From assembly GCA_003024785.1 (NCBI GenBank), contig PUQB01000293.1, forward strand, positions 112,964 to 176,963: a DNA stretch of 64,000 nucleotides, in the 5' to 3' direction. The first letter of the stretch is position 1, and each line of letters starts with the position of its first letter. A program made the translations under genes and the position numbers. Under the pieces are notes generated by a model, which was given only the letters and a program-made list of their open reading frames with translations, was not told the DNA's origin and made no database searches. Origin of the DNA: Selaginella tamariscina. Lineage: Eukaryota > Streptophyta > Lycopodiopsida > Selaginellales > Selaginellaceae. Shown here piece by piece: positions 1-64,000 of this stretch.

Positions 1-1440
1 AAATGTCATATTAGCAAATGTGAAGAAATGCCATATTTCTCTTAAAATAATTATACAATATTGTAGTGTTGTATTTTGAACCTAAATATAATAATATAAC
101 TTAATTATAAGATTTTATTGATTTTAAAAAATATATATTTTAATTATATATTGGATATATATATGTAAATATAGAATTTCAAGGGTATATATGTAAATAT
201 GACAAATGTCATGGGTATATATAAAATTTTTGTTTTTATTTATATCAAGTGAGAACAAAAGTGTTAAAGAAGAGTAACAAGTGGAACTCCCAATCAATAA
301 AAAAAATCTACATATCCTTGTTTTATTTATTAAAAAATTTAATTTTTCTAAGATAATGCTGTTAATTAAAATCACTTTTATTAATAATTCATGTTAATAA
401 ATATAATTTAAGTTTTTTTTACTTGTAATTAATATTGACAATATAAGTTTCACTTTCGTTATGCCATTTAAAAAGAATTGAGACTTATAAAATATATAAC
501 TCCCTTACTAATTATACGTAAATTAAATTATATTAAACTTTTTAGAATTACAATTAATAAAGAATACTTTATAAGCAACAAATATGTATGTAAAACGTTT
601 AGTAACAATAATAAGAAAATAAATCCACATCTAATTATACACACTAAATTTATCATAAAGATATCTTTTAAATTTTCTGAGATTATTAAAATAATCATTT
701 TTGTAAATAATATTTTATTTGCTATATATTCTTTTATATTTGAATTTAAATCTTATTTAAAACATAACTAAATATTGATAAGTAGCATCATAATATAACT
801 ATTATTTAATGAGAAGGAATATTGACATCATGTATTTTAATAAAAAAAATTCATTTCTTATAACAATGGATTTTATTTTTATAGGAATGTGATCTATTTC
901 ACATATATTTATAATTACAAATGTAGATTTTAAATATTCTTTTAGAAAAAAATTGCTTTTTTCTTTCAATCTAGATTTTATATATTAAATTTCATCCAAA
1001 TGATTTTATTTTATCATATTAAGATTTGTAAACATTTTATGAATAGCCAAAAAACAAATATATTTCATTTTTTATGTTAAATCATTGTCCTTTCATAGAT
1101 TTAAATAGATTTTATATGATTTTAAAAATAAATATAGCTTTATCTTTGACTTTTAAAGTATTAAATTATATTCCATATATTAAATCCCATTTTAATGAAT
1201 TTATTCCATTGTATTATTCATGTATATGAATTCATGGAACATTTGATGTATACTCATAAGTCAAAATTAATATTTCTTACTCATTTTATCTCTTATTTTA
1301 TAGTTTCTATATTCATTTTATGTGATTTGATAATAAAATAACATTTTTATATACTATTGTGTGTACCACTATGTAACCTTGAAGAATGTAGTGAGGACAT
1401 GCATATATATGTTTATTTTAACATAATAAATTTACCACTG
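1..1440. other. AT-rich spacer with diverged Mutator-like terminal sequence
   Basis: I see no gene in this stretch; the open frames are short and made of AT-rich codons. Around 150-235 the motif 'gggtatatatgtaaatat' and close variants recur. The same motif forms the terminal repeats of the inserted element at 22092-22705, so a diverged relative of that element probably lies here. Its ends cannot be placed. Confidence 0.4.
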
Positions 1441-3150
1441 GATGCAGTCCATGAAACCAGAAAGAACATGTCCGACCTGGCACACAGTTTACACGTCCCG
1501 TTTGTATCATGCCGTGGGTGAGCATCTAGAAACCTCCCCTCGGTATGTTACATAGAAGAGAGGGTGAGGCGCTGGCGGTCAACTGCATAGACCGTTTGCA
1601 CGCTCATTATATCTGATGAAAACTCACAACTTCTGAATTTACTAAACATGATTCGAGAGCAGTCTCCCACTATAGTTGAACAAGATGCAAGCCATAACAC
1701 TGGCTCGTTTCTTGCGAAGCAATGGATTACTATAGTGCGAGATTCGACTCACTTGATGCCAGTCTTCCAAAGAGTAGCCCTGAGAGAACCAAGATCGAAC
1801 ATGTCTCTCTCTCTCTTCAAAGTTTTTGACTATAGGTGGTGTTCTCATCTGAAATAGCATACATAATGGCTTGTGAAGGACGGGAAAGGATTGTGAGACA
1901 TGAGAAGTTAGATAAGTGGTGAAAGATCATGGAAGATGTTGTATTTATAACGTGCCACATCAGTCCCAAGCTTTTGCATGGGTTGTATCCAACGGATGAA
2001 TATTCTCTTCTGGGTGTGTTGGTCGTGGCGATACTAAGTTAGTCAAGTTTCATCAGATATAATGTGGTGCAAACTCTACGGGAATTGCAGAAAGAAAAAG
2101 AAAAAAAAAGGTAAAACTATAGGGAAATGTAAAACTGTTTTATCAAGACTAAACCACATCAAAGTAATGTTAAACTTGAACAAGACAAAACGTGAGCAAT
2201 CTAGCTGTATTAGAATAAAAGTGCAAGAAAAGACGAGAATACAACTGTTGGGATTTATTTAAATAAGTAAAAATAATTACATGGTTATTAATCAGACAGA
2301 ATGCCATCACAAATAGACGCTTAGAAAAAACAACAAAGCAATATGGCAGTAGGAATATTCCCAGTTTTGTATACAACTCAAATGTTCACATTTGGAAATG
2401 TGACTATTCATTGCAACCATAAAATAAAATCTTTAATATAAATAACGAAGTTAAAACAAATTGTATTTATATAACACGTACTAAAATAGTATATTCTAAT
2501 ATACATTGAAACAAAATGCCCTAAAAATTGCTGCTGATGTGGCAATCTGGGTTTAGGGCTCTTGAAATGAACAGAAGCCTCCACAAGAGCAGTGAGGTAA
2601 GGCTCCATTATGGGCTCCATTCAATCACTAACTTTTCATTTGTGCAATAGAAGGGTGAAATGGAGCAACAGCATTGGCAAATCGAGAAAATTATTTGTAA
2701 ATTGTGATAAACAGGTTTGTGGTTGACAAAAATATATTATTATTTATATAGTACATTTTACAAACACACATGTATATATTTTGTGTTCATCTACACACAT
2801 GCCTCATATTCATACACAAAAGCACACCTACACACAAAATTGTTTCATGTTGAAGAAATGATAAATAAAAAATCCCATACTTATAAGTAAATTACTATTT
2901 AAAAACACCTATTTAGAAGAAAAAAAGTATTTTTTATGGTTTTGAAAAATCCGTATATGTAAGCGTATGAGATTTTTTTTTTTATTGGCAAAAACCGTAT
3001 CAAAAGAGCCTTTTTTCCACCTCAAAACTACAGGTGATAGGTAGCACTTATAATGAGTGAATCCCCCGTGAGACCTAGAGCCCGCATATGTTTATAATGA
3101 ATACCTATGGTAAGAGACTTAGGTAAGGATGTTAGCAATCATTTATTCAG
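1441..3150. other. Unassigned spacer of mixed composition
   Basis: The part from 1441 to about 2060 has a more balanced base composition than its surroundings. It holds two overlapping open frames on opposite strands (about 1642-1860), neither of which resembles a family I know. It may be old transposon sequence. From 2060 to 3150 I see only AT-rich sequence with short frames and no recognisable feature. Confidence 0.35.
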
Positions 3151-6130
3151 TGTTCTTGTGTATTATTTGGATTTGCTTGGCCTCTACAACTCTCGTGTGA
3201 AATGGTGATGCATCTCGATATGTTTGGTGCAAGCATGCATGATTGGATTTGCTAATGGTGCCAAAGTTGATTTGTTGTCATTGTATATAACAATTGGAGT
3301 TGTAATTGTACAATCAATGTTAATAATCAATATTTAAAACCATACCACTTCTTTGACTCTTATTATTATAGCATTGTATTTCGTTTTGCAAGTGGATAAT
3401 GCCACAATTCACTACTTCTTACATCCCCAACTTATAGCTCCTTCACAAATCATATAGCACCATCTTATTTTGGACTTTCTAACATCCGGATTCGCAACAA
3501 TGTTTGCGTCGTGAAACCTAAGATATTTTCTCCCATGTTTAATACTTGAATTGGTCATATAGTTACTCACCAGGGCCTATATCATATATAGATGGTGTCA
3601 TCAAATACATTAGACTTCTAAATATGGTAAGCATGCCATTACAAACTAAGTAATCGAAAGTATGAAGTATGTCATATAATTAAGTAGACTAAGTCTTTTA
3701 ATAAATTTATTTTCATGCAAGTGAATGTGTCTAAATGTAGTTTCTAACTATTTATAAATTTAAGCATTATGTAAACTTTTCTAAATCTATCATTTTAAAT
3801 GCATTAAGGAGGCTTTTTTAACATCATATAATTCTTCTGTTGTGACATCCTATGATCAAGTCGTAATTAAGCATAAATATTCACCTTTCATTCTCACAAA
3901 ATCAGCATCTGTTCTCAAAACAATGCTCCACATGCACCCTGCCCCAATATATACGGTATATTGTGATTTACAACAACACTATATATATATATATATAATA
4001 TATATATATATATATTATTAGTTTGTGGTAACCATAAAAACCTTAATACAGTATTTCAAGAGATTGTTCAAGGCCATAAACAAATTTATTAAGTTTCCAA
4101 ATCAAATGTTCTTTACCACTAAGTTTAAACATAGTTGTATTTCATACACACATAGTGATTTAACAATCCATTTCAAAAAGCATTTTTAACATCTATATTA
4201 TACAATTCTAAATCATGATATCTATCATTTATGCATGCTCTTTGTGTATACCCTTGTGCTACTAAACGGGTTTTAAACCTTGCCACTCTCTAAGTATTTT
4301 ATTTTAACCACCCACTTATAACCAACAAGTGTACAACCAAGTAGATTTATGTGCTCCCACATTTCAATCTCTAACATCGCATCAAAATCTAGCCTCATTC
4401 CCTCTTTTCACTTGTGCATATATGGATTGTTAAAAGCATTTGCTAAGCTTTATGGTTGGTTTGGAATCACAAAATAATTAGCAAAATATGTATTAAGAGA
4501 GAATAAATGACTCCTTTAATAAAATTACTTATTGCTATTTGGTTATGAGATAAATGCAAACTTGAGAAAAAAAATATTGAAACATTGTGTCTTATGATTT
4601 CCCTGTTCTTTTGTTAATATTTGAGACTCTTTTTAAGTTCCAATTTTGTATAATTGTAATTAAAATGTTCTTCCCATGAATGGCTTGTGATAACATGAAT
4701 CTTGGAACATTCTGAATCATGTAATGAGTTATTATATTATATATATGTATCATTATAGTCACTTAGGGGGTGATAATCTATGTGTGTATGAGAGTGATTA
4801 TCACTTAACTATATGTGTTGTGGTGGTGAAGGCCGGTGTTCTAAAGGTGCAATGGTATGACACTTTCCTATTGTGAGGAAACTCTATAGTGTTAATGACC
4901 AAGTCAAAACCCATACATGTAATGGTTTCAAATAAAGTTGACAATACAAATATGTACTCTAGGAAATTCACATTCTCTAAACAACCACCTTCATTGTGTG
5001 CTATGTCAAACATATAGACCATAACTTTTCTCATGCATGCTTGCCATATTCAAACATTATACATTGCCTTATCATTGAGTTTGAATTGTCATTCTTTAAC
5101 ATCCACATGGGCAAAGCCTAAGACATCAAAGATTTTAAATGTTAATTGTATTTATGACTCTTGATCAATGTTCATGTGAAGTCTTCCCACTAATAGGGTA
5201 AGCAATTCTAAAGATAGGTGGTTGTATTCACAGCCTCATCCCAAAAGAACCCCAAAGGAGAGGCACCTTAAGTAAACAACAAGCCAAATCCACCATAATA
5301 TGGATTCTTTATTCAACCATGTTGTTTTGCCCGTGTTTTTTGGGAGCAGATCTTTGTAATGTGATTCCATGAAATATGACAAATTTGAGTAATCTTTCAC
5401 TAAAAAATTTCCCAACTAGGTCCACACTTAAAGAAACATTCTATGTTTTTAAAATCTCTCAACCTGTAGAGTCCAAGTGGGGAACTTATTATATATGTTA
5501 AAATGATGATTATAAGGTATAAATCTAAAACTTTTTAGAAAAGTCATTGATAATTAATAAGAAATACATGTACCATGAGTGAGATGTTATAGGAGCAGAC
5601 CTCACATGTGTATATGTACTAGTTCGAGTGGTTTCCTAGCTCTCATGAACCTTGGTGTGTTTGGGAGTGCCTTCTTCTTCATTTTTTCAATAAGACAACT
5701 TTGGCAAGGATCCACTAGTCCAGCCTTGAGGTGCATCATACCATGAACCATGTTGGAACACTATGCACTCATTAGCTACATCTACTTGTGTAAGTGAAAC
5801 ATAATAAAAAACTGCCCAATCATGGAGCTTTGTATACAAGTGTTCTCATGAAATATAAATTAGCATTTCTATCATACATACTAATTTTAAAGCCCACCTT
5901 AGCAACTTTGGATATTGATAATAAGTTTCTAATTAAGATTCAGTACAAATAACATTCCTCTTATTATTTAATTTAATAAAGTAAAGAATACATTATCAAT
6001 GATAACAATCCTAAAATAATCACCTTTGGTTGTTTGAACTATAGTGTTAAACTATCTATACATAAAGAAATTAAAAACCTCATAACTAAAATTCATGTGA
6101 TAAGATGTTCTTAAATCAATCCACCATCAA
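3150..6130 (-). mobile_element. Decayed Ty1/Copia retrotransposon (pol remnants)
   Basis: Read on the minus strand, the stretch gives discontinuous Copia pol fragments in the expected order. The gag/protease-side and integrase zone lies at about 5200-6130, with a GAWC-like block and a 'WPEA'-type zone. The connecting region before the reverse transcriptase lies at about 4240-4440. The RNase H C-terminal region lies at about 3190-3640. The RNase H end closely matches the second Copia fragment at 24820-25260 in DNA sequence, which is the strongest support. No frame is longer than about 80 codons, and stop codons and indels are everywhere. LTRs were not found. A (TA)n tract sits at 3980-4016. 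The element is long dead. Confidence 0.6.
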
Positions 6131-6151
6131 ATATCATGCGTTCATTCAATT

Positions 6152-6475
6152 CATACTTATTATCAAAACGTGTTTGGCTCATTTTCCAAACAAATCAAAC
6201 ATGTTTGGTATTTAAAAAAGTATAATTTTTAAAATATTTAATTCGATTAATAACATTGAGACAAGGAAAAATGATATTACACATTAAACAAGTGAATGAA
6301 AGAGGACAACTAAATTTATAGTTTCTTTTCTATTTATATATTTATTATTTTATTTTTAGGGTTATAATATGATAATATTAGTAAATCTGCACAATTTTCT
6401 CAAACAATCATCCATACGTGTTTGATAAATTATTTAAAATAAACGTTTACTATTTGGCAACAAGTAGTACTGCAA
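6152..6475. repeat. Fragment related to the adjacent hAT-like element
   Basis: The left edge (catacttattatcaaaacg) and right edge (ggcaacaagtagt) are diverged versions of the termini of the element at 6949-7930, in inverted orientation to each other. Internal blocks such as 'cgtgtttgataaattattta' (about 6418) recur inverted near 6990. No target duplication could be found, so the limits are approximate. Confidence 0.45.
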
Positions 6476-6940
6476 GATTTTCATACACATTACACAATAA
6501 AAAATACATTTACCTCCAAATATTGACTTTCATGTCCTCAATATTAATTAAATTCACATGAGAGCATTTTTTGCCTTTATTTTTACTTAAGCATTCAAAT
6601 ACCCTATGTCTAAAGTCAAAACAAAAATGACATCTCAAATCCCCAAATTATTATTGTGCTTATAAGTGTAATGGATGTTCACTACCTTGTCTTTTAAAAC
6701 TCCCTTTGTTAACATGGTGCTTCTTAACTGGCTGATTTTGTCTATAACACACTTGAATTTGTTGAAGATAGGGTATGCCTTAATCAAACTTTAGCATGAA
6801 GAACTTCCTCATGTGAAGGTCATAGTGAACTTAATATATGCAGAAAGACCCATGATTCTTAGTACAAACATAACAAGATTCAAAAAATTCATGTTTCATG
6901 GTTCTGAGTAATATTGTTATAATCTTTAATAAACCACTTA

Positions 6941-7938
6941 TTTATTCACATACTTATTGTCAAACACCAAACATTTGTTCTAAATAATTTATCAAACACG
7001 TATGACACGTTTGGAAAAAATTTAAATCATTTTTGGGGAAACAACAAGAAATAAACCCTAAAGAAACTCTAAGAAATAAAAATTAATAAAAATTAAAAAA
7101 GAACCCACAAATTTAGTTGTCCTTTTCATTTATTTCCTCCTCATCCTATTCATCTTTTTAAATATTTTCAAATTTTCCTTTATCATGTACTTTCGTTATA
7201 TTTATTTAACTTGTTTTGCATTTTTAATAATCTTTCTCATTTAAGTTTTCAAATCAAGATTATCAATATTAACTTTTAAACATTTCTTACCATTTTTCTT
7301 TAATTTATCAAGCTTGAGTTAATCTACATTGTACATTCTACAATCCCTTATGCTTCTAGACTTATTAGAAGCCTCTTTAACAAATGCCTCTCTAGACCCT
7401 TTTATGTGGCTTCTTTAGCAGATACCTCTGTAGACCCTTTCACACATGCCCCTATAGACCCTTCTATATATGACTCTACAAACCCTTCCACAAATGCCCA
7501 ACTGGGTAAATATTGAGATTTTCCTTACTTTAATAGTTGACATTCTTGGAATTTGAACACCATCTACTATATTATATCTCTATTAACTTTCATGACTTCA
7601 CCTTTGGAGGATAAGTTGTACATTCACCACAGATAATTATTAATCTTTTTATAAAATCCCACTCGTATCCCTTGTATTTTCTCATTTCCAAGTACTACAC
7701 TTAATTTTTAAGCATTACTCTCAATCTCCTAACATTGCCCTTAATCTCCAAGCATTACCTTAAATTTTTAAACACAAAATTTAAAAATCTCCAAACGCTT
7801 ATAAAGAAAGAGATAAAAAAATTATAATTTCTTTAATTTACAGCAAAATACCGAACATGTTTATAAATAATTTTTGTAAATTATATGGTTTATTTACAAA
7901 ATGAACCAAACACGTTTGACAACAAGTATGTTTATTCA
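6941..7938. mobile_element. hAT-like non-autonomous DNA transposon with 8-bp target duplication
   Basis: The element itself spans 6949-7930 (982 bp). The left end reads CATACTTATTGTCAAAC, and the reverse complement of the right end reads CATACTTGTTGTCAAAC, so 16 of 17 bases match. It is flanked by an exact 8-bp direct repeat, TTTATTCA, at 6941-6948 and 7931-7938. An 8-bp duplication with CA...TG ends is typical of the hAT superfamily. No transposase frame is present. It contains a short run of degenerate direct repeats with the core 'tagaccctt' at about 7370-7500. Confidence 0.75.
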
Positions 7939-8119
7939 TTAAACTAGTAACTAAAACATTATTCCAATCCCTTTCAATTATTAAGATAGACTCAAATTCA
8001 AGATTTCACGGTCCATAAGAGTCTTATTGCATTTTCATAAACTAATTGGGCAAAAAAGTATTTACTTTTTTGTTTATGCTATAATTAAATTCACAATATA
8101 TAACATCCACCATGCTTTG

Positions 8120-8440
8120 CAAAATTTATGTCCTTGCAAACGACTAAGACCCCTATTAGTTGAAGAATTTCTTTGACAATTGAGATGCTAGCCTTGAATT
8201 ATGAGCATGGGGAATGCATACACAGTCCATGAACCTTTGGTTAAGCCATCACGTTTCGAGACCGGATAACCCCTTGGTAAACAATTGAAGGGTGGGGGAT
8301 GTTAGCCTTGATGCCTTGACATTATACATGGCTCGAGATTGCTTTCATGATCCTTATCTAAGCCTTTATGTTTTGAGACCCCCATTAGTTGGAGAACCCC
8401 TTAGTAGACAATTAAGGGGTTGGGGATACTAGCCTTGAGG
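8120..8440. repeat. Degenerate tandem repeat, unit about 130 bp
   Basis: Blocks of the type 'attagttggagaacccctt', 'gacaattaaggggttgggg' and 'tagccttga' recur in the same order about every 130 bases, in at least two full units and one partial unit. Units differ by many substitutions. No coding frame runs through the array. Confidence 0.6.
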
Positions 8441-10140
8441 TCTTAACATTATAAGGATGAAGGAATGCACACGTGGCGCATAATTACTCTCGTGACTTTT
8501 GGTTAAACCTTTTCATTACTTAGCATAAGGACTCCCATATTAAATATTATAATCCTAGTAAACCATGTCATTTTACCCACTTGACTAGTAACTAAATAGT
8601 TGAAAAGCCACACCATTTACCCATTAAACCAACTGAAACATTATTTTAATCTCTTTAATTCTTTCAATTACTAGGACAAACTCACCTCTTAATACATAAG
8701 ATTTTATTATATTTCCATAAATCAATTAAGCAAAGGGCAATTACTTTTTTAGATCCTCGTTTCAGCCATGGTTAACTTACAATGTGACAAATATGCCAAA
8801 AAAAATGTCAACAGGCTATATTGATTCCATACACATGTTTAATCATTTTAGTAAAAATGTTGAACTCATAGGGCCAATTCTTATTGATGTAGAACATTTT
8901 CAAACTTATCTCATGCATTTACAAAAGTCTTAGCGTCATACACATACCCTTTGTCCTATGGGTATTTGTGAGCATGAGGAGGTGATGAGCAATGCCATCC
9001 TTTTCATGATAAGTCTCATGTGTAATGTCATACAATGTCCTAGCCATGGGATTTAGTGTTGCAAACTAATCATCTGATAAGGTAGTTGGTAGTAGATTTC
9101 TAAGTACATCAGCAAGTGCAACTTTTAAAGTCCTTAAACTAGATGAAGAAGTTAGCTTGATAAGCTTCTCCATCTCTACTGTCTTGAAAGCCATGAGAAA
9201 AACAAAATAAATTACAACTTTGAAAGAAATAAGTACAAGTTACATAATTTAAAGGTTTATTTTAGAACTTTCATTTGAGTTATTCTTCTTAATTCATGAC
9301 AATTTGGATATGGCTCAAGAGTATAGAGACATATACTCTAAAACGTTTGTCACCCTCGTCTCCTTGTGTTCCTTTTATGTTTGAAGTACTTGTGTATGGA
9401 AAACTTAAATGTTAATTATATGTTGCGAATTAGTTTTGGAAGATGCATGCTAGTGAGACCTTGCTATTGCTATTGCCATCAACATTTATTCCATATATAC
9501 TTCCATATCCATATCCATGGGTGGGGGATTCTTGCCCACCAATGGATTTATTAACTTTGTCATGTGTATAGATCAACTAGGATAAAAAATCGAATTTTTT
9601 CACGTGTTCTCATGGGTGGTTTTGTCATATATGATGATCCATGTTCATTATTTATGGATTCTTCATCCATGTTTAGTCCTCCATTATTTTCTAAGAATGA
9701 TTTTACAAGTTATTTGTTACTTTTTTTTTTAAATTTTAATTTAACTTCTTGTTTTAACAATCTTTCTTAAATGTGTGTATATACATATGTAATTACTAAT
9801 AAAATTTCCAAATAAGTGCATTAGATTATGTATAAATGCTTATGTATAAATGAATTAATTTAGTTTCCACTTGAGATTTCATTAATTCCCACTTGGGAAT
9901 TACATCTTATTCCCACTTGAAAATGGAAAATAATCAATATAAAAATTATTTCCATATGGAAATGGAATACAAACAATAAGCATTATTATGAAAATTATTC
10001 CCATTCGAAAATAGAACATAAACAAGAAGCATTACTATAAAAATTATTCATAAGAAATAATTAAGATGATTAGATCTAGTTTAATACCGTGTTAAAACCT
10101 GATCTTGATATGGAGCTTCATTTATATAATCCCCGGGTTG
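8441..10140. other. Spacer, possible Copia gag remnant near 8900-9190
   Basis: On the minus strand about 8900-9190 gives a broken frame with a weak resemblance to Copia gag (a run starting MAFKTVEMEKLIKL). It may be the far end of the Copia element at 3150-6130, displaced by later insertions. The rest is AT-rich with no supportable gene. Confidence 0.3.
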
Positions 10141-10174
10141 ATAGCAGTAAATGAGATGTTTAGGGTTCTTAGGA

Positions 10175-11838
10175 ATGGAGTCAAATGCAGATATTCTCAA
10201 TCTAGAGATCTTGTATGTGATTTTGTGTTTAGGCCTCTCAAATGTCCATTGCTCCAATGCTAGTCATCACCCATTAGTGGAATATACTTTGGTTGACTAG
10301 CAATGCTTTGTCTCTCTTTATTAATAACTAGCATAACGTAGCACATAACAGCGTAACTCCATTATAAAATAGCCTTGAAATATATACATATAAATCATAC
10401 ATACATATGCATATATATATCCACACATACACATACATACACACTAAGAGCCATATTGAATCAATTTGCGAATAAAACTTGAAATGGCAAACAGAGTCCA
10501 TCTCTAACTCACATCACAAGGATTAGTGGTTATTCCACAATGACCACAATATTTGACACGACCGTGCCATTATACAGTGAAAGAAACATAAGAAATTATA
10601 TAACGTGTATACATAAACTCACACATATCCCGCAATGGAGAGCTCTCCCATAATCTCATCATTAACCCAATCCACAACAACCATGAGTATTCTAAGATTG
10701 ACAAAGGGTACAATCCCACCATGTAATCACTGAAACCCTGCACAATGCTGCATACATCCCTTGATACCAAAGAACAACACAGTAACAAAGCCCTCTTTAT
10801 CACCAAGATACACCAGACTCTTGCGGATTGATTCGAAATTCTCTTGAGAATTCAAGGATTTTTGGACATTTACAAGGGATTGCTAAGCAAGCGGCTTCAC
10901 ATTTCTCAGGGGAAGGATTTGCAGCAATGGAGAGCTGTCTTGGCGCTCCACCAATGCTGGCCACACCTAGCCGCTGCTACTTCCTGGCCCAATCCCTTAG
11001 CCAGAGAGTTTTCGTAACCCTACCCTTGCTTTATGTACATACACGCACTGATACGTATAGATTACCCCAGAAAAAACCTATTTTGTACACATGTGTATGG
11101 TGAAGTTGAGTGAATCCACCGTGCTAAGTCTGGTTCATTAGAGAATACACAGTTAGATTTGATGGGGAGCGATCTGACGTGAGGATAGTTACATGAGAGT
11201 AAAGTATATACATAGAAAAACAGTATATATTACAGGGGTAAGAAACCTTAGAATAGGTAGTATGAGCTGTGTGTAATGGTGATGTACATTTTCATATATA
11301 TAAAAAACTAGCCCAGATGCACTTACCCCTTAAACAAGGGCATAAGCTCCATATGTAGCTTCTCGACATCAGGTTCTAACAATATTGTAGCTTCCAATTT
11401 GATCAAACAGGTACTAAATTATATCTAATAGAGAATGAACATGTCTGTTTCTTACACACATAAACATCACGCACACCCACACCACATGTATGTATGTGTG
11501 TATACATATATACAATCTCACAAGGTGTAGTGGAGATTGTGATCATGGACAAAGAAAAAATAGCACGGGAAAGATAGCTCTGCCTAGATCAATTATACAA
11601 CAAAGGGTTCCCTTTGGAAGACTTGGAATCAGTGATATATGCCGTAGTAAAAAAATGCTACAGATTAGTAATTAAATTAGATTAATAATTAATAAACTAG
11701 TAATTAGATTAATAATTAAATATTTTCATAGCATTTTCAACTACGGATTTAATCACTGCTTGGAATATGCTTTACGAGCATTTTAATCAAGTTTAAGTGC
11801 TTCTCAACATCTGCTATCATCTCTTCCAGGTATATATC
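10175..11838 (+). pseudogene. REV7/MAD2B pseudogene copy 1, 5' part (split by a transposon)
   Basis: This is a broken copy of the HORMA-domain protein REV7 (MAD2B), accessory subunit of DNA polymerase zeta in translesion synthesis. A degenerate exon 1 starts with the same 'atggagtcaaatgcag' as the other two copies, but loses similarity after about 80 bases. The exon 3 equivalent (about 11520-11830) keeps the DNA for a GVVE...MDKEKIARER block and then meets an in-frame stop. Its splice donor (ctcttccag/gtatat) is followed directly by the PIF/Harbinger element at 11842. The exon 2 equivalent is nearly lost (trace near 11385-11410). The final exon lies beyond the transposon at 15120-15346. About 1.1 kb of unrelated sequence (10270-11370) separates exon 1 from the rest. 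Confidence 0.75.
10270..11370. other. Unassigned insert between REV7 copy 1 exons
   Basis: The stretch contains open frames on both strands (minus 10570-10806, plus 10828-11103). Their base composition is less AT-rich than the spacers, but I recognise neither product. It may be captured gene or transposon sequence. Small TA/CA repeats lie at about 10380-10445. Confidence 0.3.
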
Positions 11839-12080
11839 TTAGGGTGGTGTTACATGTGCCCGCGACCCGGGCCGGTCCGGGTGTCCACATGTAAAGCAGC
11901 CTTAAAGTGGCCACCCGGCATTTGCCCGGGCCGAGTGCACTCAGCCACGACTGGGCGGCGAGAACCACCCGGAGGGGGCCAGGTGCACCCAACCCAAATT
12001 CTGACTGTTGATTTAAAGTGACATTGATGCCAATTGTCATTATCTTAATCAATAAGATTATGTGGGATTTAGGGTGAAAT

Positions 12081-13178
12081 GTTCTTTGTTCTTGGATCAA
12101 CAGCAATAGGCAGCGACATGAGAAGGAGTCCTTTGCCAAATGTGGATTATTTTCAAGCTTCCCAAGCTTCTGTAGCTTGTACTTATGTTGAGGTAAGTTT
12201 TTTTTTTTCAAATGAGAAATGATTAATGTTTGTTTACATATAGAATAATGAAGAAGCAAATTTGCAAGGGTTTGCTTCTCAAGAGCTTGTGGTACATTTA
12301 GAGGAAGGGAAGAAAAGAAAGTTCAAGCATCGAACTGTGAAAGTTCAGGCTCTTTACGATGCAAGGAAGGGGAAAATATGGTCTTCATATGAGCTTAGTA
12401 CTTTAAACTATGGTAAACGCTTGGAGAACACAAGATACAAAGCAGGTGGTGGCAAAGAGAAGAATCGGAGATCGAATGATAAGTGGGACTCCATAGAAGC
12501 TTATTGCTTAGAGCATAAGGTTTATAGGGATGCTCTTCAACTTCAAAAGAAGTGGGAACAGATGATGACTGCGTTTAAGAAGATCTACAACTATGAAAAA
12601 AGCATTCCAAGTGGTCATTCTGACTTTTGGCGTTGAGTGTTCAAGAGAAGAAAGACCGTGGGTTACCAGCAGATTTCTATAATGATGTTTATGAGGAGAT
12701 GGTGATATGGCTAGGTGACAATAGGACATGGATCCAAAGGGTTTAACAAGTGATACATCTGGTCGGAGGTTTCGTCTCCAGTTGAAGACAACGTAATCAA
12801 TGATGATGACACATTCGGAGAGTAAATAACACTCTAGATGATGATAATGGTGAGTGTATTTTTGTTTTTTATTTCTTATTATTAACATTAATTTGTAGGT
12901 GTTCCAATAGGTCTAGTACCACCAACACGAAACAAGCTACAGAAACAGGATTAAAAAGGAAACGTGCTCCTCACTGAAGGTTTAGTTAAACAATGGAGAA
13001 GACTCAAGCAGCATTTTGTAAGTCATTGAAGGAAATGATTTCCACAAAGAAAGAAGAAATGCGTGCTCGAAAGGAAGAACAAAAAGAAGAAAACCAAGAA
13101 TTACTCAAACGAATGGAAAGCATTGAAGAACAGCACAAACACACTAATGATCTCCTTGAACGCTATCTTCAAATGTGA
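12081..13178 (+). CDS. PIF/Harbinger ORF1, Myb/SANT-like DNA-binding protein (broken)
   Basis: This is the accessory DNA-binding protein that PIF/Harbinger elements need besides the transposase. A leading segment (about 12081-12191) ends at a good donor (gag/gtaag). The next exon (about 12244-12636) carries a trihelix-like domain with the spaced aromatic residues W-SYEL, KWDSIEAYC and QKKWEQM. A stop follows 'HSDFWR'. A separate frame at 12993-13178 (61 codons) encodes a highly charged coiled coil (KEEQKEENQELLKRMES), the usual C-terminus of ORF1 proteins. Introns may join the pieces, but the stop after 'FWR' suggests a frameshift. Assignment rests on position inside the element and on the trihelix pattern. 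Confidence 0.7.
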
Positions 13179-13792
13179 ACATGGTAAGTATTTTTTTTAT
13201 TTACTTAATATCTAATTTAATCTATTACAGCTCAAGCATGGAGTAAATCATCCTCTTGTTTTAAGTTTCTGTCTATTTTGAAAGTTTAAATTTTTATTAT
13301 TTTATATGTAAATTTTTAATTATAAGCATTTCCAATAAATCCAAACTTGATGACCAGCAGCCACCAAGAAGAAGAACGTTCCAACTCCAAAAACCTGACT
13401 ACGACCTAGACAGTGGATATCGCTTTGTGGCTGTTGGTGCTGCTGATGTTGTTGTGCTTGGTGCTGCAGAGCTGGGCCTACTACGACTACCACATACCTA
13501 AATAAACACACGATTAAAAAAAAACAAGTTTTTGTATATAAGAACAGTGAACTCCAAAAACTAAACATGTAGGCTAAGAACATGATTCATAAAAACATCT
13601 CTGAATGCTCTTCTAGATAGACATTGCCCTGGTGCTCGTATTGTCTCGTAGCCTAGATCATGATCTTCTCCAGACCATTCTTCTACAAACCTCTTTGACC
13701 TGTCCAATATAATGTGTGCAAGATAGCACAACACTGCACACTATTCGATATTCGATGAGGGTCTCCACGATATATTTTCCTAGTTAGATACC

Positions 13793-14773
13793 TCATTGCA
13801 TCTTCAGCTGCCCGAATGCTCTCTCAACTGCGATCCTTGTTGATGAATGCATGTAATTATATAATGCATATTCATCATCTTCAAACTCATCACGATGTGG
13901 GAATGGTGTCAACATGCCAACTCGAAGATCATAACCTCCATCTGCAATTAAGTACTCTGGAATATTTCCAGATGGTGTCTTCACTACTGACCATTAAGTC
14001 TGGCTTTTGTTGTAACAAGTGCTTTGAAACTGCTCAATGCCCATACCCGTCTATCGTTTGCAGCCCCTGGAACACCAGCATAAACATCAAGGAACCTGGC
14101 TCTACTATCAACTATAGCTTGAACCTGCATGCTTATCTTTTGTTTATAATCTCTCCACTCTCTTGAATCGGCATGTGCTGGAAGCTCCAATGCTACATGT
14201 GTACAGTCAATTGCTCCAACACAATTCGGAAATCCATGCAACCTTTGAAATCCTTGTTTCACTGTATCTATCTCTTCTCCTTCTGGCCAGCGTAGATGTT
14301 TCAACCCTACCACTTCCACTAAAGCCTTCATGAATCTCTGGAGTATAATTACACAAGTAGCATGACTACAACCAAAGAGTGAAGCAATGCTAAGCCAAGT
14401 ATCTCCACAGCTAACCTCCTTAAAGCAATGGCAACCTGTTTTGCTACTGTGTTCCTTCTTAATTAAACCTGGAGGAGGATCCTTGCTCATTTGATCTTCA
14501 AGTAACATACAAATGTAATCGAAAAGTGTTGCTGCTTACACGAAAGAACTGACGCCATTGTTCTGGATCTTGGATCTTTACACGTTCATAAAACATGTTC
14601 CACCCTCTCATCCCACCTACAAATCTGTCTCTAAGATGCTTGCCTTGAATGTTTCCCATGATGTAATGTTGCACAAGTGAACACGTGATGCTACTTTGTG
14701 TGATTATGCCTTGAAACCCAACAAGTAACTCGTCAAAATCTTCATTATCTTCATCTTCCAAAGCTCGTTGCAT
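13793..14773 (-). pseudogene. PIF/Harbinger DDE transposase (HARBI1-like), two frameshifts
   Basis: This is the catalytic protein for cut-and-paste movement of the element. Three consecutive frames on minus (14498-14773, 13984-14508, 13793-13984) together give the DDE_Tnp_4 layout. The N-terminal part ends in WRQFFRVSSNTF, followed by LLEDQMSKDPPPG. The catalytic blocks are VGAIDCTHVAL (first D), GAANDRRVW (second D), YLIADGGYDL, and ERAFGQLK (E). The frames shift by one base inside a TTTT run near 14520, and again near 13985 just before VKTPSGNIPEYL. All acidic residues remain visible. The frameshifts indicate a recently disabled transposase, unless they are sequence errors. Confidence 0.85.
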
Positions 14774-15119
14774 TCTATAAAAATAAGTGATTTAAGTACC
14801 TCAAATGTTGCTTGCATCTACCGAATGATTGTGAGGAACACGACAATCGTTTGTCTTTGGCTTCTTGGTGTCCTCATTGCGCTCTCGCTCTGGCCACGAC
14901 CCACTCACAGCTTGCAATTTAGGGTTTAAAAAGTAATTAACCTAATTATTATTACTAATAAATTGTTGTCATGCAATGTTGTTATATTATTATTTATAAA
15001 GAATATTCTTAATTATGACATGGCAAGGGTGGTTTACGCCATTAAGGGTGCCCTAAATCTTGATTTAGGGCCGCGGGGAAAATGCTCCATGTAACACCGC
15101 CCTTAGTATATTATCTCTC

Positions 15120-15346
15120 TCTCACCTTAATTGCATATGTGTTCCTGGGAGCTTGTTACTTATTCAAAATAGCTTCCTATCTATACAAGTGTGAGTGAAT
15201 ATGTTTGGATACCGGCATAATCTGAAGCATGGCAGGATCCACCGGATATACACCTATCAAGTCTAATAAATGCGAGCCATTGGATGTGCAGCTTTACATT
15301 GAACAACCTTCACGCGGGAAAGCCATACAACATTGAGTTCCTATGG
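15120..15346 (+). pseudogene. REV7/MAD2B pseudogene copy 1, last exon
   Basis: This is the 3' part of REV7 copy 1, displaced by the PIF/Harbinger element that ends 15 bases upstream. The DNA aligns with the final exon of copy 2 (17560-17760) over its whole length. That includes the block for ...EYVW(I)PA and the C-terminal stretch around LDVQL and GKPYN. Small indels put the end out of frame, so it cannot be translated as in copy 2. Confidence 0.75.
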
Positions 15347-15349
15347 ATG

Positions 15350-16399
15350 TATTATACGTATATATACATTCCATATGGCGTAATGTCTTTCACGTTTAGG
15401 CTTCCCATCTTAGTTTATCCTTTCTTAGTAAACATTTCATAATCAATAAAGCTTTGAGGTTTATAAAAGATTAACGTTACAGACCAAAGAGATTCTTCAC
15501 CATATCATGTCTACTTCCACTAGATAAATCCAGCTTTCATAGTCTCAATAATACGTGTATAACTAAAGATATCCAGCTTAGCAGGCACATTACGTGTCTC
15601 ATTTATAAATTCAATACGTAACAAAGCGGTAAAATGTATAAATAATAGAAAAAGAAAAGAGAAGGATCCCGTTTTTAGTCGTGTGATAGATAGTTTCTCT
15701 TATACACACCATTTTAATCTACACACCTTTATATGGATAAGAATGTTGTAAACCAAGCTAATTAAACACTTTTCTTTTTCAAGTTATAAAAACATATTAC
15801 AAACTTTTGAAGTAGCACAATTCATTAAGAAAACTTTAAGAATTAATTAATAATTACTAGATAATTAATAATATTACTAGTGTTTAATTTATGTAAAATC
15901 TATGTAAATGTATGTATACATAAGTAGACATGCAAAACTATTTGGAATATATACCTTTTACAATCTCATTCATGTAAGGGTGCATATTTAAATATTCTGA
16001 TTCACGGTGGAGATTAAAGGAATATAATTTTATATAATGGTTGAAAAAATCTATTATATAAAAATCATGGTTATAAAAAAGAAATAAAATAATAAAATGT
16101 TATGTACATATTTCTGTATCTATATATAAATACATTACATTTTTATAAGCATATATATACGTGTGCATGTGTATATATATGGATATATACCATATACATA
16201 CGTAAAAATAAAATAATAAAATGTTATGTACATATTTCTGTATCTATATAATATACATTACATTTTATAAGCATATATATACGTGTGCATGTGTATATAT
16301 ATGGATATATACCATATACATACGTAAATATTTAACTACCTATATATAATTAAATATAATAAGTTTTGATTACTACATAATGAATGAGGACAGCATTAA
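15350..16399. other. AT-rich spacer
   Basis: I see no gene here. The only structure is a tandem duplication at 16082-16329, listed separately, plus scattered TA-rich tracts. Confidence 0.5.
16082..16329. repeat. Tandem duplication, two units of about 124 bp
   Basis: The block that starts 'aaataaaataataaaatg' at 16082 is repeated from about 16206, with only a few small differences. Each unit contains the same 'acgtgtgcatgtgtatatat' segment. The near-identity points to a recent event. It lies just outside the large inverted repeat. Confidence 0.85.
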
Positions 16400-16825
16400 G
16401 CATCAGGTGAAAATTCATTAAAAAATCATTTTATATAATAAATTAATTTTCACTATGCTCCCATGTATATATGTATGTAGGATCACTGATGTATATGATA
16501 TGAAAGTTTTATAATATAAATTCTAGATTTTATATTTATCATACCTAATATATAAAGGATATATAGAAAGTAATAAAAAACGGAAATCTTCCGAACTACT
16601 GGATGTCATACATGACATACAACGTGTATACATACATATTCAGCGTACTTTGTTATATATATATATATATATATAATCCATTTGTTTCTGTACATACACG
16701 AACACAAATAATTATAAATCTATTCTATTAAAACGGTTTTAATCTTCGCCCTTTATTCAATATTAACCGTTACGATCCAGCGGCTAATTACCATTAATAT
16801 TCGTTTAGGGCTCTTGAAACAGAGG

Positions 16826-16835
16826 TTTAGGGTTT
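16826..16835 (+). promoter_or_regulatory. Telo-box (tttagggttt) upstream of REV7 copy 2
   Basis: The sequence tttagggttt ends 6 bases before the ATG at 16842 and also occurs before copy 3 on the other strand. Telo-boxes (AAACCCTAA) are common in plant promoters and 5' leaders of replication, translation and cell-cycle genes. That function here is inference. Confidence 0.45.
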
Positions 16836-16841
16836 TTGGGA

Positions 16842-17760
16842 ATGGAGTCAAATGCAGGTATTCTTCAATCCAGATATGCCGCTGCTAATATTGTATGCGA
16901 TTTTCTGGAGGCTTTTGTTCATTTACTGCTATCAATCCGTGGAGTATATCCTCCAGGTAAATGAAACCATAAATATTTATATAAATGTGTGTGTATACAT
17001 ACAATTGTATGTCGTTTCAATGTTCCAATCCAGTGGGCACGTCATCCAGAACTCAAGGATCACATTCATACTGTTGTTTTCAACTTGAGGGATTGGATCA
17101 AACAGGTTATATATATCTAATAAATAATGAACACGTTTCACAAACACAAACACACAATCATTTTGTTGTGTGTTATAGTATACATTGCCCTGTACCTTTA
17201 CGAATACATATTGTGTGTTCCCCCGCACACCACATCTATGTATGTGTTTATGTGTATGTATATACAATATCACAGGGCGTAGTGGAAAAAGTTGTTGTTG
17301 TGGTCATGGACAAAGAGAAAATAGCACAGGAAAAATAAATTTTCAAGCTCCGTCTAGATCAATCGTACAACAAAGAGTTCCCTTTGGAAGACTTAGAATA
17401 TGCTTTACTAGCATTCTTTATCAAGTTAAGTGCTTCTCAACATCTGCTATCATCTCTTCCACCAGGTATTTATTATCTTTCCATTAACCTTAATATATAT
17501 GTTAGTATTCTCTCTCTCTCCCTCACACACACACACACACACACTTAATTGCATATATGCAAACTTGTTCGTGGGAGCTTGTTACTTACTCAAAATGGCT
17601 TCCTAGCGATACAAGTGTGAGTGAATATGTTTGGATACCAGCAGAATTTGAAGTATGGCAGGATCTGCCGGATATTAAGTCTATGAAAAGCAAGCCATTG
17701 GATGTGCAGCTTTACAACCTTTATGTGGGAAAGCCCTACAACGTTGACGTCCTAATATAG
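16842..17760 (+). pseudogene. REV7/MAD2B copy 2 (DNA polymerase zeta HORMA subunit), premature stop
   Basis: REV7 bridges REV3 and REV1 in translesion synthesis. Exon 1 (16842-16956) reads MESNAGILQSRYAAANIV and continues with CDFLEAF and RGVYPP, the N-terminal HORMA helix, then a gtaaat donor. Exon 2 (about 17014-17105) gives PIQWARHPELKDHIH, the family's ARHPxLxDYIH block. No AG acceptor is visible at its expected start. Exon 3 (17276-17465) gives GVVEKVVVVVMDKEKIAQEK, then an in-frame TAA at 17336-17338 just before IFKLRL. After the stop it continues in frame with FPLEDLEYALLAFFIKLS. The last exon (about 17562-17760) gives SWELVTY, WIPAEFEVWQ and LDVQLYNLYVGKPYN, then TAG. It is the best preserved of the three copies, with one stop and one doubtful splice site. 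Confidence 0.85.
17523..17545. repeat. (CA)n microsatellite in last REV7 intron, copy 2
   Basis: This is a run of about eleven CA dinucleotides. The same site in copy 3 is a (GT)20 tract at 20061-20100 on the plus strand, so the length changed after the two arms separated. Confidence 0.85.
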
Positions 17761-19844
17761 TTTCTCTCCGAAACCCTTATATATATTTTTTTCATGCGAA
17801 ATACTATACTCATCTTAACTTAACTGTAATAATGTGAACAACACCCTAATATACCGTATACATATATATCACGTATACATACATATATACGTGTATATAT
17901 ATATTACATATGCCTACATATATATCTATGACACATGGAAATTTACCATCACCTTCTCACGCTTCTATACTATAGTATATATAAGGCATATTCTAATATT
18001 GACTTTTTTTTATCATTTTTATCACGTCCACTGTTAGAATAGTCTAATACATTGCATACAGTGTGATTTTGTTCGTACGGTTGTTTTAAAAACTTAATTG
18101 CATATATTTCTCTTAAAAATATAAGTTTTGGAACTTTTGTTATTTTATTCATTATCATTTTATTCTTTCTTTGTTTTCGTTTGGTTCTTTCATCAGAATG
18201 CCTTGTCTCTTTAAAGGAGTTAGCTTTGTTTTGAATTAATAATTTTTTAAATAATTATATTGTTTGTAATTCGCATGTTGTTGTATAGGATGTATGCTGT
18301 TCAATCTTCACTATTTAGACGATTCTTTCAAAGTATGATGTAGAAAGAGAAGTAATAATAATTATAAGGTTGTATATTGTTTTTCATGTAGGAACGGGAA
18401 CTAGTAATACTCAGACGATCTATAAATGTAAATATATATATATATGTGTATAATCTGTATCTTGTTTTATTATGTACAATGGTGTTCACATACGTTTCTT
18501 ATAACTTTAAGCTGTTTACTTATGTTTTTGTGTTATGGTAAGAGAGAGAGACATGAGAGAAAAGTAATAATATATATAAGGTTGTATATCTACAGAACGA
18601 GAGTTAGAAATACTCTTAAGACAATCTACAAACATAAATGTGTGTGTATAATCTATATCTTGTTTTATTATGTACAATGGTGCCCACATATGTTTCTTAT
18701 AACTTTAAATTGTTTACTTATATTTTTGTTATGGTGTTTTACTTTTTTTTTCTTTTTTTTTTTCTTTTAATTTTTTTGCAACTTACATCCAACTTCCTAT
18801 GCTTGGTAATTTAATAGTTTTAACACACACACACGCTTATGTGAAAAATAAAATAAAAAAGTAAAACACCATAACAAAAACATAATAAACAACTTAAAGT
18901 TATAAGAAACGTATGTGAGCACCATTGTACATAATAAAACAAGATACAATTACATATACACATATATATATATATTTATGTTTGTAGATCATCTGAATAC
19001 TTTAAAAAACATATACAATCTTATATATATTATTACTTTTCTCTCCCTTTATCTCTCAAAACATAAATAAACAACTTAAAATTATAGGAAACATATATAA
19101 ACACCATTGTACGTAATAAAACAAAATATAATTATACACACAACATACACACATATATATATATTTACGTTTGTAGATTGTCTGAGGAGTACTATTAGCT
19201 CCCATTCCTGCATAAAAAATGATATACAACTTATATATATTATTAGTTCTCTTCTCTTTCTGCTCATACTTTAAAGAATCGTTTAAACAGGGGAATTGAA
19301 CAGCATACATCCTATACAACAATATGCAAACTACAAACAGTATAATTATTTAGAAAATTACTAATTCAAAATAAAATTAACTCCTTCAGAGAGACAAGGC
19401 ATTCCGATGAAGAACTAAGTGAAAACAAAAAAGAACAAAATGATAATGAATAAAATAACAAAAGTTGCAAAACTTATATTTTTAAGAGAAATATACACAA
19501 TCAAGTCTTTAAAACAATCGTACATACAAAATCACATTGTATGCAATGTATTAGACTATTCTAGCGGTGGACGTGATGTAAAAATGATAAAAAAAAGAAG
19601 TCAGCATTAGAATATGCCTTATATACTACAGTATAGAAGCATAAGAGTGATGGTAAATTTCCACGTGTTATAGATATACATGTAGGCATATGTAATATGT
19701 ATATACACATATATATGTATGTATACATGTATATATATGTATACGATGTTGTTCACATTGTTACAGTTAAGTTAAGATGAATATAGTATTTCGCATGCAA
19801 AAAATATATATAAGGTCTCCGAGAACTTACGGTCTAATATGAAA

Positions 19845-20059
19845 CTATATTAGGACCTCAACGTTGTATGGCTTTCCCACGTAAAGGTTGTAAAGCTGCA
19901 CATCCAATGGCTCGCTTTTCATAGACTTAATATCCGACGGATCCTGCCATACTTCAGATTCTGCTGGTATCTAAACATATTTACTCACACTTGTATCGCG
20001 AGGAAGCTGTTTTGAGTAAGTAACAAGCTCCCACGAACAAGTTTGCATATATGCAATTA

Positions 20060-20103
<44 letters not shown>

Positions 20104-20775
20104 AGAGAGAGAGAATACTAACATATATATTAAAGTTAATGGAAAGAACCTGGTGGAAGAGATGATAGCAGATGTTGGGAAGCACTTAATTAATAAAGAA
20201 TGCTCGTAAAGTAATTCCAAGTCTTCCAAAGGGAACTCTTTGTTGTATGATTCTAGGCGGAGCTTGAAAACATATCTTTCCCGTGCTATTTTCTCTTTGT
20301 CCATGACCACAACAGCAACTTTTTCCACTACGCCCTGTGACATTGTATACATATACATACACATAAACACATACATAGATGGGGAACACACAATATGTAT
20401 TCATAAAGGTACAGTGCAATATATTCTATAACACACAACGAAATGATTGTATGTGTTTGTGTTTGTAAGACGTGTTCATTATTTATTAGATATATATAAC
20501 CTGTTTCATCCAATCCCTCAAGTTAGAAACAACAGTATGAATGTAATCCTTGAGTTCTGGATGACGTGCCCACTGGATTGGAACATTGAAATGACATACA
20601 ATTGCATATACAATTGTATGTATACACACACATTTATATAAATATTTACGGTTTCATTTACCTGGAGGATATACTCCACGGATTGATAGCAGTAAATGAA
20701 CAAAAGCCTCCAGAAAATCGCATACAAGATTAGCAGCGGCACTCTGGATTGAAGAATACCTGCATTTGACTCCAT
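19845..20775 (-). pseudogene. REV7/MAD2B copy 3, frameshifted
   Basis: This is the inverted copy of the polymerase-zeta subunit gene. The ATG is at 20775. Exon 1 has lost one base relative to copy 2 (agagtgccg against agatatgccg), so it reads off frame after MESNAGILQSR. Exon 2 DNA encodes ARHPELKDYIH. Exon 3 keeps the frame that copy 2 lost (GVVEKVAVVVMDKEKIARER, then YVFKLRLES) but shifts near DLE, where one base is missing. The last exon keeps the C-terminal block and TAG at 19845-19847. Copies 2 and 3 are thus broken at different places and decayed independently after duplication. Confidence 0.85.
20061..20100. repeat. (GT)20 microsatellite in REV7 copy 3 intron
   Basis: A perfect dinucleotide run of 40 bases, followed by a short GA tract. 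It is homologous to the shorter CA tract at 17523-17545. Confidence 0.95.
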
Positions 20776-21212
20776 TCCCAAAAACCCTAAACCTCTGTTT
20801 CAAGAGCCCTAAACGAATATTAATGGTAATTAGCCGCTGGATCGTAACGGCTATATTGAATAAAGGGCGAAGATCCCTATGCCATTAAAAACCGTTTTAA
20901 TAGAATAGATTTATAATTATTTGTGTTCGTGTATGTATATGGATTATATATATATACAAAGTACGCTGAATATGTATGTATAACATCCAGTAGTTTGGAA
21001 GATTTCCGTTTTTTATTATTTCTATATATCCTTTATATATTAGATATAATAAATATAAAATCTAGAATTTATATTATAAAACTTTCATATTATATACATC
21101 ATTGAGCCTATATATATATGGGAGCATAGTGAAAATTAATTTATTATATAAAATGAATTTTTAATGAATTTTCACCTGATGCGTTCTCCATCACAAAAAA
21201 CACGCCTTCTAT

Positions 21213-21560
21213 TCATGTATGTTTGAATATATCATTAACGTGACATGGGCTTGCATGGCAACACAGTTCCAAAGTATGGGAGGGAGAGCCTGTGGAAGCA
21301 AGGGAGCAAAGTAGTCCACGCTCTCCACCCGACTCCTCCACAACATACCTCCAATCAGAGATTTGCATAGTCTTGTGAAGACTCACATCCCTGACATAAA
21401 TATCTTCACCACTTGGTTCCCACAAGTGCCCATATTGTGAAGTAAACAAAGCCACCCTCTAAAAAACCCACAGATCTGAGTCCCTCCTCGTCCACAAAGT
21501 CGCACACATGCATCGTACAAGGGTCCAGCTCCTCACACTCTTTGCGGAAATGCCTTGACA
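21213..21560 (-). pseudogene. Unidentified gene fragment
   Basis: On minus, an 80-codon frame (21213-21455) starts MALFTSQYGHLWEPSGEDIY and continues with DVSLHKTMQISDWRYVVEES. Base composition is balanced and looks coding, unlike the AT-rich surroundings. Upstream (21456-21560), another frame gives KECEELDPCTMHACDFVDEE. I do not recognise the family. It lies between the right inverted-repeat arm and a partial copy of that arm's outer flank, so it may be a gene piece moved during the rearrangement. Confidence 0.4.
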
Positions 21561-21975
21561 CATGACTAAGTCTTCTGACATCGGCTGCTGCTCTTTCTCC
21601 AGTCCGAGTTGCTGTGCTATCCCTTTAGCATGTTCAATGTGTGCTTTTCTTCACTCTCTCACGGTTCCGGAGATACCCACACACGCACACACACACAACA
21701 TGGATGTGTATGTGTATATATCAATATGTATGTATGCATATGTGGTTACCAGTATGGATGATAGCTGGAACATATCTTCTGAAGTTCTTGGGGCATTCTT
21801 GGGGGCCACTCTTGGGGGTAGATAGAGATCAGTCGGAAACCCAAATGGTAGTAATTTCTTTCTGCTTGCCATGAGCCACTGAACACTGAAATGAAAACCT
21901 AAAACCCCATGACATGAACATTGCGAACCATATTTAAATTAATTATTTGTGTCCATGTATGTATTAACAAAGACA

Positions 21976-22850
21976 AGTGTATATATATATATATATATAT
22001 ATAAAGAAAGAAAGTACGCTGAATACATAAGTAATGTATGACATCCAATAGTCTGGAGCATTTCCGTTTTTCTTAATATTTATTTATATATGGAAAAATT
22101 ACATTTATATTCTTGAAATTTATCATATTTACATATAATCCCTCTTTAAAAATTTTAAATTTACATATAATTTGAAAAACTTCAATCATAAACATATAAA
22201 ATATACTCTTTTAAAATAACAATAATAACTAAAAATATATTTTTAATTCCTAATATATTGCAATGAAATAATTGAAGTTTATTAAGTGTTAAATGTTAAA
22301 AAATGTCATAGTAAAAAATGAAATATTTTTTAAAATAACTATATTATTTGTGATATATATGTTTAATAGGTTTAATATATATGTTTAATAGGACTTAAAT
22401 ATAATAAATACAAATTAATTATAATTTTTAATTATTTTTTAAAAATATTTTTTTATTTTTAATTTTGAAATTTATAAGTTTTAAATTGAAGTTTGAAGGG
22501 TATATATGTAAATATAAATTTTATTTAAAATTAGTTAATTTATAATATTTTAAACATATATAAAAATATATTTTTAATTAATATTATTATTTTAAAAGTC
22601 AAAATATTATGATTAAAGTTTCTCAAGGTATATATGTAAATTTAAAACTTTTACAAGGATATATATGTAAATATAAATTTCTAGGGGTATAAATGTAATT
22701 TTACCTTTATATATTAGGTATGATAAATAGAAATCTTGAATTTATATTATAAAACTTTCATATCATATAAGCCTATATATATGGAGCATAGTGAGAAATG
22801 AATTTATTAGATAAAATAATTTATTAATGTGTTCTCCATCACAAAAAAGA
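21976..22850 (-). repeat. Partial third copy of the inverted-repeat outer flank
   Basis: The segments at about 22004-22091 and 22706-22850 match 20955-21195 of the right arm in the same orientation. Shared blocks are 'aaagtacgctgaata', 'atttccgttttt', 'tttatattataaaactttca' and 'gttctccatcacaaaaaa'. The copy is interrupted by the 614-bp insertion at 22092-22705. The matching empty site is at 21032-21040 (and inverted at 16548-16556). Confidence 0.8.
22083..22714. mobile_element. Mutator-like non-autonomous element with long terminal inverted repeats and 9-bp duplication
   Basis: The element spans 22092-22705 (614 bp). The ends are ggaaaaattacatttata and the reverse complement of ataaatgtaattttacc, and similarity between the two ends extends for roughly 100 bases. 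An exact 9-bp duplication TTTATATAT lies at 22083-22091 and 22706-22714. The uninterrupted paralogous sites at 21032-21040 and 16548-16556 have a single TTTATATAT. Long terminal repeats with a 9-bp duplication are typical of Mutator-like elements. There is no coding frame. Confidence 0.85.
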
Positions 22851-22859
22851 AAACACACC

Positions 22860-23985
22860 CAAACTCCCAAACTTTGCTCCTATTTGATTATGTAATATTA
22901 AAATACTTTGTTTATATTACATTAACATTATAAAATGTGAGCCACTTTGATAGGTAGTTATATTTACATATGTATTGTATATATGCAAATATTTATGACA
23001 TGTCGATGTATATGTATGCAATGCATAGATATAAATACATAATAATGTATATATATATATATATATATGTAATATTTAGTAAAGGTATACATACAAATAA
23101 TTTACGTGCCCTTGGAGGTTTACTGGATGATCGCCAGTAATATATAATAATAAATTAGGGTGAAAAATATAATATTAACTAATAAAAAACATACACTTAT
23201 GTACACATAAAACATAAACATTTAGGATTGAATAATATATAGTATTTAAAACACTATATATAGAGGGAAATTATATATATATACATAATAGTAATTAAAA
23301 TTATAATAATTAAAATATAATTTTAAGATTAAAATCTTATGAAAATAAATATACTTCTATTACAATAATTTTAAAGAAAAGAGTTAAATTATCACACAGA
23401 GGAGAGAGTTAATTTAAGTTGTAATACTTAACAAATTAAAGAGATTGGGATTAAATTATCACGCACACAGTAACCTAAAATAAAGAAAGTTAAGTTATCA
23501 CATACATATATTAATTTGAGAGAGTTAAAAGAAAGAAATTATCACATTTATGCATACACATTTATAAAGTAATTTAAAATTTTATATTATTAAATTAAAT
23601 CATTGTTAATTTATAATAAGTTAATAAATTATTATTATTATTGTTATTGTTAATAAAGTTAATAACAACTTAAATTATTATGAATTTATTGTTATTGTTA
23701 TAAATTAAGTTATTATAATAACAATAGTTAATATTGTTAAAAATTGTATTGTACTGTTAACCCTGGACCTATTAGATTTCTTCTTTATATATGAATTAGA
23801 AAACTTTTTATATGTTTAAAAGAATCCCTTAACGAGATTAATACATTCAAAAAAACATACAGAATCAAATAACGTCGGTTTTAATTAAACTACGAATCGC
23901 GATCATGGTTACCTTCTCTTTTCTTCTCCAAAACATAGTAAAACACATGGATTAATATCTCTTAAAAAAAATTAAGTTTTACATT
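22860..23985. other. AT-rich spacer
   Basis: Very AT-rich sequence with (TA)n at 23049-23068 and irregular TTATTA/TAATAA runs at 23580-23740. I see no gene. Confidence 0.5.
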
Positions 23986-24007
23986 GCAGTTCGATTATAA
24001 ACTTACT

Positions 24008-24127
24008 GGGGGAGCAAGATATGAATCCATGGTCGCTTGCCTTTTCTTCTTACTACTTGATGGCTCGTCTTCTCCGTCACTTCCAGAAAGCTTAGGCCAT
24101 GATCTCCTGGCTGAAGATGCACTCTGC
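24008..24127 (-). other. Isolated exon-like segment
   Basis: On minus, a segment of about 117 bases is bounded by a good acceptor (ttgttttgcag) and a good donor (gtaagt). It reads SASSARRSWPKLSGSDGEDE, then PSSSKKKRQATMDSYLAPP. The basic cluster followed by a TMDSYL-type motif resembles the linker before the body of some hAT/BED transposases or nuclear proteins. No neighbouring exon could be identified. It may be a gene or transposon remnant. Confidence 0.35.
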
Positions 24128-24449
24128 AAAACAAGTATCGATTGTATATATATACGGATTAATAATTAAATTAAATTAGTAATTAATAAATTAATAATTA
24201 AATTAGTGGACGAGATTAAGACTGCCATACGAATGTCTCCAATCTTCAGGTTTGTTTTGTAAAAATGTGTCTGTATATGTAAGTGTATATTTATGTTGAG
24301 ATATATAGAGAGAGTAAAGAACATATCTCTCTCATATATCTATAGAGTGATTAAATTCCTAGTCGAAAAATGTTACAGAAATGTTTAATTCAATTTCCAT
24401 ATCCCAGCTTGTTAGTCATGCAAATCTAGAACAGAGATGATGAACAGAG

Positions 24450-25860
24450 TGTTAGAACCTGAATTCTTGGAGAGAAGTACACACGTAAATGACCTTGCCA
24501 AGGTAAGTCATCCGGGCTAGTTTATTATATTTATATAACTGTACAGCTGTATTCCAGCTAATACATATTATTCCTGGTAAGCTCTTCTACCTATATATTT
24601 TCTGAGTATCCTCTATCTTCTGCTAACACGTATAGCTATATCTGCAGTCTCAACACTCCCCTCAAATCTAACTGCTTACTTCTAAGATCCAAATTAAACC
24701 TAATGATTTCGTGTGTTTGTAATGGAAACCTGCAGTGAGTGACTTGTGAGAATATCGGCTGTCATTTCTTCTGTGTTCCGATGTAGCAGTTGGATTTGTT
24801 TTTGTCCTTGACTATTTCCCTTATAAAATGGTGATACATTTCAATATGTTTGGTGCATGCATGCAAAATAGGGTTAGCCAATAATGCAAGAGCAGATCAG
24901 TTATTATTATATATAACAGTTGGATCTGGAATCGTACAAACCAATGTTAGTAATAAGCTTACGTACCCATATTGCTTCCTTGACTATAGAGGTGATTACA
25001 TTATATTCGGCTTCACATGTGATAAAGCTACAGTGGCTTGTTTCTTGCATCCCCAGCTTATAGCACCTCCACAAAATAAGTAACACCAACCAGTCTTGGA
25101 CCTTCGATCATCCAAATCTCGCTAAGTCTACATCCATGAAACCTATGATATTGCCACCCCTGTTTGCAGAATACTTGATAGCAAAGCTATTAATAAAAGC
25201 TAGATAGCGGGGCCTATATCAGGTCTTGATGCAGTCATCAAATACATTAAGCTCCCTACAACACTCTGATATGGTATATGTGCCATTAATGCTCTCTCCC
25301 CCTCAGCACTTGGAGACATATCTCTATTTAATTTACCAAGTATTGCAGGAGTAATGGTTCGTCTAGCAGTATAATACGATTTATATTTATCAGTAAAGAT
25401 GAAATAAATTTGTGCTGGTGCAGATATACATGTCTATGTTTCTATCCCTAATGATTTGCAAGCCAAGGCAATAAGTGAGTTTCCTAAGTCAGTCATCTTA
25501 AATGCAGTTGTAAACTTTGTTTAATGTCGTTTAGAATTTCCTTATGACAAGCTATTATTAAATCATCAACATATATAGCAAAGAAAGTATCCAAGGAATG
25601 AGAGTAACTGCTCGGATAAGGCCATAAAGATTGTTGTGTAGGAACCATAGCTGCAAACTTTGCTGAGAAATACTCTAACATCTTTTTTTTGGAGTCCAAG
25701 GCCACTTAGTCCACATAGAATATCAGTAGTTGGGTAGATTCTACATTTGAAATAGAAGTTAAGTGGTCGCCTTGGCAAATACACTCTTCCCACTGCTCCT
25801 GTATATCACCAGAAGTTTGTGAAGTTGATGTTGATGCAAATATATCAACATAAGAATATT
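24450..25860 (-). mobile_element. Ty1/Copia retrotransposon fragment with 3' LTR
   Basis: A candidate LTR occupies 24450-24655. Read on minus, it starts TGTTGAGACTGCAG and ends GGTTCTAACA, with TG...CA ends. It is preceded by a purine-rich tract (gatttgaggggag, 24656-24668 on plus as the complement), as expected for a polypurine tract. Further right on minus, RNase H is seen at 24907-25089 (CEAEYN, KEAIWVRKL). Reverse transcriptase is seen at about 25493-25705 with FFAIYVDDLIIAC, the Copia YVDD catalytic motif. The frames are broken, and gag, integrase and the 5' LTR are missing. The RNase H end matches the older Copia copy at 3150-3640. Confidence 0.8.
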
Positions 25861-26124
25861 GGATATTATAGGATCAGGAGCTGATGGTTCAGAATCATAT
25901 TTAGAACTAGTGGTCTAAATTCATATTTGTAATTGGTAGTCCAGATCTAAGTTAAGAACCGGAGGTCTAGATTCAGATCTACACTAGTGGTTTATAGACA
26001 CCAGGTTCTCATATATAAATGAGGCTAGGATTAGGTTTTTAATATTCCGGTTTAACACTAGTTGTTGGCCGATCTCTAGGTTTATTACACGTTATGGAAC
26101 TACAAGTATATATTTATAAATAGC
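25861..26124. other. Spacer between Copia fragment and proline-rich protein gene
   Basis: This stretch has short direct repeats of the type 'ggtctagattcagatct' and 'agtggtctaaattcatat' (about 25910-25990). No gene is visible. Confidence 0.45.
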
Positions 26125-26584
26125 TCAGTGGGAAGAGAAGTAGCCGTAATAGCTAGTCTTGGCTTCCATGTGCGCATTGCTCCACGTCAAGCTCACCACA
26201 ACACCTGTACATAGAAATACACTTAAGAATCCATCTTGTACACCAACAAAACACAATTTGACCTACCTTCAAGTGCCTTCTTTGTGTAACCATCCTGGCA
26301 AAATACAAAACCTTCAACAGCAACATACTTCTCCACTAGCTTCTTTTCCTCCTCGTATGACTTGTAAACCGGCTTGTACTCATCTGGTTTGACCACATTC
26401 TCAGCGGGCTTGTGCTTGTTCTCCCCATCGGACTTGTAGGTAGATTGGTCTCTCTTCTAGCTTGTACACTAGCTTCTCTTCAGCTTGTAAGAAGGCTTCT
26501 CCCAAGCTTGTACATTGGCTCTCTTCAGGCTTGTAAGAAGGCTTCTCCTCAGGCTTATACACTGGTTTGTATGCTGGCTTCTCC
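26125..26584 (-). pseudogene. Proline-rich cell-wall protein, 3' part with Ole e 1-like end
   Basis: On minus, this continues a repetitive protein built on KP-[AS]-YKPEEKP units, as in plant proline-rich wall proteins that are cross-linked through tyrosine and lysine. After decayed repeats (26584 to about 26400), a conserved end follows: KKLVEKYVAVEGFVFCQDGY, an intron (donor at 26266-26265, acceptor at 26207-26205), then GVVVSLTWSNAHMEA and TGA at 26127-26125. The VEG-x-V-F-C block followed by G-V-V-V-x-L is the pattern of the Pollen Ole e 1/extensin domain. The domain ends early. The repeat region contains frameshifts, and the gene is cut by the Gypsy element at 26584/26585. Confidence 0.7.
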
Positions 26585-26795
26585 TGTTATGCACCACTAC
26601 GTACAAACTAGAGACCCTCACAAAACCACCCAACCTCCCCCGAGCTATCTCTAGTATCTAGACGCTGCTCTCCAAAAAGACTTCCCCATCTTAGTGTGCC
26701 CTTAATTTTCTTAGATCTAGGTATAGCTCTTTAAGAATATTCTAGCTTATACCTTTCTAGGGAATATTCTTTGATTCGTTATATGGGTCGTAACA
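26585..26795 (-). repeat. Gypsy 3' LTR
   Basis: This copy begins tgttatgcac and ends gtcgtaaca. It is 211 bases, against 207 in the other LTR; the differences include a few substitutions and short indels in the 'ctctag/ctctcc' part. The differences suggest the insertion is not very recent. Confidence 0.9.
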
Positions 26796-27226
26796 ATCCT
26801 CCCTCATTAGCAAGTCCTTGTCCTCAAGGGTAGTATAACTTACTCAACTGGTCCTGTATCATTAGCCTCGTACATCCACAAAGAATCTACATGGGGCTTG
26901 TTCCTTGTGAGTACTCTCTTTAATTGGGTAACATGAAACACTGGGTGCACCCTCACTCCTTCTAGCAGACGTAGTCGATATGCCCCTTATCGATACGCTC
27001 CAGAATCTCATAAGGACTTGAGTACCTGGAGACAATTATCATTATGTCCCTTCCGTAAGGCCATAACAGTGTTCCGCCTTACATGTGTGGCAAATACCAC
27101 TCGGAGATATACATAGTCTCCCACCTAGAACTTTTGGAAGCTTCTGTGCTCATTAGCAAACTTAATAGCTCGGCTTTTAGCTGCTTAAAGTTCTTCTTGC
27201 ACAAATTAATGTTTCTAAGTCAACAC

Positions 27227-27560
27227 TCAGATCTTTAGCTTCCTCATCCATGTTGCTTGAACTTTCTTACTTGCTAAACCCAGCTCAAAAGCTGTCTTGG
27301 AATGCCGTCCAAACATAGCATAATATGGACTCATTCCAATGCCACTGTGTCCTTGGCAAATGGGTGACAAAGTCCATAGAGATACTGCCCCATCGCCTGT
27401 CTGAATAGGCAATGGTACTAATAGCCCACTTGGTTTTTCCCTGGGCACCTTTACTTGCTGACACTTGTCACAAGTCCTGCAGTACTCTATGATATTAGCT
27501 TTCATATTCCTCCAATAGAACCTTCTCTTGATCAACTCATACGTTTTCCTCCCCCAAAAT
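27227..27560 (-). pseudogene. Gypsy integrase remnant
   Basis: Minus-strand frame with FYWRNMKANIIEYCRTCDKCQ, which holds the end of the HHCC zinc-binding domain (C-x2-C) of Gypsy integrases, followed by KVPREKPSGLLVPLPIQ. The catalytic core is mostly missing: the frame jumps to GMSPYYAMFGRHSKT, which belongs to the C-terminal side. An internal deletion removed the DDE core. Confidence 0.75.
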
Positions 27561-28286
27561 GACCAGCCTCCGGGTGATCATGATGGAAATATAGTACCTG
27601 GTTGATCAAATGGTCCACACGAGGAAGATACACACGGCCATTGTAGTACAAAACTCCATCCTAAAATGAGAATGGTGGCTCTAGCTGTCCTCTGAGCTCC
27701 TGCACCTCAGCGTCTTGTGCTTGAGCATGTTGAACTACCTGGCTAAACTCACTGACCGTCCTTGTTAATGCATTACATAAGCGTGTTTGGAATTCTCTAA
27801 CCACTGTGGCTCTCCTAACGTGACAAAGCATATACCACCACGTTAGCCTTTCCCACGCAATGCTCAATAGGAAATTTGCCAAACTCCATGAGCTTAACCA
27901 TCCAGCGAGCTTGCTGAGAGTTTAACTCTTTCTGTTTGAACAGATACACCAAAGTCTTGTGATCTGTAAACACTTTGAAACTTGCACCATAAAGATAGTG
28001 CCTCCAAACTCATAATGCATTAACAATAGCCAGTAGTTCTTGCTCATACGTTGAGTATTGTTGCTCTGCAGGATTCAAGTACGACTCTTATAAGCAATAG
28101 GCCTTCCCTCTTGCATAAGTACAACTCCAATGGCCACTCCACTTGCATCACACGATACCTCATAAGGCTTAGAGGGATCTGCAATACATAAAACTGGTGC
28201 ACGTACCAAAGCTTGTTTCAAAGCTTGGAAACTGCTCTTCTCTGAAGCACTTCATGCAAAGGGAACGTCCTTCCTCAGCAACCTAG

Positions 28287-28920
28287 TTAACGGAGAAGCT
28301 TTCTTGGCATAATCCTTGACATACCGCGGTAATAACCAGCCATGCCCAAGAAACTCCGTAACTCTTCTGCATTGCTAGGAACTGGCCATTGCTCCACCAC
28401 TGCCACCTTCTGTGGATCAGTCTTCACTCCACTTGGCGTCACAATGTGACCCAAATACTCCACTTTGCACTGAGCAAATGCACATTTGCTCTTCTTTGCA
28501 TAGAGCTTGTTCTCCCTCAACAACTGAAGAACTCTTCGCAAATGCTGCACATGCTCCTTCATATTCTTACTGTAAATAAGAATATCGTTGAGGAAGATCT
28601 CCACAAAGTCGTGCAAGTAGTCACCAAACACCTCAGTCGTCAACCGAGTGAATGTGACTGGGGCATTTGTTAAGCCGAATGGCATAACAGTGAACTCGAA
28701 ATGCCCAACTATCTTGGTGAACACTCTGGCTCCACCGAGATGATCCATGATAGTATCCACACATGGCATGGGCATCCTGTCCTTCACTGTTTGCTTGTTG
28801 AGAGCTCTGTAGTCTATGCACATCCTCATGGTGCCATTTCTTCTGACAAGCAATACTGGTGCACCAAATGGAGACTTGCTCAGTTATGAAGCCATATTCC
28901 AATAGCTCTCTTGCTTCTTA
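28287..28920 (-). pseudogene. Gypsy reverse transcriptase remnant, catalytic Asp changed
   Basis: Minus frame of 188 codons with the Gypsy RT blocks in order: MRMCIDYRALNKQTVKDRMP, FEFTVMPFGLTNAP, FLNDILIYS, KLYAKKSKCAF, VEYLGHIVTPSGV and AEELRSFLGMAGYYR. The catalytic motif, normally FIDDILIYS or FLDDILIYS, reads FLND, so the first of the paired aspartates is asparagine. RNase H-like sequence continues down to about 27900 with stops. The element cannot make an active RT from this copy. Confidence 0.85.
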
Positions 28921-29199
28921 GCATGGCTCAGTCGGAATGGCTTACGTAAATACCCTATTCCAGCTCCACACCTCTTGCATGTGGTAAGCCATGAGGTAGC
29001 TCAGGAGGGAAGACATCAGCAAACTCCTTGCACAACAGCTTTGCTCAAGGTGACAGTAAAAGAACTTGTTTGGAGACTCAAGCTTTGTTCCAAACCAAGT
29101 GTCTTTCACTTCACTATACTCAAGCTTCATGTGCTTGGTGCTCCACTAGATCTTAGGATCCACACGCACTAGCTTCGCAAGAAAGAAAGTCTCCACAGC

Positions 29200-29800
29200 T
29201 GGGTTTTGCCAACCTAATGTAACTCCTCCACACAAGCAATTTAGCTCTGTGTGATAATAAGCCCTCAATCTCGTATTGAGGCACAGTCTTCGTGCAGCTC
29301 CACTAGCTGGGTTTTGCCAACCTTCAGCTGTAACTCCTTCACACAAGCACTGTAGCTCTGTGTGAGTACTGGAGCTATAATTGCAATAGTGGTGGGTGAC
29401 ACGGTTGTTCTTCTGGTCATGACATGCATGTTGTGATAGCTGAGTCCTTAATCTTGTATTGAGGCTCTTCGTGCAGCTCCACCAGCTGGGTTTTGCCAAC
29501 CTCCAGCTGTAACTCCTCCACACAAGCACTGTAGCTCTGTGTGATAACTGATCCCTCAATCTCGTATTGAGGCTCTTCGCGCAGCTCCACCAGTTGGGTT
29601 TTGCCAACCTCCAGCTGTAACTCCTCCACACAAGCACTGTAGCTCTGTGTGATAGTTGAGCCCTCAATCTCGTATTGAGGCTCTTCGCGCAGCTCCACTA
29701 GCTGGATTTTGCCAACCTCTAGCTGTAACTCTTTTACACAAGCATTGTAGCTCTATGTGATAGCTAAGCCTTCAAATTCGTATTGAGGCACAGTCTTCAT
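29200..29800 (-). repeat. Tandem repeat inside Gypsy polyprotein, about 108-bp unit (36 residues)
   Basis: About five units follow each other on minus. The best two encode LREEPQYEIEGS, ITQSYSACVEELQL and EVGKTQLVE, in frame and almost identical. The unit length is a multiple of three, so the array can stay open. Some units have single-base indels. It lies between the primer-binding-site end and the reverse transcriptase, where gag/protease and the linker would be expected. Confidence 0.85.
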
Positions 29801-30097
29801 GGGCAAGCTGCAGTCCTCCACTAACTAGTCATCTCTCCACCACAATAGCACGTGTGTGTGGCTCCTCCCGTGCCATGCAGCTTACCTGTTGAGCAAGAAC
29901 AAATAGAAATTTACTTTTGTGGTTATAGAAGTCTCCTTTGTGCCCTCTCCACGCTCCATCTCCTAAAGCTTCTTAGGCATCTACTTGTCCTTGCCACTAA
30001 TGAAACCCTTCCTTGGACAATTTGCCTTTCAGTGTCCAACATCTCCACACAGGTGGTATTATCCTCTCCTTCCCACCAGGCACTCATCTCGAACCTT

Positions 30098-30109
30098 GCT
30101 CTGATACCA
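30098..30109 (-). promoter_or_regulatory. Gypsy primer-binding site, tRNA-iMet type
   Basis: On minus the bases read TGGTATCAGAGC, the standard initiator-methionine tRNA complement of plant LTR retrotransposons. They begin two bases inside the 5' LTR. Confidence 0.92.
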
Positions 30110-30111
30110 AT

Positions 30112-30318
30112 TGTTATGCACCACTACGTACAAACTCGAGACCCTCACAAAACCACCCGACCTCCCCGAGCTGTCTCTCTCCAGACGCTGCTCTCCAAAA
30201 AGACTTCCCTATCTTAGTGTGTCCTTAATTTTCTTAGATCTAGGTATAGCTCTTTAAGAATATTTTAGCTTATTCCTTTCTAGGGAATATTCTTTGATTC
30301 GTTATACGGGTCGTAACA
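30112..30318 (-). repeat. Gypsy 5' LTR
   Basis: 207 bases, TG...CA ends, paired with 26585-26795. It contains a TATA-poor AT region (about 30225-30300), so the promoter position within the LTR is not clear. Confidence 0.9.
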
Positions 30319-30545
30319 TCTCCTCAGGCTTGTATGCTGGCTTCTCCTCAGGCTTGTATGATGGCTTCTCCTCAGGCTTGTATGATGGCTTCTCCTCAGG
30401 CTTGTATGCTGGCTTCTCCTTAGGCTTGTAAGCTGGCTTTTCCTCTGGCTTGTACACTGGTTGATGATGGCTTCTCCTCTACTGGCTTTTCCTCTGGCTT
30501 GTACATTGGTTTTACTGGTTTTTATGATGGCTTCTCCTCTGGCCT
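30319..30545 (-). pseudogene. Proline-rich cell-wall protein, repeat part upstream of Gypsy
   Basis: On minus this reads as tandem 10-residue units of the type KPAYKPEEKP or KPSYKPEEKP. At least five near-perfect units lie next to the Gypsy insertion and more diverged units lie further upstream. One unit contains an in-frame TAA. No signal peptide or start codon is found upstream of 30545, where similarity stops abruptly. The gene has therefore lost its 5' end. It continues in the same register after the Gypsy element at 26584, since the target duplication TCTCC lies within a unit. Confidence 0.75.
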
Positions 30546-31954
30546 GAAATTTAGAAATATTTCGCTAGGATATTCTGTTAGGAATCGAACGGAATTGGAC
30601 GGATGGATTGTGGCGGTGCTGAGGAGCGGCTAGGTTAGTGCTTCGCGGGGAGTGGCTAACCCATGCCCTAAAATTGAGGCCCAACCCCAGTTACACATAA
30701 ATAAGACAGGGTATATGTAAGAGAGTTCTTGGGTTTATTATAAAGCTCGTTATTCTTTTATTGGTGCAAGCTTTAGATATATTATCAAGACACAATTATG
30801 TTGTGCTGCCTCAAGTTCAAGATAATAGGGGTACGATGTCTCACCTTCGGGTAGCTTATCCTTAACACTGGCAAATCCATGCTTGGGCAGTTTGTTAAAC
30901 TATATGTTCCAAAAGGCAGATGTTAAGGCTTGTCTCCAACCTCCTCCTACACATCAAGTTAAGAGCAGCACTCACAACTAAGCAAAGCACATTCATGTTC
31001 TTATCCAACTTTAAACATGAATTTTAATTGATAGGTTTTCTTTACCAAATTCTTAAAGAATCATAAAGGTGTTCTAAAGTTGGAATTGAAGAGTTACATT
31101 CATAGGTGCAACTTTTGAATTTAAGGGGCTATGGCATAATAGTCCACATCTGAGAAATAGTGTCACATAAAGATGTGACACTAGGCTAGATGGCACACAA
31201 TAAAACACTTAAGACACACCTTTTGGGTTATTTGATGGGGTTAACACTAAGGTGTTGGATACTCTAGTAAGTAAATGTACTTGTGCTCACATTAGGATGT
31301 TAAGCCTTAAGCATCAGCTCAAGGTCTTGTACTAGGTTGATATTAGTACACTTGGCTAGGGGGTGTTCTCCTTGGAATCTAAACCTCAGTTCATTGGTAG
31401 GAGCCCTTTCGTGAGGCACTTGTGGGGTTGTGTACTTAGGGTTATTTAAACTTAACCTTGTGAGTTTGCTTAGCAAAACACTCATGTTCATCTATGCTGC
31501 ACACTCATGTCTTAAGTACTAGCTTAGAACTAAGGTATGACTTAACCACTCAAACATGTTAGGGTTTAAACATGTTTTAAGACACCCCTTATCACCCTAA
31601 AGGGTTGTCCTCGATGAATCCTTAAGGGGGTAAGTCGTGATACATTGGCTCTATCATAGGGGTATATACAAGGCAGATTTCCTTAACAAGGTTGGGACAT
31701 GAATTTGTCTAGGTCTTTTAGCCTAAAGTGTATTCAGATTATCCTTTAAGCATTGGGGATAAAGGACTTAGGGTAGGCCCCTAATTCTTATGTCTATTTA
31801 GGCATTTGAATTAGGCTTTAGGGGGTTGTTTTAGAAGACTTAGCGTTGTTCAAATAAGATAATGAAGTCGGATAGCCACTTAATAACCTTGTGTTAACCC
31901 TTCAGGTTAAAACTATAATACGTGCCTAAAAATATTAAGTTGTTAACACATTAA

Positions 31955-32088
31955 ATATGACATAAATAAAACATATGTAATTTAGACATTTAATAAGTAA
32001 ATTGTTAGTTTAGACATTTACATATGACATAAATAAAACATATGTAGTTTAGATATTTAATAAGTAAATTATTAGTTTAGACATTAAT
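31955..32088. repeat. Tandem duplication, unit 67 bp
   Basis: The block starting 'atatgacataaataaaaca' at 31955 is repeated at 32022, with about four differences. Confidence 0.85.
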
Positions 32089-32279
32089 ATGACATTTAAT
32101 TTTGAATAATTAATTTAACTTAATCATGGCTAAAACATGAAATCAACATAATACGATACGACGAAGATATGCAATAAACATTATATTCTTATCTTTTTTT
32201 GTCAATGAGTATAATTAAAGGTTTAGAGTATATTAAGTCTTTCAAAAATAGTTTTGAAAGTTACTTTTAATAGTCATCA

Positions 32280-32785
32280 TTTCTTTTTATAATTGTACAC
32301 AAATTGACAAAGTTAACCTTAAATAAAGAAAACTATTTGGTTTGTAAACCTAAAGTATATATTTATAAATAGACCTTCTCTTATTGTGAAAATAAAGTAT
32401 ATTTTATAATTCTTTAAAAAACAATTCATGTCCGCATTCATTTGTCCATTCATTAAACTATATATTTATAGTTTTAAAAAAAAAATAAACACCCTCAGGC
32501 ATAATATATCTGAATTATCAATTCATGTGCACATTTATTCATCAATTCGTTTTCCATTTATACAAATGTCGTGTGTCCAAATTCATATGTCAATGTTTTA
32601 GAAAATAACCTTATTGATAGTTGTACACAACGTAAAAAAACTCACAAAGTTCATCTTCTCTTGTTGCGAACATAAAGTATATATTTGTAATTATTTTTAC
32701 AAAAACCACCCATGTCCACATTCATTCATCCATTCGTTCTCCGTTTAGACAAATCATGTGTCCAAATTCATATGTCAAACCTTAA
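32280..32785. repeat. Imperfect repeats, unit about 190-330 bp
   Basis: Blocks such as 'ccattcgttctccgtttag', 'gtgtccaaattcatatgtca' and 'cttctcttgttgcgaacata' occur two or three times with drift (for example 32540-32600 against 32725-32780, and 32370-32400 against 32650-32690). No coding potential was seen. Confidence 0.6.
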
Positions 32786-33170
32786 GATGTGTGCAACTCC
32801 GTCAAACCTCCTCCCTAAACTATGGACCATGGATTTGGAGGGTTTGGATTGGATATAAACTGCATTTAGCAGGTGGGACATTTTAAGCTTTAAATCCAAC
32901 GGCTCAACGAATGTAACTTTCTTTTCCGTAAGCGCGGATGTAACACGCCATAAACACAGGGTCAAAACGACGGTATATTTCATATTGCAACTTTACATCG
33001 CATGTCTACCTATTATTATAAACATTTGTAATTCCTTGTACATCACCTTACATAAAACTCTTCCAATTACCTCAAATAGTTTGTCTGGAATACGGAAAGC
33101 TAATTGTATACACACGAGAGAGACTTTATTAAAACAAGAAGTTTTAAAGTGTTCTTTTTATCCATGTACT

Positions 33171-33525
33171 TTAACCACTCACATCATGAGCCTTACCAAG
33201 TAAACGGTTCTTCACTGCGTCAACATGGTGTGATCCAATGGGACGCCTTCCTTTGACATACTTGTACACCCACGCCACCAAAGAAACAAATACGACAGTG
33301 CAGACGAGCGCTCCAAATGCAAGGCTGCCCAAGATGAGCAGTGGCACCAAAATGGGGCTGAACAAGAGGAGAAGAGGAGATGCAACAATCAAAGTGACAG
33401 TGGCTCCTCCCATTGCGTGCTCCTGCTATCAATGCTGCTACAATGCCCAATACACGCCTTGGATGTGAATGCTGCTTTGTGTGGAGGCGAGGATCCACAT
33501 TGTCATTGCTGGTTCCCATTGCCAT
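33171..33525 (-). pseudogene. Oleosin, short form, one frameshift
   Basis: Oleosins coat seed and pollen oil bodies and form a hydrophobic hairpin in the lipid monolayer. The ATG at 33525 gives MAMGTSNDNVDPRLHTKQ, then RRVLGIVAALIAGA. A one-base shift near 33412 is needed to continue into GGATVTLIVASPLLLLFSPI and LVPLLILGSLAFGALVC, ending at 33171. The proline knot P-x5-SP-x3-P (PLLLLFSPILVP) is perfect, and the hydrophobic core of about 65 residues is nearly full length. The C-terminal arm is only about 25 residues (WVYKYVKGRRPIGSHHVD and a short tail). The total, about 117 residues, is shorter than the usual 140-190. Without the shift it would be a normal small oleosin. Confidence 0.8.
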
Positions 33526-33560
33526 GCTACTCTATGAAAAAAGCAGTGCTGCCTCTACGC

Positions 33561-33568
33561 TTTTTATA
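33561..33568 (-). promoter_or_regulatory. TATA box of oleosin gene
   Basis: On minus the bases read TATAAAAA, 36 bases before the ATG at 33525. The 5' leader would be only about ten bases, which is very short, so the true leader may differ. Confidence 0.45.
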
Positions 33569-33599
33569 GAGCTCCAAACAACACCTGGCATTGACAGCT

Positions 33600-34870
33600 G
33601 AGCTGGTGATTCCAACATTAAACGGTGCATCTAAATTTGGTAATTATCATAGTGAAAATACAAACTGATATTCTTAGCATATACTAGCATTAACGTTAAG
33701 GAAGGAGCATATTCTCATTTTATGAACGAACAGGGCGGAGATAATCTCTCGGACACTGAGCAGGAAGACAACCTCTTTCAATTCCCTCTGATGAAGAACG
33801 AGATCAGATAATAAGTACAATAATACAGTTTTCTCTCTTTAATCTCTTGAAAGCAGTTTAAAATCGCATTTTAATCGTATTTCTTGAGCACTTTTTGCTG
33901 CAAATCTATCATCTTTACAATCAGAATTGATTGCAAAATCCACATGTCTTTTGGATTCGCAGAAGAAATGCTAACAAATGCAAAATTTACTGCAAGATTG
34001 CCATTTATAAGAGATCACTGCAAAATAGGGTAGATTTGAAGAAAAGAAAAAGTAAAAAAATGCGAATGCGGTTTTTAAACAGATTTATCACAGGAGTCGC
34101 AGTTTACTGCGAGAATGGCATTTCAAGAGATTAAAGAGAGAAGCCGCAAACTTGTCTATAATAAATTTGGAGCCATTCTATGTTCTTGGGTCTTTCAGCG
34201 CATTGCCTATGCATCCTACGCTTCGCTTCGGAACCTGGCATTTGGATTAAGGGATGCTATGGAGACTTTACCAGCAAATCAATTCTGCAAACCCGCTCTA
34301 CCCCCAACAAGAATCTGTTCCCATGGGCGTTACAGAATGCAAGGTACATATCTACTTTATACTTATATACATACAGTCATACTTTATAATGTTGCTGAAA
34401 TAACTTGGTGTTTACACACATATTATATACGCATGTCAATGGTATACACATTTATAAATATTATATGAACTGCTTGTGTTGGGTATCTGTGGCATGTATG
34501 ATATGTAGAACTGCATACCATATAAGCATCTATCTATTATCTCATGAACACATATGTATGTACGTACACGCATGCATACACATATCTTGCATAATTTCAA
34601 CAATTTATATACATGTGTACACGTCTTTTGTGTTGCATTATGTTGTGCGTTTCTGTGCGCGCGCGCGTGCGCTTGCGCGTGACAATAGAAACTGTATTTA
34701 CTCAAGCGAAACATCCTTTACATACTCATATATAAGTATATGTTATGGAAGGGTGAACTCTTCACTGTGTGTGTGAGAGAGAATTCAAAAATGCATATAA
34801 ATTGTAGGATTACATGAGAAAATTGAATGAAAGGTGGTGGATGAAATGCCTAAATAAGAGATACAAAAAT
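33600..34870. other. Spacer with an unassigned plus-strand exon-like frame
   Basis: A plus frame starts MAFQEIKERSRKLVYNKFGA at 34115 and runs to a possible donor (aag/gtacat) near 34344. Its first 75 codons have balanced composition. Upstream frames at 33931-34134 are lysine-rich and AT-biased. I recognise no family. The rest (34345-34870) is microsatellite-like TA/TG sequence. Confidence 0.3.
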
Positions 34871-34873
34871 TCC

Positions 34874-37030
34874 TCAGTAACGTTGAACATAGTTCAAGGA
34901 CTGTAGTGGAGGCTGGAATCGAGAAGGCTGCAAAAATCAATACTAAGTCACCAATGCATATCCCGTATAAGACACATGTATACATGTACATGGTAAGTAT
35001 AAACCAATAAAGAAGAGTACATATGTGTTGAATTCAATCTCTATCAATGTATACATGTACACACACACACCTGAAAGAATGTAGGAGCTGGTGGGGGAGG
35101 AGCGTAAGGATTGGGGTACATAGAATGCTGAGAGTGCATGAGAAATGACACAGAGGTTTGAGATCCAGGACTCTTTGGTCTGTGATTGATTGGCAGAGGC
35201 ATCCATGGTGGCTGCTGAACGTTGTAATTAGGAACAGCAGATGTGTACATGAGCTGCATTTCTACTGGGGCACCACGTTGCAAATACCTGCAAAATAAAA
35301 AGAAGTAAATTATATATCTACATATGCATGTGTACGCGCATTATGAAGACACGTACCACGTATTACAAATGTGCGTATCTAGAGAGAGAGATGATCAATT
35401 TGTGTACAATATTAAATACATAACGATGTATAGCACTGCCACGCGCTTACAAACAGATACATATACACGAACCTGTCGTAGCTTCGATCGTAATCAGGGT
35501 CCTTACTATCTTTCTCGCGGTCTCTAAAAATCGCAACTACGTTAGTATTCGACTTGCTATTACTGTTGTTGTTTCTCTCTTTGCATGTTGCTCTGCTCGT
35601 GTCCACACAGTTTCTCTTTACAGCCTCGTCCTCCTCCAAGTTGTTAACCCTTACAACCTCTATATGGCAGCATATTCTCACGTTGTCAGCAGTTAGCTCG
35701 TCCCTGAATATTCTAGCTCTTGCTTTGTTATATTCTTCCTTTCTTTCCTCCACGGTTCTCGCAGATTCCAGCTTAGAACCGCTCTTGTTATCCGTCTTCT
35801 CCCTGCTGTAACAACCTATTAGTGTGTGTTTGTGATGTGGATGATTGTGTACAGATAGAAGCGAAGGAATACAAATAGGTTACATACTATAACTACAACG
35901 TGTATTTACACATAGAACAACTATATGCTGTACGTATAGAATCTACATGTTTTACATCCTTACCACACGTTGGGCATGGATACGACGTGAAATGCTGAGT
36001 CTAGTCATCTAATCATATATATATATGCACACACATCGCACCCTGAATTAGTCAACTTTCTTTTTATTAATGAGTACAAAGTATAAAAAAATTCATATTT
36101 TGAATACTAAAGTTTGTGTGTGTGTGTATGTGTGTTTATATATATATATAATTCCGTTTGATGATTCTACTTATGATATACGTTTGATTATGGCGTACCT
36201 CAATTGTTCGGGTGGAGACCGCTGTTTGATAGCGACTTTTGGTAGTTGTAACGCCTCTGTGACCTTGGCAGGCAAGTCGGCCAGACGGACATGTGTTCGA
36301 CAAGCACTCTCAGGAGTTTTAGTGACTTGTACTCGTGTACTATTGCTGCACTCGAGTACAGTGGTTTTCAAGTGGTAATGTTGTGCAACGCGGTGTACAA
36401 CAAGACGTGTGTAAGACGACGACATTGGTGGGAATTCGAACTGCTGTAGCTTGCTATTCCTCATGAACTTCTCAATCTCTTGTTCTAGCTTGAGAACTGA
36501 GAAAAACAAAAGAATAAGTATCTGCACATATATGTATGCTATACACAAGTGTGTCTGTGCATTGTGTATGTATGCGCATGCATAAAAATGTACAGACAGA
36601 GGAAAGAGGAAAGGAACAAACTCTTAAGGATGCATATGCGTATATATGTGTACGTTGTATATATACACGTGCATATGTATGTATATCTATAGCCATCTCT
36701 CTCTCCCTCAGCGAGGGAGAGAGAGAGAGACACACACACACATTCGACGTGCTTGTGTATGTAGAGAGCAACAACTTACAAGGATAAGGATACACCTTTG
36801 TTAAACACGGATATGAACTTACTTGTGAGTCGATCACGAGGATTTTGAAGGGCTTCAAGAAGGAAATCGTCCACTTGTTCATGATGAACCTGATCCGCCT
36901 GATTCACCTGTTTCATGATCTCTGGTGAGACAACCTCCGTCGCCTTCTTGATGCATTCCTGACTCTCATTTACGAGCAAGATTTTCTTCCCGTCGTCCAC
37001 ACGAATCCCATAGAACTCCATCCTCCGCAT
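34874..37030 (-). CDS. R3H-SUZ domain protein, single-stranded nucleic acid binding
   Basis: The product is a predicted cytoplasmic or nuclear RNA/ssDNA-binding protein of the plant R3H family. Five exons with consistent phases are 37030-36823, 36496-36199, 35805-35473, 35287-35071 and 34927-34874, giving 369 residues. Near residue 50 is VDDFLLEALQNPRDRLTILK, then the R3H helices KLEQEIEKFMRNSKLQQFEF and SSYTRLVVHRVAQHYHL, where the R-x3-H spacing is kept. The SUZ-like region is VEERKEEYNKARARIF, followed by FRDREKDSKDPDYDRSYDRY. The tail is rich in P, Q and Y and ends SLNYVQRY. A second in-frame ATG at 37021 could also start translation. All junctions use GT-AG. It is head to head with the Alfin-like gene, 565 bases apart. 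Confidence 0.9.
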
Positions 37031-37595
37031 CAAAACTCAGGAAAATCCTAAAAGTAATACAGAAATATAAATTTTCAAATTTAAAACTACACGCATTTTC
37101 TATCAAGAACATAAACGAAATGTTTGGATTTTGAAAAAAATGCATAATTTTTGACAGAATAAATGGAAGATTTTCGGATTTTCGCAAGTCGACTTAGAAT
37201 TAAAAACATCCAAAAATCGATCCGACGAATTCCCTAAATCTAGGTCATACCGGAAGATCTTGCCATGGACAGCCCCTGTTCTTCCAAAAGAACACGAAAT
37301 CTTCTGCTTAGAGAACTAGAGCGCCATATCTTGCCAAGCGCCTGTCTCCAGCGCCCTGGGCAGCTCGTGTTCTTCCTCCGCCATACGTACAAAGTCTATT
37401 TGACGCGACCGTCGGATGTAGGGGCAACTGAACGGTTGAGATGGTGTCTTGTTTGGAGCCGTCAGATTTAAAAAGTATTCTTTTGGCCGTCAGATGGAAG
37501 CTAAAGGCTTTGAGTAGGGTTTTTGTGGGAGCGCCTTGTTCTGGATCTGTGTTCGGAGAAATCTGAAGCAGAGATAGGGTTCTTTATTTCGGAGT
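37031..37595. promoter_or_regulatory. Shared bidirectional promoter region, R3H and Alfin-like genes
   Basis: The two start codons lie 565 bases apart and point outward. A tagggttttt element near 37516 and atagggttc near 37574 resemble telo-box/short-interstitial motifs and precede the Alfin-like ATG. No clear TATA box is visible for either gene. An open frame at 37265-37471 looks like chance. Confidence 0.5.
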
Positions 37596-39129
37596 ATGGA
37601 TGCGATGTCTGTGGAGGACGTCTTCAGAGAATACAAGAACAGGCACGCCGCAATGGCGAAGGCGCTTACTTCTGGTACGCAATGCCGTTAATCTCTTGGT
37701 TTCTCAAAGATTTATCATGTTTTGATGCAGATGTGGAGCATTTCTACCATCAGTGTGACCCAGGTCTGATAATCGCTCCAAAAATTCCTCTTTTCACTTA
37801 CAAACCCCTCTTTTCCTCTAAATCAGCTCTCAAAATCTGTTTTCTGGCTGAAAATCTGTGATTTTTTCTTCCAGGGAAAGAGAATCTGTGTTTGTACGGT
37901 TTTCAAAACGGGGAATGGCAGGTCGATTTGCCTGCGGATGAAGTTCCTCCTGAGCTACCCGAGCCTGCTCTCGGAATCAATTTCGCAAGAGATGGTATGC
38001 ACAGGAAAGATTGGCTTTCTCTTGTTGCAGTTCACAGCGATGCTTGGCTATACGCGGTCGCATTCTACCACGGCGCCCGCTTCAATAAATCCGAGAGGCA
38101 AGTTTTTAGTTTCCCTTTTCCGGTGTTGGGTTTTAGTTTCTTCATTGTTTTGACTTCATCGGCGTAAAGGGTGCATATGTGCTCGTGCAGTGTGTGTGTG
38201 TGTTGTGTGTGTTTAGTAATATTAACATATTTCTCTGATTTATTTAGGAGGAAACTGTTTGACATGATAAACGATTTACCGACCCTCTTCGAGATCGTCT
38301 CCAGGACTGTGAAAGAGAAGAAGAAAGAAGAAAAACATCATAGCAGCAATCATAACAACAGCAGAAAGGTATTTTATAAATGTATTTTAACATGTATTTA
38401 ATTTGTAAATCAAAATATTTATATACTTATATATAACTACGTATGTTCGTAGGATCGTGTTGATATATATCCTGTATAAGCTTAGGTCGCTGTAACTATA
38501 CTCAGTACATCAATGTAGAATTGTAGGTTGTACAAACTGGTATGCGCATTTTCTTTATTGGGATAATTAATGTATGGTATGCGTCTGTTTGTATGTGTGT
38601 TATTAAGCAACCTCTATTGTATAACTCTTAGATGACTTTATTGTCCAATAGTTGACTATATATCACAAAAGCTGGTTATGTGTCTTTGTGCTATGCTCTG
38701 CGGTCTACACACTCAGAAACTTACACACGTGCTCGACCTGGTCCTAGTACAACTTTTGAACAACGCCTGCGTGTTCGTGTTTTGCGTCATATAGTTATAG
38801 ACAGGCATGATGGTATTTAACTGCATACTTGGCAGGGAAGTGCACACAACAGCAACAACAAAGGAACGAAGAGGGCCGTCGTGAAGAGAGAGGAGGAAGA
38901 AGAGTATGACGATGAGGAGGATGACGAAGATGGAAACGAGGACGGAGAACACGAGGACACCTACTGTGGTAGCTGTGGTGACCAATACACGGACAACCAG
39001 TTCTGGATTGCATGCGACATATGCGAAAAATGGTACCATGGTACATGCGTCAAGATGACGGAGCGTAAGGCACAACAATTTGATCAGTACAAGTGCCCTT
39101 CTTGTGCTAATAAGAAGGCTCGTATTTAA
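37596..39129 (+). CDS. Alfin-like PHD finger protein
   Basis: Alfin-like proteins are plant nuclear chromatin readers; the PHD finger binds H3K4me2/3 and the N-terminal Alfin domain mediates protein contacts. The five exons are 37596-37674, 37731-37763, 37875-38097, 38248-38368 and 38836-39129, giving 249 residues, close to the family's 240-260. The N-terminus is [20 protein letters not shown], then [20 protein letters not shown] and [17 protein letters not shown]. An acidic linker follows ([20 protein letters not shown]). The PHD finger spans residues 196-242 with all C4HC3 ligands ([28 protein letters not shown]) and the aromatic-cage W before CDIC-type spacing. Intron 3 starts with GC (gag-ag/gcaagt), a non-canonical but functional donor; the other junctions are GT-AG. 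The frame is intact. Confidence 0.95.
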
Positions 39130-39552
39130 GGTAACGAACACTGTCTGATTGTATATATGGTGTTCTCCTCCTCTGCCCTTTTGTCCTTTAATTACCCCTT
39201 TACATTTATTTTATTATTAGTTTTAGCTCTTCTTCTTGGTCTCTGTCGACCACTGATTGTGGTAATTTTTGTAACTCGAACTCATTCGAATCAAGTTTGA
39301 GCCTTACTTGAATTTGTATCCTATATATCCACACACACACACATCTGGTTTTGTGTGTCTACGCATTCACGAAACACTAACAGCGAATCGTATCCTCCAC
39401 AGCGATGTTAATTAGTTGAATATGGTAATGGTAATTAGTTAATTAGTAGAACTTATCACATATTCCACGGGCACAAATATAAATACTTTCATATTCAAAT
39501 TTGAAATATAAACATGTTTTTGATACGTTACAGGGAAGCAGGGTTCCTATAA
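39130..39552. other. Convergent 3' intergenic region
   Basis: This stretch separates the convergent 3' ends of the Alfin-like and DUF1218 genes. It is AT-rich with a short CA tract (39332-39343). It probably holds both polyadenylation regions. No gene seen. Confidence 0.5.
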
Positions 39553-40203
39553 CTACTTTGGAATATGCAGTCTGTCCTTGGCCTTGAGAAAGCACAAGTA
39601 ATACCCCTCACTGAGCATCAAAGTGAGGAACGTAAACCCCGCAGCAATCCCAAATAGCACTTGCCGTACAACCTTGCAATGGTCTGAGCGGGTGCTTACA
39701 ACTTGCTTGAATTCGTACGTACCTCTAGTTGATCCGGTTACCATAAACAGTTCCGCCACAAGGAATGTTAGCCTGTCAATTCTTATAAGTTATCATTAAT
39801 TAAGTAATTAGTGGATAAAATAATAATTTCACTATAACTGTTACCTTGGATGTGAACTTACCAGGAGAGGATAAGCAGGATAACAGCAAGAATCCTGGCA
39901 GCACCGCGGCGGAGATGAAAAGAACACATGCATCTGGTAACAATTGTGACGATAAGCTGTGCAAGAAGAAGAATTAGAGCAGCCGCGACCCAGACGGCTT
40001 GCTAGCCCTGTCTTATAGTCACAGGTGAAGGTGTCTCCAGTGGGATTGGAATGCTCTACGCTGATCTGTACAAACATTAAACAATTTTGAAGAATTAAAT
40101 TGTACAAACTTACATGGCGACTGTTACTTGCGGCGATTACTGCGAGTGCGAATGCGGCGAGATACAAGACTAATACTATTATGACCACTGCGGCAGCCCC
40201 CAT
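39553..40203 (-). pseudogene. DUF1218 four-helix membrane protein (MWL-like), one frameshift
   Basis: DUF1218 proteins are plant membrane proteins with a cleavable or anchored N-terminal helix and three further helices; some members influence lignin and wall patterning. Exon 1 (40203-40114) gives MGAAAVVIIVLVLYLAAFAL and then AVIAASNSRH. Exon 2 (40065-39862) starts ISVEHSNPTGDTFTCDYKTG. After 'GLAS' a one-base shift near 39998 is needed to continue as VWVAAALILLLAQLIVTIVT and RILAVILLILSW, the second and third helices. Exon 3 (39772-39553) gives LTFLVAELFMVTGSTRGTYE, then KVVRQVLFGIAAGFTFLTLM, ending HIPK-stop. Introns are GT-AG. Uncorrected, the second exon meets no stop but reads the wrong frame and loses two helices. 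It may be a sequence error. Confidence 0.8.
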
Positions 40204-41064
40204 TTGAGAATTCAACACTTAGACAGATTGTGAAACAGGTTTTTCTTTGCTTAATGACAACGCACAAGTATTAAGTGCCTAAGCCTGGTTAACTTTTTGA
40301 TCATGTGTTAAAGTATAATACAGAGATGTTGTTGCTGTCACAACACTAACGTGTCTTTCTGCGGATCAATATAGATATTCTTTTCTTACTTTCCTAGTGG
40401 ACACGTGTCATACTCAAGCTAACTAATACTATTTATTGTATGTCGAAGGGTCAAATCCGAGTCAAGTTAACGAGAACTATTAAGCTGATTTAGGTCAACT
40501 GTCATCGTTATAAACTTTTTCAGGTTCATCATGGCAGTTTGTTAATTAAGATAAATGAGGTTGTTTAGGTACTCCAAAAGATTCATTGCAAATCTCAAAC
40601 TAATTTCTTTCTATTCTTGAGGTTCTCGATAAATTTTTTCGTGTTCATAAACTAGAGTTGACCCATATTGACCAATGTCAACCCTACTCTATCCATTCGT
40701 CAGTGAGAGTCAACGATCGTTAAAGAAAATCCAGTCAACGGTCATTAACATTTAAAGGTTATATTTTGACCCCAGACTCGAATCATACAGGAGTTAACGG
40801 TTAACTTGACTTATTAACCATGTACATAAATACACACATTATGATCTATATGTATATATATTAGACACGATGTATTTGAAATATGTTAACATTACGGAGG
40901 GGAGCTCTAACGAAAGTAGTTGCCATAACTATATTCTTTCTCTATACTACAAACACACAACTGTACGTTTCAACTAATTCTTTTATATTATATTGGTTTC
41001 ATAGAAAACTCGTAGCACAAATGTGTTATACAAATGTATAATAGCACTACTGTTGGAGGATATA

Positions 41065-41122
<58 letters not shown>

Positions 41123-44100
41123 AACACACAAACACACACACACACACACACACCAGATCCTATTTGACTTGTTTTATAATGATAAGCTGTTTATACAAGT
41201 GCTAAATTTAAAGATTTAATATCAAAACTGCTCCCAAAACATGCTGAACTTGACATATTTGGTCTTGAGTTCAAATTCACAGGCACACAGGAACTGAGTA
41301 TATAATAGCTCGTAATTAACAAAAGTATATTAATGTTGACAGTTATAAATATATCAAAGTCTTGTGTGACAAGTATATATAAGATAGTTCTATATAGATA
41401 TTAATTTTTATCATTAATAAAACTGTGATATCTATAATTCTTTCAGTATCCAGACTTTAGTCCTCCATTAGTGATAACATAAATGAAACTTGTGGATATA
41501 CATGCAAATAGTTATAAATCCTTACACACATGTTTACAAAGATATTAAACACCACATCAACTTAATTTATCAAAACATTTTATGATGTGATTATATACAG
41601 TGGTTCAGAAAGGTTTGGGATTCCATTTCCACTGTCCGGTTATAGTATAATATTGTCTTGAGGTCTGATCGTGTTAGATGGAAGAAGGCTTTTTGTAGTG
41701 GGTAATCCCATCACAAGTTTCCCACAACATCAGTCAGCAGTACCAGAGTTAGTCACTGTCCCGGATATTGGAGACGGTAATTAGTTAAGGTTGTTTTTTG
41801 CCTATATCTCAGTCCAATATTCTCTTTATATACAACTCAACTCAAGAAAATGCAACGATACGTGGTTGGTCTTCAGGTAAACAATCTAGAATACCTTGGT
41901 TAAAAGCTAACTGAGTGCATACGTCTTCCCATCCTCCACCTTACTCCAGAGCAGCATATATCAAGTATTTTGTTTGTTACAGTGCAGAAAATGGGAGGGA
42001 GTGGTATATTACATTACAAGACATTGGGGAGTTGAAGGTGACAGTTTTGGTTTCTTAGGTGCACTGGGATGGTCAGTTTATGTGATTGGCTATGAAATGG
42101 ATATGGAATATGATTAATTCAGGGAGAGGAGAACTGGCACCCATGCCACTATCTTAAATAGAATATTTTAAATTATTAAAATTATATAAATAAAAATAGT
42201 CCATATAAAATTTCTAATATTATAAGAAATAAATAAGAGTAGAATACTTATTCTTCAATCTGATAAAGAGTAATGGACCGTCTTTAATTTTATAAAAAAA
42301 CTGACTAAATTTATATCATATCGTGGTGGTAATACTGTATTATGGTTATAATATATATTTAAACATTAATTTTATATATGAATATACTATGTGATTACAG
42401 TTTGTGTTAGAATATATTAGAATCTAAATGAATATTCCATTACGAGTTAAATTTTTCCAAGTGTTAAAATGAAATGAAAAGAATATTCTAATTATGGAGA
42501 AGAATATTTTACGGTCGGCACATATTTCCTCCAGGGAATATTCCTTCATTATTTAGTATTATACCATAAGATTTTGCATAATTATTATATATTAACAAAT
42601 TAAATAAAATACATAAGAAATATATACATCTACACTCAAATAAACACATGACTACATGTTTTTCTTCTTTTTCAGCATTGCTATAATTTTGAACGTGGAC
42701 AGCTTCTATTGTACATTAATGTATTAATTGAAATATACATTAATTATATATCACACATATATTTTATATCACATTTGACTATATGTTTCTCTTCTTCTTC
42801 AACATTGTCTAAAATTGTTACCTGCTAACCATGTAATATGTTATAAAAATAAATTGTGTCAGAATTAAATTCAGATTTATTTTCTAGTAAAAACATTATT
42901 GGCACCAGTGAATTAATGCTAATCACTTGAGTCGATTGCACGAGAATTGAATTTAAATCTATTAAAATTAAATCTATTAAAATTATTTTATCACTAATGT
43001 TGACTAAGAAAAATAATGCTAATCACTTGAATTGACATAATTATAACCACCTGAGTCAGCATAATTATAATATGTTATAAAAGTGAATTGCATGAAAATT
43101 GAAGTTAAATATATTTTATGATAAAAATTATTTTACCATTGGTATGGACTGGGAGAAGTAATATTAACCACGTAACTTAGGTGCTAATTGGAGAAGTAAT
43201 GCTAACTACCTAAGTTGAGATAATATGTTATAAAATAAGAACTAAACTTAAAAAAATAAATTGGTAAAATATTATTTATTATTGGTGCTAACTAAGAAGA
43301 AGTAATTCTAACCATTAAGATGACATAATATGTTACAAAAGTGCATTGCATGGTAATTAAATTCAAATTTATTTTTTAGTAAAAAATTGTTTCGATCGAT
43401 GGTAAAGAGTAGTAATAATATTAATTCTAACAATGGCGATGGCAATGGTGATGATAATAATAATAAAAAATGTAATTCGGTATCTTAGTGATACATAACT
43501 ATTGTTAATAAGTTTTAAAATTACAAAACTTACAAGTGTTATTTATTATAAATAAGAAAAATTAACAATTAGGATTGCAATAGGGTTTTTTAATGATTAA
43601 AAATTGGAGTACTAATCGATTTAAAATTAAAATTTAATTAAGTAGTTAATTTTCATAATTTTCATAACATTTATGTATGTAAACATTCAATACTTGCACC
43701 TCTAAATTAATTGCCTTTTGCGCTTTTGACACATGTAGTTTAATTATATTCATTATTTTAAATATTAATATTTTTACATTTAAAAAACTTTACATTTATT
43801 TTATTTTTACAAAAAATTAAATGGCAAAAGTGCAATATTAATAAAGAATTTCTAATTCCTTTAAAAGAATGTAATCACATCTTACTACATTGTATATGAG
43901 AATGGACAAAAATAAATTTTTCATTTATCATAATCATCATTATCACCCAATTAGTAATGCTTTATTGTTTGCAATCAAAGTTAGAACCAAAGATTTTATT
44001 AACATAAATATTATAAATAATTCAAGAATTAACAAAAGTGTAAGTAGCATGTGAAATGATCACGAGAAAGTAATAAGATAATGTATTTTACAATAAACTT

Positions 44101-45120
44101 CTGTAGAACTTGAGATCACATGTATAAATTACATTCATAACGATGACATTCAACACTAAAGAGTGGTTTTTAATCACATACATTGTATTTCGAATTGAAT
44201 CATAATTAACATTCATATTTATAATTTGTCATAGTTATAACTTTGTGGGTTAACTAAGACAAAAAGACTCAAGCGTAATTAAATCATTATGATTAAGGGC
44301 CCTCTCATAAACATTAATTAATCATTTACCTAATTGGCATGAGAGAGACGGAAAGGTTATGACACAATCCATTGTAATTGGTGTGAAATACATGTGTTTT
44401 TTAATTAGTAATTGTTAATTTATATTCAGTAGTAATAATAACATTTAATAACATGTCTCAGAAGGACAATGTTGTATGATAAAGTTTTTTAACACTATAC
44501 CAATGTTTGTTGAAAGAAGGACTCACGTTCGTGTTTGATGAAGTTGAAGTTATATGGATAATTTTTATCAGATATATTCAATAATGATAACAAATAAAAA
44601 ATATTCAATAATGATAACAAAATAAAAGTATGTAAAAAGTTGTATGTTCCACTATATGCAATATGTAGCAAATGATTAAGAAGTCGATCCAAATAAATAT
44701 AGAAAGAGACCTTGGTGCATTCCTAACAAGGGCATGACTTACAAACATAGGTGGAGAAGCTAGCAATATTAAAATCTTTTTGAGACGTGTAAGTGTCAAA
44801 CATTGACAGTTGGGTAATGTCACAACCTAATAATAAATATAAAATATGTCTACAGATATAGATATATATTTATAAGATAAGGAACATTATTTTTAACTCA
44901 TGCCTCTTTTATTGCGGTTCACCGTCGCGACGGTGAGGAAATTAAATCAAATATGAATATATTTTGTAGCAATACCGTGAAGACCCTCAGGAGGGTGAAG
45001 GTAAAAATATTCTACGTGACACCGCCGGAGTAAAGAGATGAGGGCACATGTGAACCGCCTCTTATCCCACGATCCCGATTGGCGTACGGATTCTCGGCGA
45101 GGTACATTTATAGTTTTAGT
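40204..45120. other. Long AT-rich spacer
   Basis: I see no gene in nearly 5 kb. 41067-41120 is a (TC)n tract, followed by (CA)n at about 41133-41152. 42890-43420 has loosely repeated blocks around 'aagaagtaatgctaaccac' and 'attgcatgaaaattgaa', probably an old tandem or transposon remnant. Two minus frames at 44495-44823 are AT-rich and unconvincing. A 28-base direct repeat (ttcaataatgataacaaa) lies at about 44578-44630. Confidence 0.45.
41067..41152. repeat. (TC)n-(CA)n compound microsatellite
   Basis: An almost uninterrupted run of TC dinucleotides, then a short CT/AA transition, then CA repeats. Confidence 0.95.
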
Positions 45121-45170
45121 GAAGTATTAAACTAGGGCTCTTGACGAGGCTCATTCTTGTTGCAGCAGTG

Positions 45171-45695
45171 ATGGTGACATTCAGGGTAGCGGGGGACAAG
45201 GATCCGCAGCTCATCAGCGTGCGGGCTTACAAGAGGAGGATCACTACCTGGAATACTTGAGCAAGAATGTTGCTCCTTCAAGGTACGAGCTTTGACAGGC
45301 AGGGCTTCGAGGCCATGAGCAACGGCTTCGTCTCCGGAATCGTCCGTGCCTACATTCCGCATCACAATGTCGTCATCGGCCCCGACGGCGATCATGGTCC
45401 AATTTGGCCTTTTCGTGAATGGAAACGCGGATGCCATGAGCTCCGTTTTCGTGAATGACCAGGGCAAGAAGCAGCTCATTGTCTCTCAGGTAAAAATTGT
45501 GTGTTTGGTGTGTGGTTCTTACAAAGATATAAATGTTAGGCTGCGGGCTTACATCGGATATGAGTGTCCAGCTGAAGCAGAATGTCAAGGATGAAGCAAT
45601 CTGTGAGTGGGTTTTACCCATGACGAAGAATGATGTTGTTGTTGGCAGTGTTGTGCTCATGGCCATCAAGGACTACTTTGACTACTAGTAAGTTG

Positions 45696-45726
<31 letters not shown>

Positions 45727-46449
45727 TGTGGTTGGAAGTCATTTTGGGCTGTTCTAATACATTGGTAGATTAATCTGATAATTTGAGTGCAAGTGAAATA
45801 TGTAACAATTATCCGAAACTAGTGATTGGGATGTAATAAAGTTTCAAGTTTCACTCAGACGCACTAGTTTGTCATTATTAGTCGCAACTTTAAGTTTTAA
45901 AGTTTGACATAATTAACAGTTTCGAGCTGGATTCCAGACACTTCTGGGGACTCCGGAGGACTGGGAGGAGATTGATCGCAGGATCGAGGGGCTGAAAAAG
46001 AGTGCACAGAGTGGTACGGGATGCTGAAGAAAATAACGGAACAGCTGGTAAAGAGCAGCAAAGGTGAGGCTGACGTAGATTTTTGGAGCAGGATTTGCCA
46101 CCACGTGGGCTTTGGATCCGGCCCAAGGTACATCAACGGCTGGGTCTCGGTGTTCTGCGTCTTCGACAAACGCGGTAAATGGCAGGCTGGGTATATTCCT
46201 CCGAGATGGAGAAGGCTTCGGTGCATTGAGTCGAACTGTGTTCCGGCCGGTTACATTACTGTGGGTGTGAAAGTTGACGATAATGGAACTGAACACGACA
46301 CTCTCATGTTTGCTGGACACGTTGGGTATGATGTCGTTGCAAAACTTGCTTGGGCCATTGCTCTGAAGCAGCCATTGGGCGGCAAAACCCCTGTCAGTGA
46401 ACGCTTCCATATAGGCATACATACACGCACAGTCATTTTATTTAACTGA
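45171..46449 (+). pseudogene. DUF4419 gene, copy A (decayed)
   Basis: This is the upstream member of a tandem cluster. It starts with ATG at 45171 (MVTFRVAGDKDPQLISVRAY), like copy B. It then loses frame near 45285, where about seven bases present in copy B are missing. The middle keeps GTSFDRQGFEAMSNGFVSGI, but the AYNGHH-x-DDVW block is broken (copy B is intact there). The STTT-containing segment has lost about 20 bases (CEWVLP then MTKNDVVVGSVVLMA). The exon 3 equivalent (about 45920-46400) has lost the CGIPYVTLLG stretch by deletion, but keeps FWSRICHHVGFGSGPRYING. The EYPC and VEDGKGIA segments are deleted. It is clearly a pseudogene of the 48-kb copy. Confidence 0.8.
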
Positions 46450-46735
46450 ACTGCAATGAGTATGTATAAACACTTACAGGTATCTACGATTCTATGCTCT
46501 TGCTGCCCATCGATGAGTGCAGTTGCTGGTATATACGTCTTTCTACTAGTAGTTTGGTTTTGTTCTGAAGTTAGAAGAATGTGTGTATGCCATAATCTTG
46601 CAAACTGTTCAAACCCAGGATTAAGCTGATAATTAATGCTATAAGAATTCGAATCCTTTTTATCTTTTTAAGTATTTCTTATATAAACGTATACATACGT
46701 CTTTGTAAACTAGGGCTCTGCATTCTGTAGCGGCG
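46450..46735. other. Spacer between DUF4419 copies
   Basis: This is the duplicated 3' flank of copy A (shared 'gctcttgctgcccatcgatga') followed by the 5' flank of copy B (shared 'aaactagggctct'). It marks the tandem duplication junction. The unit length is about 1.57 kb. Confidence 0.6.
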
Positions 46736-47359
46736 ATGGTGACATTCAGGGTAGCGGCGGACAAGGATCCACAACTCGTCAGCAGGCGCACATCATCTTA
46801 TCTCGATCTCGAGCATCACAAGCAGGCTTCATACAAAGATCACTACCTGGAATACTTCAAAGAGTACAGCAAGAATGTTGCTACAAGGTGCTTCAAGGTA
46901 CGAGCTTTGATAGGCAGGGCTTCGAGGCCATGAGCAACGGCTTCGTTTCCGGAATCGTCCGTGCCTACAATGGGCATCACAATGTCGTCATCGGGCCCGA
47001 CGATGTCTGGATTGCGATCATGGTCCAGTTTGGCCTCTTCGTGAACGGAAACGTGGATGCAATGAGATCCGTTTTCGTGAATGACCAGGGCAAGAAGCAG
47101 CTCACTGTCTATCAGGTAAAAATTGTGTTTTGGGTGTGTGGTTCTTACAAAGATATAAATGTTAGGCTGCGGATCTCTGTTCTGCTGATTATGGGCGGCT
47201 TGCATCGGATATGAGTGTCCAGCTGCAGCGGAATGTCAAGGATGAAGAAATCTGTGAGTGGGTTTTGCCCAACTTCTCCACCACGACGAAGAATGATGTT
47301 GTTGTTGGCAGTGTTGTGCTCATGGCCACCCTCAAGGACTACTTTGACTACTGGTAAGT

Positions 47360-47393
<34 letters not shown>

Positions 47394-48134
47394 AGAGATG
47401 TGGTTGGAAGTCATTTTGGGCTGTTCTAATACATTGGTAGATTAATCTGATAATTTGAGTGCAAGTAAAATGTGTAACACACGGTATCCGAAACTAGTGA
47501 TTGGGATGTTTCACTCAGACGCACTAGTTTGTCATTATTAGTCGCAAGTATTTATTTTCAACTTTAAGTTTTAAAGTTTGACATAATTAACAGTTTCGAG
47601 CTCTGCTGCGGGATTCCATACGTGACACTTCTGGGGACTCCGGAGGACTGGGAGGAGATTGATCGCAGGATCGAGGGGCTGAAGAAGTACGGTAAAGAGT
47701 GCACAGAGTGGTACGGGATGCTGAAGAAAATAACGGAGCAGCTGGTAAAGAGCAGCAAAGGTGAGGCTGACGTAGATTTTTGGAGCAGGATTTGCCACCA
47801 CGTGGGCTTTGGATCCGGCCCAAGGTACATCAGCGGCTGGGTCTCGGTGTTCTGCGTCTTCGACAAATGCGGTAAATGGCAGGCTGGGTATATTCCTCCC
47901 GAGATGGAGAAGGCTTCGGAGTATCCCTGCATTGAGTCGAACTGTGTTCCGGCCGGTTACATGACTGTGGGTGTGAAAGTTAACGATAATGGAACTGAAC
48001 ACGACACTCTCATGTTTGCCGGACACGTTGGGTATGATGTCGTTGAAGATGGCAAAGGGATAGCTCCAAAACTTGCTTGGGCCATTGCTCTGAAGCAGCC
48101 ATTGGGCAGCAAGCCCCCTGAAGGCTTTCCTTAA
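46736..48134 (+). CDS. DUF4419 protein, copy B (one frameshift)
   Basis: The function of DUF4419 is unknown. The three exons are 46736-47115, 47166-47353 and 47594-48134, giving about 369 residues. The N-terminus is MVTFRVAADKDPQLVSRRTS. One missing base near 46888 separates it from GTSFDRQGFEAMSNGF, and then the domain is in frame: RAYNGHHNVVIGPDDVWIAI, MVQFGLFVN, SVFVNDQGKKQLTV. Exon 2 gives CEWVLPNFSTTTKNDVVVGS and VVLMATLKDYFDY. Exon 3 gives FELCCGIPYVTLLGTPEDWE, FWSRICHHVGFGSGPRYISG, WVSVFCVFDKCGKWQAGYIP and VPAGYMTVGVKVNDN, ending in GFP-stop. The AYN-HH-x-PDDVW, PNFSTTT, CGIP-VTLLG-DW and GSG-YxSGW blocks are the family signature. Intron 1 is only 50 bases. A further intron lies in the 3' untranslated region. 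Confidence 0.8.
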
Positions 48135-48870
48135 GGTAAGTTTATACAAAGTTGTTTTGGTTGAGTAAACTGCAATGAACAGTAATAGTGATTCAAAACG
48201 TTTACAGGTATCTATGATTCTAGGCTCTTGCTGCCCATCGATGAGTGAAATGTAGCAGGTGCTGGTATATACGTCTAAGTAAGTTTTTTAGTATTAGTTT
48301 GGTTTTGAAGTTAGTTAGAAGAATGTATATTTTGCTCCAAGGCCTTTGGATGTTGTGTTTCCTTTAAGTAAACCGTGGCTTATATAAGAGTAAATTGTTG
48401 TTAGTTGGATGGGTTTGTCTATTTCACTTACTGGGACTAGTACATAATACTTAGTTTATAAGCAGACATACATACAACATATTATATTTATTTGTTAGAT
48501 ACCTTGTCAAAGCACACAATGAACTTATAAGCCATAAGACATTCAAAAAGTTTGAGAACTGTCAATATAAACCCACTAGCCTTAGCTATTTTGTATTTGA
48601 TGTTACAAGGCTTGCCCCTTCCTGTTATCTGATGTCAAACACACACCGTGCATGTACATATTTGTTCTATGTGTGTATAAGCATCTAAGGATGCGTTTGG
48701 GATTTGCTTCACAAAGAAGCTACAGAGACAGTGTATGTATGTAGATGCCGACGTGAGATACAACTGTTCTTTCTTTTAGAATTTAAAAGCCAACTTAGGA
48801 GGCCCACAGGAGACCCACTAATCGAGCAGTAAGCTAGGTCCATTTGTGTTATTCACATTGTGTTGTTAAG
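48135..48870. other. 3' flank of DUF4419 copy B and spacer
   Basis: A donor (aag/gtaagt) directly after the stop and an acceptor near 48207 suggest a 3' UTR intron. The rest is AT-rich with no gene. Confidence 0.45.
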
Positions 48871-48879
48871 TTAAACGTG

Positions 48880-49310
48880 GTACAGGGATCCGCAAGTTAG
48901 GATCGCTATCGGAGTGGTTCAAAGAGTACGAGAGGGCTGCCTCCAAGGTATACATAGGACTGGATATCGGTATTCTGTGTAGTCAACCAGATAGGAGAAC
49001 GGCAGGCTAGGTATGTTCCTCTCATAACCGTCATTTGATTGAAGTAAAACCGTGATATGCATAAGATATATATAGAATTAGTAACATGTTTATGATTGTA
49101 GGTTCTTTCTACCAATGTACTAGGCAGGCCCTATGTACAAGTTTTCATACTCTTAGTTTATAAAATGTGCATTTTTTAGATATCACAAAGCGTATACTTG
49201 AATATGCTAACAGAATATCTCAGGGAATAAACACAATATGGATCCTCATATTCCTCCAGGGTTCCGGAGTATCCCTGCATTTGTTCTGGCCGCTACATGT
49301 GTGTGTGTAT
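48880..49310 (+). pseudogene. DUF4419 gene, copy C fragments
   Basis: Short pieces in the right order match copy B. 'gatccgcaa', then 'gttcaaagagtacgagagg', corresponds to the N-terminal exon. About 48955-49025 corresponds to SGWVSVFCVFD...GKWQAGY, with changes. About 49260-49305 corresponds to the EYPCIESNCVPAGYM segment. Large deletions separate them. This makes three members of the cluster. Confidence 0.6.
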
Positions 49311-51790
49311 AGATTATATCACTAAAATATTATATATTCTAGTTACTTTCAACACATTCATGTAGATAAATACATAGTATTTGTTCGTCTGTACATATAC
49401 AATATATATATATATATATATATATAGATGATATAGATATATTTGGTGGGTATATAAATACACTATTATATAATATTAAAATTTATAATTATTTATTTTG
49501 CATAAATTAGAAGAGCTTCTAGGGTATACATTTCACATTCCTCTTGTTTTACATTGGTTTGCGTTCAATATATGTATATTATGTGTGCATATCATGTACA
49601 TTGGTATGGATTTAAGATAATTATTTTATAAGGTTTATAAATAATATTTATATATTCTTAAAAAAATCCGTATATTCTAAAATTTAAAAAAGATCAGGAC
49701 AAAAGCAAAATAAACAAATGTGATAAGATTTTAGAATAAAAGCAATAGCAAATATTTAAGTTTATAAATTTTAATATTTAAATCAATAGTAAGATTATGT
49801 TTAAAAATGAAAATCCAACTATTGATTTTAAAATTTAAATTATAAATTATAAATTTTATTTAAAATTTATAATGTGATTTTAAAATGTGTAATTTATAAT
49901 ATATTTATATACTGTAATATATATTATATAATATATGATATATAATGTGTAAAATTAAACTATGTATATATTAAGAAGAAATATACACTCTAAATTTGAA
50001 ATTGCATATATCAAAATAACTATAAGATTAAAATAGTTTTGAATTATATTTTCATAAAGTCTAAAAATAAATATTTATAACCATGCCTTAGTGATTTATA
50101 AATAAAATACTATATCATTTAAGAGATTAAGACAAAAACACTATAGTATAATTAGAAGTTGAATTAGAAGTAATGTTCATCATAAACATTGTAACACCTA
50201 TAATGAATTTATTACAATATTATTAATACAATTATTATTTTTAATTGTAAAATATAATATTTAAATATTTAAATATTTTTTTTAATTTTAATGTTTAAAT
50301 GAGTAAAGGGATTTTATAAAAACCCACTATTGATTTTTAAATTAGAATTAAAATACTTATATTCATAAATTATAAATGTTATTCTAAAATTAGCAATATA
50401 ATTTTAATACAATGTAATTTATAATGTAATGTATTTAATACATTATTTAAATTTAAATTGTGTAACATACAATTTAAAATAAAAAAATACGCTTTCTTTC
50501 TAAGTTTGCAATTACATGTATATACATAATTATAAAACTAAAATATATTAATATTGTTTATTACATTTGACAAATTTGAATTCTTAAAGAAGTTATATAC
50601 TTTTTAATTATTCAAATTTTTTATGTTTTTTGTTTATTATGAATACTATGATTAACATGGATAATAACACATACGTACAAGGTATTATAATTGAAAGGTA
50701 CATTGCTTATTGCACATAATAAGGTATTACAAGCGTATAAAATGAGTATGTGACATGAATATTAAAAATCCTTAATATTAAAAATATTTGATTTTTAAAA
50801 AATGAAAAGTATTAAAACTTATACATGATTTTTAACTTTTTTCAAACTTGTGAACATTAATGATGAATTAACATTATGTTTTAGATGCACTTATTAATTA
50901 ATATTATGTTTGAGATACACTAGTTGATTAATTAGCATTAGGCATGTTACACATAAATATATAATTGGACGAGTCTATTATAAATTGATGTGATATTTTA
51001 AAAGTTTAGATTTTACGCATTTAAGAATACTAATATATTTTATTTACATTGTTTGTTTACATATATAATCTCAAATTTAAAAAGAATGTATTTTTTATTT
51101 TAAAATTATATATCACATAGTTTAATTTTAAATATTATATAATTTAATTATATTATATAAAATGAGAAAATTCATCATATGCCCTGACTAAATTCATAAT
51201 TCTCATTTCTCTCAAATTTCATATATTTCCCGTATACCCCTGGGGTTGGGTGACTCACTAGGGACATGCACGTGCTATTACACACGGTGCAAGATATTCT
51301 AAGGATATACTGAATATCACACGAAGTATATGTAGATGTATGTATATTAGTATCTAAGGTTTATTTTCTGTACAATAGTATCGAAACTGTACAAAACTAT
51401 CCAAAGCATACATAATTATACGTCAAATTAATACGAGGCATACATGAGCACTATATTACAAAATAGATATCAAATCATATACACATATATTATATATTTA
51501 TCTTCAACATGTACACCCGTATGAATTACTCATAAAGTAAATGTAAATTATCTATTGCCTTAAATGTAACTTATCAAAATAGAACAAACACGGTTTAAAA
51601 TGCTATTATGAACTGGGTAATTTAACTTGCAAATTGCACATCAATAATTAAATTTAATAATGCATGATAAAACAATCATGACCTCACTTTATAACTATTT
51701 ATATTAAGTTGTTATAAATTAAAGAAATTTAAATGTACGATAAGAACACAACACTGAAATTAAAAACATGATGTTTATTTTTTGGCTTTA
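49311..51790. other. AT-rich spacer
   Basis: Extremely AT-rich sequence with (TA)n at 49401-49424 and many partly repeated motifs (aaatttataat, tgtaatttataat). No gene or element boundary could be supported. Confidence 0.5.
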
Positions 51791-51797
51791 TTCCGAT

Positions 51798-53001
51798 TTA
51801 CATCTGGAGGTTCCTGGAGTGTTTACCATCAAGATACTTGGTATAGACGTTAGTAATATGTTCTCCATACATTGTTGTCTTGTAGAGAGGAGGGTGGTGT
51901 TCATCCACAAGCTCTGGCAAAGGGCATATGATTGCAGTAGAAGCAGGGTTATAAAATGCTGCAATGGATAGGCGACGCCGGTTAGAATTCACAGTCACCC
52001 TGTGCTCAACACTTTTATACTTCCCATTGCTTAACGTCTGCACAACAACACAACTATGTACATGTGTATTGTAACGCTCACCTCAATCTGATCAGCGATG
52101 TTGACTATAAAAGCATTCTTGACAGGCTTCAAGTCATACCAATAGTTGCCTTTCTTTGCTTGTAAACCACCGACCTGGTCTTCAAAGAGGACAGTAATAC
52201 CACCGCTGTCAGAGTGGCCATTCATGCCAAGAGCAAGCTCTGGATTGGGACAAGGTGGATAATAGTTTGATCTTAAAATCATGTCCGGAGCTTCAAAAGT
52301 GTTTTCAAGGCGGTCTGGTTCAAGCCCTAGACCTTGTGACAATGCCGACATTAATGACTTTGCAAGAGCTGTGACACTTGCAACATATTCTTTAGCGGCT
52401 TTCCTGCATGTTTTGAATTAGAAGCAGAACACACACGCATGCACACACGCACACACACATGTAAGAAACTGGCTTTTGTGGCCATGGATGATTCTCCTCC
52501 CCATGACGAATGAAATGTTGTAGGTGGTCGTGCCACTCCATGTGTGTTTCTTTTGACGGAGTCATGCTGGTGCAATATCGAACAGGCACAAAGACTTCCT
52601 CAGAGTAATATGCCATCTTCTCAGTTATAGGAAGTTCAAAAAACTTTAGGGCACTCTCAACCATGGATTGAATAGTAGAGAGTGGGATTCCGTGATTGAC
52701 CACCTGACAAAACAAAACACAAAATAAGTTTAAGAGTCAGAGTTAAAAAGAGCGTTAATCACTTTACCTGGAAAATACCCCATTCGGACGAGGCTTTGCA
52801 AATGGCATCAACTAGAGCTTTACGATTGCTTCCAAACGCAGCCATATCAATGATAGGAATATCAACGCCTGGAAGTACTTGGTCGACAGCAACTCGCTTC
52901 TCCATTGGCTTGATATAACGATCGGGAACGCGTGAAATGCCACCTTCGTCTATCAATGCCTTGACGCCGGTTGGCAAGCCATTGAGATATTCTAGAGGCA
53001 T
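51798..53001 (-). CDS. 2-oxoglutarate/Fe(II)-dependent dioxygenase (DOXC class)
   Basis: The product is a soluble oxygenase of plant specialised or hormone metabolism, with substrate not predictable. The four exons are 53001-52768, 52703-52459, 52403-52082 and 52037-51798, all GT-AG, giving 346 residues. The N-terminus (GLPTGVKALIDEGGISRVPD, then RYIKP) and VDIPIIDM are the DIOX_N pattern, and exon 2 opens VVNHGIP. The 2OG-FeII core has SNYYPPCPNPELALGMNGHS. The iron ligands are His223, Asp225 and His279 (GHSDSGG, SVEHRV), and the 2-oxoglutarate-binding R289-x-S291 is present (RRLSIAAFYNP). 'PDRYIKP' and 'YKSVEHRV.VNS' suggest relatives of jasmonate oxidases or SRG1-like enzymes, but that is a guess. 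The frame is complete. Confidence 0.92.
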
Positions 53002-53087
53002 TATAATAGAGCTTTAAGGAACTACTGAAGAACGGGAAAGCTGCAAAGCACTTTGTGGGATGCGGCAACGAGATCCAAAACCTCTAG

Positions 53088-53094
53088 TTTTATA
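53088..53094 (-). promoter_or_regulatory. TATA box of dioxygenase gene
   Basis: On minus the bases read TATAAAA, 87 bases before the ATG at 53001, giving a plausible leader of about 55 bases. Confidence 0.55.
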
Positions 53095-53101
53095 GAAGCA
53101 G

Positions 53102-53542
53102 GGTAGAAAACCAGAGTGTTGAGGTGGCAATGACGACTAGTATAAGTCACACATATTAGCAAGAAGACAAACCTATGGATTACAGCCACGTATTGATGCG
53201 ACGAAACGTAGCCGTGCTTCTGAACGCCTGTTGCACACGAATGGTCCTTTTCGTAGAAGTGTTCTTCTTGTAAAAATGTTTCTGTGCAACATGTGTGACC
53301 ACATTCTTGATAAGCTACACGTAGATCGTGACTTTTTAGCTAGAGTATTTTAAATAGATCTAATTAACATGTTGTTTCGTGTTTAAGTTCATATCCTCGT
53401 GCAGAAAAGATGAAGTTTCCTGGATTAGTTACAGCATATAGTACAGTCACATCCATATAAGCAGCCAGCATCGCTGCATTATCCAGAAAATGCTAGTTAT
53501 GCACGTGTAGATTGCAGCAGCTATCCAATTGTTTTGGTTTCA
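53102..53542. promoter_or_regulatory. Divergent intergenic region, dioxygenase and MFS transporter
   Basis: This region is about 440 bases between outward-pointing genes. Beyond the dioxygenase TATA box, no specific element could be named. Confidence 0.4.
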
Positions 53543-55153
53543 ATGGCATTCATTCTTACATGTATGTGGAGGAGCCGCTGGATGATAGCACTGGCCAGTT
53601 TCTATCTCATGGTATCGTCCGGTGGCGCACTCAATACCTTTAGCTTGTTCTCCCAGCATCTAAAACTGTCTCTCCAATACAATCAGGAAGACATGAACAC
53701 CATCAGCTTTTTTAAAGACGTAGGCACTAGTGTTGGTGTTTTTTCTGGTTTAATTTACGATATAACTGGCCCTTGGCTGGTTCTTTCTCTCGGTTTTTCT
53801 CTAAATCTCCTTGGTTATCTGATGATATGGCTTGCCACCACACAGAGGATGGATCATCCTGAAGTCTGGCAAATGTGCATTATCTCTGCATTATTGGTGT
53901 GTCTGCAGCTTTCACCACAACTGCAGTTCTGGTAGCATGTGCCAAAAATTTCCCAAAGAATCAAGGCATGATTCTTAGTCTCATGGACAGTACTCAGGGT
54001 CTCAGTGCAGCAGTATTCACACTTTTGTACCAAGCACTGTATATCAATGGAACCGACTCATTCATCCTCTTACTGGCTTGGTTACCGGCTCTTCTGTGTC
54101 TCCTCTTCATGTGCATGATTAGACCTGTACCGCATGTGGGGAAGTACAACGACACAAGAATTCTTTATATGTTTCTCCTCGCAACGCTGGGATTAGCATG
54201 CTACCTCATGATTGTCATTATCTTAGAGCATTTCGTTGATATGAGTTCTGTAGTTGTGAAGGTGCTTTTCTCCATAATGATGCTAATACTGTCTATCCCT
54301 TTGGAGTGGTATTACCATCAGAAATGGAAAGCGCTTCAGGCTTGGATTACAGTCAAGTTCTTTCCAATAACAACATAGATCTAGACATGGAACAGTCAGT
54401 AGCATATTCTTCGGCATCCTCAACGCCAGGGCCAGCAAGGGGAGAGGATTTCACCATCTTTCAAGCTTGTGTAGTGTTGATATGTTGTTGATATTTGTCG
54501 CCACGACGTGTGGTATAGGCAGTGTTTTAACTGTAACGAACAACCTAGGCCAGATCGGTACATCTCTAGGTTATAGTAACGCTGGCACCAACACATTCAT
54601 AGCATTACTGAGCATTTGGGATTTTGCCGGTGGAGTTGCTTGTGGTTTCATATCAGATATATGCCTTGTAAAATATGGAATAGCAAGGCCATTCTTCTTT
54701 AGCATGGTCCTGCTCATGTTAGCTGCTGGCAATCTTGTGATTGCAATAGGATTGCCTGGAGCACTTTTCTATGGCTCTATTCTAGTCGGAATCTCAACTG
54801 GAGGGCAGTGGTCCGTTCTCTATACGATGATAGCAGAACTTTTTGGACTTAAGTTTTATGGTACTCTGCAAAATGTCACCTACGTGGCTAAGGCTCTTGG
54901 TACTTACGTTTTGTCTATTCGCGTGGCTGGTGTTTTATACGACAGGGAAGCCCACAAGGGAATGAACACTTCGGTTGCTGCAACACCATCCAGTGGGGAC
55001 GAACTGATATGTTACGGCTCTCACTGTTACAGGGAAGCATTTTTTATAATGGCTGGAGTTTGTATACTTGCGTGCTTAGTCAGTTTAATACTTACAGTAA
55101 GAACTTGGAACTTTTACAAGTTGACTGTGAGGACAAAACTCATGCAAGCTTAG
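53543..55153 (+). pseudogene. Nodulin-like MFS transporter (NFD4 type), three frameshifts
   Basis: The family comprises plant membrane transporters with an N-terminal nodulin-like half and an MFS half. About 536 residues fit on one uninterrupted stretch if three single-base shifts are allowed (near 53895, 54305 and 54475). Frame 1 gives WMIALASFYLMVSSGGALNT and DVGTSVGVFSGLIYDITGPW. Frame 2 gives VACAKNFPKNQGMILSLMDS, the NFP-x-RG loop of the family. Frame 3 gives PGPARGEDFTIFQACV, the conserved GEDFT loop. The last frame gives NNLGQIGTSLGYSNAGTNTF and continues to TKLMQA-stop with six helices. Helices are visible on both halves. Homology is contiguous across each shift, so introns are not the explanation. 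It is either a recent pseudogene or poorly called sequence. Confidence 0.85.
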
Positions 55154-55680
55154 CAACAGCATGTAAAATCCAGCTCAACAATTAAAGTATTCACTTGAAA
55201 CACGTACAGAAAAAGCTGTGATTATCCTACGATCATAAATGTGTGTGTCTGTTTGTGCTAAGTACTGGCTTGGTCCTTATATGTCTGTCAACGTTCAGCC
55301 TTAGCTAGTAAACCACACACATATTATAGGATAACACACGCACATGCACGCGTGAGCATGTGTCTATATAACTCAGGCCATCAGATGAAGCCTGTCCATG
55401 GCATATCAATATTTAGATATGTACGCTTGCATATGATATACATATGCACCTAAACCACACACACGTGAGCGAGCGCGCACGCACGCACATACCTTTGTAT
55501 GCCTTATCATATAAGCTTAGAAAGCTTATACATGGCAAGAGTTGCAATCTCATCATACCCACCATGGAGCAAGAACTGCTCCCATGAAACAGCAATGCAG
55601 TAATGCTCTACACTGGGTTCCATTCCAAAGTCGACTTGAGCGAACATAAAATGCTTCCAGCATTCTTATAATAACCATGA
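55154..55680. other. Spacer downstream of MFS gene
   Basis: No gene is visible. The region contains 'cacgcgtgagc'/'gcgcacgcacg' purine-pyrimidine tracts at 55340-55360 and 55460-55490. Confidence 0.45.
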
Positions 55681-55689
55681 GTGAATGCA

Positions 55690-56330
55690 CGCACTTAGAA
55701 TCTGTATAACTGTTGCATCACTAGCTCTCAAGCCTTTTACTGGCATCAACTGGAAAACCTTCAAGGATTCATCTAAATGCCCTTTTTGGGTATCACACTG
55801 GAGCATTGTATTCCAGCTGAAAATACTCCTGCTACATTTTTTCAAAGATTATCTTCGATTTCTCACGTCTTCCACCTTTGTGCGAATGCATACACCATGC
55901 TCGTCCAAGAGAGCATTATTCTCGAATGTTCTACGCACTTACCCATATTGGGTACATGCTGCTAACAACACAATCCATGTGACTGCGTTCCAATATGGAG
56001 TTCGATGGAAGATATCAATGGCCTCATTGATATAAACGCTTTGATAATATGCATTTACCATGTCTGTCCAAGGGACCTCATCTCGAGCATGCATTTCACT
56101 AAAGAGGGATCTTGATAATGAAATATGCCCTCACAAGGCATTCCTACAGTAAGTATGGTCCATGCGACTACGTCTTGTACAACCAGAATTTCTTTGCTTG
56201 GATCGTATAAAATCTCTTTGATATAAATTTACCATGAGATCAAATCGCACACATCTGCTCAGAAAAGCCTCGTTTCAGCATTTTCTGTGATGATCGATAT
56301 CATGTCTCGTCTGGGCCCTCGTGGTTTGCG
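55690..56330 (-). pseudogene. Pentatricopeptide repeat (PPR) gene fragment
   Basis: On minus, about 56120-55960 reads FSEMHARDEVPWTDMVNAYY, then INEAIDIFHRTPYWNAVTWI and VLLAACTQYG. The W(T)-x-MV-x-AY...G-x-EA-x-x-(L)F-x-x-(M)P pattern with two consecutive units matches PLS-type PPR proteins of organelle RNA processing. Further upstream (56250-56150), DVVAWTILTVGMP looks like another unit. Frame changes and stops separate them, and no start codon or organelle-targeting sequence is found. It is a remnant between the MFS and UGT genes. Confidence 0.55.
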
Positions 56331-56974
56331 AGTTCTTGTAGCGCATTATGTTGTGGGTTACTATATCGTGTATCGAAGATAACCATATGCCTGGGCTGCA
56401 GTGAGCTGGGGACTTCAGAAAATTCTGTTCGATCAATTGCTTTGATTAAGAGAGAGAAAGATTCGTAATTACGTAAGGGAATTATTTTATATGTAGTACA
56501 TGTAAACTAGTAAGTGTGCATGTATATATACTTATCATGTAAGGCATTTTAGTTTAGCACAGTTTTAAAAGACACCATATTCCACACACACACAAATTTG
56601 TGTGCAATAGAAGTAATGAATATGTACGTTTATGTATTAATCAAACTCCAATACTCAAAGAATTTAATCAGATCAACATCCTCAGTCATTTCGTTATATT
56701 GTCAAAGCATGTACTAATTTTCTTTTCTTTTATCATTTTCACTAATTACAAGTTTTATCATCGTATGTATACATGTACATAGGACGCTGTGCATTTTGTC
56801 CATCACATCGTTTTACATACGCATGTCAAACCATTTTGTTGCATTCCGCAGAGATACTTCCAAGAATACACGACCAAATCATTAGCAAACAAACTTAACC
56901 CTCGAAGACCTCAACAACACATACATTTTATGTGTATATATAAAGCACCGGCTCCATACGCAGTAAGCGCGGCA
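56331..56974. other. Upstream region of UGT gene
   Basis: AT-rich sequence. A TATA-like element (tatatataaagc) lies at about 56935-56946, 30-40 bases before the UGT ATG at 56975. The open frame continues upstream in the same phase from 56789, but the extra part has no family resemblance, so it was not included. Confidence 0.45.
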
Positions 56975-59171
56975 ATGGCATCATTAACTCATGCTAATCA
57001 CATTGTTTTGGTTCCATTTCCAGCTCAAGGTCACGTTCAACCTATGATATACTTAGCAAAGAAATTTGCTAATGAAGGTTTTATCGTTACTATTATCAAT
57101 ACTGACAGCATTCATCAAGTTTTGTCTCAGACTTGGCAATCTGTTCCAGGACAGGACATTCGTTTTGAATCTATTCCATTTGTGATGAATGTTCCTGCAG
57201 GATTAGATTATAAGTCGATGAGTCAACTGCGCGCTTTTATGAGTGCTCTGGAAGAGCTTGAATTGCCGCTCTTAAACTTGTTTAAGCGGCTTAAACCTGA
57301 GGTGAGCTGCGTGCTTTCGGATTATTACCATATTTCGGCACCTTACGCTGCCAAAAACGCCGGTATTTCTTCGGTTGCTTTCTGGTCTGGACATGCTTCT
57401 TGGTTTTCTATCGAGTATAATATTGGTGAGCTGATATCTAATGGTCATGTCCCTGTTGAAGGTAAGTGTGTGTGTGTGTGAGAGAGAGAGAGAGTATGGT
57501 TAACAGACTTCTTTGGTGCAGAGTCGAACGCTGACCAGATAATTTCATACCTCCCGGGACTTAAGTCAATCAAAGTCCAAGACCTTCCGTTGTACCTATA
57601 CAAGGACTTCCACACAACTCACTTCAGCAACGAGCGATGCCGCTTCCGAGCAAAACGAGCTGCATTCGAGCCATACATTTTGGCCAATACATTCTACGAA
57701 CTCGAACCAGAAGTCGTAAGCGCACTGAACAGAACCCTCCCTTCAAAGTTGATTACTATAGGCCCGCTCTTCCCACAGAAACACAGTAATCAGAAAGCCG
57801 CGTTTGAGGTTTGTTTATATATTATATAAACTCTCATATAATTATATACGTTATACACATAAACTAGTATACCCAGTAAAATCTATATCTTCATTATATA
57901 TATTTATGTGTAGTTGTGTATATATATATATATATATATCAAAAGACTAGAGTAAATCTATATCTGCAAGACAAATCTCATTATACATACATACATACAT
58001 ACATATACATAAGTGATACTAATTAGAAAGCCGCATTCTAGATTAATACGATATATAATATATATTTCTATATTCAATATAGCCAGATATAATGCATAAT
58101 CTAATATAAGCATTTCAATGTCTATATATATATATATATATAGAAACTAGTTCTCTCTCTCTCTATGTAAAGTAGTTGCATATCGAAATATGTAACTATA
58201 GAATTTTTCATCTATCTAGTCATAGATAACTAACTAGACTATAAAGTGACATGATATCTCCCCATAATACATGCTTAATATCTATGTCTATATATGGATA
58301 TTTAAAGGGTGAGTTTACGTGAGAAGAGATATATATATAACTCCAATATAATTATACATATTTACAGCTAGTATGTATGTACTGTATAAATCGAAAGAAA
58401 CAATCGAGCATATATTATAACTAGATATATATTATATACTTCATAGTTATACAACTACTATTTTGAAATAAATCTAGATAAGCTATATACATGTAATTGT
58501 ATATAACAAGATATCTATCTTTATAACTCATATGTATGTATAGTTACGTGTGTGTTTAGGTGAGTTTACGTGCGGAAGACGGAGAGACTATCAAGTTTCT
58601 AAACGCACAGTCACCACGCTCCGTGCTCTACATCGCCTTTGGTAGCGTTGTTACTATAAGTTTTGAAGAGTTTAAGGAGCTCTGCGGTGGCTTGGAATCC
58701 TCTGGATTCCCATTCGTGTTTGTGGTTCCGCATAGCCTTGTTCCCGATATGCCTGAGGGACACGTGGAAGAGTTTTGTGAGAGGATACGTGGGAAAAGCA
58801 TGGTTATTTCATGGGCTCCTCAGGTAGCAGTTTTACAACACGACGCTGTTGGTGGGTTTATAACACATTGTGGGTGGAACTCTCTATTGGAAGGTTTGAG
58901 TGGAGGCGTCCCTATGTTGGGGTGGCCATGCCAAGCAGATCAAAATACCAATTGTAAGTTGATCTTGGAACAGAACGGTGTGGGATATGAGGTGCCTAAG
59001 ACTAAGCATGGGATTATGGCCGCGGTTAAGAGTTTAATGGCTAATCAAGATATGAGATGTAAGTGTACTGAGATTATGGGGCTTGGAAGAGCTGCTTATG
59101 AGGAGGGTGGGTCTTCTTATGAGAATTTTAAAGCTTTTTGCAAGGAATGGTTGTGTACACAAAAGTTTTAA
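56975..59171 (+). CDS. Family-1 UDP-glycosyltransferase (UGT), UGT86-like
   Basis: The enzyme transfers sugar from a UDP-sugar to a small acceptor in the cytosol. The three exons are 56975-57461, 57522-57808 and 58560-59171 (GT-AG), giving 461 residues. The start MASLTHANHIVLVPFPAQGH places the catalytic His at 20. The partner Asp is 116 (CVLSDYYHISAPYA). The UDP-sugar-binding PSPG box spans about 343-386: WAPQVAVLQHDAVGGFITHC, GWNSLLEGLSGGVPMLGWPC, then QADQN. The invariant HCGWNS, E and DQ are all present. The phrases INTDSIH, LISNGH and YLPGLKSI resemble the UGT86 group; acceptor unknown. The 751-base intron 2 is full of TA repeats and contains short echoes of its flanking exon ends. The frame is intact. 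Confidence 0.93.
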
Positions 59172-59480
59172 CAAATAAATGATAACTTGCTAGAAAGAAG
59201 TGACAAAAATGCGATTAGTTGCAAGGGTGGGGACATTCATATATATATATATATATGCAATATCCATGTACGTACTATGTGTATGAATTATACGGGCTAT
59301 ATACAAAGTATTTTTCAAATATAGAAGCATACATGAAGTGTGTGTATGAGAGAATATAACACATGAATTGGCACTGGAGGTCTCAGTGAGAACGTCATGT
59401 TTTTCTGTGTCTACACGTTCGTAAGGGAAAATATATATATATATATATGATATATGGATTAGGGTTTTGTGCTCTGTAAT
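59172..59480. promoter_or_regulatory. Intergenic region UGT to enoyl-CoA isomerase
   Basis: TA repeats occur at 59239-59256 and 59431-59448. A telo-box (ttagggttt) sits at 59459-59467, 14 bases before the ATG at 59481. No clear TATA box could be separated from the TA repeats. Confidence 0.45.
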
Positions 59481-60761
59481 ATGGAGAGCTTCGTGAAGCT
59501 CAAGGCTATGGCGGATGGAGTGATTGTGTTAACAATTGATAGCAAGGACGATCCTCAACATAGGTAGGTTTGCATACATTTTAGTATTTAATTTTACAAA
59601 TTATTACAAAAATTATGACACTATTTGAATTTTTTACATAGGTTTAATTCTGCTACTTTGAAAGCACTCCATTCAGCTCTAGATGAGGTACATACGCACA
59701 TTATTGATTTATATAAATCTAATTTTCCTTACAGGTCGAGAAAGACGAAAATGCCACTGCTTTAGTTACCACCAACACAGTAAAGTTCATATATACTTTA
59801 TATATTACACACACACGCATCTGTTCATGTCTACTACATTATATTATTTTATATATTCCTTGCAAATGCCAATCGTTTTATGTCAGGGAAAGTTCTATTC
59901 TAATGGTTTTGATCTGCGGCTTCTTCAGACCGACCCAGATAAGTTTCAGGTGTAACTTATCGTTTTATACATACATACTACACACATATTTGAAGCTTAT
60001 TTTTATTCTTTCAAATGTGCAGTTTCCAACAGATGCTTTCCATAGCCTCCTTGACAGGGTTTTGTGTTTTCCAATGCCTACAGTGGCAGCAATCTGGTAA
60101 CTTGTTAATCTAGTTAACCAAAGAATATTCTTTAAAAAAACTAGAATATATATTTTTAATTTATTTTGTTTATTGCAGTGGCCATGCTGCAGCCGCAGGA
60201 TGCATGTTCACATTGGCACATGACTATCGTGTAATGCGTAGAGACAAGGGTTTTATATTCTTGAACGAGGTGTTCTTTTACACACGCACACGGAGACAGT
60301 CTATATTTCTAAACATGAGATAATCTGTTTTTCTAGTATTTTGTAATTATATTACTATTTTACATATTTTTTGCAGGCAGAACTTGGTCGTCACTTTACA
60401 CCCGGAATGATGTCATTGATCCGTAATAAGCTACCCATTGCTACTTTTCACAAAGCGGTATTACCTGCGTAAGTACACATTATATGTTTATTATCCATAG
60501 TTGTAATGTCTATGTATACTCTTCATTTCAGGCACAAGTTTACAGGTAAAACAGCGGAGGAAGCCGGTTTTGTTAATGGTTCGTTTACAGATGCGCATAC
60601 TACACAGGAGGCAGCAATCAAGTTAGGTAAACTTATCTTGTGTGTGTGTGTGAATGTGAACATATGCAGATGTTCTTTTGCGTCTGTGTGTGTATCAACA
60701 TTGTCTTCAAATGTGCCTATGTTGTCTGTACGCATGTTATGATATATATATAAATAAATTA

Positions 60762-60793
<32 letters not shown>

Positions 60794-61115
60794 GTATGTA
60801 TATATGTTTGTGTGTCTCTGTGCGTGCGTGCTTTTACATACATACATACCTATGTAGTTGTGAGTCTGTGTGTGCATATAATGTAGATGTTTACATGTAT
60901 GTTTACCGTGCTGTATGTAGCAACTGAACTCGGACGGAAGAAGTACAATCGCTCGGTATACAAGGCTATTAAGGTGCTCTCTCTCTCTCACACACACCGC
61001 ACGCACACACACTAATTAGCATGTTTTTCAGTCTGAAATGTTTAGAGGCGAGCTTAAAGACCTCCGCTCTGGAGATTATGGTCCTCCTCCTGGCATTATA
61101 CTCTCAAAGATATGA
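59481..61115 (+). CDS. Enoyl-CoA delta-isomerase, peroxisomal type (ECI)
   Basis: The enzyme converts 3-enoyl-CoA into 2-trans-enoyl-CoA so that unsaturated fatty acids can enter peroxisomal beta-oxidation. The ten small exons are 59481-59563, 59642-59687, 59735-59779, 59887-59949, 60023-60096, 60179-60269, 60377-60468, 60532-60626, 60921-60973 and 61032-61115. All are GT-AG with consistent phase, giving 241 residues, the family's usual length. Crotonase signatures are ALVTTNTGKFYSNGFDLRLL (first oxyanion segment), FPMPTVAAICGHAAAAGCMF (second, with the AAAAG turn) and THDY-like LAHDYRVMRRDKGF. The C-terminus is ILSKI, and SKI fits a minor peroxisomal targeting signal type 1. Plant relatives end in PKL or similar. 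Nothing is missing. Confidence 0.92.
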
Positions 61116-64000
61116 GGTACTCAAAACTTAGCCTATATAGGTATAGGCTGTAAGAGCCTTTCACGAATGGATCAGTCCCTTCCACAACTTAAAACATATA
61201 TATATATTTATACAACACTAAACTCACTTGCCAACACCCATACGAACTCCTAAAGTCACTCAATCGAGCAGCTCTATGTGTTGACTTTTTCCACTGCTTT
61301 TAGTTCAGCTTCAACCTATTAAGTTGAACCCTGCATGTTAGATGAATTTTATATATGGGTTAACTTAATGGAACAAACTGAAATGGTATACGTTTGGTCG
61401 AAAGTACGCTTTACGTTTTAAATCATAACACAATTTAACAACGTCATTCATCAAGTTAACTTACGTAATTATGTCTGCATTTTTCCGAACTGCTGCTCGA
61501 ACGGGAGGCTCTACTGCAAGATCAAGTTAAACAAATCACAATTAACAGCTTGATTAATCACCTTGTTAAGTGGTATGGTATTTCCATCCTCGCTTATTGT
61601 TACCTTGTAACTATTTGAATTGCACTGGCCCACCACATTCTCTTCAGATATTTTATCTTTTACTTTCTTACATTACATCTTTTAATTTAAAAATTAAAAT
61701 ATATATCTTTACCAAAGGTTTAATCTTGTCCAATTCAATATTAAATGATGTATTGTTAGGAGTTGAAAGCTTATTAAAAAAAATTATAATATTTTAAATT
61801 CATTTTTTTGAATATTAATTGTATACAGGGGAATATGTCAACGTTTTAAAATCAGTTAAGTAATAATTTATTAAATTAAGAAAGTAAAAGATGTTAATAT
61901 TTGAAAAGAATGTGGTGAGGCAAGTATAGTAAGTGCAATTAAAACAGTAAAAATTATAAGGTACATTAAAACAGTTATAAGGTAACGGGAGGCTCCTTAT
62001 GCATCCTCCATAATATCAACATTGATATATGCATTTATATACGTGCCTTCAAAGTCTGTGATGTTTTTAAGATCACCATTTGTTTGAAATCTGCAGCCAT
62101 CTTATGGTAAAGCTCTGAACGTATGTTGCTAACTTAATTAAGACAAATTAAGGGTAATTTTGCAATGCCCTTACCCTTATTTAATTTTCATAAATTTTCT
62201 AATGGTTCAAAGTGAATTTTATTTATGCCTGTTGTCCTTCGTACATAAATAGGAATTTCGGATTTATACCAACCTTTAAGTTAAATTAAAGAATTGAATT
62301 AAAACTTCCAAGAGCGAGAGACACTAATAAATTATTATTATTACTCACTAGAGTTCCTTAAATATACTTGATTGCATTAGCATGGGTGATTGATTCACAT
62401 AGTAAATTTAAATGAAAATATTAAGAATAGCATGAAAATATTAAGGGTTACGGGTTTGAATATAATCTTTTAACACAATTTAAATTTAATATTTATTTAT
62501 TAGTCCAGCAAATAATGTATCAATTTAGTCCATGTTGCCTTTTCCATAAATATAATTAACAATTCTTGTTATTGTTGAAGTTAACTTTTTATAGAAGCAT
62601 TCTTCTTCTTCTTAAGTTTCACTATCTCACAAAATTGTTTGAAGTTAAAGTACATTTATGCCTTTTAATGATTACTTTAATCAAACCCATTTTTCCTTTC
62701 TTCACATGCCTTCTCTTTTTAGTGTTGCATGGAACATTATGTCCATTTTCATCGAAGCTATCAAATGGACAAAGGTGATTATGCAAAAGTCATTTGTGAA
62801 GCTGTAATTGTTAGTGGAGCATTCTTAAAAGTCATTTGCATGATCAGGTGCTTTATAATTTTGGTCGGATTGAAAGGAATTCAAAAGATTAAATAGATTT
62901 AACTTTGTCTTAGGCAATTCATCTTAGGTCCTAAATTTATTGTTTCAATAAGCTTGAATAAGGAGTAGCACGTCTTCTTACTGTGGTTGTGAATAGCCTC
63001 GTAATTAATGATTAAGTTCTCTCATTTTTTACAACATTGTTCTTTATTACAATTGTTAAAGTCTTGTGTTTGTATTTGACTCATAATTGTACTTCAACAT
63101 GTTTGAGATGTGTCACTTGCAAGTTGCTTAGTCGTCATTTGTGCCATGATAAAAACTTTATGTCATTTTAATTTCACAAGCATCATTATTTCTTTTATTA
63201 ATCTATTTCGAAAGCGTTGTTGTTTATTTTTTGTTAGAGTTAGTTGTCCTCGTGATTGATCTTATGTGAAAACTTTTTAAAATCTTGACCTTATTATTTA
63301 ATTTCAAAAGTACTTCATTTACCAATCTTTTCAATTGCATTGGAGTATCCATTATCTCCACTTATTCTATATCCCTCAAGTCCATCATTCATTTAAGATT
63401 GTCAACCATCTTTTGTTGAGTTTTGTCCAAGCTCAGGGCAAGCTCAAACATAGCTTGTTCCAAGCACAATTTTGAAAATAATTGAGTTTCTAACTCATCT
63501 CTTCTTCGGCCTACAAAGGCCAAGCTCAACTAGTTGGTCTTTAGCCTAGCTCTAGAACTTGAGTATTGCTAGCTAAGTAGTGTGATTGTGGCATCCGTAG
63601 CCAAGCCCAAATTTAGGTTTAACCATGTATCAACCCTAAACCCTAAAATGTGGATGATAATACAAGAAAATATAAGAAAAAAGGAGAGGATAAGGTAGAT
63701 GCTTACCTCAATTGGTTGTTCTTCTTGCTCTTTTCTATGACCAAGTCTAAACATAATTAGGGTTAGGTGTTAAAATTAGGGTGCTCTTAAAGAGTGCCAA
63801 ACTTTTTAAGGAGGGCTAAACCCATCATCTAGCTTTTTTGTGTATTTTGTTTTCTCTTAAATTTTTTAAAATGCAAGAATTTAGTACAATCTACTACCCT
63901 TTATGATCATACATTTAAAATATTAAATAGAGATAATTTAAGAGTTGGTGTGAATTCATTTTCATTTATTTTAAGCCAAAATGGCTAAATAAGGGTCAGT
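61116..64000. other. AT-rich spacer to the end of the window
   Basis: I see no gene. Frames at 61570, 62566 and 63569 are short and of AT-rich composition. An inverted-repeat element at about 61600-61985 is listed separately. 63400-63600 contains loosely repeated 'aagctca' motifs. Confidence 0.45.
61600..61985. repeat. Inverted-repeat element (MITE-like)
   Basis: The left arm from 'gttaccttgtaac' (about 61599) through 'gaattgcactggcccacca' and 'tcttttactttctt' pairs with the right arm 'aagaaagtaaaaga', 'gaatgtggtgaggca' and 'gttataaggtaac' (ending about 61985). The arms are about 80-100 bases with indels. No clear target duplication was found. An exact 12-base direct repeat (aacgggaggctc) lies at 61500-61511 and 61984-61995, but it does not sit symmetrically at the ends. 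Confidence 0.65.

Follow-up and report, generated by a model that had tools for sequence, protein, structure and literature searches.

Dead REV7 copies arranged as a palindrome in Selaginella tamariscina, and a candidate working gene elsewhere in the genome

Background

Duplicated (non-processed) pseudogenes of conserved single-copy genes keep their introns, lose splice sites, acquire frameshifts and show dN/dS near or above 1. The REV7-like locus described here resembles them, and is unlike the usual case in that two of its copies are joined, almost without spacer, in a palindrome whose arms show signs of conversion between them. Inverted arms are shared with palindromes of mammalian X and Y chromosomes (PMC8981503) and of the willow W chromosome (PMC7023750). 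According to the portions of these reports available to us, arm identity in mammals is above 99%, and homogenisation in willow is confined to part of the arm, as it is here. In contrast to both, REV7 arms are about 2.4 kb long, their contents are dead and their identity is 91.5% in one haplotype version and 94.2% in the other, below the mammalian level.

Inverted duplications that give rise to small RNAs (PMC3237417, PMC11390486, PMC13064059) are also comparable, since here too an inverted duplicate of a protein-coding gene shares 21-mers with a surviving paralogue. As far as the excerpts of these accounts go, the REV7 palindrome differs in that it is known from DNA alone, its target would be a DNA-repair gene and similarity to this target is patchy. 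In comparison with plant REV7 as outlined for Arabidopsis (At1g16590; PMC6794406), the HORMA protein sequence is alike and one copy on another contig keeps the full exon structure, whereas the copies analysed here cannot be spliced or read in the normal way. Literature search found no paper on REV7, HORMA and Selaginella together; among the partial records retrieved for REV7, MAD2B and pseudogene, only a human partner protein turned up.

For S. tamariscina, 300.73 Mb were assembled with PacBio/Falcon for a 150-Mb genome, as given in the part of the genome report at hand (PMC8558194). The assembly searched by us comprises 300.70 Mb in 1391 contigs averaging 216 kb.

REV7-like copies in the window

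The window is a stretch of 64,000 nucleotides. The contig carrying it is designated C608; C269, C549 and similar labels denote other contigs of the same assembly. Three REV7/MAD2B-like copies are present, none of them intact, all where a preliminary description had placed them (Table 1). The homology proposed there was confirmed. A 201-aa composite of the C549 copy and the palindrome arms matches residues 13-197 of human MAD2B/REV7 with E 2e-33, its match to human MAD2A being weaker (E 8e-12), and scores 29.4 bits against Pfam HORMA PF02301 (cut-off 24). Exon by exon, window copies are 69-87% identical to this composite, which excludes chance. Open, spliceable coding sequence is absent from all of them: the palindrome arms have lost two acceptors and contain stops or shifts, and copy 1 is shortened and interrupted. 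Pfam HORMA search of the genome yielded a C476 gene as sole match, presumably ASY1-like. None of the REV7 exons were picked up by this search, so it is uninformative on REV7 copy number.

Table 1. Features of the REV7-like locus (window positions) and the related gene on contig C549
Feature	Position	Strand	Description
Copy 1	10154..15336	+	separate REV7 fragment: exon-1 start 10154-10227, exon-2 tail, exon 3, exon 4 up to 15336
129-bp insert, exon 3 of copy 1	11630..11758	.	8-bp target duplication CTTGGAAT, terminal repeats CAGTGAT
DNA transposon, 3.26 kb, intron 3 of copy 1	11842..15102	.	TTA target duplication, 15-bp terminal repeats (14/15 alike)
DDE_Tnp_4 transposase piece inside copy-1 transposon	13984-14535	-	PF13359, E 2e-10
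Palindrome, 4.78 kb	16400..21182	.	inverted duplication of REV7 pseudogene and flanks; axis near 18791, unpaired centre about 18761-18847
Copy 2, left arm	16842..17754	+	exon 1 16842-16956; exon-2 remnant about 17016-17105; exon 3 about 17276-17465; exon-4 remnant about 17566-17754
Copy 3, right arm	19851..20775	-	exon 1 20775-20662; exon-2 remnant about 20590-20501; exon 3 about 20334-20150; exon-4 remnant about 20039-19851
Extra partial copies of palindrome outer flank	21940..22829 (21940-22091, 22704-22829)	-	self-match and genome search
Near-complete REV7, only one found	C549:848160-848990		all splice sites, exon-2 start, proper stop

Copy 1 keeps a 3' flank that is also seen at C549, with matches in pieces over window positions 15139-15964. 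Its earlier portrayal as shortened and transposon-split proved right, the interruptions being a 129-bp insert in exon 3 and a 3.26-kb transposon that lies outside the exons, in intron 3. The smaller insert is presumably a hAT-like MITE; the larger one we take to be of PIF/Harbinger type, based on its TTA duplication and DDE_Tnp_4 piece. Both sites are empty on C269. Copy 1 is a separate pseudogene, which two DNA transposons would have entered in one haplotype.

The palindrome and its two probable haplotype versions

Copies 2 and 3 mirror each other as the arms of a single palindrome, a relation that the preliminary description overlooked. In blastn self-comparison, the palindrome matches its own reverse complement over 4999 columns with 84.2% identity, gaps included; ungapped identity of the C608 arms, 91.5%, was obtained over 2271 columns. 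Alignment is poor in the inner third of the arms, which is rich in AT. Identity of copies 2 and 3 in the inner arm (80.7-89.6%) is below that of both exons and introns, tentatively ascribed to AT-rich repeats.

We wondered if the arms belong to a dispersed family. Genome search with the outer flank gave ten matches, eight of them at this locus (C608 or C269) and the other two short. With the inner arm, 41 of 45 matches lie elsewhere, all short. Long arm matches are confined to the C608 and C269 locus, and a dispersed transposon with long terminal inverted repeats (foldback) was therefore rejected.

The same palindrome occurs on C269, where its arms (a_269 and b_269) are 94.2% identical. C608 and C269 share six blocks in the same order over 40889-57840 with 83-96% identity, four of them at 90% or more. 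Judging from this sequence comparison, C269 is probably the other haplotype of the C608 locus. A central 2.4 kb of the palindrome would have been lost in one haplotype, or gained in the other.

Lesions of the arms fall into private and shared ones. Copy 2 has a TAA in exon 3 (17336-17338), no AG from the exon-1 donor to the exon-2 remnant and no AG in the 60 nt preceding exon 4; the stop and the missing exon-2 acceptor had both been noted before. Copy 3 lacks the same two acceptors (of exon 2 and intron 3). It was credited with two one-base shifts, of which the exon-1 shift near 20742 stands, and the total was understated, since exon 3 contains two one-base deletions and one 3-bp deletion and exon 4 a TAG. 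Copy 3 is indeed open at the TAA of copy 2, and copy 2 at the exon-1 shift of copy 3. The TAA and the one-base shifts are each private to one arm of one haplotype. Acceptors of intron 1 and intron 3 are missing in all four arms of C608 and C269, and a 7-bp deletion in exon 4 and a 9-bp deletion are likewise common to all of them.

These shared lesions contradict the suggestion that the copies decayed separately, which is true only of the later lesions, and three independent losses of a functional REV7 were rejected for the same reason. Since two lost acceptors and the 7-bp deletion are common to 4/4 arms, the simplest account is that the gene had died before it was duplicated. Copies 2 and 3 would then most simply derive from inverted duplication of one REV7 pseudogene already without the two acceptors. 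Shared lesions could also have spread from arm to arm by conversion after duplication. Introns 1-3 are kept in the arms, and a processed (retro) pseudogene was rejected on this basis.

To what extent are the arms constrained? Among the four arms, dN/dS is 0.76-3.37 (rounded, 0.76-3.4) in all six pairs, resting on 11-26 differing sites per pair, and the third codon position is never in excess. Between copies 2 and 3, exons are 93.5-98.2% and introns 95.1-98.7% identical, the exon bounds of this comparison being inexact by one to a few bases; exons are thus not better conserved, and purifying selection on exons of the four arms is not apparent. The palindrome would make no working protein and, as DNA, would behave like a palindrome, its arms drifting without visible constraint.

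The preliminary description had also considered that one copy is functional and was misread. One-base indel differences are common in the assembly, and in principle the lesions of a functional window copy could be sequencing errors. This is barely credible, because a misread TAA or shift cannot explain two missing acceptors, nor the 7-bp deletion, in 4/4 arms; moreover, the TAA is a base substitution adjoining others, and the exons show no constraint.

Sites at which the four arms split two to two were sorted according to grouping. In the outer part, 12 of 13 sites group orthologous arms, none groups arms by haplotype and one is of the cross type, so that outer sites cluster by flank, not by contig. 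In exon 4 and the next stretch, the corresponding numbers are 6, 17 and 4 of 27 (Fisher P=0.0001 between the two regions, whose border was picked after the pattern was seen). Within-haplotype sharing of variants between arms, at 17/27 against 0/13 sites across this post hoc border, is a sign of gene conversion between arms in the region from exon 4 inward. Within each haplotype, exon 4 of one arm, together with the stretch after it, would be a copy of its counterpart in the other.

It should be considered whether the palindrome exists at all. According to the part of the genome report at hand, the technology was PacBio (PMC8558194), and a 99.8%-identical inverted repeat on C549 looks like a product of missed-adapter reads or a very recent event. 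That the REV7 palindrome is such an artefact and copy 3 nonexistent is very unlikely, however: its arms are 8.5% different in ungapped columns, and a matching palindrome is found on C269, with the flank-wise clustering of outer sites described above. Arm divergence and the C269 version led us to reject this explanation.

Candidate working gene on C549

Genome-wide search for an intact REV7, advised in the preliminary description, led to the near-complete copy on C549; a fully open REV7 did not turn up in the assembly. Exon 3 of the C549 copy contains two one-base deletions. Compared with all four arms, its dN/dS is 0.18-0.34, which is constraint-like. Third-position excess, examined against three of the arms, is seen with a_269 (6, 5, 18; P=0.0014) and copy 3 (P=0.0036) and is not clear with copy 2 (P=0.066). 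No in-frame stop occurs in the aligned codons of C549, yet none occurs in a_269 either (one of four arms), so absence of stops decides nothing by itself.

A second copy of the C549 REV7 was not found by genome search, and results for its flanks were mixed. Of 83 candidates for C549 840001-844000, 40 were scored, and none of these is a long second match. Directly upstream of the gene, partial matches of 79-82% identity occur on C291; the downstream flank has an 86% copy at another place on C549. Region 855001-859000 matches C878 (89%) and C482 (94%, 0.66 kb), and more weakly C1050 and C591.

Are the exon-3 deletions real? The inverted repeat on C549 mentioned above (3.27-kb arms) differs by six indels versus one substitution. 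The resulting rate of ~0.9 indels per kb gives P=0.11 for at least two in 615 bp. Seven haplotype blocks were compared: the DUF4419 block is free of indels, a single one precedes the likely start codon in the UGT block, and the remaining five contain 3 to 7 indels of one or two bases each; no coding indels separate the haplotypes in the UGT exon and DUF4419 stretch (564 bp). The transporter at 53429-55150, which served as error yardstick, has 8 codon changes over 501 codons, 5 silent and 3 non-silent, and may be decaying too. It is plausible that the C549 deletions are assembly errors. Because one-base indels are common in the assembly, we infer that the C549 copy is most probably the working REV7 of the plant. 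REV3, the partner polymerase of REV7, appears to be present on C869, where matches to REV3_N and polymerase B share a strand.

Alternatively, REV7 could be truly lost or dying, with the C549 copy also a pseudogene and polymerase zeta left without its HORMA subunit. Every REV7-like place found is broken, the C549 copy by its two exon-3 deletions. Nevertheless we regard this as unlikely: the C549 copy has all splice sites and constraint-like substitutions, one-base indels are frequent in the assembly, REV3 domains match on C869 and the assembly may miss sequence. The earlier remark that such a loss would be out of the ordinary for a DNA-repair gene finds no support, since the locus consists of pseudogene duplicates, with a near-complete REV7 on C549 and REV3 apparently on C869.

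Possible small-RNA function

Inverted arms raise another possibility, namely that read-through of the palindrome yields a long REV7 hairpin, diced to small RNAs that silence the real REV7. Arms of 2.4 kb with near-continuous pairing, present in both haplotypes, are in line with this. The 511-nt stretch around the axis folds at -198.9 kcal/mol (z -26; 0/100 shuffles as good), although such folding is expected of any palindrome and z is no evidence of function. Of 2213 complex 21-mers in copy 2, 448 find a perfect pairing partner in copy 3 and 67 of these also occur in the C549 gene span, while the C269 version has just 24 shared 21-mers. Precedents are offered by the Teosinte Pollen Drive hairpin (PMC11390486) and ARR17/PI inverted repeats (PMC13064059), as far as the consulted parts of these papers describe them. 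Against this, the arms are without sign of selection. Rfam scan of 9000-25000 gave no match at gathering score, by which a known structured RNA was rejected. Altogether, a hairpin RNA locus is quite improbable. Still more doubtful is the extended proposal that a hairpin RNA gene is retained in both haplotypes of this resurrection lycophyte and that its small RNAs tune the C549 REV7, setting translesion synthesis by polymerase zeta. Should it hold, translesion synthesis in a desiccation-tolerant plant would be linked to RNA silencing.

Conclusions

We consider it probable that the palindrome arose from an already dead REV7 copy and makes no working protein, that copy 1 is separate and that the working gene resides on C549. 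The locus is an ordinary pseudogene cluster within an unusual palindrome. This corrects a misleading reading: the site does not represent loss of a DNA-repair gene, it holds dead copies, two of them as palindrome arms, and the best candidate gene lies elsewhere. Availability of two haplotype versions of one plant palindrome makes conversion and change of the centre directly readable.

REV7-like copies and their palindromic arrangement

The preliminary description reported three REV7/MAD2B-like copies, all disabled, and this holds: none of the three is intact. A composite protein assembled from REV7 copies matches human MAD2B with E 2e-33, as against only 8e-12 for MAD2A, and lies above the HORMA cut-off. 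The copies are listed in the table together with other features of the window.

Features of the window (window positions)
Feature	Position	Strand	Assignment
Copy 1	from 10154	+	REV7-like
Copy 2	from 16842	+	REV7-like
Copy 3	from 20775	-	REV7-like
Retrotransposon	28287-28883	-	reverse-transcriptase fragment (PF00078)
DUF4419	45976-48134		genes or fragments in tandem
Transporter	53429-55150		Nodulin-like/NFD4 gene

One palindrome (16400-21182, axis near 18791, unpaired centre of less than 100 bases) has copies 2 and 3 as its arms, a point that the preliminary description overlooked. The same inverted pair occurs on a second contig, C269. Judged by flanks, copy 2 corresponds to C269:365543-366555 and copy 3 to C269:360081-361035. 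The palindrome centre is about 2.4 kb longer in C269 (about 362129-364511); the extra part is mostly inverted (85%) and no long match to it was found elsewhere. Therefore, either this extra part was lost from the window haplotype or it was gained in C269. The spacer of the C269 palindrome is taken up by a repeat of about 0.37 kb (C269:363083-363451), which recurs nearby at window 6210-6541 (about 74-75%).

Presumed haplotypes and rearrangements

The window lies at C608:112964-176963 in an assembly of 1391 contigs and 300,702,823 bases. The figures given in PMC8558194 put the S. tamariscina genome at 150 Mb and its PacBio/Falcon assembly at 300.73 Mb (N50 201 kb). Since the assembly is about double the genome, both haplotypes seem to have been assembled. 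C269 matches window 40889-57840 in six blocks of the same order, 83-96% alike (four of them at least 90%), and much of window 1-34681 matches C269:347567-378171 in opposite orientation. On these alignments C269 is treated as the other haplotype of the locus; it might alternatively be a diverged segmental duplicate. Window 47568-48131, within the DUF4419 stretch, is identical between haplotypes, and the transporter gene carries one- and two-base frame shifts at sites differing between them.

With C269 taken as the other haplotype, an inversion of some 31-35 kb, containing the REV7 locus, apparently separates the two. Further, a segment of about 6 kb (window 4132-10227, C269:368566-375495) is inverted with respect to the sequence on either side, with one breakpoint within copy 1. 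Because of this, copy 1 exon 1 lies on the opposite strand in C269, about 7 kb away from its exons 3 and 4. By eye, a short inverted sequence similar to the exon-1 end (window 10120-10157) adjoins the copy 1 start in both haplotypes.

Copy 1 was described as truncated and split by a transposon, and so it is. What remains of it is exons 3 and 4, the tail of exon 2 and a portion of exon 1; exon 3 contains an insert of 129 bp, and a transposon of 3.26 kb sits in intron 3. Both insertion sites are empty in C269; other changes, such as TAG in exon 3, are common to both haplotypes.

A candidate working REV7

In a protein search covering the full assembly, all 21 candidates were scored and gave 26 matches; REV7-like exons turned up only on the window contig (C608), C269, C549 and C560. 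In a DNA search (40 of 230 candidates scored), matches outside these four contigs are confined to the CA repeat within the query. The C560 copy is badly decayed, its poor alignment containing 8 in-frame stops. An intact REV7, which the preliminary description proposed to seek genome-wide, was not among the matches, but C549:848160-848990 has every splice site, the start of exon 2 and a correct stop codon, with two one-base deletions in exon 3. Its aligned codons contain no in-frame stop, but the same is true of a_269, one of the C269 arms.

The weight of these deletions depends on assembly noise. Six kb from the C549 gene lies an inverted repeat (854999-858270 and 858958-862229) whose 3.27-kb arms, 99.8% alike, are separated by 0.69 kb. 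The arms differ by six one-base indels, four of them in runs of at least three equal bases, and one substitution. Such indel-dominated difference is the pattern expected of sequencing error, and the repeat is either an artefact of the reads or a palindrome of very recent origin. At its indel rate, two or more one-base indels in 615 bp have P=0.11; the transporter gene, with 8 indels of one or two bases, has a higher rate, which gives P=0.41. A UGT exon and a DUF4419 stretch contain no coding indels. We consider the C549 copy quite probably a working gene. REV3, the catalytic partner of REV7, also appears to be present, since contig C869 carries a REV3_N match and polymerase-B matches on one strand.

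Between C549 and the arms, dN/dS is 0.18 to 0.34 (all four). Third-position excess, scored against three of the four arms, is clear for a_269 (P 0.0014) and copy 3 (P 0.0036) and weak for copy 2 (P 0.066). The four arms compared with one another give dN/dS of 0.76 to 3.37 (all six pairs), without third-position excess. Arm exons are no better kept than introns, and the inner arm is less well kept than either.

Probable order of decay and duplication

Lesions of the four arms were scored against the C549 copy. The reported lack of an exon-2 acceptor in copy 2 was confirmed, and the loss is common to all four arms: each lacks the AG before exon 2 and the first exon-2 codons. All four have likewise lost the exon-4 acceptor, no AG occurring in the 60 nt preceding that exon, and they share exon-4 deletions of 9 bp and 7 bp. 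The claim that lesions differ between copies is thus true of the TAA stop (17336) and the frame shift near 20742, each private to one arm of one haplotype, but not of the exon-2 acceptor. In the simplest history, one REV7 parent would have been dead already when inverted duplication produced the palindrome arms. A less simple possibility is that lesions spread between arms by conversion after duplication. Copy 1 still has the exon-4 segments lost from the palindrome and therefore does not derive from it; its 3' flank is present at C549 and absent from the palindrome.

Fifty-eight sites split the four arms two to two: 27 by orthology, 21 by haplotype and 10 by neither. From the flank to intron 3, in the outer part, the counts are 12, 0 and 1, respectively; in exon 4 and the stretch after it they are 6, 17 and 4 (P=0.0001 by Fisher test, the border having been picked after the pattern was seen). 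The inner AT-rich part (9, 4 and 5) aligns poorly and was given no weight. The contrast between the outer part and exon 4 with its following stretch is what would be expected if, in each haplotype, gene conversion had acted between the arms.

As a minor alternative, the palindrome might be a source of hairpin RNA bearing on the C549 gene. Perfectly paired 21-mers also found in the C549 gene span number 67 for copies 2 and 3 and 24 for the C269 arms, and inverted-repeat precedents are described for maize (in PMC11390486) and for poplar and willow (in PMC13064059), but such potential is general to any palindrome.

The observation of the preliminary description stands, and its interpretation, separate decay or one functional copy misread, is mostly superseded. 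The REV7 copies of the window are duplicated pseudogenes, a known kind of element in an uncommon palindromic form.
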